In this document: in pieces, positions 1 to 64,000 of the stretch
How positions within the stretch are numbered: the first letter of the stretch is position 1
How the letters are laid out: each line of letters starts with the position of its first letter
Source: Brenneria bubanii
GTDB lineage: Bacteria > Pseudomonadota > Gammaproteobacteria > Enterobacterales > Enterobacteriaceae
Reading direction: 5' to 3'
Length of the DNA stretch: 64,000 bases
NCBI RefSeq assembly: GCF_022378355.1
Contig: NZ_JAKMAJ010000016.1
Span: 1-64,000, forward strand
Made by a program: the position numbers and the translations under genes
Notes under the pieces: model-generated
Database searches by the model: none
What the model saw: only the letters and a program-made list of their open reading frames with translations
What the model was told of the DNA's origin: nothing

Positions 1-73
1 TCAGCAGTGAAACGCCGTAGCGCCGATGGTAGTGTGGGGTCTCCCCATGTGAGAGTAGGGAACTGCCAGGCAT
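1..73 (+). rRNA. rrf: 5S ribosomal RNA, 3' part (5' end outside the window)
   Basis: The first 73 bases match the 3' two thirds of enterobacterial 5S rRNA, including the segments GTGAAACGCCGTAGCGCC and GGGAACTGCCAGGCAT that close the molecule. The start lies before the window, so 23S and 16S genes are expected to the left. No tRNA follows before the terminator, so this is the distal end of an rrn operon. In E. coli rrnD also lies near the yhdWXYZ transporter, the homologue of the genes to the right. Confidence 0.96.
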
Positions 74-85
74 CAAATCAGACAG

Positions 86-115
86 AAAGCCTCATGCGCA
101 AGCATGAGGCTTTTT
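86..115 (+). terminator. Rho-independent terminator of the rRNA operon
   Basis: A perfect 12-bp stem (86-97 with 102-113) closes on a GCAA tetraloop and runs into a T tract, 12 bases after the 5S gene. This is a classical intrinsic terminator oriented for the rRNA transcript. Confidence 0.93.
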
Positions 116-166
116 GCGTTATGGCAACGTTAAAATTAGCTCCTCCGACTTTAATCATATGCGACA

Positions 167-197
167 AAAAAGCCCTGGTGGGATAGCAGGGCTTTTT
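167..197 (-). terminator. Intrinsic terminator of argD (bidirectional)
   Basis: An 11-bp perfect inverted repeat (167-177 with 187-197) has a GC-rich core and A/T-rich outer ends, so it gives a U tract on either strand. It lies about 30 bases past the argD stop codon and also backs up the rRNA terminator. Confidence 0.85.
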
Positions 198-224
198 GAT
201 GGGCGGACATTGGTTATCTGCGTA

Positions 225-1520
<1,296 letters not shown>

Positions 1521-1555
1521 ATGGCAGGCAATGTTTAATCACGCTGAAAGAAAAT

Positions 1556-2146
1556 TTATTTCCTATCTGACTCTATTTTAAGAAAATTATCTAAAAGCTG
1601 ATGCCCTTGCTGGCTGAGAATACTTTCAGGATGAAACTGAACGCCTTCCAATGGCAGCGAACGGTGCCGAATTCCCATGATCTCATCAGGTTTGCCGTCA
1701 CGCTCGCTCCAGGCTGTCACTTCAAAGCAGTTGGGAAGAGATGCGGATTCAATCACCAATGAGTGGTAGCGTGTTACCGTCAATGGCTGAGTCAGTCCGG
1801 TAAAAATCCCCGTATTGTTGTGCTGTATGGCCGATGTTTTGCCATGCATCACCTGCCGGGCACGAATAATGCGGGCGCCAAACGCCTGCGCCATCGCCTG
1901 ATGCCCAAGGCAAACCCCAAGGATAGGCAGTTTTCCGGCGAAATGACGGATAGCGGCCAATGAGATGCCTGCCTCATCCGGCGTGCAGGGACCGGGAGAT
2001 ATTACGAGCCGGGATGGTGACAGTCTTGCAATATCGTCCAGCGTCAGTTCGTTATTCCGTTTGACCGATACTTCCGCCCCCAGCTCGCAAAAATACTGAT
2101 ACAGGTTGTAAGTAAAGGAGTCATAGTTATCGATCAGTAACAGCAT
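1556..2146 (-). CDS. pabA: Aminodeoxychorismate synthase component II (glutamine amidotransferase) PabA
   Basis: Glutaminase subunit that supplies ammonia to PabB for 4-amino-4-deoxychorismate, the precursor of p-aminobenzoate and folate. It is a class I glutamine amidotransferase with the nucleophile C79 in GVCLGHQ, the oxyanion-strand motif [11 protein letters not shown] (about 50-60) and the His-Glu pair in GVQFHPES near the C-terminus. At 196 residues it is slightly longer than E. coli PabA (187), with an extended tail. TrpG is the other possible family member, but no trp genes are nearby and the argD neighbour fits pabA. Confidence 0.94.
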
Positions 2147-2326
2147 GCATCACCCAATATGTTTATTTCCTCGTTCTACCGACGACGGCAAATCAAGTCG
2201 CTTCAATTATGGCGCTGAATGGCATTTTATCATTTAACCGACCTGAGGGTATCGACTTGTCGAGCGGTGCGGCGGTGGATAAGGGGCCGGCATGTAGTGC
2301 GGAATAAACAGCTTAACCGAGAAACA

Positions 2327-2352
2327 CCAGCCGACCGTTTCTGGCAGGCTGG
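2327..2352 (-). terminator. Probable terminator hairpin after aapP
   Basis: CCAGCC (2327-2332) pairs with GGCTGG (2347-2352), with extra inner pairs, about 10 bases past the aapP stop. On the minus strand it is followed by a weak TGTTTCT tract, so termination efficiency is uncertain. Confidence 0.45.
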
Positions 2353-2361
2353 CGTTTTGCC

Positions 2362-3123
2362 TTAATGCAGGATTTGGGACAGGAAGGTCTGTGTCCGTTC
2401 CGAACGAGGGCTGGTGAAGAAAATATCCGGCGCCGCCTGTTCGACGATTTCCCCCTGGTCCATAAAAATGACGCGGTCGGCAACGGTTTTCGCAAATCCC
2501 ATTTCATGGGTTACACACAGCATCGTCATACCGTCTTCCGCCAGCCCCAGCATGGTATCCAGCACTTCTTTCACCATCTCAGGGTCGAGAGCCGACGTCG
2601 GTTCATCAAACAGCATGATTTTGGGTTTCATGCACAGTGAGCGAGCGATGGCTACACGCTGCTGCTGTCCACCGGAAAGCTGCCCGGGAAACTTGTGCGC
2701 GTGGGCGGAAATACGGACCCGTTCCAGATAGTGCATCGCCAGCTCTTCCGCTTCCTTTTTCGGCATATGGCGTACCCAGCAAGGCGCGAGGGTACAGTTC
2801 TGCAATACGGTTAAATGGGGAAACAGATTAAAGTGTTGAAATACCATACCGACTTCAGTCCTGATTTTTTCGATATTGCGTAAGTCGTTGTTCAGCTCAA
2901 TGCCATCAACCACGATAAGCCCTTGTTGATGCTCTTCCAGATGATTGATACAGCGTATGGTGGTGGATTTCCCCGAGCCGGAAGGGCCGCACAGTACGAT
3001 TCTCTCGCCCTGTTTTACCTGTAAGTTAATGTTTTTCAGCACGTGGAATTGTCCATACCACTTATTCACATTCTCTAATGTGATCATGTGAGCGGCAGAT
3101 TGCGTTATAGAATTCTGATTCAT
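2362..3123 (-). CDS. aapP: General L-amino acid ABC transporter, ATP-binding subunit AapP (YhdZ)
   Basis: Cytoplasmic ATPase of the AapJQMP importer. It carries a Walker [10 protein letters not shown], the ABC signature [10 protein letters not shown], Walker [13 protein letters not shown] and the switch histidine in VTHEMGFA. I place the start at the ATG preceded by GAGG at good spacing, giving 253 residues (E. coli YhdZ 252). A TTG four codons upstream would extend it but has no ribosome-binding site of its own. The gap to aapM is 8 bp, so the two are translated from one message. It could also energise the nearby ATPase-less transporter at 6833-8293, which is inference. Confidence 0.93.
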
Positions 3124-3131
3124 GGCTGGCC

Positions 3132-4226
3132 TCAATGCGACTTATGTCCGGTGTTAAAACGATTTTCCAGATGTTGGCTATAACGCGACATACTGAAACA
3201 GAAGATCCAATAGATCACGGCGGCGAAAACATAGCCTTCGGTTGACATGCCAAGCCACGCAGGATCGACGGTTGCCTGTTGAATACTGCTAAAGAGATCG
3301 AAGAGTCCGATGATGATCACCAGGCTGGTGTCTTTAAACAGCGCGATAATGGTGTTGACCAATCCCGGAATCACCATTTTCAGCGCCTGCGGCAGGATAA
3401 CCAGTCCCTGCATCCGCCAGTAGCCCAACCCCAGCGACTCGGCCGCCTCATACTGGCCTTTGGGAAGCGCCTGTAATCCGCCGCGCACCACCTCCGCCAC
3501 ATAGGCTGACTGGAACAGAATCACGCCGACCAGCGCGCGCAACAGCTTATCGATGCTGGTGCCTTCCGTTAGAAATAAAGGGAGCATAACGGATGACATA
3601 AAAAGTACGGTAATCAGCGGCACGCCACGCCAGAACTCAATGAAAATAACCGAGAGTATGCGGATCACCGGCAGCGACGAGCGACGTCCCAGCGCCAGCA
3701 AAATCCCCAGCGGCAACGCGCCGGCGATCCCCACGCAGGCGATAATCAACGTCAGCGTCAGTCCGCCCCATTGGCTGGTTTCTACCAGACTCAGTCCGCC
3801 GAACCCGCCGTAGAGCAGCCACCAGACGACCAGCGGATAGGTCACTGACCAGCAGGCGATATAGCGTCCCCGGCGTGGAAGCGCGTGCCAAAACATCGGC
3901 AGCATGCTGAGCAGACCGATGATCAAAGCAAAGTTGATACGCCAGATCTCCTTTGCGGGATAGAGCCCGTACATGAAATGGCTGAATCTGGCATGGATAA
4001 ATACCCAGCATGCGCCCTCTCTGGTACAGTCGTTACGGGTTGTGCCAATCCAGTTGGCTTGAAACACCGCCCAGTTCAGCAGCGGGGGAATGGTAATCCA
4101 AAGCAGCCACAGGCATAGCAGCGTCAACAGGCTGTTGGTTATGTTGGAGAAAAGATTCCGTCGCGCCCAATCGATCGCTCTGAAAAGCGAGGCTTGACGG
4201 TTCTGTGTATGCGGAATCATCGTCAT
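3132..4226 (-). CDS. aapM: General L-amino acid ABC transporter permease AapM (YhdY)
   Basis: Inner-membrane permease of the HisMQ family, third gene of aapJQMP. The 364-residue protein (E. coli YhdY 367) has hydrophobic segments near 36-55, 120-160 and throughout the C-terminal half. The last third contains the EAA loop ([20 protein letters not shown]), which contacts the ATPase. As usual for AapQ/AapM-type proteins, a long extracytoplasmic region separates the first membrane segment from the conserved core. The start follows AGAGGA. A second ATG two codons downstream is possible. Confidence 0.92.
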
Positions 4227-4235
4227 TTAATCCTC

Positions 4236-5414
4236 TTAGCGCTCTATTAAGGCAATCTTGCGGTTGTAAATGTTCATCAGCAGAGAAATCAGCAGGCTGA
4301 TGATGAGATATACCGACATGGTCATCGCGATGGTTTCTATTGCCTGACCGGTTTGGTTCAGCACCGAGCCGGCAAAGAGCGAAACCATATCCGGATAGCC
4401 GATAGCGGCGGCCAGCGATGAATTTTTTACCACGTTAAGATACTGACTGGTCAGCGGTGGGATAATGACGCGTAACGCCTGGGGCAGAATCACTTTACGC
4501 AGCGTTATCGGATTCGGCAGGCCAAGGGAGTAGGCCGCCTCATGCTGGCCGTAAGAAACGGATTGAATTCCTGAACGGATAATTTCAGCAATAAACGATG
4601 AGGTATACACCGACAGCGCCAGCGTCAGCGCCGCTAATTCAGGGATTAAAACCATACCGCCCCGAAAGTTAAATCCCTTTAATTCCGGTACGTTCCAGTG
4701 CATGGCCGGGCCAAAGATCAGGTGGCTCAAGGTCAGCAATGCCGCCAGAACGCCTAATGCCGCCGGCCAGGTTTTTCTGAATTGACCGGTGAGTGCGTGG
4801 TAGCCCTTATTACGGCGAGCAACAATCAGCGAGATAACCAGCGTGATAACGATGGAAAGGAAGAACGCGATAGCGCCGGGGCCGGCTTCGGGTGCGGGAA
4901 TATAAAGCCCCCGGTTGCTGAGGTACGAAATATCGAAAGCGGTAATGGCTTGCCGCGGGCCAGGCAGGTTGCGAAGCACGGCAAAATACCAGAAAAAGAT
5001 CTGCAACAGCGGCGGAATATTGCGAAAGATCTCAATGTAAATGGTCGAAACTTTTCGCAACAGCCAGTTGTCGGACAGACGAGCCAGCCCGATGACCAGA
5101 CCCAGCATTGAGGCGAGGACAATGCATAGGGCCGAGACCAATAACGTATTGCATAAGCCGACAAGGAAAACACGGCCATAGGTGTCGCCCTGCTGGTAGT
5201 CGATCAGGCGCTGGATAATCCCAAAGCCGGAGCTATTGTTCAGAAATGCGAACCCGTATGTAATTCCTCTCTGAGCAAGGTTGGTAACGGTATTGTGTAA
5301 TAGGTAAGCGGCGGTAGACAATACGGCAATGACCACGATTATTTGATACAGCCAGGCGCGCACCGCTGGATTAGTTAGTGAGATATCACTTTTCACGGTT
5401 GGGCGTTGTTGCAT
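4236..5414 (-). CDS. aapQ: General L-amino acid ABC transporter permease AapQ (YhdX)
   Basis: Partner permease of AapM. The 392 residues (E. coli YhdX 393) show a first membrane segment near 23-41, a conserved HisMQ-type core with the segment STIYIEIFRNIPPLLQ, a long insertion, and a C-terminal EAA loop (EAAYSLGLPNPITLRKVILP). It ends 9 bp before aapM. Gene order J-Q-M-P is the standard order for this transporter. Confidence 0.92.
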   Translation of the reverse strand: MQQRPTVKSDISLTNPAVRAWLYQIIVVIAVLSTAAYLLHNTVTNLAQRGITYGFAFLNNSSGFGIIQRLIDYQQGDTYGRVFLVGLCNTLLVSALCIVLASMLGLVIGLARLSDNWLLRKVSTIYIEIFRNIPPLLQIFFWYFAVLRNLPGPRQAITAFDISYLSNRGLYIPAPEAGPGAIAFFLSIVITLVISLIVARRNKGYHALTGQFRKTWPAALGVLAALLTLSHLIFGPAMHWNVPELKGFNFRGGMVLIPELAALTLALSVYTSSFIAEIIRSGIQSVSYGQHEAAYSLGLPNPITLRKVILPQALRVIIPPLTSQYLNVVKNSSLAAAIGYPDMVSLFAGSVLNQTGQAIETIAMTMSVYLIISLLISLLMNIYNRKIALIER

Positions 5415-5481
5415 ATTGCAGCCTCAATAGCGGGGATACAGAGGGCGCGGCAATCCAGCCGCGCCCGTGTTTCTGTGACGA

Positions 5482-6507
5482 TTAGCGTACGGACGGCGCG
5501 TATTGGATCCCGCCTTTATTCCATAATTCGTTGAGGCCGCGTTTGATTTTTAACTCGCTGCTCATCCCGACATTGCGTTCGAAAATTTCGCCGTAGTTAC
5601 CGACTTGTTTGATGATTTTATGCGCCCAGTCGTTAGATAATTTTAAATCTTTACCGTAGTTGCCTTCATGACCGAGCAGATGGGACATATCCGGGTTGGT
5701 TGGTTTGGCGGCGAGTTGGTCGACGTTTTGCGAAGTGATGCCCATTTCTTCCGCGTTCAACATCGCAAACAGCGTCCAGCGAACAATGGTGAACCACTCT
5801 TCATCGCCACGACGAACAATCGGTCCCAGCGGTTCCTTGGAGATCACTTCCGGCAATACGATAAATTCGCTTGGGTTGCTCAGCTTGATGCGCAGCGCGT
5901 AAAGCTGGGATTGGTCTGACGCCAGGGTATCGCAACGGCCAGATTCCAGCGCTTTGGCGCTTTCGTCAGAGCGGTCAAACGTCACCGGAGTGAACTGCAT
6001 TTTGTTGGTTTTAAAGTAGTCGGCTACGTTCAGCTCGGTATCGGTGCCGGACTGAATACAAACCGTCGCGCCATCAAGTTCTTTGGCGCTGGTCAATCCT
6101 GCCTTGTTGTGGGTCAGGAAACCGATGCCATCGTAATAGGTCACGCCGGTGAACAACAGGCCCATGGCGCTATCGCGCGAGGATGTCCATGTGGTGTTGC
6201 GCGACAACAGATCAACTTCACCGGATTGCAGTGCGGTAAGGCGCTCTTTCGCCGTCAGCGGCGTATATTTTACTTTATTGGCGTCGCCGAATACGGCTGC
6301 CGCCACGCCACGGCATACATCAACATCAATGCCGGTGAATTTACCGCTGGCGTCCGCATAGGAAAAGCCCGGCAATCCATCACTGATACCACACTGCACG
6401 AACCCTTTTTTCTGAATGGCATCCAGAGTCGCGCCTGCATGAGCCTGACCGATCGCGGCAAACAGCGAAGCGCCGGCAACCAAAGTAGAGATAATCATTC
6501 GTTTCAT
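5482..6507 (-). CDS. aapJ: Periplasmic general L-amino acid-binding protein AapJ (YhdW)
   Basis: Substrate-binding protein that captures amino acids in the periplasm and delivers them to AapQM. A signal peptide covers about residues 1-24 (MKRMII...AHA), followed by a family 3 extracellular solute-binding fold (CGISDGLPGFSYADASGKFTGIDVDVC region). I use the ATG preceded by AAGGA, which gives 341 residues, the length of E. coli YhdW; an in-frame TTG six codons upstream lacks a ribosome-binding site. The leader carries a sigma-54 promoter motif about 100 bp upstream, which fits a nitrogen-scavenging role. Confidence 0.94.
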   Translation of the reverse strand: MKRMIISTLVAGASLFAAIGQAHAGATLDAIQKKGFVQCGISDGLPGFSYADASGKFTGIDVDVCRGVAAAVFGDANKVKYTPLTAKERLTALQSGEVDLLSRNTTWTSSRDSAMGLLFTGVTYYDGIGFLTHNKAGLTSAKELDGATVCIQSGTDTELNVADYFKTNKMQFTPVTFDRSDESAKALESGRCDTLASDQSQLYALRIKLSNPSEFIVLPEVISKEPLGPIVRRGDEEWFTIVRWTLFAMLNAEEMGITSQNVDQLAAKPTNPDMSHLLGHEGNYGKDLKLSNDWAHKIIKQVGNYGEIFERNVGMSSELKIKRGLNELWNKGGIQYAPSVR

Positions 6508-6606
6508 ATTCGTCCTTGTAACCAAATTGTTATATCTTGTTGTATTTTAAGTGCTAAATAAGATGCACCCTATCCGTTCATCGGCTCGCCGCCGCGGCAA
6601 GAGCTA

Positions 6607-6622
6607 AGCAATTAAGGTGCCA
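6607..6622 (-). promoter_or_regulatory. Sigma-54 (RpoN) -24/-12 promoter of aapJQMP
   Basis: The minus strand reads TTGGCACCTTAATTGCT, against the consensus YTGGCACG-N4-TTGCW: only the base after TGGCAC differs. GG and GC are ten bases apart, as required for sigma-54. Transcription would start near 6596 and give a leader of about 90 bases. The stretch from 6508 to 6832 holds no gene and is explained by this promoter and the upstream sites. Confidence 0.75.
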
Positions 6623-6696
6623 ATTTTATACTTTGCTGATAAGAGGAAAGAAAATAAGAACAGATTGTTCCAACGTGGGTAGTGAAGCAAAATTCG

Positions 6697-6743
6697 CGCA
6701 CCAAAATAAGGATTGGTGCGTGACGCCGCTCTGTTTTGGTGCG
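6697..6743 (-). promoter_or_regulatory. NtrC-like enhancer octamers upstream of the aapJ promoter
   Basis: The octamer TTGGTGCG occurs at 6713-6720 and 6736-6743, and its reverse complement CGCACCAA at 6697-6704. NtrC sites are built from GCACC/GGTGC half-sites, and the block lies about 100-145 bp upstream of the predicted start, a normal enhancer distance. The inverted pair is spaced 7 bp wider than a canonical NtrC dyad, so occupancy is inferred. Confidence 0.5.
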
Positions 6744-6832
6744 AAAAATCCGGCGGCGCCAGCGAGGCTGCACCGTCGTTATATTCATAATAATTAATAA
6801 TAACCCATAGGCATATTCATCAAGATGAACTA

Positions 6833-7498
6833 TCACTGCTCGACATGACGCCGGTAATATTTTTCAAGTCTCGCCTGCAACTGGCTCAGCACGGTGCTGA
6901 ACATCAGGTAAATCAACGCCGCTTCAATGTAAAGAATCAGCGGCTCGTAGGTGACGGACACAATGCGCTGTGCGGCTAAAAACATCTCCGGAACCGTGAT
7001 CACCGCGGCAAGCGATGTATCTTTAATGAGAGAAATAAAGGTGTTGGATAGCGGTGGTAATGAAACAAATACCGACTGCGGAAAGATGACCCAGCGAATT
7101 GCCTGCGCGCCATTCATACCCAAAGAGTAAGCGGCGTTCCACTGTTCCTTCGGAACGGACTGTATGGCGCCACGGACGATTTCCGAACTGTATGCACCAA
7201 CACTGATCGTGAAGCCGATTAAAGCGGCGGGAAAGGCATCCAGCGTAATGCCCGCGCTGGGAAGTCCGTAAAAAATGAGAAATAGCTGAACCAGTAATGG
7301 TGTTCCACGGATAACCCAGACATAAAAATCGCCGATCCATTGCAGCGGTTTGGGGCCGTAGAGGCGGAGCAGGGCGACGATAACGCCGACGGCCAGGCCG
7401 AAAAGAAAGGAAAGAATAGCCAGCGGAACGGTAAATTTCAGTCCCGCGGACAGCAGATTCCAGAAGGCGTCTGCCATAAGCTGTAACCAGGGCGGCAT
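6833..7498 (-). CDS. Polar amino acid ABC transporter permease (cystine/YecS-like)
   Basis: Inner-membrane permease of the HisM/GlnP family, 221 residues, with about five membrane segments. The segment WVIRGTPLLVQLFLIFYGLP is near 62-81 and the EAA-type loop (NAAYSLGMNGAQAIRWVIFP) lies in the C-terminal half. It is encoded 24 bp after the binding protein, so the two form one unit. No gene for an ATP-binding subunit follows; the next gene downstream is aapJ, beyond a promoter region. Similarity in size and sequence is to TcyL/YecS-type cystine permeases, but the substrate is not established. Confidence 0.87.
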   Translation of the reverse strand: MPPWLQLMADAFWNLLSAGLKFTVPLAILSFLFGLAVGVIVALLRLYGPKPLQWIGDFYVWVIRGTPLLVQLFLIFYGLPSAGITLDAFPAALIGFTISVGAYSSEIVRGAIQSVPKEQWNAAYSLGMNGAQAIRWVIFPQSVFVSLPPLSNTFISLIKDTSLAAVITVPEMFLAAQRIVSVTYEPLILYIEAALIYLMFSTVLSQLQARLEKYYRRHVEQ

Positions 7499-7522
7499 GA
7501 AAACGACTCCGAAAAGGCGCGA

Positions 7523-8293
7523 TTATTGAGATACATCCTCACCAAAGTATCGTATGGCTATCGTTTTATAAGTGCCATCGGCTTTAATCTCATCCAGCGC
7601 CTTGTTCAGCGCGTCGGCGAGTCGGGTTTGCCCCTTTCGGATTAAGATGGCTGAGGGTTCTCCTGTGGCGGAGATGGCGGTAACCTTGACGTTAGCATCC
7701 GGCTTGCGCTTCTTGAAATCCAGGAAAGACAGGTTGTCGTTGAGCGTGGCATCGGCGCGGCCACTGAGCACCAGCGCCAAAGACTGATTAAAGCCATCAG
7801 TGGGAATAATCTCCGCGCCGTGGCGTGTCGCCAACTGCGCATAGTTGCTGGTCAGGCTTTGCGCCGATTTTTTGCCCTTTAAGTCGGCGAAGTCTTTGAT
7901 TGCGGTGTTATCGGCGCGGGTGATAAGCACGGCTTTTGAATAGATATAAGGTTGGGAAAAGTCATATTTAGCCTGACGCGCTTGCGTTACGCCAACCTGA
8001 TTGATGACGGCGTCATAGCGTTTGGCGTCCACACCGGCGATGAGTCCGTCCCAGCGCCCCTCGATAAACTGGAATTTTACGCCGAGCCTGTCGGCGACCG
8101 CGCGGCCAATATCCACATCAAAACCAACCAGTTGACCCGATTTATCGTGATAGGTGTAGGGGGCATAGGTGCCCTCCGTACCCCATTTGATCACGCCGGC
8201 GGATTTTATTGCGTCAAGGTCATCCTGCGCTTGCGCCAGGACGCTGGTGGCAAGCAGTGCGCCACTCAGTAAAGCAAAACGGATTCTTTTCAT
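7523..8293 (-). CDS. Periplasmic polar amino acid-binding protein of an ABC transporter
   Basis: 256 residues with a signal peptide of about 22 residues (MKRIRFALLSG...AQAQ) and a family 3 solute-binding fold: GTEGTYAPYTYHD near 38-50, GFDVDIGRAVADRLGV near 58-73 and EGRWDGLIAGVDAKRYD near 78-94, which is typical of FliY/TcyA-like cystine and polar amino-acid binders. It precedes the permease. A 180-bp gap separates it from the ridA-like gene upstream, so it may have its own promoter or be the distal part of the LacI-controlled unit. The exact ligand cannot be read from sequence. Confidence 0.87.
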   Translation of the reverse strand: MKRIRFALLSGALLATSVLAQAQDDLDAIKSAGVIKWGTEGTYAPYTYHDKSGQLVGFDVDIGRAVADRLGVKFQFIEGRWDGLIAGVDAKRYDAVINQVGVTQARQAKYDFSQPYIYSKAVLITRADNTAIKDFADLKGKKSAQSLTSNYAQLATRHGAEIIPTDGFNQSLALVLSGRADATLNDNLSFLDFKKRKPDANVKVTAISATGEPSAILIRKGQTRLADALNKALDEIKADGTYKTIAIRYFGEDVSQ

Positions 8294-8473
8294 TATCAGT
8301 TCCTGTGGGAATAGGTTCTATTACCTTCATTCACCATAAATTTACGCGAGGCGGTTTATTTTTATAAATGACATTGCGCGCTGGGTTATATCAGAACTGA
8401 ATATAGTCGTGGGCGGGTGATGGAGGCGGCGCCGTTATCCATTGCCGCCGTGATTGTGGCTGGGACTGGGCGA

Positions 8474-8863
8474 TCAACGCTTGTCGGATCGATAGGCAAC
8501 ACAGTCAATTTCAACTTTGCAATCGACCATCATGCTGGATTGCACACAGGCGCGGGCGGGGGGATTGTCGCCAAAATATTCGGCATAAACGCCGTTAAAA
8601 CTCCAGAAGTCGCGCGGATCGTCCAGCCATACGCCGACCCGCACCACGTCTTCAGTGCCGTAGCCTGCTTCCTGGAGGATGGCGATGAGGTTTTCAATGG
8701 CCTTACGGCTTTCACTCACGATGCCGCCGGAGAGAATTTCGCCGCCCTCTATCGCGACCTGGCCGGAAACATACAGCCAGCCGTCGGCCTGCGCCGCTCG
8801 GGCGAAAGGCAGCCCTTTACCGCCCGCGCCTTGTTCCCCACTGCCATAACGTTTGATTGTCAT
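8474..8863 (-). CDS. RidA/YjgF-family enamine/imine deaminase
   Basis: Small cytosolic enzyme family that hydrolyses reactive enamines such as 2-aminoacrylate, the products of PLP-dependent dehydratases, to ketoacids and ammonia. The 129-residue protein starts at the ATG behind GGAAGGAAAAGAG; an open frame upstream reads into the neighbouring gene and is not used. The key arginine is R104 in PPARACVQ, and E119 lies in KVEID near the C-terminus. The cysteine at 106 replaces the more usual Ser/Thr. It follows a D-serine dehydratase-like gene by 46 bp, which makes enamine clearance a sensible job here. Confidence 0.88.
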   Translation of the reverse strand: MTIKRYGSGEQGAGGKGLPFARAAQADGWLYVSGQVAIEGGEILSGGIVSESRKAIENLIAILQEAGYGTEDVVRVGVWLDDPRDFWSFNGVYAEYFGDNPPARACVQSSMMVDCKVEIDCVAYRSDKR

Positions 8864-8909
8864 TTCTCTTTTCCTTCCGTTTCGTTGTTTGCTAAAAACG
8901 TTCGCTGCG

Positions 8910-9995
8910 TCAGACGATGCATCCGCGGGCGACAACCGTCTGAACGCCGACCAACTGGCCGTGGCGAATAATATGAATCTCATCGACCATGTTGGTGACG
9001 ACGCAGGCATGATTCGGAACGATGCGGACCTTGTCGCCGACCGACAGCCCGATCGGCCCATCGCTGATCAAACGCCCATGCTCTTCCGAGAGTTGATCGA
9101 TAACGATATCCGGGCGGCCGAGAATCTGCCCATAGCCCGACATCCCAAGCAAATCGGCGGTTAATGTCTTGCTGCCGGCGTCAATCACGGCGCGGTGGTC
9201 GTTTGGCACCGAAACCACGGTGGCCAGTACGGTCAGCGCGCAGTCTTCCCATTCGCATACTCCGCGCTCAACCAGCGATCGATCGTTGTAGACATAGGTT
9301 CCGGGACGGTATTCGGTGACCACCGGCGCATTCGCCGCCTGCATCATGGAGGGCGTTCCGCCGGAGCTGATAATCAGCTCGCGTTCGCCGATTTTTTGAT
9401 AAACAAGCTGCTTTGCCTCACGCATAAATCGTTCGACGACCTGTTCTTCACCGGCCGGCGGATAGGTCATCAGTCCGGCGAACACCAGTCCTGACGCGTC
9501 GTTGATCTGCTCGGCGAGGCGCGCGGCGTCCTGTGGGGAAGGTACGCCGCAGCGCTGCGCGCCGGTATCGCATTCCACCAGGACGGCAAGCGGCGAGGCT
9601 TCCGAGGCGAAGACGGCGGATAGGCCGTTAATCACCTCGATGCTATCGGCCACCACCGCAAGGCGAACCTTGCGCGCCAGCGCCGCCAGCCGGCGCACCT
9701 TGTTTGCGCCAAGGATGTTATAAGTGATTAGTACATCGGTGATGCGCGGACTGCCGGCAATCATGGCTTCCGCTTCGGAAACCTTCTGGCAGGTAATGCC
9801 GACGGCGCCGGCGTCCAACTGCATTTCGGCTATCTGCGGCAGCTTGTGGGTTTTGATATGCGGCCTGACCTTGAGGCCATGGCCTGCGGCGTAGCGCTGG
9901 AAGCGGGTAATGTTCGCGCTGGCGATATCAAGGTTAACCAGTACGGCGGGGGTATCTACCTCATTTATCGAGGCGGGAGCGGTGGTGTCGTTCAC
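8910..9995 (-). CDS. Fold-type III PLP enzyme: D-serine dehydratase/D-threonine aldolase family
   Basis: 361-residue PLP enzyme with an alanine-racemase-like N-terminal barrel and a C-terminal metal-binding domain. The PLP lysine is K48 in RPHIKTHK. The C-terminal metal pair reads N-H329-A-C331, a His-X-Cys site as described for eukaryotic D-serine dehydratase and D-threo-3-hydroxyaspartate dehydratase, whereas D-threonine aldolases are described with His-X-Asp. That favours a dehydratase that releases an enamine, matching the RidA-like gene downstream. The start is a GTG with GGAG about ten bases upstream. No other good start is seen. Substrate specificity is inferred. Confidence 0.85.
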   Translation of the reverse strand: MNDTTAPASINEVDTPAVLVNLDIASANITRFQRYAAGHGLKVRPHIKTHKLPQIAEMQLDAGAVGITCQKVSEAEAMIAGSPRITDVLITYNILGANKVRRLAALARKVRLAVVADSIEVINGLSAVFASEASPLAVLVECDTGAQRCGVPSPQDAARLAEQINDASGLVFAGLMTYPPAGEEQVVERFMREAKQLVYQKIGERELIISSGGTPSMMQAANAPVVTEYRPGTYVYNDRSLVERGVCEWEDCALTVLATVVSVPNDHRAVIDAGSKTLTADLLGMSGYGQILGRPDIVIDQLSEEHGRLISDGPIGLSVGDKVRIVPNHACVVTNMVDEIHIIRHGQLVGVQTVVARGCIV

Positions 9996-10063
9996 GCGTA
10001 GTTTTCTCCATCATAGTAGGCTGACGCCGCCATGCTATTCGCGATGCGCCAAAGGTTGTGGTT

Positions 10064-11905
10064 TCAGTTCGCGCCAATGGCGACGAAATGCCCGGGAGAA
10101 CATTCACGATAAATACGTTTGGGCGGAATGTAGTCGGTCGGGCGAAGCGGACTCTTTATCTCACTCGTCAGCTCGGGCGGCAGCGGATGACGACGAGACG
10201 GATCCGGCAAAGGCACGGCGGCGATCAGCCGTTTGGTATATTCATGTTGCGGATTGCTAAATACGGCGGCTCTGGGACCGATCTCGACGATTTCGCCCAG
10301 ATACATGACGGCCACGCGGTGGCTGAGCCGTTCGACTACCGCCATATCATGCGAAATGAACAGGAAGGCGATTTTCATACTTTCCTGCAAACTGAGCAGC
10401 AGATTCGCCACCTGCGCTTTGACGGAGACGTCCAGCGCGGAAACGGCTTCATCGGCGATGATGGCTTTCGGCTCCAGGGCGAGCGCGCGGGCGATGGAGA
10501 TCCGCTGGCGCTGGCCGCCGGAAAATTCATGCGGGTAGCGATCGGCCATTTCCGCGCTCAGCCCCACCTTTTCCAGTAAGTCGTCGGCCCGTTCGCGCGC
10601 GGCTTTGCGTCCCATCATGCCGTGGGCCAGAATCGGTTCGGCGATGGCGGAACCGATGGTGAGGCGCGGGTTCAGGGACGCAAAGGGATCCTGAAAGATC
10701 ATCTGCACCGTGCGGCGGCTTTCCCGTAGCTCGCGGCTGGCGGACGTCAACACGTTGCGTCCGTCAACGAAGACGGCGCCGGTCGTGGGTTCATTAAGCC
10801 GCATGATGGCGCGTCCGGTGGTGGATTTGCCGCAGCCGGATTCGCCGACGATGGACAGGGTTTCGCCAGGAAAAAGATCGAAAGAGACGTTTTCTACGGC
10901 ATGCACCCGGCCGGCAAGCCGGCCCAGCCCGGCGGAGATATCAAAGCGCACGGAAAGGTCGCTGACGCTAATGATCGGGTTGTTGCTGAAGACGGTTTCC
11001 GCTATCTGCGTCGGTTCGGTTAGCGCGCCGGTATGCGGATTAATTTCCGGAAAACGTACCGGGCGCGCGGCATCCCCCATTGAACCTAAATGGGGAATGG
11101 AGGAGAGCAGGGTGCGGGTATAGCGATGCCGGGGACGGGCGAAAATATCGGCGGTCTTTCCGGTTTCGATTCTGTCGCCGCGAAACATCACCACCGTTCG
11201 GTCCGCCACTTCGGCGACAACGCCCATATCGTGGGTGATAAACAGCACGCCCATATTCTCTTCCGCCTGCAGTTCACGAATGAGGTGCAGAATCTGCGCC
11301 TGAATAGTGACGTCCAGCGCGGTGGTGGGCTCATCCGCGATCAATAACTGCGGCCGGCATGCCAGCGCCATGGCAATCATCACCCGCTGGCGCATTCCGC
11401 CCGATAGCTTATGCGGATAGTCGTTCACCCGGGCGCGGGCGGAGGGAATGCGCACCCGTTCCAGCAGACGTACGGCTTCCTGCCGAGCCTGATGCGCCGA
11501 CATATCCCGATGCAGCATCAGGGCTTCCGCCAACTGAGCGCCGATGGTGAACACCGGATTCAGGCTGGTCATCGGCTCCTGAAAGATCATGCCGATATGA
11601 TTACCGCGGACCTTGCGCATTTCCGCTTCCGGCAGCGTGAGCAGGTCGCGCCCTTGAAACAGAATTTTCCCTTCACAACGCGCTTTACCCGCGGGCAGCA
11701 GCCGCATGGTCGACAGGGCGGTGACGCTTTTCCCCGAACCGGATTCACCGACAATGGCGACGGTTTCGCCCTGCGCTACGCTAAGCGAGATATCGCGGAT
11801 AACCGGATTCCAACCATTTTCCGTGCGAAATGATGTGGTCAGGCCTTCAATACTGAGCACCGGCGTAGCCGGCATGGCGATGGCGTCGCCAGCGGGTTTA
11901 TTCAT
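10064..11905 (-). CDS. Dipeptide/oligopeptide ABC transporter, fused two-domain ATPase (DppD-DppF type)
   Basis: A single 613-residue polypeptide contains two complete ABC cassettes. Domain 1 (about 18-270) has Walker A GESGSGKS, signature LSGGMRQRV and Walker [13 protein letters not shown]. Domain 2 (about 310-560) has [27 protein letters not shown] and [14 protein letters not shown]. GsiA-type importers share this fusion. In domain 2 the Walker B D-E-P is D-E-A, a common variant in this family. I prefer the ATG after AAGGAGG with 8-base spacing; a GTG immediately before it is possible. It follows the DppC gene with only three bases between stop and start. Confidence 0.92.
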
Positions 11906-11908
11906 CAC

Positions 11909-12763
11909 TCAGACCTCCTTGGACAAGCGGGGATCGACGAGATCGCGCAGACCGTCACCCAGTAACTGCAAAGACAACACGGCAAAGACGATAGCCAGCC
12001 CCGGAAAGTACATCAGCCAGGGGGCGTCATTCATATATTCCCGTCCCATCGCCAGCATGGTGCCCCAGGTGGGAACGTCGGTGCTGACGCCAATGCCGAG
12101 GAAAGACAAACTGGCTTCGGCCAGCATGGCCGAGGCGAAGATAAAGCTCGACTGCACCAGGATCGGCGACGCCAGATTGATCAGGATATGGCGCAGCAGT
12201 ATCCGATGGGTGGGCAGGCCCAGCGACTTGGCCGCCTCCACGTAAGGGAGTTCGCGCAGCACCAACGTCGATCCTCGCACCACGCGCGCCAGCCTGGGAG
12301 CGTAAGTGATGCCGAGGGCGAGAATGACATTGATCAGCGAAGGGCCGAGCGCCGCCACCAGAGCGATAGCCAGCAGAATGTCGGGGAATGACATCATGGC
12401 GTCCAGCATGCGGGAGATCGGCGCATCCAACCGGCGGAAATAACCGGCCAGTACGCCGAGAAAAATCCCCAGTACGGTCGCCAGTATTACGACGCCGGCG
12501 CTGACCATCAGGGAGATTCGCCCGGCATGGATAGCGCGGGAGAACACATCGCGGCCAAATTCATCGGTGCCGAACAGATGTGCCAGCGATGGCGACTGCA
12601 ACCGATTGATGATAGACAATTTGTTTGGCGCATAGGGCGCTATCCAGGGGGCAAACAGCGCGGCGAAAACCACTACGCTCAGGATGATCACGCCCAGCAG
12701 GATGGCTTTGTTGCGGCACATGCGCCGTAACTTTACGCGCAAGGAAAGGGTTGCGGTGGTCAT
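11909..12763 (-). CDS. Dipeptide-type ABC transporter permease (DppC family)
   Basis: 284-residue inner-membrane permease with a cytoplasmic N-terminus, one membrane segment near 18-40, the OppC/DppC motif HLFGTDEFGRDVFSRAIHAG (residues 66-85), and a C-terminal block of membrane segments with the EAA loop near EAAKSLGLPTHRILLRHI. Its start overlaps the stop of the preceding permease as ATGA, a sign of translational coupling. Confidence 0.92.
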   Translation of the reverse strand: MTTATLSLRVKLRRMCRNKAILLGVIILSVVVFAALFAPWIAPYAPNKLSIINRLQSPSLAHLFGTDEFGRDVFSRAIHAGRISLMVSAGVVILATVLGIFLGVLAGYFRRLDAPISRMLDAMMSFPDILLAIALVAALGPSLINVILALGITYAPRLARVVRGSTLVLRELPYVEAAKSLGLPTHRILLRHILINLASPILVQSSFIFASAMLAEASLSFLGIGVSTDVPTWGTMLAMGREYMNDAPWLMYFPGLAIVFAVLSLQLLGDGLRDLVDPRLSKEV

Positions 12764-13710
12764 AGCCGGACCCTCGGATCGACAAGAATATAGAGCATAT
12801 CCACAATGAAATTGATAAGCACATAGATAGCGGCCACGGCGAGCAGCGCGCCCTGAATAACCGGGTAGTCGCGGCGTTGTACGGCGGAAACCACCAGATT
12901 GCCGATGCCGGGCAGGCCAAATACGGTTTCCGTCACCACCGCGCCGGAAACCAGTAACGCGATGGACAGGCCGATCACCGTGATGATCGGGATCAGCGCA
13001 TTCTTCAGCGCGTGTTTGAGGATAACGGTCTTCTCCGCCGCGCCTTTGGCCCGGGCGGTACGAATATAGTCATCCGACAGCACGTCCAGCATCGCCGCGC
13101 GGGTAAAGCGGGTAATCAGCGCCGAGTTGACGATCCCCAGCGCGATGGCCGGTAGCACAAGATGGTGCAGACGGGTGAAGAAAGACGAATCCGGTCCGCC
13201 GTAACCGGACACCGGAAACCAGCCCAGTTTTACCGCCATCGTTTGGATCAGGATCAGGCCCAACCAAAAACTGGGGATGCTGGCGGCCACCATCGTGACG
13301 CCCACCACCATCTGGTCAAACGCCGAGCCGCGTTTGTAAGCGGACAAAATGCCGACCGGCAGCGCAATCATCGAGGCGATCAGGATGGAAAACAGCGTCA
13401 GAAAAAATGTCGGTTCCGCGCGCGCCGCCAGCGCCGAGGTCACGGGCATATTAAGAAAGATCGATTGCCCAAGGTCGCCCTGCACGGCTCTGGCGATGAA
13501 AGAACCGTATTGTTGCAGCAGCGGAGCATTGAGCCCCAGTCTTTCGCGCAGGTCCGCAATGTCCTGCGGCGTGGCGTCCGAGCCCAGCATCATTGCGGCA
13601 GGCTCGCCCGGCGTGACGCGGACGATCAGGAAAACGACGGTCGCCAGTATCAGCAGGACGGCGATGATACCGGCAAGACGAGTGATAAAGGCATACAAGA
13701 TCCGCGACAT
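12760..13710 (-). CDS. Dipeptide-type ABC transporter permease (DppB family)
   Basis: 316-residue inner-membrane permease, partner of the DppC-like protein. It has an N-terminal membrane segment (about 10-30), the characteristic VRVTPGEPA segment near 31-39, and a C-terminal domain with the EAA-type loop containing YIRTARAKGAAEKTVILKHA. A GGAAGGG ribosome-binding sequence precedes the ATG. It is 12 bp downstream of the binding-protein gene. Confidence 0.92.
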   Translation of the reverse strand: MSRILYAFITRLAGIIAVLLILATVVFLIVRVTPGEPAAMMLGSDATPQDIADLRERLGLNAPLLQQYGSFIARAVQGDLGQSIFLNMPVTSALAARAEPTFFLTLFSILIASMIALPVGILSAYKRGSAFDQMVVGVTMVAASIPSFWLGLILIQTMAVKLGWFPVSGYGGPDSSFFTRLHHLVLPAIALGIVNSALITRFTRAAMLDVLSDDYIRTARAKGAAEKTVILKHALKNALIPIITVIGLSIALLVSGAVVTETVFGLPGIGNLVVSAVQRRDYPVIQGALLAVAAIYVLINFIVDMLYILVDPRVRL

Positions 13711-13722
13711 GGCAACCCTTCC

Positions 13723-15246
13723 TTACGATCTGGCCGAAACATTCCAGAATGTCGGCCAGTAGTGCGGTTCATATCCCTGAATCCCTTTGGCCAGTCCGGA
13801 AAGCACATTGAAGTTGCCGACTTTGAAAATTGGCGCGTCGTCATACAGCGTGGCCTGCAGCTTTTCCCATGCCGCAAATTTTTTTTCCGGCGTGACGGCT
13901 TGTAGATAGGTCTCCACCGCCTGGGTTTTGGCCGCGGAGACATACCAGCCGGGATAGGTATCCGAGATGCTGTTCATCATCGTCGGATCGCCGGGGAAGT
14001 TGGAATGAGTGATGAAAATATCCCATTGCGTCGGATCGGCGCGGCGCGTTGTCAGCGTCGCCCAGTCGGTCACCTGTAAATCGACCTTGAAACCGGCGGC
14101 CTCAAGATAGGCTTTGGCCACTTCCGCCATCTTGTAATGGAATTCATACTGGCGCGATGTCAGCAGACGGATGGGCGTGCCTTTATAACCGGCTTTTTTC
14201 AGCAACGCGCCGGCCGCCGCGGGATCGCCTTCGCCGTAGCGGGCAACGCCGGCTTCGGTGTGCCAGAAATAGCCTTCCGGGAAATAGGCGCCGTCGACAT
14301 GGTAGAACTTCGCATCCGAGAACGCGGCCATCATCATATCGCTGGGATTGAGCGCGGCCTGTACCGCATTGCGCAGATCTTTATTGGTAAACAGACCTTC
14401 TTTCATGTTCATGTTGAACGAGGCCCAGCCCCCCGACTGCAATACCACCGGTTGCGCTTTATCGCTGGCGGCGACGCGATCATAAGCGCTGAACGGCAGC
14501 GAATCGGCATAGTCATACTGGCCGGCCAGCAGACCTTCTACGCGGGTATTGGCATCCGGAACCGGTACGAAGCGGAGTTCATCGGCCAAGGCCTGACGTT
14601 CGCCGGCGAAGTTGCTGGGCGCGCCTTCAGGAGACTGATAAGCCGGAAAGCGGACGAGCTGGATGTACTGGTCCGGTTTCCTTTCCTTCAGCATATAGGG
14701 GCCGGTTCCCACGAATTCGGTCAGCGTATCCTGGATTTTTTCTGACGGCATGATGATGGCGGCCTGCGACAGCGTCGCCAGCAGCGGGGAATAACGGGAT
14801 TTCAGCTTGACGATCACCGTATCAATGCCGTCTGCGCTCACGCTGTCGATGTAATCGGCGACCTGTTTCCCTTTGGAGTTGATTTTCTCCCAGCGTTGTA
14901 ACGACGCCACCACATCCGCCGACGTCATGGCGCTGCCGTCATGAAAGGTCACCCCTTTGCGTAGCGGGATGGCGTAGGTGAGGCCGTCTGGCGACAGGGT
15001 CGGCATGTCGGCGGCCAGCAGCGGCTGCGGCTGCCATTTGTCGTCAAAGGTGTAGAGCGTTTCGTAGATATGCTGGCTGATCATGCCGACCAGATCGGTC
15101 GGCGTCTGCATCTGATCCAGCGTTGGCGGTTCGCCAACCGTGGCGATGGTCAATATTCCGCCCTGTTTGTCTTGTGATGCGGCCGGTCCGGCTACCCCGA
15201 GGAAAAAGAGGGTAGCGGCGACAGCAAAGAGTGATTTCAGTTTCAT
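13723..15246 (-). CDS. Periplasmic peptide-binding protein (SBP family 5)
   Basis: 507-residue solute-binding protein of the DppA/OppA/GsiB type. The signal peptide covers about residues 1-26 (MKLKSLFAV...AASQ). The mature part begins with the family signature QGGILTIATVGEPPTLDQ and contains the LRKGVTFHDGSAMTSADVVAS block. The ATG follows GGGGG at five bases; an open frame 29 codons longer would give no recognisable signal peptide and is rejected. It is the first transporter gene, 68 bp after the amidohydrolase. Bound ligand may be a short peptide or an N-acyl amino acid; sequence does not decide. Confidence 0.91.
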   Translation of the reverse strand: MKLKSLFAVAATLFFLGVAGPAASQDKQGGILTIATVGEPPTLDQMQTPTDLVGMISQHIYETLYTFDDKWQPQPLLAADMPTLSPDGLTYAIPLRKGVTFHDGSAMTSADVVASLQRWEKINSKGKQVADYIDSVSADGIDTVIVKLKSRYSPLLATLSQAAIIMPSEKIQDTLTEFVGTGPYMLKERKPDQYIQLVRFPAYQSPEGAPSNFAGERQALADELRFVPVPDANTRVEGLLAGQYDYADSLPFSAYDRVAASDKAQPVVLQSGGWASFNMNMKEGLFTNKDLRNAVQAALNPSDMMMAAFSDAKFYHVDGAYFPEGYFWHTEAGVARYGEGDPAAAGALLKKAGYKGTPIRLLTSRQYEFHYKMAEVAKAYLEAAGFKVDLQVTDWATLTTRRADPTQWDIFITHSNFPGDPTMMNSISDTYPGWYVSAAKTQAVETYLQAVTPEKKFAAWEKLQATLYDDAPIFKVGNFNVLSGLAKGIQGYEPHYWPTFWNVSARS

Positions 15247-15314
15247 TTTTGCCCCCATTAGTGCTTGTGGATCCGGCGCCGTGTTGCCCGGATCGTCCCG
15301 TATTGCGCGCGGTG

Positions 15315-16526
15315 CTAATGTTGATGACAACAACTACAGGAGTAATGGCGCAGTTCCTCGAAAGGTCTGCGTGAAATTTCCATATCTTTGCCGCCCAGAT
15401 AGACCGCCACCGGATGGAGCAGGCGGTCGCCCTGACGGATATCGCCGCCGACATCGACAAAATTAAACGGTTTTTCCACCTCTTCCAGTACGGTGATATC
15501 GGCAATGGCGCCGATGCCCAGGTGCCCCAGATCGGATCGCCGCATCGCCAACGCGGGCCGGTTGGTCGCCATGGCGATAATCGATGCCAGTGATATGCCG
15601 CAATTGAGCAATTTGCTCATGGTGTGCAGCAGATCGAAAGCCGGCCCTTCTACTGAAGCGACATGCACGTCCGAGGAGATAATGTCCGGCATAAAGCCGT
15701 TTTCCAGCGCGGCTTCCGTGCTTTTAAACGACAGGGCGCCCATGCCGTGGCCGATATCGAACAGTACGCCACGCTGACGCGCGGCAATGATTTCCGGCAG
15801 GATCCGGCCGTCGGCGCCGATAGCGGAATTAGGATCGGGGCGATAGCAATGGGTCAGGATATCGCCGGGCCGTAAGCGGGAAACCACGTCGGCATAGCTG
15901 GGCGGCGGTCCGCCGATATGCGCCATTAACGGCAGATTGACCGCGCTCGCCGCTTCCAGCGCAAGGTCGAGCGCGCCCAGTCCCAGCTCGCCCGTGGCGG
16001 GGCCGCCAATGCGGACTTTTACGCCGACAATGCTGTTCCGGTTTTCTTCTATTTTGGCGATGCATCGGTCGACCGGCAGCATCTCCGCCAACGTGGCTTC
16101 ACCGATGAAAAGGCCTTTATCAAAGCCGAAAATGCCCGGAAAAGAGACGTTGAGAAACGCCAGGATGCGGTAGGGCGAATGGCGCATGACAAAATCACGC
16201 AGTCCGTCGAAATTCCCGGCGCCGGCGCTGCCGGCATCGACCAGGGTGGTGACGGCGGAGCGTCGGGCCAGCATATTGGGATCGACGCCCAGCGATGTCG
16301 CCTTGTGGTAGACATGAGTATGAAAGTCAATCAGCCCCGGCGACACAATACAGCCGGAGACATCCCGGATGTAGCGGGCGCCGGGCGTCAGATCCCCTCC
16401 TATGGCGGCAATCCGTCCGGCTTTGATGGCAATATCACATACGGCGTCAAGGCCGTTGCGTTCATCGATCAGCCGTCCGCCTTTAAGCACCAGGTCGTAG
16501 GTTGTATCAGATGGATGAGGTTGCAT
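15315..16526 (-). CDS. Metal-dependent amidohydrolase (deacetylase/D-aminoacylase-like)
   Basis: 403-residue amidohydrolase-superfamily enzyme. The N-terminal beta-sandwich part (about 10-62) is followed by the metal barrel: H69 and H71 in DFHTHVYH, K170 in VGVKVRIGG as candidate carboxylated lysine, H203 in AHIGG, H226 in THCYR and D286 in SSDVH. It resembles the EF_0837/AHA_3915 group of putative deacetylases. The family hydrolyses amide bonds, for example in N-acyl-amino acids or cyclic imides. The C-terminus ends in a Cys/His-rich tail, HYSCSCCHQH, which is unusual. First gene of the minus-strand unit, so the repressor acts at its promoter. AGGA precedes the ATG. Substrate unknown. Confidence 0.87.
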   Translation of the reverse strand: MQPHPSDTTYDLVLKGGRLIDERNGLDAVCDIAIKAGRIAAIGGDLTPGARYIRDVSGCIVSPGLIDFHTHVYHKATSLGVDPNMLARRSAVTTLVDAGSAGAGNFDGLRDFVMRHSPYRILAFLNVSFPGIFGFDKGLFIGEATLAEMLPVDRCIAKIEENRNSIVGVKVRIGGPATGELGLGALDLALEAASAVNLPLMAHIGGPPPSYADVVSRLRPGDILTHCYRPDPNSAIGADGRILPEIIAARQRGVLFDIGHGMGALSFKSTEAALENGFMPDIISSDVHVASVEGPAFDLLHTMSKLLNCGISLASIIAMATNRPALAMRRSDLGHLGIGAIADITVLEEVEKPFNFVDVGGDIRQGDRLLHPVAVYLGGKDMEISRRPFEELRHYSCSCCHQH

Positions 16527-16639
16527 GAGTCTCGTCCTATGTTATTCGGATTTTGTCAGGTGGGGCCGGTTTGCCTTCACGGGTTATCAATTCGTCTCCA
16601 CAATCAGGAGACTATTCTTGATAATTTTCCTGGTCAACA

Positions 16640-16655
16640 CAAATTGCGCAATTTG
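16640..16655. promoter_or_regulatory. Operator O1: perfect 16-bp palindrome before the catabolic operon
   Basis: CAAATTGCGCAATTTG is a perfect palindrome centred on CpG, the form of a LacI-family operator. It shares TTGCGCAA with a second site 278 bp away before the lacI-type gene, and CGCAATTTGCG also occurs at both sites (16647-16657 and 16916-16926). A possible promoter on the minus strand starts three bases away: TTGACC (16632-16637), 17-bp spacer, TAGTCT (16609-16614). The gene-free stretch 16527-16974 is otherwise A/T-rich promoter DNA. Confidence 0.7.
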
Positions 16656-16909
16656 CGTATAGCGTTTTTTTATGACAACCGGGGGGAATTTCTGTAAATT
16701 CCTTCGCTATCAATGCAACTAAATTAAGATAAACTTGACGGTTGATGACAACTACCGCTGCCGGCGCCAGAGTGACGAGCCTTACTCGGCCAAGGCTTCA
16801 TAAGCGTTGGCCTTATCTTCGCTCTCTCTTGATATGGCGCGTTGTCAGCAGGATGAATTTTGTTTTATCAACCATAGTTTTCCTCACTTGTGAGAGTGTA
16901 AATCTTGTT

Positions 16910-16949
16910 CGGCAACGCAATTTGCGCAAATATGAAAATTGCGTTGCCG
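16910..16949. promoter_or_regulatory. Operator O2: nested palindromes before the lacI-type gene
   Basis: A perfect 14-bp inverted repeat, CGGCAACGCAATTT (16910-16923) with its complement at 16936-16949, surrounds a perfect 12-bp palindrome ATTTGCGCAAAT (16920-16931). The inner core TTGCGCAA is the same as in O1. It ends 25 bases before the regulator start codon, so it overlaps the promoter or early leader and fits autorepression. As RNA it could also fold into a 14-bp hairpin. Confidence 0.7.
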
Positions 16950-16974
16950 CCGTTTCGGCTATTCAGGAGAAGTC

Positions 16975-17997
16975 ATGGAGCCTTCAAAACGGATCAATCA
17001 GGCGGATATTGCCCGACTGGCCGAGGTGTCCGTCAGTACGGTTTCCCGGGCGCTTTCCGGGCAAGTGGGCATGTCGGCGGAGTTGCGCGAACGGATCCGC
17101 CGGATTGCCGATGATTTGGGATATATAGAAAACCAGCGTGCGGGCGCCGCGGCCAATGTGGTCGTTTATCTGCCCATGCACCCGGTAACCGGTGGGTTAC
17201 ATGAGGTTTTTCAGCAGGTACTGGAAGGGGCAAAACTGGAAGCCGAGCAGGAAGGCTATGTGCTGTTTCCAAAGCTGATGCCGGAAGGCGCCGTCGATCT
17301 GGCGTGTATTGAACGTAATGCTCAGGCGCATGATACCGATGCCGCCATCATGTTCTATACCGCGCCTGAATCTGAGGTCGCCGAGCATTTCACCCGACAT
17401 GGATCGTTAGTGCTGGTGAACACGGTGGACATGAGCATGCAGTTCGATAGCGTCATTGCCAATAACTACGCGGGGGCTCGTCTGGTCACGCAGCGGATTA
17501 TCGCCAACGGTCATCGCCGGCTGCTGTTCGTCACCGGCGATCTGCGTTTTCCCTGGCGTGAAAGAATGCGCGGCTTTATGGATGCGGTGGAAGAGGCGGA
17601 AGGCGTTACCGGCGATGTGCTGGAAATCGGCTACGATCGTTTCGAAACGGCGCTGGCCTATTTCGGCAAGGTATTTGCGCAAAAAGAGGCGTTTCCTTAC
17701 AGCGCGGTTTTCTGCGTCAACGATCTGACCGCCGTCGGCGTGATGCAGGCGGCCAGCGAGGAAGGACTTGTCGTGCCCGCAGACCTGTCGGTGGTGGGTT
17801 ATGAAGATATGACCTTTGCGGAAATGACGACGCCCCGTTTGACCACGGTGCATGTCGATCGCTATACGATCGGACGTGAAAGCATCCGCTTGCTGAAGCG
17901 CCGCATGTCCGAGCATCACGCTATTCCGTTACAGATTCAGTGCGGCGTGCGCTTTATCGAGGGCGCGACGCTCGGCAGGACAACGCCGGCGCGGTAA
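16975..17997 (+). CDS. LacI-family transcriptional repressor
   Basis: 340-residue regulator with a LacI helix-turn-helix at about residues 6-28 (NQADIARLAEVSVSTVSRAL), the hinge near 50-60, and a periplasmic-binding-protein-like effector domain carrying VNTVD, NDLTAVGVM and VVGYEDMTFAEMTTPRLTTV segments. The ATG follows AGGAG. It is transcribed away from the amidohydrolase/transporter unit, with two palindromes between, so it most likely represses that unit and itself. The effector is unknown and cannot be read from the fold alone. Confidence 0.92.
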   Translation: MEPSKRINQADIARLAEVSVSTVSRALSGQVGMSAELRERIRRIADDLGYIENQRAGAAANVVVYLPMHPVTGGLHEVFQQVLEGAKLEAEQEGYVLFPKLMPEGAVDLACIERNAQAHDTDAAIMFYTAPESEVAEHFTRHGSLVLVNTVDMSMQFDSVIANNYAGARLVTQRIIANGHRRLLFVTGDLRFPWRERMRGFMDAVEEAEGVTGDVLEIGYDRFETALAYFGKVFAQKEAFPYSAVFCVNDLTAVGVMQAASEEGLVVPADLSVVGYEDMTFAEMTTPRLTTVHVDRYTIGRESIRLLKRRMSEHHAIPLQIQCGVRFIEGATLGRTTPAR

Positions 17998-18004
17998 ACC
18001 CGGC

Positions 18005-18036
18005 GCGGCGCATTTTTCGTGCTGAAAATACGCCGC
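18005..18036. terminator. Hairpin between the convergent lacI-type and gutQ genes
   Basis: GCGGCG-c-ATTTT pairs with AAAAT-a-CGCCGC (18005-18016 with 18025-18036), an 11-bp stem with one mismatch, in the 64-bp convergent gap. No long T tract follows, so it is a plausible but weak bidirectional terminator. Confidence 0.4.
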
Positions 18037-18061
18037 TGCCGGTCAGTCCGTATTAACCGCC

Positions 18062-19027
18062 TCAGGCGACGCCTGCCGCGTGCAGATCGTGCAGATTTAT
18101 CGCACCGACCAGACGTCCTTCGCTGTCGACCACCGGGGCGGCTGAAATATGCTGTTCATGCAGGGCTTCCAGCGCGGCCACGGCCCGCCAGTCCGCGGGC
18201 AACTGATAGCCGGGGCGGGTCATCGCCTGGGTGATAACGGTATCCAACGCGTTGCCTTTGACCAGCCAGCGACGCAGGTCGCCGTCGGTAAATACGCCGG
18301 CGACCCGGTTTTCCTCGTTGCAAACCACAATCAATCCCAGCCCGGTGCGGCTCAGTTCCAGCATGGCGTCCATGACGCTTGCCGTTTGATCGACGCGAGG
18401 CAACTGCTCGCCGCTGCGCATAATATGGTGGACGCGGTTGAGCAACCTGGCGCCCAGACTGCCGCCGGGGTGTGAGCGCGCGAACTGTTCTGCGCTGAAT
18501 CCCCGATGGCGCATCAGGGCCATCGCCAGCGCGTCGCCCATCATCAGCGTATTCACCGCGCTGGAGGTGGGGGCCAGTCCCATCGGGCACGCCTCGCGCG
18601 TGACGCTGACGTCCAGTACGCAGCTGGCGGCCAGACCGAGGGGCGACTCAGCGCCGCCGGTCAGGGCAATAACCGGGATATGGCTTTCGGCCAGCAACGG
18701 AAGCAGGACATTGAGCTCCTGCGCCCGGCCGGAGTAAGAGATAAATATCACCACATCCTGCGGTCCAATCATACCCAGATCGCCATGCAGCGCTTCCGCC
18801 GGGTGAACAAAAAACGCCGGTGTGCCGGTGCTGGCCAACGAGGCGGCGATCTTCTTGCCGATGTGGCCGGATTTTCCCATGCCGGACACCACCACTTTTC
18901 CTGTGCATGCCAGCAGCAGTTTGCAGGCGTCGACAAAGCGCGTATCCAGCCGGGCCAGCATGCGCTGTGCTTCAGTGATTTCTATTGCCAGCGTTTCACG
19001 GGCAAAGGTCAATAAACGCTCATTCAT
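18062..19027 (-). CDS. gutQ: Arabinose-5-phosphate isomerase GutQ (SrlQ)
   Basis: Interconverts ribulose-5-phosphate and arabinose-5-phosphate; last gene of the sorbitol operon. 321 residues: an N-terminal SIS sugar-isomerase domain (about 30-170, with [17 protein letters not shown] and the [11 protein letters not shown] segment) and two C-terminal CBS domains (about 205-320). It overlaps the srlR stop region by 8 bases. A second family member, kdsD, is at 62476-63462; the position inside srl identifies this copy as GutQ. Confidence 0.94.
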
Positions 19028-19793
19028 CGTTATTTCCCACCACGATTACATTAATATTTCTCTCTCTGAGAGCGGCGAGATAGTCGGGGTTGATGCCGCT
19101 ATCGGTAATCAGAATATCGACGGCGCTGAGTTCGCAGACGACATTCGGGCTTTTGCGGCCGAATTTGGAGGAGTCCACCAGCAGGATGAGTAACTGCGCG
19201 GCGCGGCACATGGCCTGGCTGACGGCGTGCAGTTCATTGTAGGTGGTGACGCCGGCATTCAGATCCACGCCGTCGGCGCCGATAAACAGCTTGTCGAAAC
19301 TGAAATGAGAAAACGCGGCTTCCGCCAGACTGCCATGGAACGAGGCCGACGTTTTACGGTAGGTGCCGCCCGGCATCAGAATGGTTTGATCGTTGTCCAG
19401 CTCCACCAGCTCATTGACGATGCTCAGACTGTTGGTCATGACGGTAATGTTATTGAACTGCGTGAGCCACGGCACCATTTGCAATACGGTGCTGCCGGCA
19501 TCAAAAATCAATGAGTCGCCGTCATTAATCAGCGTGGCGGCCGCTTGGGCAATTTGCTTTTTCTTGGCGGTATTGATGTGCGTTTTGCGGTCGATGGGCT
19601 GATCGCCTTCTTCCCGGCTTGGCACCACGCCGCCGTAAGTACGGATAACCGCGCCTTCTTCTTCCAGCGCGGTTAAATCCTTACGGATTGTCGTCCCTGT
19701 CGTATTAAAGCGGTTGACCAGCGTTTCCACAGACGTTTTGCCGTGCGTACGCAGATATTCCAGGATTGCCGCCTGACGCTGTTTCGGTTTCAT
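19020..19793 (-). CDS. srlR: Sorbitol operon repressor SrlR (GutR), DeoR family
   Basis: 257-residue DeoR-type repressor, the same length as E. coli SrlR. The N-terminal winged helix contains [20 protein letters not shown] and the recognition segment [20 protein letters not shown] (about 29-48). The C-terminal sugar-phosphate sensor shows [12 protein letters not shown] and [19 protein letters not shown] start at MKPKQRQ as in E. coli; an ATG nine codons upstream behind GGGG is possible. A 183-bp gap from srlM with repeated TTTCATTT elements suggests a separate, autoregulated promoter. Confidence 0.94.
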
Positions 19794-19942
19794 TGCGCGA
19801 TTTCCATCCGATATGTTCATTTATCCCCGTTCGCTTTCAGGTTGTGTACCGGTTGGCCGTGTACCATTACCGCCGGTCTGTTTTCCTGCAAGCTATGGGG
19901 TAATCATCATTCCCTTACGTGATTTGGCGGATGAAATACTAC

Positions 19943-19974
19943 CAAATGAAAGGAAATATCTTTTAAAATGAAAA
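19943..19974 (-). promoter_or_regulatory. Candidate SrlR binding repeats before srlR
   Basis: On the minus strand CTTTCATTTG (19943-19952) and TTTTCATTTT (19965-19974) form a direct repeat 22 bp apart, two helical turns. DeoR-family regulators such as AgaR bind repeated TTTCRTTT sequences. A related element, CTTTCATTTT, lies before srlA. Assignment to SrlR is inferred. Confidence 0.45.
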
Positions 19975-19976
19975 TA

Positions 19977-20342
19977 TCATGATTTCGCTTCAATCGCCAA
20001 TGAAAGCGCGGTCTGACAGGTCGGTTCTATGGGAAAGATCACACTTGGCACCAGCTGCTCTCTTTTCAATCCGATTAATTCTTTTATCTGGCGCGGGCGG
20101 GCAAAGACCGTCAGTCCGCGCATGATAAAGCCGTCACGTACTCGGTCCTGCTCATCGAACGCCAGCGCGATAACCACCCGGGCTTTGAATCTTCCGGCGG
20201 AACGGCCGATACCCACTTTGTGGCCCCGACGATACAGATTGTCATACGCCTGATTGAAACGGCGCAGTTGCCACCAGCCAAGAGCGATCTGTAACAGCCA
20301 TGCGCTTACCGCAAAAGCGATCAATAGTGATGCCGGCGTCAT
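19977..20342 (-). CDS. srlM: Sorbitol operon activator SrlM (GutM)
   Basis: Small membrane-anchored regulator described as an activator of the E. coli gut operon. 121 residues (E. coli 119) with one N-terminal hydrophobic segment (about 5-22) and the family segments LGWWQLRRFNQAYDNL, VGIGRSAGRFKARV, GLTVFARPRQI and PSVIFPIEPTCQTALSLAI. AAGGAGG lies six bases before the second of two adjacent ATGs, which I take as the start; the first ATG would leave only three bases. Confidence 0.92.
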   Translation of the reverse strand: MTPASLLIAFAVSAWLLQIALGWWQLRRFNQAYDNLYRRGHKVGIGRSAGRFKARVVIALAFDEQDRVRDGFIMRGLTVFARPRQIKELIGLKREQLVPSVIFPIEPTCQTALSLAIEAKS

Positions 20343-20394
20343 CATCCGCCTCCTTAGTGATCCCTCCGGCATGGCGCCGGAGGCGTTGTGCTGA

Positions 20395-21174
20395 TCAAAA
20401 CATGACCTGCCCGCCGGTAATATTAATCGACTGACCGGTGCAGTAAGATGCCTTGTCGCTGGCGTAGTAGAGCAGCGTATTCAGGACATCCTGATAGTCG
20501 CAGCCGCGTTTTAACGGCACCTTATCAACGTAGTGTTGCTCCACTTCCTCCGGCTGGATGCCCAGTTTTTTGGCATACTGCGGCAACAGTGACTGGAACA
20601 TCGGCGATTTTAGCAGGTTGCCCAGCATCAGCGAATGGACGGTGATGCCGAATTCCGCCAGATCCAGCGCCAGCGACTGGGTTAGCCCAACGCCGCCGAA
20701 CTTGGCCGCGCTATAACCGGAATTGTGCTTGCTGCCCACTTTCCCCGATTTCGAGTTGATTTGGATAATGCGCCCGGCGATGCCGTCGCGGATCATCAGC
20801 TTGGCAAACTCGCGGGCGCACAGAAAATACCCCACCAGATTAACCTGTAAAGACAAATCAAAGTCGTTAAGTTGGAACTGTGTAATGGGGGCCGCCTTGG
20901 CTATCCCCGCGCTATAGACTAAAAGATTGACCTGGCCGAATTGGGCATCCACCGACTGCGCCAGCTGTTCAACCTGCGCTTCATCGGTGGCGTCGGCGCC
21001 AAAGCCGCAGGCGCATCCGGCGCCGTATTGCGCGTTAATCTTTTCCGCTACCTGCATGGCGTGTTGCGCGTTTAAATCAACCACTGCAACCTGATAACCT
21101 GCGTCAGCCAGACCCTCACACAGGAACGCACCGAGGGTTTGTCCTCCGCCGATGACTACCGCAACCTGTTTCAT
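20395..21174 (-). CDS. srlD: Sorbitol-6-phosphate 2-dehydrogenase SrlD (GutD)
   Basis: NAD-dependent short-chain dehydrogenase that oxidises sorbitol-6-phosphate to fructose-6-phosphate. 259 residues as in E. coli: the nucleotide-binding motif VIGGGQTLGAFL lies at 6-17, the catalytic serine in INSKSGKVGSKHN and the YxxxK pair in GYSAAKFGG. GGAG lies six bases before the chosen ATG; an in-frame ATG six codons upstream is not preceded by a ribosome-binding site. Confidence 0.96.
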   Translation of the reverse strand: MKQVAVVIGGGQTLGAFLCEGLADAGYQVAVVDLNAQHAMQVAEKINAQYGAGCACGFGADATDEAQVEQLAQSVDAQFGQVNLLVYSAGIAKAAPITQFQLNDFDLSLQVNLVGYFLCAREFAKLMIRDGIAGRIIQINSKSGKVGSKHNSGYSAAKFGGVGLTQSLALDLAEFGITVHSLMLGNLLKSPMFQSLLPQYAKKLGIQPEEVEQHYVDKVPLKRGCDYQDVLNTLLYYASDKASYCTGQSINITGGQVMF

Positions 21175-21194
21175 ATGCATCTCCCACTTCATGT

Positions 21195-21557
21195 TTAAGA
21201 AACAATCGTTAATTTGCTGCCGACCTTGATATCCGTCGGCGTCTTACCTGCAACGTGCAATGAACCGGGAAACTCCGCTTCAGCCGCCCCATCAAACCGG
21301 ATGGTGATATGGCCCAGCTCACGCAGATTTTGCGTCGCCACCGAGCCTACCGCGGTAATCGGATAGGCCTGGTCCGCAAGCATCAGCGTGTCGCCGGTGC
21401 GCAGTTCACCGCGCAGATCGCCATGCTGGTGGATAAAGCAGAATGACTCGATGTCTTCCGGCGCCCCCTCGCGAAAGGTGATCATCATGCCCTCGTCCAG
21501 TGACTCAGGAGCGTTGTCGCCAATTCGGGTAAATACCGTTTGAAAAACCGTGTTCAT
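21195..21557 (-). CDS. srlB: PTS sorbitol-specific EIIA component SrlB
   Basis: Phosphocarrier of the glucitol PTS that accepts phosphate from HPr and passes it to EIIB. 120 residues (E. coli 123). The active-site histidine is in FIHQHGDLRGEL (about 41-52), where the first His matches the phosphorylated position. It lies between srlE and srlD with 20-base gaps. Confidence 0.95.
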   Translation of the reverse strand: MNTVFQTVFTRIGDNAPESLDEGMMITFREGAPEDIESFCFIHQHGDLRGELRTGDTLMLADQAYPITAVGSVATQNLRELGHITIRFDGAAEAEFPGSLHVAGKTPTDIKVGSKLTIVS

Positions 21558-21578
21558 ACTGACTCCCAGTGCGAAAAA

Positions 21579-22574
21579 CTATTGGTAGATAAAACCGGAA
21601 ACTACCCAGGCCAGCAGTACGGTCGGTGCGCCGGTAAGAAAACGTCCCACCAGTACGGAAGGCACCCCTACGCGCACGGTGTCCTGCTTCGCTTCCGCCA
21701 GCGACAGACCGACGGGAATGAAGTCGCAGGAAGCCTGGGCGTTGATGGCGAACAATGCGGGCAGCGCCAGGGCGGGCGGGATATGCCCCTGCCCAATCTG
21801 CACGCCGACCAGTACCCCGATGACCTGCGCGATCACCGCGCCCGGCCCAAGGAATGGGGAGAGCAGGGGGAATGAGCAGATCAGGGCCAGCGTGATCAGT
21901 CCGATCGGGCTGTTTGCCAACGGCGTCAGGCTGTGCGCAATCACGTCGCCTAACCCCGACGCCATAATGATGCCGATGAGCGCCGAGACGAACGCCATGA
22001 ACGGCAGGATGGTTTTCAGTACGGTATCGATGGTTTCCCGCCCGGCCTGGAAAAACACGGCGACAACCGATCCCATTCCCATACCGACTTTGGCCAGCAG
22101 GCCATCGCTCTGTTCTGTGATTTTCTTGCTGCTGTCGTAGTCGCGGACAAGTCCCGGGGGCGTTGCGCCGCTCTCCGTTTTCTCCATTGCAGAAGAGATT
22201 GCAGCATCTTCCACCCGTTGGATGTTTTTTTCACGGACGCCGGAGACATAAATGTCTTCCAGAATAAATTGCGCCAGCGGGCCGGACTTGCCGGTTGAAT
22301 GGATGTTAATCGTCGGGATCCGGCGTTTGGGATAAATACCGCAGCGCAGCGTGCCGCCGCAGTCAATAACGGCGACGCCAATCTCTTCCGCCGGCGGTTC
22401 GCCCTCTTTAAAGCCATCAACGGCCGGCCAGCCGGTCAGTTCGCTCAGACGATCGACGATGGCCGGACGCGTTCCCGCGGTGATATAGACAATTTTTTTA
22501 CCCGGCACGGCTTCAATCAGCAGGGGACCGCCCCAGCCGCTTTCGCCTTTTTCGATACGAATTACGTTATTCAT
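21579..22574 (-). CDS. srlE: PTS sorbitol-specific EIIB and EIIC1 component SrlE
   Basis: 331-residue membrane protein (E. coli 319). The N-terminal half is the EIIB domain with the phosphocysteine segment [19 protein letters not shown] (about 69-87). The C-terminal half (about 175-331) has four to five membrane segments of the EIIC2-type domain. It works with SrlA to import and phosphorylate sorbitol. The extra residues lie mainly in the linker between the domains. Confidence 0.95.
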
Positions 22575-22588
22575 GATGATATTCCCCG

Positions 22589-23137
22589 TTAGAGCTGAAC
22601 CTGACGGTCGAGCTGGATACGCATTTTGCGTTCAAATAGCGTGGTGGTCAGATCGGTGATCCAGCCGCGGAAAAAGTTGCTCACCATCCCGACCAGCAGG
22701 TAGCTCACCGCCAGCGGGGCCAGCGGCAGACCAAGCGTTGTCAGGCCACTGGCGATACCGAGATAGACGAACAGTTCCCCTGGATTGATGTGGGGAAACA
22801 GACCATTCATCGAGTGACAGCTATAAGAGGCGGCGGCGTAGTAGCTGGGCTTGTACTTTTCCGGCATGAAACGGCCCAGACTCAACGTCATGGGGTTACA
22901 AAAGACGAATGTGCCGATGACCGGCAACAGCAGATAACGAGAGAGCGGGTTACCCGCACAGCGTTGAGCCAGGCGCTCGATCCGTTCCTGGCCGACAAAC
23001 ACGATCAGCGCATTCATAATAACGAGCAGGCTAATCAGCAAAGGCAGTATGCCGGTGACCATTCCGACAAAAACTTCCCCCCCTTTTTGAAACAGGCCGA
23101 TGAACCACTCAGCCCCATGGGTGATGACGTCTATCAT
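22589..23137 (-). CDS. srlA: PTS sorbitol-specific EIIC2 component SrlA
   Basis: 182-residue inner-membrane permease domain (E. coli 187), first gene of srlAEBDMRQ. It shows hydrophobic segments near 28-47, 65-85 and 130-155 and the conserved stretch [20 protein letters not shown] with [20 protein letters not shown] precedes the ATG. The 14-base gap to srlE and the complete downstream set support a working sorbitol uptake operon. Confidence 0.95.
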
Positions 23138-23224
23138 GATATTCTCCTGTTTCCTCTGGCTGGTTCTGACGATTGTTGTTTTATTAAAGTGAGACTAAAA
23201 ATATATCTAAATGTGTTTTTTAAA

Positions 23225-23270
23225 TTTTAAATCGATCACACTTTGAAAGTTTTTTTATTCAAAATGAAAG
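23225..23270 (-). promoter_or_regulatory. srlA promoter control region: CRP half-site and SrlR-type element
   Basis: On the minus strand a perfect left CRP half-site TGTGA (23236-23240) is part of TGTGATCGATTTAAAA, with a poor right half. The E. coli srl promoter is CRP-dependent, so this is plausible. Next to it are CTTTCATTTT (23261-23270) and CTTTCAAAG (23241-23249), matching the repeats before srlR. Beyond this block, 23271-23568 shows no gene I can support. Confidence 0.45.
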
Positions 23271-23568
23271 ATTGGTGGGGTGACGCAGGTTTGTGAGCGA
23301 GAATCCATGACAGACAATGCATGCTATTTTGCCGGCGCTAATTGAGGATTCTTTCTGTCGTGAATGGAAAGTATTTTTTAATATCAGTTTGTTATGCTGG
23401 TTTTCTTGCGGTTTGGCTATTTCCCGGCGCAACGGCGCGCCGGTGGGAATGTCGTGCTTTGCTTAAGGATAAGGAAGAATCTTTTAAGTGTGCAACCCGA
23501 TATTCGGCCAAATTCTTTCATAATAAAAGAATTAGACCCCGATTTGATTAGGATAGCTTTTCTTAAAG

Positions 23569-23739
23569 TTAACCGGTCGGAGCATGAGGGTAGACGGTTT
23601 CGATGTTATAGCCGTCGGGGTCGATAATAAACGCGGCGTAGTCGTGGAGATGATAGCAGTGGGGATGATAGTTCGGGCGCAGCCCCGGCTGACCGTTGTC
23701 TTTGCCGCCGGCCTCAATGGCCGATTTTAGTGATGTACT
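23569..23739 (-). pseudogene. C-terminal remnant of a VOC (glyoxalase/bleomycin-resistance) family protein
   Basis: The minus strand encodes 56 residues ending the VOC fold: AIEAGGKDNGQPGLRP, then NYHPHCYHLHDYAAFIIDP and DGYNIETVYPHAP, then TAA. The segment AAFIIDPDGYNIE is the hallmark last strand carrying the metal glutamate. The frame is closed by TGA just upstream and no start codon is present, so the N-terminal half has been lost. It marks the left edge of the decayed segment; 23740-23942 holds nothing else I can recognise. Confidence 0.7.
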
Positions 23740-23942
23740 TCAGTGAGTTAGTAATCCGCCAACCGTCGAAAACGTTGATACGCCATACAGCCGAAAATTA
23801 GCATAATTGACGAAAAGTAATCAGCGATGAAAAATTAAATTTCCTTGCTGGGCAGGGTTTCGAGCATTCCAAAGCCAGGAGCTCTACTCAATTTTTGGAG
23901 AGGTAGTCCCCGTAGTTTCGTTATCCAAATTCAGGGAGACGA

Positions 23943-24119
23943 TCAGCTTTTGGGTTCTAAGCCGCGCTGTTTTAGTTCTTTTCTGATAATGCGTTTTATC
24001 CAGGCAGATATGGATTCATCACCATCACTTTCCATTGCCTTACGCATGGATAGCTCTAATTCAGGCTCAGCACGAAAAGCAATCTGTTTGTTGCCTCGTG
24101 GTAAATTTGTGTTTGACAC
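23943..24119 (-). CDS. Small ribbon-helix-helix (Arc-like, YlcI/YnfO type) DNA-binding protein
   Basis: A 58-residue protein read from a GTG codon: it contains NLPRGNKQIAFRAEPELELS, then MRKAMESDGDESISAWIKR and IIRKELKQRGLEPK. KQIAFRAEPELE forms the beta strand and first helix of a ribbon-helix-helix fold, and ESISAWIKRIIRKEL the second helix. Such proteins accompany phage immunity regions. The start is unsure because only a weak AGAG precedes the GTG, and the palindrome ACACGTGT (24116-24123) covers it. It is divergent from the Icd-like cassette, as expected of a regulator. Confidence 0.65.
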   Translation of the reverse strand: MSNTNLPRGNKQIAFRAEPELELSMRKAMESDGDESISAWIKRIIRKELKQRGLEPKS

Positions 24120-24157
24120 GTGTTGTACTCTGGGGTTAATTTGTTTGTGTCAGACAA

Positions 24158-24168
24158 TGTACAGTACA
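24158..24168. promoter_or_regulatory. Palindrome between the ribbon-helix-helix gene and the leader RNA
   Basis: TGTACAGTACA is a perfect 11-bp odd palindrome in the divergent gap, about 40 bp from the ribbon-helix-helix start and 34 bp before the structured leader. It is a candidate operator for the small DNA-binding protein. No partner site was recognised. Confidence 0.4.
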
Positions 24169-24191
24169 AGTCTATCATATGCAAAACAGCA

Positions 24192-24254
24192 ACGCCCGGC
24201 AGTGTTACCAGCACTAACCGGGCGTCTAACCACAACGTTAAGTGAGGTAACGCT
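24192..24254 (+). ncRNA. Structured leader resembling phage C4 antisense RNA
   Basis: ACGCCCGG (24192-24199) pairs with CCGGGCGT (24218-24225) to form an 8-bp stem. Its loop contains AGTGTTACC (24201-24209), complementary (one G-U pair) to GGTAACGCT (24246-24254), the sequence covering the ribosome-binding site up to the base before the Icd-like start codon. The target can also fold as CGTTA/TAACG (24236-24252). In phage P1 and P7 the C4 RNA blocks icd translation by such pairing. The pairing is seen; identity with C4 is inferred. Confidence 0.5.
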
Positions 24255-24443
24255 ATGGCTGATGTCCAGTTTACCCAAACTCGCCCCGAATTTCAGTATC
24301 GCTTTCTGGCGCAGGGCATTTTGTCTCAAAGTATCGTTCAAATCACCGCCGCTACCGAATGCAAAGCGCGGGAACAATCCCCCAATGGCCACGTTATTGT
24401 TTTCGCTGGTCGTCTGCCAATTCAGGAGACGCGCCATGTTTGA
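24255..24443 (+). CDS. Icd-like small phage protein (host cell division inhibitor family)
   Basis: 62 residues: begins MADVQFTQTRPEFQYRFLA and ends VIVFAGRLPIQETRHV. Small Icd-like proteins of P1/P4-type elements share an F-x-R/W-F-L-A segment near the N-terminus and a final A-(G/A)-R-(L/I)-P-x-Q-E-x-x-x-V. GAGG lies about eight bases before the ATG, inside the antisense target. The next gene starts before this one ends, which suggests coupling. In P1 the Icd product interferes with division; activity here is unknown. The resemblance is from memory of the family pattern, so confidence is moderate. Confidence 0.6.
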   Translation: MADVQFTQTRPEFQYRFLAQGILSQSIVQITAATECKAREQSPNGHVIVFAGRLPIQETRHV

Positions 24444-24627
24444 TAACACGCCGTTAGAACTGGAAGAAGTTATCGATCAGTGTCGTGCACTGGCCTACGC
24501 TATTGTGGAACTGAATAATCCAGAAGCAAAAGAAATCCTGATGTTTATCTTGTGGGAACGGCTGGAATGCTTACACCGTACTGCTATGGATCCTGATAAC
24601 GGGGCTGTGGAGGTGGTACATGGTTAA
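24436..24627 (+). CDS. Small acidic protein of a phage-like cassette, function unknown
   Basis: 63 residues (MFDNTPLELEEVIDQCRAL... ending AVEVVHG), acidic and predicted mostly helical (about 8-45). AGGAGA lies six bases before the ATG. It overlaps the preceding Icd-like gene by 8 bases and the following small frame by 8 bases, a compact arrangement typical of phage or plasmid operons. I do not recognise a functional domain. Confidence 0.6.
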   Translation: MFDNTPLELEEVIDQCRALAYAIVELNNPEAKEILMFILWERLECLHRTAMDPDNGAVEVVHG

Positions 24628-24745
24628 TCCAATCGCTACGCATGTCGCCAGTGGGAAATTTTTCCCCCTGAAAAGACACCAGAAGAGGCGCTTATGCACA
24701 TTCCAGCGGTGGTGCTGGCGGTCAACAACATACTTTAAAACGTAA
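24620..24745 (+). pseudogene. Possible third small gene of the cassette, probably frameshifted
   Basis: An ATG behind an excellent GGAGG site begins MVNPIATHVASGKFFP but then reads 41 residues of unlikely basic composition. One base added at the run of five C (24664-24668) would instead give P-P-E-K-T-P-E-E-A-L-M-H-I-P-A-V-V-L-A-V, ending at TAA 24736-24738, a much more protein-like sequence. Either the gene is broken or a base is miscalled. Confidence 0.35.
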
Positions 24746-25084
24746 GCTTGACTAATGATGCTGATGAACGGCTACCTCAGGCTACAGGCTAGAAAATTAA
24801 CTTCATAGAATAAGTCTTATCTGCCTCCATTTTTAATTATATTTATTGTAAATCATATTATTATTTGTTGTAGGTATTAAGGCGTATTGTATTTTTTCGC
24901 ATTGAATTCTGGAAAGTCGGAAGCTAGGCTATAACTGGTATATCATTTTTGGCTAAGATAAGAGCAGAAAAACATAAGACCGTATGATGAATGCGGAGGC
25001 CTGCTCATTCAGTAGCAGGTGATTTTTTTCCGTCGGGCTACGTGTTCCGCAGTACTGATGAAAAGAAATTTTACAGAGGATGTT
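24746..25084. other. A/T-rich gap with one terminator-like hairpin
   Basis: No gene is supported in this stretch, which is clearly A/T-richer than the flanks. CCTGCT (25000-25005) pairs with AGCAGG (25014-25019) and is followed after TGA by seven T, so it may end transcription of the phage-like cassette on the plus strand. The right end supplies AGAGGA for the next start codon. Confidence 0.4.
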
Positions 25085-25773
25085 ATGAGTAAACGCAGTG
25101 AAGTTATTGAGCCATGTGATTGGACTAACAACAGAAAAACTGGCCTGGTATACAGCAATGTATTGGGGGGGATTGATATAGGTCATGCTCAGGGCACCGA
25201 TATCATTTCTCTGTTAGCGGAATTCCGCATGGGGGGGCGGGTAAAGCAGACTATTACCAGATTGATTATACACAAAAGATGCACGCTTTCAGTAAACGGT
25301 TTGGAACGGGAAAATATGTTAAATGGGAAATAAAAAAAGGCCGAACAGTTAACGAAATACACAGCATTGCGCTGGGCATGATGATGATGACTGCCAGAGT
25401 GTTTGAAGGATACCAAGCGTCACCTTTTTTTAGCTGGTATACGGATAGTGGCTTCAGTGGCGAAGATTTAACATCAGATTTGCTTAGTTTTTATCGGGCA
25501 ATATTGCCCTCTAACTATCAGTCCAGGCTAAAGCTGGTGAGTAAATATGAGGCTCTCAAGCGGTGGGATTACTATGGACCGATAGGTAATTATAAAAATA
25601 CAGGTTTTTTACCGCTTCTTTTCCCGGATCCTGAAGACCCGTGTGTAATCAGAAAACCTTATAAGGGCAATCTTCCACACTTTATGCGATGGATTCAACC
25701 ATATACTGATCTCCGATCTGATAATGTCAGAGTATTAAACCAGAATGGCACTTATTTTTCTTTTTTGAAATGA
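25085..25773 (+). pseudogene. Conserved hypothetical gene broken at a G7 run
   Basis: The first frame opens at an ATG behind AGAGGA (MSKRSEVIEPCDWTNNRKTG...) and shifts at seven G (25231-25237). After the run, the -1 frame continues without a break: AGKADYYQIDYTQKMHAFSK up to FSFLK. With eight G the gene would encode about 229 residues in one frame. The product has a GIDIGHAQGTDI segment and an SGFSGEDLTSDLLSFYRAI segment, which reminds me loosely of DUF4056-type proteins; I cannot assign a function. It is followed 7 bp later by a membrane protein gene. Confidence 0.6.
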
Positions 25774-25780
25774 GATACGT

Positions 25781-26191
25781 ATGAACATGAGAAAATCTGG
25801 ATGGATTTTAATTCTGTTAATAATTGTGGTTGCAGCTTTTTATCTTTTTATCCCGGTGACAGATAAAGCAGAGTATAAGGAAAGCGATCTGTATAGCTAT
25901 TATTTTTATACGGATAAAGATATAAAGAATGCTCCCAGGGTCTCAGATCGCTACTCTTTTAGCTACGTTTCACCTGATGGCGGTCAGGGAGAAATGAGCA
26001 CTATTACTTTTCATGGCGGGGATCTGGCCCCACTGGAAGCGTATTTAAAGAAAATGAAATTCTCTTTATACAGGAAAGAGGATAATGGCCGTAGCCAGAT
26101 TTGGCTTTCTGAGAGTGAAAAAAATGTTGTATTTACTCTGTGGAATGATAAAACCTCAGAGAAAATTTCTTTAACAAAAGTAAACGGTTAA
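25781..26191 (+). CDS. Small single-pass membrane or secreted protein, function unknown
   Basis: 136 residues with an N-terminal membrane anchor or uncleaved signal (about 6-24: GWILILLIIVVAAFYLFIP) and a soluble C-terminal domain rich in aromatic and charged residues (YSYYFYTDKD, FSYVSPDGGQGEMSTITF). It directly follows the frameshifted gene and was probably its partner. The pairing of a soluble protein with a small membrane-anchored one is seen in toxin/immunity pairs, but nothing in the sequence proves that. Two ATGs, at codons 1 and 3, are possible. Confidence 0.65.
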   Translation: MNMRKSGWILILLIIVVAAFYLFIPVTDKAEYKESDLYSYYFYTDKDIKNAPRVSDRYSFSYVSPDGGQGEMSTITFHGGDLAPLEAYLKKMKFSLYRKEDNGRSQIWLSESEKNVVFTLWNDKTSEKISLTKVNG

Positions 26192-26277
26192 TTTTAAAAA
26201 GTTAACCGCCGATGATATGGCACAACGGCGATCCGGTAGTCTGATTGGTTTCTATGCTTTCGGTATCGTTCAGCGAT

Positions 26278-26315
26278 CAGTGTATAAACATCAGTATAAA
26301 CATCAGTATAAACAT
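26278..26315. repeat. Three tandem 12-bp direct repeats
   Basis: CAGTATAAACAT occurs at 26292-26303 and 26304-26315, preceded by the variant CAGTGTATAAACAT (26278-26291). The block sits just outside the fis terminator, at the junction between the accessory segment and the conserved fis-dusB genes. Confidence 0.8.
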
Positions 26316-26319
26316 TAAC

Positions 26320-26355
26320 AAAAAGCGCCTGCCGTTTCCGACAAGCGCTTTTTTT
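26320..26355 (-). terminator. Terminator downstream of fis
   Basis: AAAAAGCGC at the left pairs with GCGCTTTTT at the right, with further inner pairs interrupted by mismatches, giving a U tract on both strands. It starts 20 bases past the fis stop and also terminates the accessory genes from the left. Confidence 0.8.
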
Positions 26356-26375
26356 AATACGTTAACTGATTAGTA

Positions 26376-26672
26376 TCAGTTCATGCCGTATTTTTTCAGT
26401 TTCTTACGCAGAGTACCGCGGTTGATACCCATCATCAGTGCGGCGCGGGTTTGGTTGCCGCGGGTGTATTGCATCACCATGTCTAACAGGGGTTGTTCAA
26501 CTTCAGCCAATACCAGCTCATACAGGTCACTTACGTCCTGACCATTTAATTGGGCAAAATAGTTCTTCAGTGCCTGTTTAACCGAGTCACGCAGGGGTTT
26601 TTGAGTTACCTGTGCCTGAGAGTTTACAGTGGAAACGGTCAGTACGTCAGAATTCACGCGTTGTTCGAACAT
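26376..26672 (-). CDS. fis: Nucleoid-associated regulator Fis
   Basis: 98 residues, matching E. coli Fis over the whole length by eye. The N-terminal beta-hairpin region that contacts invertases is followed by the dimer helices and the C-terminal helix-turn-helix ([20 protein letters not shown], 74-93). Fis bends DNA, activates rRNA and tRNA promoters and is made in a burst on nutrient upshift. It lies 23 bp after dusB and is co-transcribed with it, as in E. coli. Confidence 0.98.
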
Positions 26673-26695
26673 AGTTCTGTCAGCTCTTTTTCTGT

Positions 26696-27661
26696 TTACG
26701 CAAGATTTTCAAAGTATGCCTTCAACGCCTCCAGCTGCTCGCTGGCATCCTCAATGGCGTTGAATGTGCGCCTAAACTGGTCGTTTGGGGCGTTCTCCTG
26801 GAGATACCAGGATACGTGCTTACGAGCTATACGAAATCCTTTGCCTGGACCATAAAAGTCGTGCAATTCCCGTATATGCTCGATCAGCAAGCGCTTGACC
26901 TCTGCCAACGGCATTGGCGGCAGCAACTCCCCCGTGTCCAGATAATGCTGGATTTCCCGAAAGATCCAGGGTCTTCCCTGAGCAGCTCGTCCTATCATCA
27001 GGGCATCTGCCCCGGTGTAATCAAGAACCGCTCTGGCTTTATGCGGGTCAGTAATGTCGCCATTCGCAATAATGGGAATGGAAACGGCCTGCTTAACTGT
27101 CCGAATGCTGTCGTATTCCGCCGAACCATTGAACAGGCACGCACGTGTGCGCCCGTGGATGGTCAGGGCCTGAATACCACAGTCTTCAGCCAATCTGGCA
27201 ATCTCTACACAGTTACGGTGCTCTGGCGCCCAGCCGGTACGGATTTTTAGTGTTACCGGTACGTCTACCGCTTTCACTACCGCCGTGAGGATTTGTTTGA
27301 CCAAATCCGGATACTGCAATAATGCAGACCCTGCCATCTTGCGGTTCACCTTCTTCGCCGGACATCCCATATTGATGTCAATGATCTGCGCGCCGAAATC
27401 CGCATTGAATTTCGCTGCGACCGCCATTTCATCCGGATCGCTGCCGGCAATCTGCACGGCTCTGATCCCCGGTTCATCGCTATGTACCATGCGCAAACGT
27501 GACTTATCCGAACGCCAGACTTCCGGATTGGAAATCAACATTTCGGATACGGCCATTCCAGCGCCCATCGAATGGCAAAGTGCCCTGAACGGGCGATCGC
27601 TAATACCAGCCATAGGGGCGGCTATCAGTCGATTAGTTAGCTGAAATTGTCCAATGCGCAT
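26696..27661 (-). CDS. dusB: tRNA-dihydrouridine synthase B DusB
   Basis: FMN enzyme that reduces uridine to dihydrouridine in the tRNA D-loop. 321 residues as in E. coli when started at MRIGQ; a longer in-frame extension of 28 codons runs into the promoter and is rejected. The FMN-binding start is [11 protein letters not shown], the catalytic cysteine is C100 in NMGCPAKKV, and [13 protein letters not shown] forms the phosphate-binding part of the barrel. Confidence 0.97.
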
Positions 27662-27699
27662 AGACAAAGAGTGACCATACTGTGTCTGCAAGGGCGCGT

Positions 27700-27728
27700 A
27701 TATTACGCATTTTTTACGTGATATGAAA
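27700..27728 (-). promoter_or_regulatory. dusB-fis promoter
   Basis: On the minus strand TTTCAT (27723-27728) and TAATAT (27700-27705) are 17 bases apart and are followed by the GC-rich discriminator ACGCGCCCTTGC. This matches the E. coli fis promoter, whose GC-rich discriminator makes it stringently controlled. Initiation is expected near 27693. The rest of the gap to 28040 is A/T-rich upstream DNA, where Fis and CRP sites are expected but not assigned, and a GC hairpin near 28000. Confidence 0.85.
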
Positions 27729-27997
27729 GGCCAAACTTTGACCAATTAGCCGAAGACGATCAAAGAAAACGTATTTCATTCCGTCATGGGAAAATATTAT
27801 CTATATTTAACAATAAGTTTTAACTATTTATGGTTTTTTTTTGTTCAGGAAAATATTCCGGGCACATCGTAATTTATCTGTAATTTGCGGTGATTTAAGC
27901 AGGAGTAACAACGATATTCAGTATTCACAGCGGATTGCGTTGTCAATAAACAAAGAACAGCGATAAATTTTTGCACCATAACACGGCAAGCGTAGGA

Positions 27998-28021
27998 CTC
28001 CCGGTCTGAGTCGGCCGGGAG
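27998..28021 (-). terminator. GC-rich hairpin after the carbonic anhydrase gene
   Basis: CTCCCGG (27998-28004) pairs with CCGGGAG (28015-28021), 20 bases past the stop codon. There is no T tract, so it may only protect the 3' end or pause polymerase. Confidence 0.35.
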
Positions 28022-28040
28022 ATTCAGGCAAAATGCAAGA

Positions 28041-28781
28041 TTAATTAACGATAACGCGGCCATTTAGCGGCTGAATCGGGCGATTATTGGCATGATGAAT
28101 GGCGGCGGTGAATTTGGCGAGCTGAGCCGCTGAAATGGTGGCGGTGTTGTCCAGCACCAGCCAGCGAACGCCTTCGGAACAAGGCGGGGTGGTAAGTGAA
28201 CCGCTGAACCGATAGTAATTTTGCGTCTCCACCGACGGGATCAGCGCACCGATATTCAGCGGTGTGGTTAACAGCGCCGGAGTATTGAGGGTTAACGGCA
28301 TTTGCTGCCAGGCTTTTTCAATTTCTTGATTAGGCGCGCCTTGTTCAAACATCAGCGCCATAACCGTCAGGGTGCCCTGTTGATCTTTGTAGACAAAATG
28401 CGCTTCCAACGGAAAGGTTTTGCCGTCGATCTCGTTTTCACTGGGGGCGTGAAAATGGAACTGCTGAAGCGTAAAGGTATCGTTATCTATCGTCAGCGTA
28501 TTGCCCGAGCTGACCTCCACCTCAATGGTATGGCCATTATTGACAATATGCTGGGTACCGGTTTGATAAGACAGTTTTAAGCCATCGTGTGCGGTTTTCA
28601 TCGCGCCGTGGATATCAATGGGGGATTGGTTCTTGCCGTTATCACACAGGGAAAAATCGGGAGACAGCTTGCCCCAGTGCGAAGGCGATTCCTGTCCCTC
28701 ATAGCTCCAGTGGGCGTGTTCGGAAGCCTGTAGCGAAAAGCAGGCGGTAAATGCCAAGGCGGCCAGTAGTTTGTACTTCAT
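28041..28781 (-). CDS. cah: Periplasmic alpha-class carbonic anhydrase
   Basis: Zinc enzyme that interconverts CO2 and bicarbonate. 246 residues with a signal peptide (about 1-19). The zinc ligands are H109 and H111 in QFHFHAPSEN and H128 in EAHFV; the proton-shuttle region is around H83/H84 positions, and C46 with the cysteine in TPPCSEG forms the family disulfide. GGA seven bases upstream selects the second of two in-frame ATGs. It is absent from this position in E. coli, so it is an accessory insertion between prmA and dusB. Confidence 0.94.
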   Translation of the reverse strand: MKYKLLAALAFTACFSLQASEHAHWSYEGQESPSHWGKLSPDFSLCDNGKNQSPIDIHGAMKTAHDGLKLSYQTGTQHIVNNGHTIEVEVSSGNTLTIDNDTFTLQQFHFHAPSENEIDGKTFPLEAHFVYKDQQGTLTVMALMFEQGAPNQEIEKAWQQMPLTLNTPALLTTPLNIGALIPSVETQNYYRFSGSLTTPPCSEGVRWLVLDNTATISAAQLAKFTAAIHHANNRPIQPLNGRVIVN

Positions 28782-28979
28782 TTTATAATCCATTTAAAAC
28801 AACATGATGATTCACTTCATCGGTTTGATTACCGATGGCAGTTTGCGAGACACTGAGGATACACCTACATTTTAAATGGTTAAGCCGATGATAAAAAAAT
28901 CGGCCAGAAACGGATAATTCCGATCGTTTTGAGGGATTACGCGTAAGGGCGGGGTTATCTGAAGCGATGTGGTCAATGC

Positions 28980-29007
28980 GCGGAGATGGCCAGCTGACCA
29001 TCTCCGC
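28980..29007. terminator. Perfect 10-bp hairpin downstream of prmA
   Basis: GCGGAGATGG pairs exactly with CCATCTCCGC around an 8-base loop, 14 bases past the prmA stop. The T-rich flank (CCGCTTTT) is on the plus strand, so its action on the minus-strand message is uncertain. Confidence 0.45.
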
Positions 29008-29020
29008 CCGCTTTTAAACC

Positions 29021-29908
29021 TTATTGGCGAATGCCGGTAATTCGGCACCATTCCTCTTTTTCCGCCACCGGATCAAGCTGGAATTTATCCTGATAGGCTT
29101 CGGCTACGTTGGCGGCCTGCGTGGCCAGAACGCCCGATAAACCGAGATGCGCGCCGGCTTTCGGCAATTCGCTGATTAACGGCGCCAGTTCACGCAGCGG
29201 ACCGGCCAGAATATTGGCGACCACCACGTCGGCGGAGAAGGCCAGATCGGCAGGTTGATCTTTCGGCAGGTAAAGCTCCAGACGCTCGGAGACGCCGTTT
29301 CTCTGCGCGTTGTCGCGGCTGGCCTGAATCGCCTGCGGGTCAATGTCGATGCCGATAGCGCGCGCGGCGCCCAGCTTTAACGCGGCGATCGCCAGGATGC
29401 CGGAGCCGCAGCCGAAATCGATGATGGTTTTGCCCTGTAAGTCCAGCCCGTCTAACCATTGCAGGCACAGCGCCGTGGTGGGGTGGGTTCCGGTGCCGAA
29501 GGCCAGACCCGGATCGAGCATGACATTCACCGCCGCCGGATCGGGAACGTCACGCCAGCTTGGGCAGATCCAAAGCCGTTCGCCAAAACGCATGGGATGG
29601 AAGTTATCCATCCATTCGCGCTCCCAGTCCTTATCTTCCAACTGTTCGATTTTATGCTTGAACCCGATGCCCAACAGAGGCTCCTGTTCCAGCATCGCAA
29701 CAACGTCCGCCATCTCGGTTTCCGCATCATATAAGCCGATGACGTCGGTATCGCCCCACAGTCGGGTTTCGCCGGGCAGCGGTTCGAAGACCGGCGTGTC
29801 GTGCGTATCCTGAAACGTAACGGACACGGCACCACTCTCTACCAGCGCGTCGCCCAGTTGTTCGGCATGGCTACCGGAGGTGTTTATTTTGAGTTGAATC
29901 CATGGCAT
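29021..29908 (-). CDS. prmA: Ribosomal protein L11 methyltransferase PrmA
   Basis: SAM-dependent enzyme that trimethylates several amino groups of L11. 295 residues (E. coli 293): an N-terminal L11-recognition domain (1-about 100) and a class I methyltransferase domain with motif [20 protein letters not shown] (about 162-180) and the catalytic-site segment NILAGPL. It is 17 bp after panF, and is the last gene of yhdT-panF-prmA. Confidence 0.97.
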
Positions 29909-29925
29909 AGCAGTCTCTATTACAT

Positions 29926-31377
29926 TTAAAGTGAAGTAGGGGCGGAAACCGGTTCAGATACGCGATGTCCGAATCGGTTGCCGATAATAAACGCCAGTAG
30001 ACTTAGCGTCAGCGCCGGCACGATAGGGTGAAAGCCCGCCGGATGAAGATTGAAGCTGGCCAGCGCCGTATAGCAGCATGCGCCGCCGAACATGGCGCAC
30101 AAGGCGCCCGCCGCGTTGGCGCGTTCCCAATAGAGGCCAAGCACCAACGGCCAGAGGAACACAGCTTCCAGTCCGCCGAAGGCCAGCAGATTTAGCCAGA
30201 TAATCATCTCTGGCGGACGCCAGGAGGCGATAAGCACCAATAAGCCCAGCAATAGAGTGGTCATGCTGGAAAGCCGCTTGATATGTCTCTCGTTGCGGAT
30301 TTGCTGCGGACGAACGCTGAGATACAGATCTTTTATTATAGTGGCCGATGCCTGAAGCAGATGGGCGTTAATATTGGACATGATAGCCGCCATCGGCGCG
30401 GCGAGGAATATCCCGGCGACCAGCGGCGGCAGGACGGATACCATCAGCGCGGGCAATACCTGGTCCGGAACCGTGAGATTCGGCATGATCGCCCGTCCCA
30501 GCGCTCCGGACAGATGCATGCCCAGCATCAGAATGCCAATCACGATGGTGCCGATAATAATACCGCGGTGCAGCGCCTGGCTGTCGCGATAAGAAATGCA
30601 GCGTACGGCGGTATTCGGCAGGCCGATGACGCCGAAACACACCAGCACCCAAAACGACGTCATAAACGGCATCGACAGCATATGGTGGCTGCCCTGCGGC
30701 GTAACCAGCGCCGGATCGATAGACTGGAGTTTATCCACCGCGCTGTGCAAACCGCCCGCGGCGTGAATCACCCCCACTAATAATATTATCGTGCCCAGCA
30801 GCATCACCATGCCCTGCATGGCGTCGTTCAACACGCTGGCGCGAAAACCGCCGAAAGCGGTATACAGCGCAATGGTTACGCCAAAAATCAGCAGACCGAT
30901 GTCGTAAGGGATATTGGCGGCGGTCTCAAGCAGACGCGCACCGCCGATAAACTGTACGGCCATGGCGCCGATAAACGCCACCAGCAGACTGAGGCTGGCG
31001 AACCACACCAGCAATCGGCTGCCGTAGCGCGCGTACAGCATATCGTTGAGCGTGATGGCGTTATAACGCCTGGCTAAAATAGCGAACTTTTTGCCCAGAA
31101 TACCGAGTGACAGCAGCATGGTGGGCAGCTGGATCATGGAAAGCAAGACCCACCCCAGACCGTATTTGTAAGCCGCGCCCGGGCCGCCGATAAACGAGCT
31201 GGCGCTCACGTAGGTGCCAATCAGGGTCATCGCCAGCACAAAGCCGCCCATGGAACGACCGCCGAGAAAATACTCGTTAAGGAAGTTACCGGTCTGTCGG
31301 CGACGGTAGGCGTATACCGATAACCCGAAAACCAGTAGCAGGTAGCCCAGCAGCGGCAGCAGCACTTCATTTTGCAT
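29926..31377 (-). CDS. panF: Sodium/pantothenate symporter PanF
   Basis: Sodium-solute symporter (SSS family) with about 12-13 membrane segments that imports pantothenate. 483 residues as in E. coli when started at the ATG that has GGAG seven bases upstream; an ATG two codons earlier is too close to the ribosome-binding site. Conserved segments include [16 protein letters not shown] near 38-53 and [18 protein letters not shown]. It overlaps yhdT by 11 bases. Confidence 0.96.
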
Positions 31378-31609
31378 CGTCATTCTCCAGTGACATGTCG
31401 TGGAAGACGAAGCGAACCATCAGCCAGCACTGCAGGGTAAAAACGAGGGGCAACAGCAGGCAGGCCATTTCAAACCAGTGAGGGAGCCCGGTAATACCCT
31501 GAGTGTTGTCAGGTAGGTAAGCGGTAAGCATCCAGGCCACCAGATAACCCAGCGTCAGACCCATCGCCCAGCGGGCTTCCCGGTGAGCCTGAAGAAAACG
31601 AATGTCCAT
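31367..31609 (-). CDS. yhdT: Small membrane protein YhdT
   Basis: 80 residues as in E. coli YhdT (MDIRFLQAHREARWAMG... ending ENDDAK), with two membrane segments near 16-34 and 45-66. Its function is not established. The consistent overlap with panF suggests a role connected with the transporter, which is inference. A longer reading frame upstream runs into the accC terminator and is not used. Confidence 0.92.
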   Translation of the reverse strand: MDIRFLQAHREARWAMGLTLGYLVAWMLTAYLPDNTQGITGLPHWFEMACLLLPLVFTLQCWLMVRFVFHDMSLENDDAK

Positions 31610-31701
31610 TTTTTTCCCGTCAAAAGCCGGTGTCATGGTGCGGCACGCATAACGCCGGAAGATTGTCTCTTGTGTCGTTGAATCGCCCTGTCTGAATTGA
31701 C

Positions 31702-31735
31702 AAAAAAGCAAAAAGGCCGGTTTTCACCGGCCTTT
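31702..31735 (-). terminator. Strong terminator after accC
   Basis: AAAGGCCGG (31712-31720) pairs perfectly with CCGGCCTTT (31727-31735) around a 6-base loop. On the minus strand it is followed by TTTGCTTTTTTG. It separates accBC from yhdT-panF-prmA, which must have a promoter in the short gap. Confidence 0.9.
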
Positions 31736-31770
31736 CACGATCATAACAGCAGGGACCGCAGTGGTTATAT

Positions 31771-33114
31771 TTACTGTAACCCGAGTTTTTTCTCCAGATA
31801 GTGGATATTGGTTCCACCTTTCTGGAAGTGCTCGTCGTCCATGATCTTCATCTGAAGCTCGACGTTGGTTTTGATGCCGTCGATGATCAGCTCCGCCAGC
31901 GCGTTCTTCATGCGTGAAATCGCCACTTCGCGGGTGTCGCCGTAGGTGATCAACTTTCCGATCATGGAATCATAATACGGCGGAACGGTATACCCGGCGT
32001 AGATATGTGATTCCCAACGAACACCGAAACCGCCCGGCGCATGGAAGCGGGTTATTTTACCGGGACTCGGCAGGAAGGTATTCGAGTCTTCGGCGTTGAT
32101 ACGGCATTCCACCGCGTGGCCGTGAACGTGAACGTCTTTCTGTTTGATGGACAGGGGCTGACCGTCGGCAATACGTAACTGCTCTTTGATCAAATCCACG
32201 CCGGTAATCATTTCGGTAACCGGATGTTCCACCTGAATACGGGTGTTCATCTCAATGAAGTAGAACTCGCCGTTTTCGTAGAGAAATTCGAACGTACCCG
32301 CGCCGCGATAGTTGATGTCGATACAGGCTTTCGCGCAGCGTTCGCCGATAAACTGGCGCTGTTCGCCGGTGATGCCGGGCGCTGGGGCTTCTTCCACCAC
32401 TTTCTGGTGACGACGCTGCATCGAGCAGTCGCGTTCAGCCAGATAAATGGCGTTGCCCTGACCGTCAGCCAATACCTGAATTTCCACGTGACGCGGATTT
32501 TCCAGGTATTTTTCCATATAGACCATATCGTTGTTGAAAGCCGCTTTGGCCTCCGCACGGGTCATATTGATGGACTGTTCCAGCTCTTTATCGCTGCGCA
32601 CGACGCGCATACCGCGGCCGCCGCCGCCGCCGGAGGCTTTGATGATCACCGGGTAGCCAATGCGTTTGGCGAAGGCGCGGTTTTTATCCATATCGCCGTC
32701 CAGCGGGCCATCGGAACCCGGCACGCAAGGGACGCCCGCTTTTTTCATCGCATTGATGGCGGATACCTTGTCGCCCATCAGGCGAATGGTTTCGGCGCGC
32801 GGGCCAATGAAGGTAAAGCCGGAACGTTCAACCTGCTCGGCGAAATCCGCATTTTCCGACAGAAAACCATAGCCAGGGTGAATCGCGGCGGAGCCGGTAA
32901 TTTCCGCGGCGGAGATAATCGCCGGGATGTTCAGGTAGCTTTTGGTGGACGGCGCCGGGCCGATGCACACGGTTTCGTCCGCCAGCAATACGTGTTTCAG
33001 ATCGCGATCCGCGCTGGAGTGTACGGCGACGGTTTTGATGCCCAGTTCTTTACAGGCACGCAAAATACGCAGCGCAATCTCCCCGCGGTTGGCGATAACG
33101 ATTTTATCTAGCAT
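31771..33114 (-). CDS. accC: Acetyl-CoA carboxylase, biotin carboxylase subunit AccC
   Basis: ATP-grasp enzyme that carboxylates the biotin of AccB, the first step of fatty-acid synthesis. 447 residues (E. coli 449). Visible landmarks are the N-terminal [20 protein letters not shown], the glycine-rich ATP loop [12 protein letters not shown] (about 159-170), and the catalytic [19 protein letters not shown] (about 287-305). It lies 11 bp after accB. Confidence 0.98.
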
Positions 33115-33125
33115 GGTAAGCCCCG

Positions 33126-33596
33126 TTATTCGATGACAACCAGCGGCTCGTCAAATTCAACCGGTTGACCATTATCGAGCAGAATTGCTTTGACGACGCC
33201 GGCTTTGTCAGCTTCGATTTGGTTCATCATTTTCATGGCTTCAACGATGCACAGCGTATCGCCGACATTGACTTGCTGTCCTACTTCAATGAACGCTTTT
33301 GCATCAGGGCTCGGCGTACGGTAGAAGGTACCAACCATAGGAGAACGAACGATGTGACCACTGATGGCAGCCGGTGCAGCTACGGTTTCCGCTACGGCGG
33401 GTGCAGGTGCGACAGCGGCGGCCAGGGCCGGCTGTTGTTGCATCATCGGCGCATAGGCCTGTTGCATCACGGGGTAGTTTTGCGCCGCCGGGGCACGACT
33501 GATACGTACTGATTCTTCACCTTCAGAAATTTCCAGTTCGGCGATGCCGGACTCTTCAACCAGTTCGATCAGTTTTTTGATTTTACGAATATCCAT
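33126..33596 (-). CDS. accB: Biotin carboxyl carrier protein AccB
   Basis: 156-residue carrier (E. coli 156). N-terminal dimer helix, an Ala/Pro-rich flexible linker (about 32-75), and a C-terminal biotinyl domain with the biotinylated K122 in [11 protein letters not shown]. The family thumb is in [20 protein letters not shown]. It precedes accC and follows aroQ, as in E. coli. Confidence 0.98.
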
Positions 33597-33620
33597 TGAT
33601 GTGGTTCCGTACTCTTTTGT

Positions 33621-34073
33621 TTAATTGGAGGTAGACAGACGTTTTACCGCCGTCTGTAAAGCATAGTGATAACCATCCGCCCCAAGGCCGCAGATTACCC
33701 CAACCGCAACATCAGACAGATAAGAATGATGTCGGAAAGGCTCTCGTGCATACACGTTGGACAAATGAATTTCCATAAACGGGATAGCGACCGCCAGTAA
33801 CGCATCGCGCAACGCGATGCTGGTATGGGTAAATGCCGCCGGATTGATTAAAATAAAATCCGTGTTTCCCCTGGCCTGATGAATTCTGTCGATCAGCACA
33901 TGCTCCGCATTGGATTGCAGATGGGAAAGCCGCACCCCCAACGCCTGAGCCTGTGTTTCCAGATTGCTAACAATCTCCGCCAGCGTTGTCCTGCCGTATT
34001 TATCTGGCTCACGGGCGCCCAGTAGATTCAGGTTAGGGCCATTCAAGAGCAAAATGTGAAACTTTTCGGCCAT
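33621..34073 (-). CDS. aroQ: Type II 3-dehydroquinate dehydratase AroQ
   Basis: Third step of the shikimate pathway. 150 residues starting at [19 protein letters not shown]; an upstream in-frame start would add 17 unrelated residues. The catalytic tyrosine is Y26 region (EPDKYGRTT), the active-site segment is [11 protein letters not shown], and [17 protein letters not shown] is the substrate-binding loop. GGAG lies upstream. E. coli K-12 lacks this enzyme at this position and uses AroD, while many related enterobacteria keep aroQ before accB. Confidence 0.97.
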
Positions 34074-34305
34074 TGTGCTGCCATCTCCCGCGATTAACCC
34101 AGATTGCAAAACAGTGTCGCACAAAATAGCGCGAAGCTATTCGTTTGTCACCTTTTCGCGCTGCAAATTGTCCGGGGCTGAGAAACAAAGTCGAGCATTA
34201 TAACCATTTCGTCGCAATTAGCAGCTAATTACTGGTCTTATCTGCGGAGATATTCAAGCGGCATTCCGCCGGGACCGGTGTTTGCCGATTCCCCGACGCG
34301 GAGGC

Positions 34306-34905
34306 TTATCGCCGCCACTGACGGAATTTTTTATAACGTAGCAGTAACAATAGCAGCGCCACCAGCGCATAGAAAACAGGCTGGGGTGAGAGCGTTTTAA
34401 CCGACCAAAGATAATGGATTGGCGCCAGGATTGCGACCAGATAGATGAGGTTGTGCAGTTTTTGCCACCCGGCTCCCAGCTTCCGCATCGCCGCCTGAGG
34501 GGATGTCAACGCCAGCGCCAACAGAATCAACCAACTGATAATGCCCAGCGTCAAGTATGGGCGCGAAAGCAGTTCTTCTCCCAATAAGATCAGATGGCTT
34601 ATACCCAGCTCAAGCAGCGCATAGCTTGTCAGATGCAGGGTAGCCCATGCAAAGCACCATAGCCCGATCAGGCGGCGGCAGCGAATCAGCAGCGGCTGTC
34701 TGCCATAGCGGGCCAGCGGTGCGATGAGCAGAGTGCCGAGTAATAATTTCAGCGCCATCAGCCCGGTAAAATGCTGAATATCTTTTGCCGGATCGGCGCT
34801 GAGCCAGCCCTGGTCGACGGCCAGAATCAACCATGGCAGCGGTAAAAACGCCGCCAGATGGAGAATGACCTTCAGCCATTTTATATGTTGTAGCGACAGC
34901 CGCAT
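34306..34905 (-). CDS. msrQ: Haem-binding membrane subunit MsrQ (YedZ)
   Basis: Inner-membrane b-type cytochrome that passes electrons from the quinone pool to MsrP. 199 residues with six membrane segments and conserved histidines within or next to them (for example in [18 protein letters not shown] and QKLHNLIYL). It follows msrP by 32 bp. The 232 bp between it and aroQ holds the aroQ-accBC promoter region but no gene. Confidence 0.95.
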
Positions 34906-34937
34906 TGAGAAGTTGTCCCGGTAATCAAGGTTATCAA

Positions 34938-35939
34938 TCAGAAGTTTTCCCGCAGGTCCAAGCCACGATACAGCGAGGCGACCTGTTCGGCATAGCCATT
35001 GAACAGCAGGGTTGGCTGTCGTTGCACATCAAGAATACCGCCGGACCCAATGACCCGCTCCGTCGCCTGCGACCAGCGAGGGTGGTCGACATGCGGGTTT
35101 ACGTTGGCGTAGAACCCATATTCGCCGGGCGCCGCCAGATTCCAGGTTGACGGCGGGCGCTCGTGGGTAAATCGGATCCGCACAATGGATTTGATGTTCT
35201 TGAAGCCGTATTTCCACGGCGTGATCAACCTGACCGGCGCGCCGTTTTGCGGCGGCAGCGTTTTTCCGTAGACGCCGACGGTGAGCAGCGCAAGAGGATG
35301 CATTGCTTCATCAAGCCTGAGTCCTTCCACGTAAGGATAATTCAGGCCGCCTCCCTGAAAGCCGTTCTTCTGCCCCGGCATTTGCTGCGGATCGTAGAGC
35401 GTCTGGAACGCGATATAACGGGCATTGCCGGTGGGTTCGGCAAACTTGATCAGCTTCGCCAATTCAAAACCGATCCAGGGGACGACCATCGACCAGGCTT
35501 CTACGCAGCGCAAACGATAGATTCTCTCTTCCAGCGGGAAACGCTTAAGCAGATCGTCGATATCCAGCGTGATAGGCTTGGCGACTTCACCCTCAATCTG
35601 AATTTTCCAGCTTTCCGTTTTCAGTCCGCCGGCATTCGCCGCCGGATCGGCCTTATCCAGGCCGAATTCGTAAAAATTGTTGTATCCCGTGACCTTATTT
35701 TCCGGCGTGAGCGGCGCATCAAGCCGCCAGTTTTCCGGCTGGGTGAAAGATAACGGCCTGCCCGGCGGGGCGATGGGACGATCGGCGCCTTTGAACCAGG
35801 CGAGTAAATCCGCTCGTGCCGACAGCGGTAACGACAACGTGGCGGCGGTGATGCCCAGCGCTTTTAATACGCGACGGCGCTGGTGGAACAGGGTTTCCGG
35901 CGTGACATCGGCCTCCGTCAGCCTGCGATTTTTCTGCAT
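34938..35939 (-). CDS. msrP: Periplasmic methionine sulfoxide reductase catalytic subunit MsrP (YedY)
   Basis: Molybdopterin enzyme that repairs oxidised methionine in envelope proteins. 333 residues (E. coli 334). A Tat signal with [10 protein letters not shown] (20-29) and a hydrophobic stretch to about residue 43 directs export of the folded protein. The molybdenum ligand is C145 in YRLRCVEAW. It forms an operon with msrQ. In E. coli msrPQ lies elsewhere and is controlled by HprSR; those regulators are not in this window. Confidence 0.96.
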
Positions 35940-36285
35940 AGGTATTCCATCTGTTGGATTTATTGGCGTTGCGCCTTAATTATTTATAGATGAATTGAGG
36001 CAAAAACCCCGAGCGGCGGGAAAAATAGTTTTTCAGAGAGTGACCGCGTCTGCAAACCCGGCAGACAGATCGATATCTGGCGCGCGGCCCGGCGCCGGGG
36101 GCCGGGCTCTGCATACCGTGGGGCCATCCCACTATTCGAAAGCCGGGCTGTGGATGTATGATCGCCGGAAACCGGATAAAAAGTGCGTAATTGTTTAGCG
36201 ACGATATCGGAGCAGGTAGTATACGAGCTGATAAACAAAAGACCGCAAACCCTCAAAACGACTTTATCAGGAGTAGCACGCAGGG
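35940..36285. other. Divergent promoter region msrP / csrD
   Basis: No gene is supported. The right half carries a GC-rich hairpin, GCCCGGC (36087-36093) with GCCGGGC (36101-36107), and the left half is A/T-rich. AGGAG ends the stretch as the csrD ribosome-binding site. Promoters for both genes must be here but no clear -35/-10 pair stands out. Confidence 0.5.
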
Positions 36286-38223
36286 ATGGGATTTACCGCC
36301 AGATTCACGATGCGCATGACGCTATTGACCGTATCGACCGTTGTCTTGATGCTTTTCAGCAGCGTCTTTAGCCTCTTCTATTATGGTCAGCAGCGATTGA
36401 CTCAACAGGTGAGTCAAATTGCGGCGAGCATCGATCAGGCGCTTTTGGTGCAATCGCCCGAAAATATCCAATACTGGCTGCCGGCGATGATGAAAACCGC
36501 TGGCGTCGTCGCGTTGGAGATACGAAATGCCGATAGCGTACTCTATTCGGTGCGCTTGCCTGAGGCGGATGATTTCCGGGCTTGCGTCTACCATGAGGCC
36601 CAGATCCCGCTGATGCATCATTTGGATATGGCGATTGACGTCACGTATCCCGATCCCGTGATCGGCGTGCCGCACTTCCTTATGTCTACGCTGTCGTTGT
36701 CATTGGTGGTCGGTCTGCTGGCGCTGATGCTGTATCTTTCTATTCGCTGGCTACGCCATGAAACCGCCGGACAGGAAGAGCTTGAGGCTCGAGCCAGACG
36801 CGTTCTCAACGGGGAGCGCGAGTCCGTGATGCACGGTTCCGCACGTGAGTGGCCGGTGAATGCCAGCGGCGCTATTGACCAATTGCTGGCGGATTTGATC
36901 GAGGCGCGCGAGGAGCGCAGCCGGGTCGATACCCTGATTCGGGCTTTCGCTGCTCAGGATGCGGAAACCGGCCTGAGCAACCGACTCTTTTTTGATAATC
37001 AACTGACAACACAGTTGGAAGACATCGAAAACGTCGGCACCCACGGCATTGTGATGATGATTCGTCTGCCTGACCTTGAAACTTTGCAGGAAACGCATGG
37101 CTATGGCGGCGAGATTCAGGAATATAGCTTCACCATGGTGAATTTATTATCGACGTTTGTGATGCGCTACCCCTCCGCGCTGTTGGCGCGTTATTTCAAC
37201 AGCGATTTCACGGTGTTATTACCCCATTGCACATTAAAGGAAGCGGATAATATTGCCGCGCAATTGGTTAAGGCCATTGATATTTTGCCCCCTATGCCGT
37301 TAATCGACCGTGAGGATATGCTGCACATCGGAATCTGCGCCTATCGCAGCGGACAAAGTCCGGAACAGGTGATGGAAAGCGTGGAGGACGCTACGCGTAA
37401 CGCGGTGCTGCAGGGCGGCAACGGCTGGTGCGTCTTTGATCGTCAGGTGCCGAATAAAGGCCGCGGCAGCGTGAAATGGCGTACGCTGCTGGAACAGACG
37501 TTAGCCCGCGGCGGTCCTCGGCTCTATCAAAAACCGGCGGTCACCCAAGACGGCATGGTGCATCATCGTGAAATGATGAGCCGCATCTATGACGGTACGC
37601 AAGAGTTGCTGGCGGCGGAGTTCATGCCGCTGGTGCAGCAACTGGGACTGGCGGCGACCTATGATCGACAACTGGTTTCGCGCTGCCTCGTATTGTCGAA
37701 CTGTTGGCCGGGGGAAACCCTGGCTATTCAGGTTAGTGTGGACTCACTTCTGCAAAAAACGTTTCTGAGCTGGCTACAGGAAACCTTGATGCAATGTCCG
37801 AAAAAACAACGGCAATGCATTTTATTTGAACTTGCAGAGGCAGACGTCTGTCAATATATCGGCCGTTTGCGTCCGGCTCTGAATCTTATTCTGGCGTTTG
37901 GCTGCCGTTTGGCGGTTAATCAGGCGGGATTGACATTGGCCAGTACGACTTATATCAAGTCGTTGCAGGTGGAAATGATCAAGCTGCATCCCGGTTTGGT
38001 GCGCAGCATTGAACGGCGTCCGGAAAATCAGCTGTTTGTACAAAGTCTGACGGAAGCCTGTAAAGGCACCCGAACCAAAGTTTTTGCCGCTAGCGTGCGC
38101 ACGAGAGCGGAATGGCGGACGTTATTGGATAAGGGCGTTTATGGCGGGCAGGGCGATTTTTTTGCCGCTTCGCTGCCGGTCAGCGATGAGCTGAAAAAAT
38201 ATTCACCGCACTATCGTGTTTAG
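36286..38223 (+). CDS. csrD: RNase E specificity factor CsrD (YhdA)
   Basis: 645-residue inner-membrane protein (E. coli 646) that directs decay of the CsrB/CsrC small RNAs. A first membrane segment (about 13-35), a sensor region, a second segment (about 140-155), then degenerate GGDEF (about 220-380) and EAL (about 400-640) domains. The GGDEF site reads YFNSDFTVLLPH instead of GGDEF, so cyclase activity is not expected, as known for CsrD. Adjacent to mreB as in E. coli. Confidence 0.95.
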   Translation: MGFTARFTMRMTLLTVSTVVLMLFSSVFSLFYYGQQRLTQQVSQIAASIDQALLVQSPENIQYWLPAMMKTAGVVALEIRNADSVLYSVRLPEADDFRACVYHEAQIPLMHHLDMAIDVTYPDPVIGVPHFLMSTLSLSLVVGLLALMLYLSIRWLRHETAGQEELEARARRVLNGERESVMHGSAREWPVNASGAIDQLLADLIEAREERSRVDTLIRAFAAQDAETGLSNRLFFDNQLTTQLEDIENVGTHGIVMMIRLPDLETLQETHGYGGEIQEYSFTMVNLLSTFVMRYPSALLARYFNSDFTVLLPHCTLKEADNIAAQLVKAIDILPPMPLIDREDMLHIGICAYRSGQSPEQVMESVEDATRNAVLQGGNGWCVFDRQVPNKGRGSVKWRTLLEQTLARGGPRLYQKPAVTQDGMVHHREMMSRIYDGTQELLAAEFMPLVQQLGLAATYDRQLVSRCLVLSNCWPGETLAIQVSVDSLLQKTFLSWLQETLMQCPKKQRQCILFELAEADVCQYIGRLRPALNLILAFGCRLAVNQAGLTLASTTYIKSLQVEMIKLHPGLVRSIERRPENQLFVQSLTEACKGTRTKVFAASVRTRAEWRTLLDKGVYGGQGDFFAASLPVSDELKKYSPHYRV

Positions 38224-39586
<1,363 letters not shown>

Positions 39587-39602
39587 TCCGACCGGGGACA
39601 AC

Positions 39603-39661
39603 GGGGGAGCCGTATGGGGGAACGCGCGCGTTTTTCTTCCCGCACGGGCGCCCCCTTTTTT
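39603..39661 (+). terminator. Terminator-like hairpin between mreB and mreC
   Basis: GGGGG-A-GCCGT pairs with ACGGGC-G-CCCCC (39603-39613 with 39644-39655), followed by TTTTTT. In E. coli mreB is also expressed mainly alone, with reduced read-through into mreCD, and this hairpin explains that. Confidence 0.8.
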
Positions 39662-39799
39662 ATGGGCGGCACCCTGCCAGCCCCCCTTCGGGTCGCCGCA
39701 AGCGGCGATGTTTAATGGTCATCTTTCAGACCGTGGCTGCAAAACGTTTAAAATCGCTTTCGGCGATTTGAGTCTGCCGTCGAGGAATACGCAAATTTT

Positions 39800-40777
39800 A
39801 TGAAGCCGATTTTTAGCAGGGGCCCTTCCCTGCAACTACGACTTTTTCTTGCTGTCGTTACCGCGATTTTCGTGATCATTGCTGACAGTCGGCTTGGTGC
39901 CTTCGTTCACATCAGAACATATATGGATACCGCCGTCAGCCCATTCTATTTTCTGGCAAACGGCCCGCGCCAGGTGCTGGATAATATGTCAGAATCTTTG
40001 GCTTCTCGTGAACAACTGGGATTGGAAAATACCGCGTTGCGTCAGGAGTTGCTGATGAAAAACAGTGATTTACTGTTGCTGGGGCAACTCAAACAAGAAA
40101 ATGCCCGGTTACGTGAACTGCTGGGTTCTCCGCTGCGTCAGGATGAGCAAAAAATAGTGACTCAGGTGCTTTCTGCCGGCACCGATCCCTATAGCGATCA
40201 GGTCGTCATTGATAAAGGCCAGGTAAACGGCGTGTATGAAGGTCAGCCGGTGATCAGCGATAAAGGCGTGGTGGGCCAGGTGGTGGCCGTCGGGCAGTTT
40301 ACCAGCCGGGTTTTGTTGATTTGCGATGTTTCCCATGCGCTGCCGATTCAGGTACTGCGCAACGATATCCGCGTGATCGCCGCCGGTAATGGCTGTACTG
40401 ACGACCTGCAACTGGAACACCTGCCCAATAACACGGATATTCGCGTCGGCGACGTACTGGTGACGTCCGGGCTGGGAGGACGCTTCCCTGAAGGGTATCC
40501 TGTCGCGGTGGTATCATCGGTGAAAATTGATACCCAGCGCGCTTATACCGTGATTCAGGCGCGTCCGACCGCCGGTTTGCAACGGCTGCGCTATCTGCTG
40601 CTGCTGTGGGGCGTGGAAAAAAATTCCGGCGTCGCGCTACCGCCGGCCGAGGTTCACCGGGTCGCGAATGAACGACTGATGCAGATGATGCCTCAGGTCT
40701 TACCTTCTCCCGATGAGATGGGGCCGCCGGCGGCGGCGGTCGATCCTGCTGCTACGCCACCGGGAGTACGCCAATGA
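39800..40777 (+). CDS. mreC: Rod shape-determining protein MreC
   Basis: 325-residue bitopic membrane protein (E. coli 367): one membrane segment (about 12-30), a periplasmic coiled coil (about 68-105, [15 protein letters not shown]), and two beta domains containing [17 protein letters not shown] and [16 protein letters not shown]. The C-terminal Pro/Ala-rich tail is shorter than in E. coli. It bridges MreB, MreD and the elongation synthases. Confidence 0.96.
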
Positions 40778-41262
40778 ATCGCTATCGACGACATGGTAAC
40801 TGGATTATCTGGCTCTCTTTCCTCATCGCCATGTTGTTGCAGATTATGCCGTGGCCTGAGCAGATCTATATGTATCGTCCCTCATGGCTGACGCTGTTTC
40901 TTATTTATTGGGTGATGGCGCTGCCGCATCGGGTTAATGTGGGAACCGGATTTGTGCTCGGCATGGTGATGGACTTGGTTTTGGGCTCGACGCTGGGCGT
41001 TCGGGCGCTGGCGCTGAGTATCGTCGCTTACCTGGTTTCGTTTAAATTTCAACTGTTTCGGAATATGGCATTATGGCAGCAAGCATTGATTGTCATGCTG
41101 CTTTCGTTACTGATGGATTTGATTGTGTTCTGGGCGGAGTTTCTGGTGATTAACATCGCATTTCGCCCGGAAACGTTCTGGAATAGCGTGGTCGACGGCG
41201 TGCTCTGGCCGTGGCTGTTTCTGCTAATGCGCAAAATACGCCGTCAGTTTACCGTGCAATAA
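40774..41262 (+). CDS. mreD: Rod shape-determining protein MreD
   Basis: 162 residues as in E. coli, with five to six membrane segments and the conserved core [21 protein letters not shown] (about 58-78). Its start overlaps the mreC stop as ATGA, so the two are translationally coupled. Confidence 0.96.
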
Positions 41263-41270
41263 GGCTGCTC

Positions 41271-41864
41271 ATGACTCAACTTTATCTGGCATCTTCCTCC
41301 CCCCGCCGGCGCGAGCTGCTGACGCTGCTCGACATTCCTTTCTTGCTTTTGAACGCGGCGGTGGAGGAGCGTCGTTTGCCGAATGAAGCGGCGGAGACCT
41401 ATGTTCGTCGGCTCGCGCATGAAAAAGCGGCGGCAGGCGTGGCGGTCGCGCCGGCGGATTTACCCGTGCTGGGCGCCGATACTATTGTGGTATTGAATGG
41501 ACAAGTACTGGAAAAACCACGGAATGAGGCCCATGCTGAACAGATGCTGACACAGCTTTCCGGGCAACAGCATCAGGTGATGACCGCCGTGGCGCTGGCC
41601 GATAAGCACGATATTTTAAGCAGTCTGGTTGTTACTGATGTCGTTTTTCGCACGCTGTCCCGTCAGGACATCGCCCGCTATATCGCCAGCGGTGAGCCGA
41701 TGGACAAAGCCGGCGCCTACGGCATTCAGGGCAAGGGCGGATGCTTTGTGAAGTCAATCAAGGGAAGTTACCACGCAGTGGTAGGACTGCCGCTGGTGGA
41801 AACCGAAGAGTTGTTCAGTAATTTTGCTGCATTGCGGATTGCAAGAGGAAAACATGACTGCTGA
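41271..41864 (+). CDS. maf: Nucleoside triphosphate pyrophosphatase YhdE (Maf family)
   Basis: 197-residue house-cleaning pyrophosphatase. The E. coli homologue YhdE hydrolyses dTTP and UTP and modified pyrimidine nucleotides. The N-terminal phosphate loop is [10 protein letters not shown] (8-17), with the metal and substrate segments [16 protein letters not shown] and [10 protein letters not shown]. It starts 8 bp after mreD; a longer frame overlapping mreD is not used. Confidence 0.95.
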
Positions 41865-43323
41865 GTTACTGGTAAACGTCACGCCATCAGAGACGCGGGT
41901 TGCTTATATCGATGGCGGTATTTTGCAGGAAATCCATATCGAGCGCGAAGCCAAACGCGGCATCGTCGGTAATATCTATAAAGGCCGGGTGAGTCGGGTA
42001 TTGCCAGGGATGCAGGCGGCTTTTGTCGATATCGGGCTGGATAAGGCCGCCTTCCTGCACGCATCCGACATTATGCCGCATACGGAATGCGTCGCCGGTG
42101 ACGAACAGAAAAACTTTCATGTACGCGATATCGCCGAGCTGGTTCGCCAGGGGCAGGATCTGATGGTGCAGGTGGTTAAGGACCCGTTAGGCACCAAAGG
42201 CGCCCGGCTGACGACGGATATCACGTTGCCGTCGCGCTATCTGGTCTTTATGCCGGGCGCTTCCCACGTCGGCGTTTCCCAGCGCATCGAAAGCGAAGTC
42301 GAGCGTGAACGCTTGAAAAAAACGGTCGCCGACTATTGCGACGAGCACGGCGGTTTTATCATCCGCACCGCCGCCGAAGGGATCGGCGAGGAAGAGCTTT
42401 CTCAGGATGCCGCATTTTTAAAGCGGTTATGGATCAAGGTCATGGAGCGAAAAAAACGCAACCAGACCAAGTATAAACTCTATGGCGAAGTGGCGTTGGC
42501 GCAGCGTGTTCTGCGTGATTTCGCCGGCGAGGCGCTGGATCGTATCCGCGTGGATTCCAAATTGACCTATGACTCGCTATTGGAGTTTACGGCGGAATAT
42601 ATTCCGGAAATGACCAATAAGCTGGAGCACTACGCCGGTAAGCAGCCGATTTTCGATCTGTTTGATGTGGAAAATGAAATCCAGCGGGCGCTGGAAAGAA
42701 AAGTAGAACTAAAATCAGGCGGTTATTTGATTATTGACCAGACCGAAGCCATGACTACCATCGATATCAATACCGGGGCATTCGTCGGTCATCGCAATCT
42801 GGATGAAACCATTTTCAACACCAATATCGAAGCGACCCAGGCGATAGCGCGGCAGTTGCGCTTGCGCAATCTCGGCGGCATTATCATCATCGATTTCATT
42901 GATATGAATAACGAAGATCACCGTCGCCGCGTGCTGCATTCCCTGGAACAGGCGTTAAGTAAAGATCGGGTAAAAACCAGTATTAATGGTTTCTCTCAAC
43001 TAGGATTAGTGGAGATGACGCGCAAGCGAACCCGTGAGAGTATTGAACACGTATTATGCTACGAATGCCCGACTTGCCATGGGCGCGGCACGGTGAAAAC
43101 CATTGAGAGCGTTTGCTATGAGATTATGCGTGAAATTGTTCGCGTTCACCATGCTTATGATACCGATCGCTTCCTGGTCTATGCCTCGCCGAGGGTGGGA
43201 GAAGCGCTGAAAAGCGAAGAGTCGCACGCGCTGGCCGAAGTTGAAATTTTCGTCGGCAAGCAGGTCAAAGTGCAGATTGAACCGCTGTATAGCCAGGAGC
43301 AGTTCGACGTAGTCATGATGTAG
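41854..43323 (+). CDS. rng: Ribonuclease G
   Basis: 489-residue endoribonuclease, identical in length to E. coli RNase G, that matures the 5' end of 16S rRNA. S1 RNA-binding domain (about 35-130), catalytic DNase-I-like region with the metal-binding D in TIDINTGAF (about 302-310) and [13 protein letters not shown] (347 region), and the zinc-link cysteines in [18 protein letters not shown] precedes the ATG, which overlaps the maf end by 11 bases. Confidence 0.97.
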
Positions 43324-43524
43324 ATTAATTTGCGGCTCACGTCAGCCACGGCGCGTTCTTCCTGGTTCGCACTGGCAGCCCCCCCTGATGAAATCAAGCC
43401 CGGAGTCGGGGGCATGCGGCGATGAGGCTAGGTTTTTGCGCCGTGGTCATTCCGGTAACTCGATTTTGGCTAGTGATGAAAGCGGCTTTCGCTCGTCGTC
43501 GGTGACGAAAACAAGGAGAAATAC

Positions 43525-46500
43525 GTGAGGCGACTGCCCGGAATATTATTAGCAACGGGCGCCACTCTTATCGTGATTATTGCGCTGTTCGTCAGCGGGT
43601 TAAGATTGGTGCTGCCGCAGCTCGATAGCTTCCGACCACAGCTGGTGGCATGGGCTCAGTCTGTCTCAGGCGTGCCGCTGAAGCTCGGCTCGCTCAAAGG
43701 CAGCTGGGAATCTTTCGGTCCGACGCTGGAAATTGAAAAGTTTCAAACCACCCTGCCGGAGTCCGATTTGCGGGTGGAGCGTATTACGCTGGCGCTGGAT
43801 GTCTGGCAATCTTTACTGCATGGGCGCTGGCAGTTTCGCGATCTCACGTTCTATCAGCTACGGCTTAATCTCAATACCACGCTGAGCCGGCAACGCCAGG
43901 ACGGCGACCTGATGGCTTCAGGCCGGTTGAATGACCTTTTCCTGCGCCAATTCGACCATTTCGATCTACGCGACAGCCATATCTCGTTTCTTACGCCGTC
44001 CGGTTCGCATGCGGAATTCAGCATACCTCAATTAACCTGGCTGAACGCCAATCAGCGGCACCGCGCGGAAGGTCTGATCAGCCTGTCGAGCTTTAACGGT
44101 CAGCACGGCGTGGTTCAGATGAGGATGGACCTGGACGACGCGCAGGGACGGCTCAATGACGGCTCCATTTATCTTCAGGCCGACAACATCGACATGAAGC
44201 CCTGGCTGAGCCGCTGGATGAAGCACAATACCGGTCTGGAAAGCGCGGATTTCAGCCTGTCGGCCTGGCTTAAGGTCAACGGGGGCGATGTTCACGGCGC
44301 AGACGTGTTTCTTAATCAGGGTGCCGCCAGCTGGCTCGAAGGTGAACAGACGCATCGTTTGAGCGTGGACGACATGGTTTTGCACGTCGGCCGTCAGGAT
44401 AACGGCTGGCGGTTGGCCGTGCCAACGCTGAATCTGGCAACCGATGGCGTAGCCTGGCCAAAGGGACAACTCTCCGCCCTTTGGCTGCCGAAACCTGAAC
44501 ATGCGCCCGACTCCGACAACCAGGAAGAACTGCGTATTCGCGCCAGCAACCTGGATTTAACCCGTCTGGGTAGCGTGCTGCCGTTGCTTGCCACCACCAC
44601 CCCCACGCTGAAAGCGCGTTGGGATGCGATGCAGCCAAAGGGCGTTCTTGATTCTCTGGCGCTGGATATTCCCCTGCATCAAGCGGAAAAAAGTCGTTTT
44701 CAGGCGCACTGGCGGGATGTCAGCTGGCGGGCGTGGCAGCGTTTGCCGGGCGTGGATCATTTATCAGGCTCCGCGCGCGGCAGCGCCGGGCGCGGACGCC
44801 TGGAGCTGGCATTGGCAAATAGCCAGTTGCCCAATAACGGTATGTTCAGGGCGCCGCTGGAAATCAATCAGGCCAGCGCGGCGATCGACTGGCGTTACAA
44901 CAGTCAGGGCTGGGAACTTTGGAGCCATGGACTGGATGTTCAGGCTAAATCGCTATGGGTAAACGGTGATTTCCATTATCAGCAACCTGAAACTGGCGAA
45001 CCAAGACTGGATATTCTGGCCGGCCTGCGTCTGACGGATGCCGCCGACGCCTGGCGTTATTACCCGGAACCTTTTATGGGCGCGCATCTTGTCGATTATC
45101 TGAGCGGTGCGCTGAAGGGCGGAGCCGTGGATAACGGCACCTTGATATTCGCCGGTAATCCGCAGCGCTTTCCCTACCCCCATAACGAAGGGCAGTTTCA
45201 AGTATGGGTGCCGGTCAAACATTCCACTTTTGAGTTTCAGCCGGGTTGGCCCGCCTTGACGCAGTTGGATATCGACCTCGATTTCGCCAACAACGGTTTA
45301 TGGATGCAGGCGCAGCAGACTTCGCTGGGCGAGGTGAATGGCAGAAATATCCGTGCGGTCATTCCCGATTACCACCAGGGACGCTTATTTGTCGACGGCG
45401 ATCTGGCAGGCGAAGGTTCGGATATCGGTCATTATTTCCAGCAGACGCCGCTGAAACCGTCGCTGGGGTCCGCGCTGGAAGAACTGCAAATCGGCGGCGT
45501 GGTAAAAGGAACGATGCATCTGGATATCCCGCTAACGGGGGGGCTGGTGCAGGCGAGCGGTAATATCGCACTGAACGACAACAGCCTTTACCTCAAGCCG
45601 CTATCAACCACGATAAAAAGCCTGACCGGTCAATTCCGTTATGATAACGGCAATCTGCGTAGCGAAACGCTGCAAGCCAATTGGTTAAATCAGCCAATGA
45701 CGGTGAATTTCACCACGGAAGAACAGGATAAGGCGTTTCTGGTTAACGTTGGTCTTCAGGGGGCGTGGCAGCCTGCCCGTTTCCCTGGGCTGCCAAGGCT
45801 GGCGGCCGATAATCTTTCCGGCAGCACCGATTGGAAAAGCACGGTATCGGTGACGTTGCCTCATGGCGGCAAGCCGAACTATAGCGTCGATGTTCTGGCA
45901 TCTCTGGATAAAGTGAGCAGTCACTTACCTGCGCCGCTGGGCAAAGCGGCCGGTGAAAATCTTCCTTTACAGGTCAAGGTTAAGGGCGATCTGAACGGCT
46001 TTGAGGTGTCCGGGCGTCTGGGCAAAGACAATGTCTTCAACAGCCAGTGGTTGCTGAAAGGCGATGCGGTGACGCTGGCGCGGGCCGCCTGGCAAAAAGG
46101 CGCCAAAACGCCGTCCTTACCGGAGGCCTCCGCTCTGGTGCTCGATCTTCCTTCGCTTGATGGCGAGCGCTGGCTTGGATTATTGCCCGCGGCTCGTTCG
46201 TCAATCAGTAGCGATAGGCCAGCGTCGACCAGCCGCTTCCTTTTCCCCGCCGAGATGACCTTGCGTACGCCGTCGCTGAATCTGCTGGGACAGCATTGGC
46301 ACGATTTGTCGGTGACCAGCCAACGTACCCTGAGCAGCGGGAATCGGGTGCTGGTCAAGGGGCGTGAGGTTGACGCCGCGCTTGATATCCCCAATAGCGG
46401 GATATGGCGCAGTGATATTGGTTATCTCTATTATAATCCGCAATGGAAAGGCGATGAGGCGACAAACCCCATCGTACTGGCCGAGAACCGATCGCCGTTG

Positions 46501-47355
46501 AATGAGAAAGGCGTCGACTTTGAGAGCTGGCCGGCATTGCAGATAAATTGCCGGCAGTGTTGGTTCATCGGGCAGAATTTCGGTCAGATTCAGGGCTCCT
46601 TACGGCCAGAAAAAGGGAAATTGATGCTAAGTGATGGCATCATTGATACGGGGAAAGCGCGTCTGACGGTCAACGGCAGCTGGCAGGAAAACGCCGAAGG
46701 CGTCCGCACCTCGCTGAAAGGACGCGTATCGGGCAATAGTTTGATCGAGAATGCCGAGTGGTTTGGCATTGAGACGCCGCTGCGCGCCGGGGCTTTCGAT
46801 GTCGATTACGATCTTTACTGGCGGGGTACGCCCTGGGCGCCGGTAATCGCCAGTCTGAGCGGCATACTGCATACGCGCATCGGCAAAGGCGAGATTGCAG
46901 ACGTGGGTGCCGGACAGGCGGGGCAACTGCTGCGGTTGGTCAGTTTTGATGCGCTGCTGCGTAAGCTTAAATTTGATTTCAGCGATACCTTTGGCCGGGG
47001 TTTTTATTTTGACTCCATTCGCAGCACCGCATGGATCAAAGACGGTGTTTTGCATACCGACGATATGCTGGTTGACGGGTTGGAAGCGGATATCGCCATG
47101 AAGGGCGATGTCGATTTGGCGAATCGCCAGATCAATATGGAAGCGGTGATCGCGCCGGAAATTTCAGCTACCGTGGGGGTGGCAACGGCTTTTGTCATCA
47201 ACCCGGTGGTGGGGGCGGCCGTATTTGCCGCCAGTAAAGTACTGGCGCCGTTATGGAATAAGATTTCGCTGATCCGCTATCAGATTTCCGGTAGCCTTGA
47301 TCAGCCGAAGATTCAGGAAGTACTGCGTGAACCGAGCAACAACAAGGCTGAATAG
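43525..47355 (+). CDS. yhdP: AsmA-like phospholipid transport protein YhdP
   Basis: 1276 residues (E. coli 1266). One N-terminal membrane segment (about 7-27) and a very long periplasmic beta-groove, matching the AsmA/TamB family that bridges inner and outer membrane for phospholipid transport. The C-terminal part with RKLKFDFSDTFGRGFYFDSI and VEAD-type repeats is highly conserved. It starts at GTG with AAGGAG six bases upstream. The 200 bp before it contains a GC-rich imperfect hairpin but no gene. Confidence 0.95.
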   Translation: MRRLPGILLATGATLIVIIALFVSGLRLVLPQLDSFRPQLVAWAQSVSGVPLKLGSLKGSWESFGPTLEIEKFQTTLPESDLRVERITLALDVWQSLLHGRWQFRDLTFYQLRLNLNTTLSRQRQDGDLMASGRLNDLFLRQFDHFDLRDSHISFLTPSGSHAEFSIPQLTWLNANQRHRAEGLISLSSFNGQHGVVQMRMDLDDAQGRLNDGSIYLQADNIDMKPWLSRWMKHNTGLESADFSLSAWLKVNGGDVHGADVFLNQGAASWLEGEQTHRLSVDDMVLHVGRQDNGWRLAVPTLNLATDGVAWPKGQLSALWLPKPEHAPDSDNQEELRIRASNLDLTRLGSVLPLLATTTPTLKARWDAMQPKGVLDSLALDIPLHQAEKSRFQAHWRDVSWRAWQRLPGVDHLSGSARGSAGRGRLELALANSQLPNNGMFRAPLEINQASAAIDWRYNSQGWELWSHGLDVQAKSLWVNGDFHYQQPETGEPRLDILAGLRLTDAADAWRYYPEPFMGAHLVDYLSGALKGGAVDNGTLIFAGNPQRFPYPHNEGQFQVWVPVKHSTFEFQPGWPALTQLDIDLDFANNGLWMQAQQTSLGEVNGRNIRAVIPDYHQGRLFVDGDLAGEGSDIGHYFQQTPLKPSLGSALEELQIGGVVKGTMHLDIPLTGGLVQASGNIALNDNSLYLKPLSTTIKSLTGQFRYDNGNLRSETLQANWLNQPMTVNFTTEEQDKAFLVNVGLQGAWQPARFPGLPRLAADNLSGSTDWKSTVSVTLPHGGKPNYSVDVLASLDKVSSHLPAPLGKAAGENLPLQVKVKGDLNGFEVSGRLGKDNVFNSQWLLKGDAVTLARAAWQKGAKTPSLPEASALVLDLPSLDGERWLGLLPAARSSISSDRPASTSRFLFPAEMTLRTPSLNLLGQHWHDLSVTSQRTLSSGNRVLVKGREVDAALDIPNSGIWRSDIGYLYYNPQWKGDEATNPIVLAENRSPLNEKGVDFESWPALQINCRQCWFIGQNFGQIQGSLRPEKGKLMLSDGIIDTGKARLTVNGSWQENAEGVRTSLKGRVSGNSLIENAEWFGIETPLRAGAFDVDYDLYWRGTPWAPVIASLSGILHTRIGKGEIADVGAGQAGQLLRLVSFDALLRKLKFDFSDTFGRGFYFDSIRSTAWIKDGVLHTDDMLVDGLEADIAMKGDVDLANRQINMEAVIAPEISATVGVATAFVINPVVGAAVFAASKVLAPLWNKISLIRYQISGSLDQPKIQEVLREPSNNKAE

Positions 47356-47488
47356 GGCGATGCCCGTGAGTTAAAATATTCGGATATCTGGGGAAACCAT
47401 GGGACGAGTTATCCCTGGCGGCGAAGAGCGGCATAAAGGGCTAGCGCGGTTCGTTCACCCGACTTCATTTAATAAAGAGTGAAAAACT

Positions 47489-48934
47489 ATGAGTCTGTCT
47501 TTTGTCAGTGAGCAATTACTCACCGCAAACAAGTTGAGTCTTCAAGACCTGTCTTCGGTATTGGGCGTGTTAAATGAGCGTCGTCTGGATTATGCCGACC
47601 TCTATTTTCAGTCCAGCTATCATGAATCCTGGGTGCTGGAAGATCGCATTATCAAGGACGGCTCCTACAATATCGATCAGGGTGTGGGGATCCGCGCCGT
47701 GAGTGGTGAAAAAACGGGTTTTGCCTATGCCGATCAGATCACGCTGAACGCGTTGCATCAGAGTGCGCAGGCGGCGCGCAGTATTGTGCGCGAACAGGGC
47801 AATGGCACGGCGCATACGCTGGGCGAAGTGTCTCACCCCATGCTTTATTCTCGATTTAATCCGCTGGATAGCCTGAGCCGCGAAGACAAGATATCCCTGT
47901 TGCAACGTGCGGATAGCGTGGCTCGCGCCGCCGACGCCCGAGTGCAGGAGGTGACCGCCAGCCTGACCGGCGTGTATGAACTGGTGCTGGTCGCCGCGAC
48001 GGATGGTACGCTGGCGGCGGATGTTCGCCCGCTGGTTCGCCTGTCTATCAGCGTGCTGGTTGAGGAGGACGGCAAACGTGAGCGCGGCGCCAGCGGCGGC
48101 GGCGCGCGTAGCGGTTATGACTATTTCTGGGACCTCGCGGAGGGGGAAGCGCGCGTTGACGCCTGGGCGAAGGAGGCCGTGCGCATGGCGCTGGTTAACC
48201 TGTCAGCGGTTGCGGCGCCGGCAGGTTCCATGCCGGTGGTGCTGGGCGCCGGCTGGCCGGGCGTACTTCTGCATGAGGCGGTAGGACACGGCCTGGAAGG
48301 CGACTTTAACCGCCGTGGCACCTCGGTCTTCAGCGGACAGATCGGGGAACTGGTGGCATCCGAACTTTGTACGGTGGTTGACGACGGTACGCTGGATGGC
48401 CGCCGTGGTTCACTGGCGATGGATGACGAAGGGGTGCCTGGACAGTATAACGTACTGATAGAGAACGGCGTTCTGAAAGGGTATATGCAGGACAAACTCA
48501 ACGCCCGTCTGATGGGGGTCGCACCGACAGGAAATGGCCGCCGCGAATCCTATGCGCATTTGCCGATGCCGCGGATGACCAACACTTACATGCTGGACGG
48601 AAAATCAACGCCGGAAGAGATTATCGCCAGCGTTGATTATGGTCTGTATGCGCCGAATTTCGGCGGCGGTCAGGTGGATATTACCTCCGGTAAGTTCGTC
48701 TTCTCCACGTCGGAAGCTTACCTGATCGAAAAAGGCCGCATCACCAGCCCGGTGAAAGGCGCGACGCTTATTGGTTCCGGTATTGAGGCCATGCAGCAGA
48801 TTTCGATGGTAGGCAACGACCTGTCGCTGGATAAAGGCGTGGGCGTCTGTGGTAAAGAAGGCCAGAGTCTGCCGGTGGGCGTAGGGCAGCCGACATTGAA
48901 GCTGGACAACCTTACCGTGGGCGGTACGGCGTAA
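47489..48934 (+). CDS. tldD: Metalloprotease subunit TldD
   Basis: 481 residues as in E. coli. TldD forms a heterodimeric zinc protease with TldE/PmbA, which processes microcin B17 and degrades CcdA. The zinc motif HExxxH is seen at H262-E263-A-V-G-H266 in [13 protein letters not shown]. Its partner pmbA is at 54692-56032, separated by the chemoreceptor and phosphodiesterase genes. Confidence 0.97.
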
Positions 48935-48958
48935 TCTGATGCCGATAAGCAATTTAAC

Positions 48959-48991
48959 AAGGCGGCGCCGCGCTAGGTTGCCGCCTTTTTT
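48959..48991 (+). terminator. tldD terminator
   Basis: AAGGCGGC (48959-48966) pairs exactly with GCCGCCTT (48980-48987) and continues into a six-T tract, 24 bases past the stop codon. Confidence 0.92.
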
Positions 48992-49670
48992 GTATGATAA
49001 ATAAGGCGATAGCATCATTTTCAGTACCTATGCGCGCTGGTCCTATGCCGGGGATATTTCGTTAATCGACAGGATACGTTTGTGCTGAGATCTTTCTCTG
49101 CCGGGTATTATTGGGGGATGGGTATTAAACAATCTTAATTAAATATATCCCGATAGTAAAAAACAGTATTAGGCTGTGATGGTCACTCAAGGTTTTTTCT
49201 CATCGGAGATGGGCGCTGTTTTATTTAAATAGATAAAAATCAGCGAGCCGTATCACTAGCGAGAATGAAAATTGATTATCATTCGATGTTGTTGTCCAAA
49301 CGGGCTGAATTTTTTTCATTACGGCGTGACGGGTGCCGACGATATTGTCATTGACGGTGAATATTTTTTCGAAATTTTTACATAAGTAACCCACAAAGCG
49401 CGATGGCGTAATAATCCTCATTTTTATGACTCTTTGATTTTTATATTAACTCTGCAATCGCTATAAGATTAATGATTATCATATGTGTTACAAAATCGTG
49501 ATATTTAATCCTGTCATTATCTTTCCTCAGCTTATTATAAATACAAGTCATTAGTTTTTTTTCATAGTCAAATGAAACAAAAATGGTTTCATAATGAGAT
49601 TATTTCAATGCACAATAGCAAATCTATAATATTACCCGCTATCAATGTGGGTAACTTCGAGATCATTGTC
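48992..49670. other. Long A/T-rich gene-free region before the chemoreceptor
   Basis: About 680 bp with strongly lowered GC and no convincing gene. A 66-codon minus-strand frame (49221-49421) lacks a ribosome-binding site and any recognisable sequence. Two segments, TTGATTATCATTC near 49272 and AATGATTATCATA near 49471, resemble the core of a Fur box but each matches only about 12 of 19 consensus positions. Confidence 0.5.
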
Positions 49671-49697
49671 TTAATTGAATTTTTATGCGGGGGATAA
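49671..49697 (+). promoter_or_regulatory. Candidate sigma-28 (FliA) promoter of the chemoreceptor
   Basis: TTAA (49671-49674), 15 bases, then GGGGATAA (49690-49697) resembles the flagellar consensus TAAA-N15-GCCGATAA with three mismatches. It is 78 bp before the start codon of a chemoreceptor, a typical FliA target. Confidence 0.4.
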
Positions 49698-49775
49698 TCT
49701 TAAATAAGGCGTTTGAGATAAAGATTTATCAAATCAGGACGATAGTCACCGTTGCAAATATTTTTGGAGGTGACA

Positions 49776-51374
49776 ATGTTCAAGAAGTTAAAAATAAGTC
49801 TAGGGTTGACTATAATTATAGGATTGTTCAGCCTTTCACTCATCGCTGTCAGTGTTTTCAGTATCAATGCCCTGACTAAAAGTAAAGATGCGCTATATAC
49901 CATAGACAGGATTGAAGGGGATCAGCTTAATCCCCTCAATGCGTTATATTCTGACTTATTAAGTGCCAGGATTGTTCTTTATAACTTAGCCATAGCGAAA
50001 GAAGATCAAAAAAATACAGACGGCATGGGGGACAAAGCGGACTATTATTTGAATTCAGCAAACAAAAACATGGCGATGCTGCACAGTATTGTCCCGGTAA
50101 CGGAACGCGGGCGAGACCTTCGTCTTAATATTGAAAAAGCCTACGATACGTATATAAAAGAAGGCATTACGCCTGCCAAACAGGCTCTGGATTCGGGTAA
50201 TCTGGATCTTTTTTATGAGTTGGTAACGACGACGACTTCAATAAAAGGTGAAATGCTTCAGAAGAGTATTAGCGAGTTTTCTGATTTTGCTCGGACGCTT
50301 GGCGATCGGGAAATCGAACATTCCGTTGATTCCTATAAAATTAATGTAAGCGTGGTGGTGGCCGCCATTATTTTGACCATCGTATTGATTATTCTATCTA
50401 AAATATTAGTGAGTACCGTTATTTTTACTCCGATTAATGAGGCGAAACAGGCCTTTGGCTTCATTGCCAAGGGGGATTTGTCGCTTGATATTCCTCCTCA
50501 GCCTAAAACGGAAATGGGGGGATTGTTGACTTCATTGGAAGATATGAAGCAGTCGCTTAAGGGCATTGTTTCCGATGTCAGGGCGTCTTCTGAAGTTATT
50601 TCCGTCGGTACCCGCCAGATTTCCGCCGGTAATCAGGATTTGTCATCACGTACGGAAGAGCAGGCTTCGTCGATTGAGCAGACGGCGGCCAGCATGGAAG
50701 AGTTAACCTCGTCGGTGAAGCAGAATACGGAAAACACCCGACTGGTCACCGGAATGACGGAAAACATGACCGGATTAGCGGAAAAAAATGGTGAGAACAT
50801 CACCAATATCGTTAACCGGATGCAGGATATCTCTGAGAGCTCGGAGAAAATCTCCAGCATTATCGGCGTGATAGATTCCATCGCCTTTCAAACCAACATA
50901 TTGGCGCTGAATGCCGCGGTTGAAGCGGCCCGGGCCGGTGAGGCAGGAAAAGGTTTTGCGGTGGTGGCCTCCGAGGTGCGCAATCTGGCGCAGCGTAGCG
51001 CGACATCGGCGAAAGAAATCAAAGAGCTGATTGGCGACACCAGTAACAAAATCCAGCAGGGCTCCGCGCTGGCATCCGTATCTGGACAGGATATGGAAAC
51101 CCTACTGGCCGAAGTGAGTAAAGTGAAGGAGTTGGTTTCCGGTATTTCTTTAGCTTCGGAAGAGCAGAGCAAGGGAATCGAGCAGGTGAACGTTGCGGTA
51201 ACGCAGCTGGAGCAGGTGGCGCAGCAAAATGCCGCTCTGGTTGAAGAGGCCTCGTCAGCCACCAGTTCGCTGGCCGATCAGGCCGACCTGTTAGAAGCTT
51301 CAATGCGGGTATTCACCTTATCCGGTATGAACAATATTGCCGCTACCGACCGAATGCTGATCGGCCGGGAATGA
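49776..51374 (+). CDS. Methyl-accepting chemotaxis protein
   Basis: 532-residue transmembrane chemoreceptor. Membrane segments at about 8-30 and 190-212 flank a periplasmic four-helix-bundle domain (Tar-like); HAMP about 213-265; then the cytoplasmic signalling hairpin with the invariant tip [20 protein letters not shown] followed by [20 protein letters not shown]. The tail ends without the NWETF-type pentapeptide, so it does not tether CheR/CheB directly. GGAGGT precedes the ATG by four bases. The base composition is A/T-richer than its neighbours at the 5' end, a sign of separate origin. Ligand unknown. Confidence 0.95.
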
Positions 51375-51517
51375 TCGCCTGCCGGCGATTGAGTAGTAAG
51401 TCAGCAAGCGAATTTCAATCGCTGATGTTTGAGGTTGCTAAGCGTTGGGGGTTATCGGCTCCCAACGTGGGTACGCAATAACGATGATGGCTCTGTTTAG
51501 TGAAAGGAGTTCAATTG

Positions 51518-53731
51518 ATGGAAAATCACCCCCCTGTGGCGGGTTCTGGTTCCGAACCGGTTGAAGAATGGCTATTGGCCGCGGCCGTCAACGGTAGCGA
51601 CGGCGCGATGCTTATCGCCCGTTACGTTGGTGGTCAGCGGCGAACGGCTTTTGTAAACCCCGGCTTTACGCAGCTTTTCGGCTACAGCCAGCAAGAGGCG
51701 TCAGAGCGGAGTCCAGAAAAACTTATCCGGTGCGAGTCAGGGTTTGGATGTCAGCCGGACAAGGATAAATGCCAGACGGCAGACCATCGTTATCATGTTG
51801 AAACTCGGGTTTATCATAAATCCGGTTATCCGCTGTGGTGCTCCATTGTTCTTAATCATTTTTACGATGAACGCAATAATGTGATGTATGCCATCGGCGT
51901 ATTTACCGACATCACCACAACAAAAATGTATGAGGTGCTGCAATTCCCGGTGCTTGAGGCGCTTGCACGCGATCGGCCTTTGGAAGAGGTGATTGAACGG
52001 CTTTGTCTGGAAATAGAACGTATCGCGCCGGAAGTGATATGCAGCGTCTCGCGCGTAGACAAGCTTGGTTATTTGCGGCCGCTGGCGGCGCCGAGCCTGC
52101 CTTCCTCTTACAGTCAGGCATTGGACGGCACGCCGATTGGGCCTAAGGCCGGCTCCTGCGGCACCGCCGCCTGGTTAGGCGTACCCGTACTGGTCAGCGA
52201 TATCGCCAGCAATCCATTGTGGGCGGATTGCTGCGAGCAGGTTTTGCCTCTGGGACTGCTTGCCTGTTGGTCCAGCCCCGTATTTTCAAGCCAGAATCAG
52301 GTTATCGGCACCTTTGCGTTCTATTTTCGGCAGGAACGCGGCCCGAGCAAATTCCACCAGAATCTGGTGATGCTGAGTATCGGCCTGTGCGCATTGGCGA
52401 TAGAGCGGGATGAGTCCAGTGAAAGAATCCGGCAGTTGGCGTTTTTCGATCCCTTAACCGGGTTGCCTAACCGTGATCTGTTCCTTGCCAGCGCAGAGAA
52501 TGCGGTGATTAACGCCGTCCGCCGCGGTCACGCCTTAGCCGTGCTGATGATCAGTCTGGATCGTTTCAAACAGGTCAACAGCTCTCTGGGCGTTGCGGCC
52601 GGCGACAAATTGCTGCGTCATATCGCGGAGTGCCTGCGTCAGCAGTGCGGCGCTGCCGATTTGGTGGGTAAACTTTCGGTCGATGAGTTCGCCATGTTGT
52701 TGAATGTGGCCGACGTGCGAAACATTACCGCAACGGCTAAGCGACTTCTGGCTATTTTGTCAAAACCCTTTTCAATTAATGGGATGGTGGTGACGCCTTC
52801 CGTTACCATCGGCATCAGCCTCTATCCCGACAACGGCCGTGACGTCGGGGCCTTAATCAAGGGGGCGGATATTGCCCTGCATCAGGCGAAGTATCATCTG
52901 CGCGGACATTTGGGCTTTTTCAACAAAGAGATGAATGCGATCGCCAGACGGCGTTTGACGCTGGAAAGCGCGCTGAGAAAGGCGCTCGAGGAATCCTCTT
53001 TACAGCTTTATTATCAGCCGCAGATTAGCCTGAAGAGCGGCTCTATCCATGGCGTCGAAGCGCTTTCGCGCTGGTTTCATCCCGAATTCGGTGAAATTTC
53101 TCCGATTCGATTCATCCCCCTGGCGGAGGAGTGCGGATTGATGGAAATGTTGGGGGAATGGGTGCTTACCGGCGCTTGCCGACAGCTTGGCGACTGGCAC
53201 CAGCGCGGCGTGAATGTGCCGGCGGTATCGATTAACCTGTCGCCGACCAATTTTCACAATCCTGAGCTGCCCGCGCTGATTTCACGTACGTTATTGCAAT
53301 CGTCGCTGCAACCAGAACATCTGACCATTGAAATTACCGAAGAGGTTATTCTCGATACCAACGCCGACACCATCAATATCCTGAATAAGGTGCGCCATCT
53401 GGGCGTCAGGCTATCGATGGATGATTTCGGCACCGGGTTTGCCAGCTTAAGCTATCTCAACCGTATCAGCTTCGATGAGCTGAAACTCGACCAAAGTTTT
53501 GTTCATGATATTGAATCTCATCAGAAAAACCGCGTGCTTACCGATGCTGTCACCCATATTGGCGAAAGCCTGCATCTAAGCGTGGTGGCGGAAGGGGTGG
53601 AAAATGAAAAACAGCGGGAAATACTGACGGAGCAGGGCTATGACCTGGCTCAGGGGTTTCTCTTTTCCCGGCCATTACCGCCTGAACAACTGGAGATCTG
53701 GTGCCGACATTATGGTGCGGCTAAATCCTGA
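51518..53731 (+). CDS. PAS-GAF-GGDEF-EAL c-di-GMP phosphodiesterase (DosP-like)
   Basis: 737-residue soluble signalling protein. PAS domain about 20-135 (FVNPGFTQLFGYSQQEASER), GAF about 145-300, GGDEF about 310-470, EAL about 480-730. The cyclase site is degenerate: the GGDEF position reads LSVDEF, so synthesis of c-di-GMP is unlikely. The EAL domain keeps GVEALSRW, the Asn/Glu metal residues in SINLSPTNF and IEITEEV, and DDFGTGFASLSYL, so hydrolysis is expected. AAAGGAG precedes the ATG. It lies 143 bp after the chemoreceptor and may share its flagellar context. Sensor ligand unknown. Confidence 0.92.
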   Translation: MENHPPVAGSGSEPVEEWLLAAAVNGSDGAMLIARYVGGQRRTAFVNPGFTQLFGYSQQEASERSPEKLIRCESGFGCQPDKDKCQTADHRYHVETRVYHKSGYPLWCSIVLNHFYDERNNVMYAIGVFTDITTTKMYEVLQFPVLEALARDRPLEEVIERLCLEIERIAPEVICSVSRVDKLGYLRPLAAPSLPSSYSQALDGTPIGPKAGSCGTAAWLGVPVLVSDIASNPLWADCCEQVLPLGLLACWSSPVFSSQNQVIGTFAFYFRQERGPSKFHQNLVMLSIGLCALAIERDESSERIRQLAFFDPLTGLPNRDLFLASAENAVINAVRRGHALAVLMISLDRFKQVNSSLGVAAGDKLLRHIAECLRQQCGAADLVGKLSVDEFAMLLNVADVRNITATAKRLLAILSKPFSINGMVVTPSVTIGISLYPDNGRDVGALIKGADIALHQAKYHLRGHLGFFNKEMNAIARRRLTLESALRKALEESSLQLYYQPQISLKSGSIHGVEALSRWFHPEFGEISPIRFIPLAEECGLMEMLGEWVLTGACRQLGDWHQRGVNVPAVSINLSPTNFHNPELPALISRTLLQSSLQPEHLTIEITEEVILDTNADTINILNKVRHLGVRLSMDDFGTGFASLSYLNRISFDELKLDQSFVHDIESHQKNRVLTDAVTHIGESLHLSVVAEGVENEKQREILTEQGYDLAQGFLFSRPLPPEQLEIWCRHYGAAKS

Positions 53732-53836
53732 AGTCATCCGGCTGGCTGTTTTGCCACGATTCCTGCCGGATTCGGCCCTGACATCGGATTTTGACAGCGT
53801 TGCCCCATCCATTTCCGGGGCTTGCTGCATTTCCTG

Positions 53837-54385
53837 TTATTCGCTGACTTCGGCCAACTCGCGTAGGTATTGAAAAATCTGGCGCATGGATTTCGGCGGT
53901 TTGTTGGCGGATTTTTCTTTTTGAGCGTTACGAATTAACGAGCGTAGCTGCTGACGATCCGCATGAGGGTAGAGCGTCAGAACGTCGGGGATGGCGTTGT
54001 CGCCTTCTTCCATCAGGCGATCGCGCAGTTGCTCCAACTTGTGGAACAGTACCACCTGCTGGTTATGGCGGTTTCTCAGCTTATCCAGCGCAGTTTGAAT
54101 CGGTTCCGGATCGCGGGCTCGCAGCATCTTTCCGATAAGCTGCAGCTGGCGGCGGCGGCCTTCTTTCTTGATACGCTGCGCCAGCTCGATCGCTGCGCGC
54201 AGATCGTCATCCAGCGGAATTCGTTCCAGCGCATTTTTACCCAGATCGACCAGTTCCGCGCCAAGATCTTTCAACGCCTCGGCATCACGTTTTATCTCGC
54301 TTTTGCTGACCCAGATAATTTCATCATCGTCATCCTGGTTGTTGTCCGGAACTTCCTCAAGCCAGTCTTCGGGTTTCTTGTTCAT
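53837..54385 (-). CDS. darP: Ribosome-associated protein DarP (YjgA)
   Basis: 182-residue helical, highly charged protein that binds late 50S assembly intermediates. Family landmarks are [31 protein letters not shown] (about 18-37) and the long helical hairpin through [20 protein letters not shown]. It is divergent from pmbA, as in E. coli, where yjgA-pmbA are neighbours. Confidence 0.95.
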
Positions 54386-54691
54386 GTCGAATCCTTAAAA
54401 TCTCCAGTAAAAAAACGCAGGCGCGTTTTTCAACGTCACACGGTGACGGCCCATAAGGGGAAAAGGCGGAATGCCTGACATTCATTTTTAACGCCTCAGC
54501 GGCGGCCCTTAGGGCGACGAGCAAGACGCCCATCATAAAAAGAAGCTGATCCTAACAGGTTTGGGCTTTGTGCGAAATTGTCTAAAGATCCTGTTAGACT
54601 TAAAGGCACTATGTTACACCGTTTTATACCCGCCATGCTTTAAGTTGCAGGTATATGTTGGCTTCGGTTTTTCACTCATTACGGCAGGACG
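54386..54691. other. Divergent region darP / pmbA with a terminator-like hairpin
   Basis: No gene is supported. AAAAACGC (54411-54418) and GCGTTTTT (54423-54430) form an 8-bp stem with an AGGC loop inside the darP leader, 26 bp before its start, so it could attenuate the gene. CTAACAGG (54552-54559) and CCTGTTAG (54590-54597) form an 8-bp inverted repeat on the pmbA side. Confidence 0.5.
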
Positions 54692-56032
54692 ATGACAATA
54701 ATCACTCAGGTTGCACAACAGCGCAAAGCGCTGGAACAGGCGGTTGCTCAGGCGCTGGAACTGGCGCGAGCGGGTTCGGATGCGGCGGAAGTCGCGGTGT
54801 CAAAAACGACAGGGATTGGCGTTAGCACCCGCTATGGTGAAGTTGAAAACGTAGAATTCAATAGCGATGGCGCGCTCGGCATTACGGTGTACCACCAGCA
54901 ACGCAAAGGCAGCGCGTCGTCCACCGATCTTAGTCCCGACGCGATAGCGCGTACCGTGCAGGCCGCATTGGATATTGCCCGTTACACGTCCGTCGATCCA
55001 TTCGCCGGTCCGGCGGATAAGGAGCTGCTGGCTTTTGATGCGCCGGATCTGGACCTGTTTCATCCGTCCGAGTTGGATGCGGAGCGCGGTATCGAGCTGG
55101 CGGCGCGCGCCGAGCAAGCCGCATTGAAAGCGGATACGCGTATCACCAATACCGAAGGCGGCAGCTTTAACAGCCACTACGGCATTAGGGTTTTTGGCAA
55201 CAGTCACGGCATGTTGCAGAGCTATTGCTCCAGCCGCCACTCTATGTCTAGCTGTGTCATCGCGGAAGTTAACGGAGACATGGAGCGTGATTATGCCTAT
55301 ACCATCGGTCGGTCGCTGGATGAGCTGCGCACGCCCGAATGGGTCGGCGAAGAGTGCGCGCGCCGCACCCTGTCGCGTTTATCTCCACGCAAGCTGCCGA
55401 CCATGCAGGCTCCGGTCCTGTTTTCCGCGGAAGTGGCGACCGGGCTGTTCGGCCATCTGGTCGGCGCGATCAGCGGCGGCAGCGTGTATCGTAAATCCAC
55501 TTTCCTGCTGGATAAGCTGGGTCAGCCGATCCTGCCGTCATGGCTGACGATTGAGGAGTTGCCGCATCTGCGTAAAGGGTTGGCCTCCACGCCGTTCGAC
55601 AGCGAAGGCGTGCGTACCAGCCAGCGTGAAATTGTGAAAGACGGCGTACTGCAAACCTGGCTGCTGACCAGCTATGCGGCTCGCAAGCTGGGCATGAAGA
55701 GCACCGGCCATGCCGGCGGCATTCATAACTGGCGCATTGCCGGCCAGGGGCTGGATTTTGACGGCTTGTTGAAACAGATGGGCAAAGGGCTGTTGGTGAC
55801 TGAACTGATGGGGCAGGGCGTGAGCGGCGTGACCGGTGACTATTCCCGCGGCGCTTCCGGGTTCTGGGTCGAGAATGGTGAAATTCAGTATCCGGTCAGC
55901 GAAATAACCATCGCGGGCAACCTGAAAGACATGCTGCGCAATATCGTGACGATAGGAAATGACATCGAAACGCGCAGCAATATTCAATGCGGTTCGGTGT
56001 TGTTGCCTGCAATGAAGATTGCGGGAGAGTAG
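54692..56032 (+). CDS. pmbA: Metalloprotease subunit PmbA (TldE)
   Basis: 446-residue partner of TldD. It has the same fold ([22 protein letters not shown] region near 48-69, and the C-terminal [18 protein letters not shown]), but without a zinc HExxxH, as expected of the non-catalytic TldE subunit. It converges with npr; the 46-bp gap contains a short GC palindrome (GCCTGC/GCAGGC) without a T tract. Confidence 0.96.
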
Positions 56033-56078
56033 CCTGCGCGGCAGGCCTAACGGTGATGAGGCCGGGGAGGGCGGTTTG

Positions 56079-56351
56079 TTACTCCTCGTTAAACCCGGCT
56101 TCGAACAGCTGGATAACCGCGGCCAGCGCGTTGGCTTCATCCGGGCCGCTGGCCTCCACTTCGATAAGCCGGCCTTTGGCCGAGTCCAGCATCAGCATGG
56201 CGATGACGCTGCTGGCTTCCGCTTCGGTGCCGCTGTCATTGCGTAATATCACTTCAGCATCAAAACTTTGCACCAGCTCAAACAGTTGCATGGCGGGACG
56301 GGCATGCATGCCCAGCTTGTTTTTTATTTCAACAGATTGTCTAACGGTCAT
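56079..56351 (-). CDS. npr: Nitrogen PTS phosphocarrier NPr (PtsO)
   Basis: 90-residue HPr-like protein of the nitrogen phosphotransferase chain. The phosphorylated residue is H16 in LGMHARPAM; the second conserved region is [11 protein letters not shown] (about 45-55). It passes phosphate from EI-Ntr to PtsN, encoded two genes upstream. Its start overlaps the rapZ end by 4 bases. Confidence 0.97.
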
Positions 56352-57205
56352 GATTGCTTGCGTTTTTCCAGAGTGCGGTGGCGGGACTGTACATTTTTAC
56401 CGCGCGAGCGGAAGTAATCAGCCAACTGCTCCGCAACATAGACGGAACGGTGTTTGCCGCCGGTACAGCCAATGGCCACGGTCAGATAGCTGCGATTATT
56501 GGTTTCCAGCATGGGCAGCCAGAGTTCCAGATAGCTGCGGGTTTGATAGATAAAATTATGTACTTCGGTATGACGGTCGAGGAAGGCGGCGACCGGTTTG
56601 TCCAAACCGGTCATCGGTCGTAATTTCGGATCCCAGTGAGGGTTGGGCAGGAAACGCACATCAAACACGTAGTCGGCGTCGATTGGGATGCCATGCTTGT
56701 AGCCGAAAGATTCAAAAACCATGGTCAGTTCGCGTTCCCGCTTGCCGAGCAGGCGGGTTCGCAGCATTTCCGCCAGCTCGTGAACCGACATCTCCGAGGT
56801 GTCAATGATCAGATCGGCGCGCGAGCGCAGCGGTTCCAGCAGATCGTTTTCTTCATCGATGGCGCTCTCCAGGGACAGGTTCTTGCTGGATAACGGGTGC
56901 AGACGTCGGGTATCGCTGTAACGGCGGATCAATGTGTTGCGGTCGGCGTCCAGAAACAGCAACTGCGGCGCGAAGCTTTGCGGCAGCTGCGCCATCGCGT
57001 GCTCGAAAATTTCCGGCGATTCCGGCATGTTACGCACGTCAATGCTGACCGCTGCTGAGATGTTCCGTGCCGACAGCGTATTAGCCAGTTCCGGCAACAA
57101 AACCACCGGGAGGTTATCGACACAATAAAACCCCATATCTTCCAGCGCGCGCAGGGCCACGGATTTTCCTGAGCCTGAGCGACCACTGACGATCATCAGC
57201 ACCAT
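56348..57205 (-). CDS. rapZ: RNase adapter protein RapZ (YvcJ family)
   Basis: 285 residues (E. coli 284). Binds glucosamine-6-phosphate and guides RNase E to the small RNA GlmZ. N-terminal kinase-like Walker A GRSGSGKS (8-15) and C-terminal RNA-binding domain with [15 protein letters not shown] and the basic [18 protein letters not shown] tail. I start at MVLMIV, preceded by GGGAG; seven extra codons upstream have no support. The 279-bp gap to ptsN is much larger than in E. coli and holds no gene. Confidence 0.97.
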
Positions 57206-57484
57206 CTGACCACTCCCCCCTGGCAACGTGATGGCGAACTAGCGCTGCCATTGTTGTTGTAATGATTGTTTTGCAATGATGAATGGTTATAACACGCTTA
57301 TGACAGACCATGCCGCCATTTGTGCTCTTGATATTTCAAGCCGCCGACGCATGGCTGCATTCGATTACCGATGCATCCAGGCGTCGCGCCCGTAAAGGGC
57401 CGGCGTTTCGCGTTGCTCAAAACGGCAACTTTTTGTTCCGTACTGTGAAATTTACTGGGTATATCACCGCTATCGTCACCTGAC

Positions 57485-57958
57485 TTAACCGGCTTCCGTC
57501 ATAATCTGATACAGATCGTCATCGCTTTGGGCGGCACGCAGACGGCGGCAAACGGTTTTATCGGCTAATCGTTTGGCGACAAGTGATAACGTATGTAAAT
57601 GGGTTTTACATTGTTCTGCCGGAACCAGCAAGGCAAAAAGCAAGTCAACAGGCTGGTTATCGATAGCGTCGAAGGCGATGGGCTGTTCCAACTGGATAAA
57701 TACGCCGATTGCGCCCAAAACATCTTCCCCTTCGAGCTTGCCATGCGGTATGGCGATGCCGTTCCCGATACCGGTGCTGCCCATGCGTTCACGGGTGAGT
57801 AACGCGTCAAAGATAATCTGAGAGGACAGATTAAGCTGTTTGGCGGCCAGCTCACTGATGATTTCCAATGCCCGTTTCTTGCTCTGGCACTGGACTGAGC
57901 TTCGGGTACAGTCGGGGCGTAATACGCTGTTGAGTTGCAAAATGGGTTCGTTGTTCAT
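57485..57958 (-). CDS. ptsN: Nitrogen-regulatory PTS IIA protein PtsN
   Basis: 157-residue EIIA of the fructose/mannitol type. The phosphorylated histidine is H72 in IAIPHGK. It controls potassium transport and kinase KdpD and links nitrogen and carbon status. I start at MNNEPILQL; a GTG nine codons upstream is possible. E. coli PtsN is 163 residues with a longer tail. It lies 97 bp after hpf in the rpoN cluster. Confidence 0.96.
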   Translation of the reverse strand: MNNEPILQLNSVLRPDCTRSSVQCQSKKRALEIISELAAKQLNLSSQIIFDALLTRERMGSTGIGNGIAIPHGKLEGEDVLGAIGVFIQLEQPIAFDAIDNQPVDLLFALLVPAEQCKTHLHTLSLVAKRLADKTVCRRLRAAQSDDDLYQIMTEAG

Positions 57959-58055
57959 TTTATATTCACTTGACGACGCGTTCACTTCAGTTGAGCCTGA
58001 CCCACCGGTTTTATGGGCCAGGTCTGTTCTCCGGTCAAACCATCGGAGAGGGCTA

Positions 58056-58343
58056 TCAGTGCTGTTTGAGTTTGTCTTTATGCTTGTTTAGCTGCCGGGT
58101 CAGTTTATCGATCAGTAAATCGATGGCTGCGTACATATCTTCCGCTTCCGATGTGGCATGCAGCTCTCCGCCATTAACGTGGAGCGTGGCATCGGCGATT
58201 TTTTGCACTTTCTCCACTTTAAGCACCACATTGACCTGGTTAATGCGGTCAAAAAATTGCTCCAACTTAGCAAACTTGTTATTCACGAAATCGCGTAAAG
58301 GTTCGGTAATTTCGATATGGTGTCCGGTAATATTGAGCTGCAT
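58056..58343 (-). CDS. hpf: Ribosome hibernation promoting factor Hpf (short form)
   Basis: 95 residues as in E. coli, starting MQLNITGHHIEITEPL, a beta-alpha-beta-beta-beta-alpha fold that binds in the mRNA channel of the 30S subunit and promotes 100S dimers in stationary phase. No long C-terminal dimerisation domain is present. GGAAG precedes the ATG. It follows rpoN by 23 bp. Confidence 0.97.
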   Translation of the reverse strand: MQLNITGHHIEITEPLRDFVNNKFAKLEQFFDRINQVNVVLKVEKVQKIADATLHVNGGELHATSEAEDMYAAIDLLIDKLTRQLNKHKDKLKQH

Positions 58344-58366
58344 AGTGTCTTCCTTCTCTGTTGAGA

Positions 58367-59800
58367 TCAAACCAATTGTTTACGCTGGTTTGATGGTGGG
58401 ATAGATAAAGACTCTCGATATTTTGCCACGGTACGCCGCGCCACGATGATGCCCTGTTCAGAAAGCAACGTGGTGAGCTTGCTGTCGCTTAACGGCTTGG
58501 CGGGGTTTTCCGCAGCGATTAACTTTTTGACCAACGCCCGAATCGCCGTTGAGGACGCTTCGCCTCCATTGTCGGTATTTACATGGCTGGAGAAGAAGTA
58601 TTTTAGTTCAAAAATGCCGCGCGGGCTGTGCAGGAACTTCTGCGTGGTCACGCGGGAAATGGTGGATTCATGCATATCCACGACCTGGGCGATATCAGCC
58701 AGCACCATCGGCTTCATGAATTCCTCGCCCTGATCGAAGAACGCCTGCTGCTGTTCGACGATGCAACGGGTGACCTTCAGCAACGTATCATTGCGGCTTT
58801 CCAGGCTCTTGATTAACCAGCGGGCTTCCTGCAAATGGCTGCGAATGAACTGACCGTCGCTGTCGCTACGCACGCTGTTGCCCAGTGCGGCATATTGCTG
58901 ATTAATCTGTAGCCGGGGAATACTGTCGGTGTTGAGCTCCACCACCCAGCGGTTGTGGATTTTTCGTACCAGTACGTCTGGGATGACATATTCCGACTCA
59001 CCGGTATTGATTGACTGGCCGGGACGCGGATCGAGAGACTGAATCAGCGCCAGCGCCTCTTTCAGTACTTCTTCCTTCAGTCGGGTGATGCGAATCAGGC
59101 TGCGGAAATCGTGATTCGCCAGCAAATCCAGATACTCGCTGACGATCAGCCGGGCTTCCGCGAGACGGGGCGTATCCTGGGCGAACTGTGAAAGCTGGAC
59201 CAACAGGCAATCGCGCAGATCGCGAGCCGCGACGCCGACGGGATCAAAGCGTTGAACCCGTTTTAATACGGCTTCAACTTCATCCAGCGTGACGTTTTCA
59301 TCGCCGACGCTGTCAAGAATGTCTTCCAGCGGTACGGTGAGATAGCCCGTATTGTCCACGGCGTCGACGATGGATGTCGCGATGGCGGCATCGGTATCGG
59401 AAAAAGGCGTCAGCTCGACCTGCCACATCAGATAATCCTGAAGGGTCTGGGTGGTTTCACCCTGGTAGATCGGCAGTTCCTCATCGCGATAGTCGGTGCC
59501 GGTGCCGGACGGCGTGCCAGCGGAATAGATTTCATCCCAGGTCGCGTCAAGCGGCAGCTCTTCCGGCATATCTTTTTGTTCAAGGGCTTCACCGGTGTCC
59601 AGTGAATCGCTGTCTGTGGTCTCGAATGACTCTATTTCTTCGTGATTGTCCGTTTGCTCAAGCAACGGATTGCTTTCCAGCGCCAGTTGAATCTCTTGTT
59701 GCAGTTCAAGCGTGGACAGTTGCAGCAGGCGGATTGCCTGTTGTAGCTGTGGAGTCATGGCCAGTTGCTGGCTAAGCCTGAGTTGCAAACCTTGCTTCAT
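58367..59800 (-). CDS. rpoN: RNA polymerase sigma-54 factor RpoN
   Basis: 477 residues as in E. coli. Region I is the Gln/Leu-rich [20 protein letters not shown] that contacts activators, region II is acidic (about 50-110), and region III includes the core-binding part, a helix-turn-helix and the RpoN box [10 protein letters not shown] (454-463) that reads the -24 element. A longer frame upstream of MKQG is not used. It probably serves the sigma-54 promoter at 6607-6622. Confidence 0.98.
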
Positions 59801-59907
59801 AAGTTGCGCTAAATTCCTTATATTCCCTGTGAATTTCCGGCTACAGCGGCGCATGTCCCGGTCTGAAATTCCGGGAAATCATTCAGTTATCGCCTTGTTG
59901 TACCTTG

Positions 59908-59930
59908 AAAAAACGCTGGGGGCGTTTTTT
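59908..59930. terminator. Terminator between lptB and rpoN
   Basis: AAAAAACGC (59908-59916) and GCGTTTTTT (59922-59930) form a perfect 9-bp stem with a 5-base loop and a U-rich end on both strands. It sits in a 219-bp gap between genes that are only about 50 bp apart in E. coli, so rpoN is probably transcribed here from its own promoter. Confidence 0.75.
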
Positions 59931-60019
59931 GACAACGCACTGCGTTGGCCTTTGAAAACGGGCAGGGTCGCCCACCATAAATCTATCTGGTATAGAACAT
60001 GCTTAAGAGCTCTACCCTA

Positions 60020-60745
60020 TCAGAGTCTGAAGCCTTCGCCCAGATAGACGCGTTTTACCTGTTCGTCGGCCAGTATCTCTGTCGGTGAACCATGAGCGAT
60101 TAAATGCCCTTGGCTGACGATATAGGCGCGCTCACAGACATCCAGCGTTTCGCGAACGTTATGATCGGTGATCAAGACGCCGAGTCCGCTGTCACGCAGA
60201 TGTTCAATTATTTTTTTTATATCAATCACCGAAATGGGGTCAACGCCGGCAAAAGGTTCATCCAGCAGGATGAATTTCGGATTCGCCGCCAGCGCGCGGG
60301 CAATCTCCACCCGGCGTCTTTCCCCACCGGACAGCGATTGTCCCAGACTATCGCGCAAATGAATAATATGGAATTCTTCCATTAGTTCGTTTGCGCGGTC
60401 TTCCTGTTGCTCAGCGGTCAGATCTTTGCGGATCTGCAGTATCGCCATGAGATTGTCGTATACGCTCAACCGGCGAAAGATCGAGGCTTCCTGTGGCAAG
60501 TAGCCGACTCCCCTTAGCGCGCGATCGTGAAGCGGAAGCAGACTGATATCTTCATCATCAATCACGATCCGCCCTTCGTCACGCGGGACGATCCCGACAA
60601 CCATATAAAACGTGGTGGTTTTCCCGGCGCCGTTGGGGCCCAACAGGCCGACAATCTCGCCGGAGTTAACGGTCAGGCTGACATCTTCCACGACCTTACG
60701 GCCTTTATACGCCTTAGCCAGGTTTTCTGCGATTAATGTTGCCAT
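60020..60745 (-). CDS. lptB: LPS export ABC transporter ATPase LptB
   Basis: 241-residue cytoplasmic ATPase of LptB2FGC. Walker [14 protein letters not shown] (about 36-48), signature [15 protein letters not shown], Walker [14 protein letters not shown], switch histidine in [10 protein letters not shown]. It powers extraction of LPS from the inner membrane and its push along the LptA bridge. It starts three bases after the lptA stop. Confidence 0.98.
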
Positions 60746-60748
60746 AAG

Positions 60749-61324
60749 TTATTCGGTGACTCGTGGTTTCGATTGTTGAGAGTTGGAGGTCGCTCCCTTG
60801 CCATCTTTCTGCTGAAGCTGGGAAGGAACCAGGACGGTGGTGACGCGTTTGCCTTTGTCGCTGAACGCTTCCATCTGCTGCTGTTTCACCAGATAGGTGA
60901 TGCGATCGCCTTTGACGTTGCTATCCATCTGCTCCAGGTAGGCGTTACCGGTCAGCACCAGAAAGTCATTGGCCAGCTCATAGCGAATCTTCTGGGCATG
61001 ACCCTTTACCGGTTTGCCGTTGTCCTGCATCTGGTAAAACGTGACCGGGTTGCCGTAGCCTTCCACCACCTCTCTACCCTGCGCGCCCTGCGGACGTATC
61101 ACCACCACTTTATCGGCCTTGACCTCGATCGTGCCCTGTTTGACCACCACGTTACCCGTAAAGGTCACGGTATTGCCTTGCATATCCAGCGACTGCTGCG
61201 CTGAATCGATATTAATCGGCTGATTGCTATCCCCCGTCACGGCAAAGGCTGAAACGCTAACGGTTAACAGCGAGCCGGCGAGCAGGGCGTTGCGCATCTG
61301 GTTATTTATTGTTTTGAATTTCAT
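60749..61324 (-). CDS. lptA: Periplasmic LPS bridge protein LptA
   Basis: 191 residues (E. coli 185). Signal peptide about 1-28 (ending SAFA), then the OstA beta-jellyroll: QPINIDSAQQSLDMQGNTV, VTFTGNVVVKQGTIEVKADK and FLVLTGNAYLEQMDSNVKGD. LptA oligomers link LptC to LptD. The gene overlaps lptC by 23 bases. Confidence 0.97.
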   Translation of the reverse strand: MKFKTINNQMRNALLAGSLLTVSVSAFAVTGDSNQPINIDSAQQSLDMQGNTVTFTGNVVVKQGTIEVKADKVVVIRPQGAQGREVVEGYGNPVTFYQMQDNGKPVKGHAQKIRYELANDFLVLTGNAYLEQMDSNVKGDRITYLVKQQQMEAFSDKGKRVTTVLVPSQLQQKDGKGATSNSQQSKPRVTE

Positions 61325-61871
61325 AAGAGGTTTTTACCTTTTCGATCAACTCGGCTGTTTTCTCACGCAGATTACCACGCATTTTCATTCCATTAGAGGT
61401 GAAACTCGCGCCATATAGGGTGACCTCGTCGTCGGAAGAGACATCCTGAGTCGCCAGATTGACCTGGGCATTGTCGGTTTTAATCCGCTCCAGCTGTGAA
61501 TCATTCGTCAGACTGTTGACCTCCACGTGGCCATACAGATAGAGCATTTTTTCTTTGGTCAACTTGGCGCGATCGGCTCGCACCGACCAGGTGGCCGTTC
61601 CCTGGTCGTTAAACAGCGTAGCGACCGGGGTCGTGAACCAACTGAGCTGCTCGTCGTCGAAATATTCCGCTTTATCGGCAATCAGACGATAGCTGAGTCT
61701 CCCCGTCGGGCTGTAAACCAGCGTGGTGGTTTTCTCGCTGGTATAAACCGGCGCCGCACTATCGGGTTTATCCGACGGCGATAGCGCCTCCTGATCGGTA
61801 AGGCTCCAGCCGATTAAAACAAGAACCAGCAGTGCCAGCAGGGCCGTCAGCCAACGCTTTGCTCTACTCAT
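61302..61871 (-). CDS. lptC: LPS export protein LptC
   Basis: 189-residue bitopic inner-membrane protein (E. coli 191). One membrane helix (about 7-25) that inserts into the LptFG complex, then a periplasmic jellyroll with YLYGHVEVNSLTNDSQLERI and TTKTDNAQVNL-like segments. Its start overlaps the kdsC stop as ATGA. Confidence 0.96.
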   Translation of the reverse strand: MSRAKRWLTALLALLVLVLIGWSLTDQEALSPSDKPDSAAPVYTSEKTTTLVYSPTGRLSYRLIADKAEYFDDEQLSWFTTPVATLFNDQGTATWSVRADRAKLTKEKMLYLYGHVEVNSLTNDSQLERIKTDNAQVNLATQDVSSDDEVTLYGASFTSNGMKMRGNLREKTAELIEKVKTSYEIQNNK

Positions 61872-62434
61872 ATCGACAACCCTTTGGCATGTTCCAGCTT
61901 ATCTTGTGAGAGCAGAATTAAATCGCAAAGTTCGCGTACGGCGCCACGTCCGCCGGCAATCCGCGTGACATAATCGGCCCGCGGCAACAGCATCGGGTGA
62001 GCGTCCGCGACGGCAACGCTGAGCCCCACCTGAGCCATCACCGGCCAGTCGATCAGGTCATCGCCGATGTAAGCAACCTGACCGGCCTTCACCGACAGTT
62101 TATCCAACAGATCGTTGAAGGCCAAAATCTTGTCCGACTGTCCCTGATAAAGGTGCTTGATCCCCAGCGTGTTGCAACGATCGACCAGCAGCTTGGCCGA
62201 GCGCCCGGTAATGATGGCGACGTCGATCCCGGCGGTCAGCAAACAACGGATGCCGTAACCGTCCCTGACGTTGAACGCTTTCAGTTCTTCGCCCTGATTG
62301 CCCATGTAGATCAAGCCGTCGGACATCACGCCATCGACATCGCAGATCAACAGACGAATATCATGGGCCTTATCCAGTACCAGGCGATCGACGGGTCCGT
62401 AGCAGGTATCGGTTTGCGCCCCGGTTTTACTCAT
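61868..62434 (-). CDS. kdsC: 3-deoxy-D-manno-octulosonate 8-phosphate phosphatase KdsC
   Basis: 188-residue HAD phosphatase of subclass C0 that makes KDO for LPS. The nucleophile pair is D32 and D34 in CDVDGVMSDG; motif II is IITGRSAK and the last motif is YIGDDLIDWPVM. It forms a tetramer in the family. Located between kdsD and lptC as in E. coli. Confidence 0.97.
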   Translation of the reverse strand: MSKTGAQTDTCYGPVDRLVLDKAHDIRLLICDVDGVMSDGLIYMGNQGEELKAFNVRDGYGIRCLLTAGIDVAIITGRSAKLLVDRCNTLGIKHLYQGQSDKILAFNDLLDKLSVKAGQVAYIGDDLIDWPVMAQVGLSVAVADAHPMLLPRADYVTRIAGGRGAVRELCDLILLSQDKLEHAKGLSI

Positions 62435-62475
62435 TCAGGTTTATCCTTGGTTCTTTATTCTACAGTATGGGATTA

Positions 62476-63462
62476 TCACACTACGCCAGCGCGCAGCATA
62501 TCGTGCATATGAATAATACCAAGCAGTTGGTTGTTCTCCGCGACCAGCAACGAGGTAATGTGGCGTGATTGCATCAAATTCAAGGCATCAACCGCCAGCG
62601 TTTGCGGCGTGACGCGAACGCCGCCTGCGGTCATAACATCAGCAATACGCGCGCTGTTCAAGTCTATATTCATGTCGAAAATCCGGCGCAGGTCGCCATC
62701 GGTGAAGATGCCCTGAATGTTCATCTTCGCATCGCAGATTACCGTCATTCCCAGATTTTTGCGCGTAATTTCCAGCAATGCGTCGCGCAGGGAGGCATCA
62801 AGAGGCACCTGCGGGATCTCATCGCCCGAGTGCATTATATCGCTCACGCGCAGCAGCAGTTTGCGTCCCAGCGCGCCGCCCGGGTGGGATAAGGCAAAGT
62901 CTTCGGCGGTGAAACCGCGCGCCTGCAACAGCGCCACCGCCATGGCATCCCCCATCACCAGGGTTGCGGTTGTGCTGCTGGTGGGCGCTAGCCCGAGCGG
63001 ACAGGCTTCCTGCGGGACGTGGATGCACAGGTGAATATCGGCGGCTTTTCCCATCGTGCTTTCTGGATTGCCGGTCATACAGATCAAAAATATTTTCTGC
63101 CGTTTCAATACCGGGATCAGCGATAAGATCTCATTGGATTCGCCGGAGTTGGAAATGGCGATCACAATATCATGCGGGGTGACCATCCCCAGATCGCCAT
63201 GGCTGGCTTCGCCGGGATGAACGAAAAAGGAAGGCGTGCCGGTGCTGGCGAAGGTCGCGGCCATTTTGCAACCGATATGGCCTGATTTTCCCATGCCCAT
63301 CACCACCACTTTTCCGCGACAGTAGAATATTTTTTCGCAGGCCTGGGTGAAGTTGTCGTCGATGTAGCGGTCGAGCTGCGCCAGCCCGTCGCGCTCGATG
63401 CTCAGAACCTGTTTGCCTGCTTGTTGAAAATCAAAACCGGGTTGTAGTTCAAAATGTGACAT
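62476..63462 (-). CDS. kdsD: Arabinose-5-phosphate isomerase KdsD
   Basis: 328 residues as in E. coli: SIS domain (about 35-185; [32 protein letters not shown]) and two CBS domains (about 205-328). It makes D-arabinose-5-phosphate, the first committed precursor of KDO. A paralogue, gutQ, is in the srl operon of the same window. Confidence 0.97.
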   Translation of the reverse strand: MSHFELQPGFDFQQAGKQVLSIERDGLAQLDRYIDDNFTQACEKIFYCRGKVVVMGMGKSGHIGCKMAATFASTGTPSFFVHPGEASHGDLGMVTPHDIVIAISNSGESNEILSLIPVLKRQKIFLICMTGNPESTMGKAADIHLCIHVPQEACPLGLAPTSSTTATLVMGDAMAVALLQARGFTAEDFALSHPGGALGRKLLLRVSDIMHSGDEIPQVPLDASLRDALLEITRKNLGMTVICDAKMNIQGIFTDGDLRRIFDMNIDLNSARIADVMTAGGVRVTPQTLAVDALNLMQSRHITSLLVAENNQLLGIIHMHDMLRAGVV

Positions 63463-63495
63463 GCCTGGATAATCCTGTTTGTTTTGATGTTCTGG

Positions 63496-64000
63496 TTAGG
63501 AAAAAAAGAACAACACCGAAAGGTAAGCGACGAAAGCACATAATAAAAGTGCGCCTGCGCCTTGTCCGATGCGACGTTTCCTGCCGAGGCACAGCGCGGT
63601 CAACAGTGCGCTGACCCCCAGCATAACCCAGTAATCGCGCTGAAATGCGAGTGGATTGAGCACGCCCGGAGAAAGCAGCGCCGGTACGCCCAGAACGATG
63701 GCGATATTAAAAATATTCGAGCCAATCAGGTTGCCCAGCGCAATATCATCTTCCTTTTTCAGCGTGCCAACAATCGCCGTCGCTAATTCCGGCAGGCTGG
63801 TGCCGATAGCCAAAACGGTCAAGCCGATGGTCAGCTCGCTGATATTGAAATGACGGGCTATCACCGTGGCGTTGTCGACCACAATGCGGGCGGCCATCGG
63901 CAGAATGATAAAACCGAGGATGAGCCATAGAATGGCGACCATCTGATTACCGTCCTCCTGCGGCAATTCCGCCATTTGCTCGCGAGCCAGACTATCGGAG
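63496..64000 (-). CDS. yrbG: Calcium/sodium antiporter-family protein YrbG, C-terminal part (cut by window end)
   Basis: C-terminal half of a K+-dependent Na+/Ca2+ exchanger-related membrane protein (E. coli YrbG is 325 residues). The second alpha-repeat ELTIGLTVLAIGTSLPELAT is visible, with GNLIGSNIFNIAIVLGVPAL after it. The frame runs through the right edge without a stop; an internal ATG at 63973-63975 is not the start. It lies 33 bp upstream of kdsD, the E. coli order. Confidence 0.94.
   Translation of the reverse strand, partial: SDSLAREQMAELPQEDGNQMVAILWLILGFIILPMAARIVVDNATVIARHFNISELTIGLTVLAIGTSLPELATAIVGTLKKEDDIALGNLIGSNIFNIAIVLGVPALLSPGVLNPLAFQRDYWVMLGVSALLTALCLGRKRRIGQGAGALLLCAFVAYLSVLFFFS

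Follow-up and report, generated by a model that had tools for sequence, protein, structure and literature searches.

We describe a gene run in Brenneria bubanii (GCF_022378355.1, contig NZ_JAKMAJ010000016.1; locus 6833..17997 of the 64,000-nt window, i.e., the whole stretch of DNA that was analysed) whose best explanation is probably a horizontally acquired, LacI-repressed catabolic cassette for N-acyl amino-sugar acid breakdown, reaching from LacI to RidA (about 8.4-18.0 kb). The directly observed basis comprises gene content, conservation, motifs, trees and the presence of KdgK, from which we infer the substrate, each enzymatic step and the LacI ligand. Specifically, a dipeptide-type ABC importer would take up a 2-amino-3-hydroxy D-acid in N-acylated form. 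The most likely candidates are N-acyl amino-sugar acids, e.g., N-acetylglucosaminate (GlcNAc1A) or one of its epimers. The cog3964 amidohydrolase would strip the acyl group, after which the fold-III PLP enzyme with its His-x-Cys motif would dehydrate and deaminate the freed amino-aldonate, RidA would hydrolyse the enamine/imine to a 2-keto-3-deoxy acid and ammonia, and a chromosomal KDG kinase would lead into the Entner-Doudoroff lower branch. This order of import, deacylation, dehydration and clearance is what the sequence-only reading had proposed, and it is supported; the novelty of the pathway, the choice of substrate and the inclusion of an amino-acid importer pair are unsupported or revised.

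Gene content, regulation and origin of the cassette

Ten genes occupy open frames at the positions in Table 1. Their Pfam/NCBIfam families confirm the content first read from the sequence, i.e., a LacI gene divergent from an amidohydrolase, an importer with fused ATPases, a PLP enzyme and a RidA.

Table 1 Genes and operator-like sites of the Brenneria bubanii locus (window coordinates).
Feature	Position	Strand	Remark
LacI-family regulator	16975..17997	+	ATG start preferred over TTG at 16939
Operator-like palindrome ATTTGCGCAAAT	16920..16931	.	near LacI start
Operator-like palindrome AATTGCGCAATT	16642..16653	.	core TTGCGCAA recurs in BK602 LacI-amidohydrolase intergenic region
cog3964/PRK09237-type amidohydrolase	15315..16526	-	proposed N-acyl amino-acid/amino-aldonate deacylase
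Substrate-binding protein family 5	13723..15246	-	PF00496 236 bits; start inferred
Opp-type permease B	12760..13710	-	Pfam/NCBIfam
Opp-type permease C	11909..12763	-	Pfam/NCBIfam
Fused double ATPase, 614 aa	10064..11908	-	two ABC_tran domains; best NCBIfam match GsiA, below cut-off
Fold-type III PLP enzyme	8910..9995	-	Ala_racemase_N + D-ser_dehydrat; Lys48, PNHAC metal motif (H329, C331); predicted dehydratase type
RidA-family protein, ong/OngD-like subfamily	8474..8863	-	family profile, tree, neighbourhoods
SBP family 3, amino-acid	7523..8293	-	resident neighbour, membership doubtful
Amino-acid ABC permease (Perm3), HisM/cystine-type	6833..7498	-	resident neighbour, membership doubtful

Two other congeners, G575 and G576, have the complete LacI-to-Perm3 order as well, with dN/dS against G576 of 0.05-0.13 across the ten genes (RidA: 102 codons only), which argues that the arrangement is not due to chance. 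A third congener, G578, retains SBP3 and Perm3 (83% and 94% identical) and lacks everything from LacI through RidA. The pair, which has no ATPase of its own beside it (6833-8293), is therefore better regarded as a resident neighbour than as the system component it had first been taken for.

The regulator carries both LacI domains above cut-off (PF00356, HTH, 48 bits; PF13377, Peripla_BP_3, 95 bits). In the LacI-amidohydrolase gap, the core TTGCGCAA occurs at 16644 and 16922, among 4 copies within the window, and the homologous gap in Rhizobium sp. BK602 holds three. These paired operator-like sites and the core common to BK602 support the suggested LacI control.

Cassette parts found their best matches in Rhizobiaceae (68-87% identity), and in a sample of 198 genomes of the same family, a PLP enzyme above 40% identity occurs solely in the B. 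bubanii genome itself. No near match to the 13.7-18.0 kb segment was found in E. coli genomes. Apparently, the gene set was borrowed from root-nodule-type bacteria. Searching for the gene set elsewhere, as the sequence-only reading had recommended, recovered the whole set in the two congeners and sub-sets in Alphaproteobacteria. BK602 has the LacI-amidohydrolase-importer part (LacI 68% and substrate-binding protein family 5 79% identical; the latter 68-72% to Aureimonas) and no PLP enzyme, Aureimonas joins the same importer (68-82%) to PLP enzyme (63%) and RidA (80%), and Azospirillum shows a similar layout with a D-aminoacylase occupying the amidohydrolase's place.

Amidohydrolase and PLP enzyme

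The amidohydrolase scores 396.5 bits against NCBIfam PRK09237 (cut-off 371), which we take to be cog3964, and its binuclear-type metal set is complete (H69, H71, K170, H203, H226, D286), all six ligands being invariant in a 13-row alignment. Its closest solved chain is 2ogj, presumably Atu3266 of Agrobacterium; solved members of the family carry the names dihydroorotase or adenine deaminase. We know of no cog3964/PRK09237 member with an established physiological role, and Ornelas et al. in 2013 reportedly found the closest family member active in vitro on acetyl-(R)-mandelate. While the Brenneria protein matches the family in score and metal ligands, it differs in being tied to a PLP dehydratase and a RidA. 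A PLP enzyme of the D-TA family accompanied the cog3964 amidohydrolase at 24 of 80 loci, where density would predict 0.54.

In the PLP enzyme, K48 and the pair H329/C331 within PNHAC correspond to the PLP lysine and a His-x-Cys metal pair. D-threo-3-hydroxyaspartate dehydratase (3wqc) also has PNHAC, and the D-threonine and hydroxyaspartate aldolases 7dib, 4v15 and 6qkb have HxD, in line with the His+Cys metal pair in the dehydratase and His+Asp in the aldolase given in PMC4401734. The enzyme shares fold, lysine and His-x-Cys pair with 3wqc and D-serine dehydratase (3anu), although identity in the structural alignment is only 24-29%. Its tree position lies inside a 38-row clade made up entirely of HxC sequences (100/98). 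From the motif, we predict an enzyme of the dehydratase type, and this motif, together with the pathway-type RidA, supports the dehydration and enamine clearance initially suggested.

A D-threonine-type aldolase, cleaving an N-acyl beta-hydroxy-D-amino acid to glycine and an aldehyde, is what the best phmmer and structural matches (D-threonine and hydroxyaspartate aldolases) would suggest, but we consider it very unlikely given that the metal site is His-x-Cys and not His-x-Asp, that all 16 HxD aldolase-type relatives in the tree fall outside the clade, and that RidA would have no obvious job. Identity with D-threonine aldolase or BhcC was rejected because of PNHAC in place of His-x-Asp, and that with BhcC 3-hydroxy-D-aspartate aldolase also because of NCBIfam NF045642 (205.8 bits, cut-off 690). 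The same-family PLP homologues at 36-40% identity belong to a different operon; around 4 of the 5, the 20 kb inspected held no RidA and no amidohydrolase gene.

Comparison with the ong pathway and RidA-bearing loci

The sequence-only reading knew of no described pathway with precisely this gene set, but the ong pathway of Pseudoalteromonas prydzensis already follows the same logic, with a deacetylase, a fold-III PLP deaminase, a RidA and a repressor; the part of this RidA (OngD) is left open there (PMC9537276). Among the literature matches listed, GlcNAc1A is mentioned in PMC9537276, PMC12017989, PMC11653859 and PMC10535946. The ong logic being known, the Brenneria set would represent a new form of it in which the deacylase, PLP enzyme, importer and regulator are all of different types. 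Both share the order of chemistry, i.e., deacylation, dehydrating deamination by a fold-III PLP enzyme, a pathway RidA and a repressor, with KDG kinase downstream (KdgK in the B. bubanii genome: 513 bits, cut-off 400). In contrast, the deacylase is a PRK09237-type (cog3964) amidohydrolase with a binuclear-type set rather than the D-aminoacylase-like OngB, a subtype V (Cys/His/His) enzyme according to PMC12017989; the PLP enzyme is D-TA-like (HxC) rather than OngC-type (28-30% identity by BLAST, 32-35% over part in the genome search, and apart in the tree); and an Opp-type ABC importer and a LacI stand in place of the SSS symporter and RpiR. The PLP enzyme of Vibrio sp. THAF191d was rejected as an OngC source, its surroundings containing no ong genes. 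The Brenneria cassette contains no TonB receptor, and the assembly gave 0 matches to GH20 hexosaminidase (PF00728) and LPMO (PF03067), which leaves a chitin LPMO/GH20 source within the host without a match. No report of a cog3964 version of the pathway appeared among the literature matches listed, which is no proof of absence.

In a tree whose ong representatives are all enterobacterial, the Brenneria RidA falls into one clade with them (99/99, 15 rows), separate from RidA, TdcF and RutC of E. coli. Searching the 198 same-family genomes gave 44 RidA matches in 42 genomes, and the neighbourhoods of all 30 loci listed were examined. Besides the Brenneria locus (1/30), 18 were ong clusters (OngB plus OngIT or OngR beside RidA), six had ATPase-RidA-IclR-OngC-type PLP (RidA 72-75% identical to that of Brenneria) and five had RidA adjoining a divergent IclR; every locus inspected in wide view (4/18, 5/6 and 3/5, respectively) held an OngC-type PLP gene. 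The importer-RidA-IclR module of the six follows the S. meliloti gene order, with parts 52-70% identical to S. meliloti, yet S. meliloti has the Brenneria PLP type (66%), suggesting that the PLP types replace each other. This S. meliloti pSymB module (SBP3-Perm-Perm-ATP-RidA-IclR plus a D-TA-type PLP; probably Smb21134-21140, numbering inferred) resembles the Brenneria set in PLP enzyme and RidA (81%), whereas it has a polar-amino-acid importer and IclR instead of an Opp-type importer and LacI, and no deacylase. A literature search for SMb20427/20428 with Sinorhizobium meliloti gave no match.

The PLP-RidA pair with another importer in S. meliloti, the BK602 cluster and the reported acetyl-(R)-mandelate activity would also suit a locus of two unrelated functions, with amidohydrolase, Opp-type importer and LacI serving one substrate (for example, a hydroxy acid esterified with an acyl group) and PLP-RidA another. 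We regard this division as improbable, because Aureimonas combines the importer with PLP-RidA, cog3964 and D-TA-family genes co-occur far above expectation, and the genes form a single run in Brenneria and two congeners.

Substrate and wider meaning

Clusters of the PLP clade point to amino-sugar acids. Some include aldose epimerase, SMP-30 gluconolactonase, SDR, Gfo/Idh, HpcH/HpaI aldolase and cog3964 amidohydrolase, each cluster having only some of these partners; others have MurR/RpiR, RidA, M81, SDR and sugar ABC genes nearby, with GH20 in two, and further members have a sugar kinase nearby that matches KDG/KDGal kinase best in NCBIfam, with a score short of the cut-off. These sugar-enzyme neighbours moved the likely substrate from D-Ser/D-Thr to 2-amino-2-deoxy-aldonates, e.g., glucosaminate. 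GlcN1A is also a 2-amino-3-hydroxy D-acid.

An imported, N-acylated hydroxy-D-amino acid is supported as the general type of substrate, but the D-Ser, D-Thr or 3-hydroxyaspartate named by the sequence-only reading is less favoured. Scavenging of D-serine, D-threonine or D-threo-3-hydroxyaspartate in N-acylated or peptide-bound form, with the PLP enzyme as matching dehydratase, would agree with the HxC motif common to 3wqc, the dipeptide-type importer, the Azospirillum D-aminoacylase, and D-Ser and D-Thr as further OngC substrates in PMC9537276. However, D-Ser/D-Thr catabolism needs none of the sugar enzymes found near relatives of the PLP enzyme and the amidohydrolase (dehydrogenases, gluconolactonase, epimerase, GH20, KDG-kinase-like kinase, HpcH/HpaI aldolase), which makes such scavenging unlikely. 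LacI-type regulators, whose usual ligands are sugars, also count against it.

Tentatively, and with slightly less than even confidence, we propose that an oxidative, non-phosphorylating route for amino sugars is widespread in Alphaproteobacteria, built largely around one dedicated RidA subfamily, with two PLP types and interchangeable deacylases (at least two, perhaps three, unrelated). Such a route would run through hexosamine dehydrogenase, lactonase, N-acyl-aldonate deacylase, amino-aldonate dehydratase and 2-keto-3-deoxy-acid aldolase, with the cog3964 amidohydrolase, D-aminoacylase and possibly M81/MlrC metallopeptidase as alternative deacylases. It would give the cog3964 amidohydrolases and the S. 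meliloti Smb21135-38 importer a job. The amino-sugar-acid reading of the Brenneria cassette, if right, would itself carry oxidative amino-sugar catabolism from the chitin degraders of the sea into rhizobia and enterics associated with plants, propose a physiological substrate for the orphan cog3964 amidohydrolases, and offer a testable role for the OngD-type RidA.

Gene content and probable LacI control

The gene list of the sequence-only reading was borne out: the LacI gene, the cog3964-type amidohydrolase, the dipeptide-type importer, the fold-type III PLP enzyme, RidA and the neighbouring amino-acid importer pair SBP3-Perm3 were all present and correctly named. The dipeptide-type importer combines a family-5 binding protein with two permeases and a single 614-aa protein that carries two ATPase domains. 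Two palindromes with a common TTGCGCAA lie between LacI and the amidohydrolase, and two more copies occur elsewhere in the window. Rhizobium sp. BK602 has three copies in its corresponding intergenic region, which makes LacI control of this divergon likely. The ATPase-less SBP3-Perm3 could draw its ATPase from the four-gene amino-acid importer that adjoins it.

Features of the window
Feature	Position	Strand	Remark
Four-gene amino-acid ABC importer	2362-6525		complete: ATPase, two permeases, binding protein; named by eye; adjoins SBP3-Perm3
SBP3-Perm3	6833-8293
Palindromes with TTGCGCAA	16644, 16922		LacI-amidohydrolase intergenic region
LacI start	16975		ATG, best choice
gutQ	18062-19027		named by eye; adjoins cassette
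Rfam Rev11	45207-45623	-	antisense RNA named for soft rot Enterobacteriaceae, which suggests the host group; 200 bits

Proposed relation to oxidative chitin catabolism

In the oxidative chitin (ong) pathway, as PMC9537276 describes it, OngB deacetylates N-acetylglucosaminate, OngC converts glucosaminate to the 2-keto-3-deoxy acid KDG and ammonia and also deaminates D-Ser and D-Thr, and the RidA protein OngD is required in vivo in an unknown role. Clusters resembling ong (D-aminoacylase, RidA, SSS-like ORF, RpiR, DSD-type PLP enzyme) were found in four same-family genomes, and their RidAs form one clade with ours (99/99, 15 rows), outside which fall E. coli RidA, TdcF and RutC (26-28% identity to ours). 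The RidAs of L127, L129, L019, L041, L061, L084 and L114 also lie outside it and that of L128 just outside; L029 has a RidA inside the clade and an aldolase-type PLP enzyme ~12 kb away. When our RidA was searched against 198 same-family genomes (a family taken as Enterobacteriaceae, broadly defined), 42 of them yielded 44 matches in all. The 30 loci listed were all examined: one is our own, 18 carry OngB with OngIT or OngR, six have the arrangement ATPase-RidA-IclR-OngC-type, and five pair RidA with a divergent IclR. Viewed more widely, every locus inspected (4/18, 5/6 and 3/5, respectively) contained an OngC-type PLP enzyme, and the eight from the last two groups also contained an SBP3-type importer.

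The six-locus module shares its gene order with a module of S. meliloti (importer parts and IclR 52-70% identical), and its RidA is 72-75% identical to ours. The S. meliloti module, however, carries a PLP enzyme of our type where the enteric one has the OngC type; no other finding speaks as strongly for our enzyme performing the reaction of OngC. On pSymB of strain 1021 the S. meliloti module occupies 773-778 kb, the corresponding module of strain RCAM1115 adjoins a sulfate ABC transporter, and PMC2912261 calls Smb21132/33 sulfate transport genes; the importer of the module is therefore probably Smb21135-38 by inferred numbering, proposed in PMC4961836 as a possible D-galactosamine carrier. 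For chitin-using archaea, PMC12343721 predicts a related route from glucosamine to glucosaminate, continued by a kinase and a glucosaminate-6-phosphate ammonia-lyase; genes for IclR and a RutC-family protein lie close by.

A D-TA-family (D-threonine aldolase) PLP enzyme lay near the cog3964 amidohydrolase at 24 of 80 amidohydrolase loci (22 PLP-bearing loci by alternative clustering), against 0.54 expected from the density of that family in eight of the genomes, a figure that is not a probability since the loci are related. Fifteen of the 24 have the dehydratase-type HxC motif and 11 the aldolase-type HxD, two carrying both; in the amidohydrolase tree our protein falls in a 19-row clade comprising ten HxC rows, nine in which no PLP enzyme was seen, and none with HxD. 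The HxC loci near ours encode IclR, aldose epimerase, SMP-30 gluconolactonase, SDR, amidohydrolase, PLP enzyme, HpcH/HpaI aldolase, ABC importer and Gfo/Idh (some members missing in some loci; SDR and importer named by eye), which would together make up a full oxidative pathway acting on an N-acyl hexosamine.

Relatives within the PLP clade (L113, L126, L127, L131, L132) occur with RpiR, RidA, M81, SDR and sugar ABC genes, the last being absent from the stretch of L132 examined; GH20 is present at L113 and L132, and Gfo/Idh at L113, L126 and L131. Further relatives accompany TRAP, M81 and a KDG/KDGal-kinase-like kinase (172 bits, below the cut-off of 400). The M81/MlrC-family metallopeptidase, found in the PLP-RidA clusters L113, L126, L127, L128, L131 and L132, is a possible third alternative deacylase.

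With no GH20 or LPMO_10 match in its assembly, the host would need to scavenge monomeric amino-sugar acids from other producers; KdgK is present. The proposed logic of import, amide hydrolysis, dehydration and enamine clearance is supported, and the substrate class, read earlier as conjugates of hydroxy-D-amino acids, is revised. Since OngC is broad in substrate, D-Ser or D-Thr derivatives could still serve. We favour N-acyl amino-sugar acids, with moderate confidence. Rather than a new kind of system, the cassette is a new and differently assembled version of a pathway already described.

A second cog3964 cluster type combines sugar ABC, amidohydrolase, aldehyde dehydrogenase, GMC oxidoreductase, HxD fold-type III PLP and fold-type II PLP genes (L027, L029, L031, L033, L038, L051, L055, L058, L065; members vary by locus). 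The gene set suggests that an N-acyl amino-alcohol is oxidised and that the resulting N-acyl beta-hydroxy-D-amino acid then undergoes aldol cleavage; we know of no characterisation of this type.

Origin and distribution in the genus

The best matches of the cassette parts are alphaproteobacterial: Rhizobium sp. BK602 for LacI (68%), amidohydrolase (76%), SBP5 (79%), permeases (86-87%) and ATPase (78%), Sinorhizobium sp. BG8 for the PLP enzyme (71%), and Rhizobium sp. TCK for RidA (84%). Aureimonas holds PLP enzyme (63%), RidA (80%) and importer parts (68-82%) all together. Seven of the 198 sampled same-family genomes match the PLP enzyme at 1e-40, our own alone exceeding 40% identity, and five of 369 in the class sample do so at 1e-50, our own included. 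G+C is 58.3% in the cassette, 53% in the low-coordinate flank and 56.8% in the other. We infer that the cassette was acquired horizontally from a donor resembling Rhizobiaceae. In BK602 (L009), CocE-like and esterase-like hydrolases (by eye; 5559-8483) flank the LacI-amidohydrolase cluster, and another family-5 importer lies upstream.

A search with gutQ-region DNA covered ten genomes of the genus, our own among them; in four of the others the region was then retrieved and inspected. The entire LacI-to-Perm3 run is present in G575 and G576. In G578 only ~50 bases separate the counterparts of window positions 8408 and 19016, so that this genome has SBP3-Perm3 without LacI-RidA and without gutQ. 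G114 lacks the cassette, with no PLP match in the genome at 1e-12, and only a short remnant matches at the gutQ place (gutQ compared at L221 and L222). Against G576, dN/dS values of 0.05-0.13 show purifying selection, and the G576 cassette genes other than RidA match across 98-100% of their length; its RidA frame is broken close to its end (L220, about 10.6-11.0 kb). In G575 (L219), compared with window 6833-17997, dS is 0 in LacI and amidohydrolase (near identity) and 0.43-0.71 from ATPase to permease, a contrast that reflects a recombination mosaic inside the locus.
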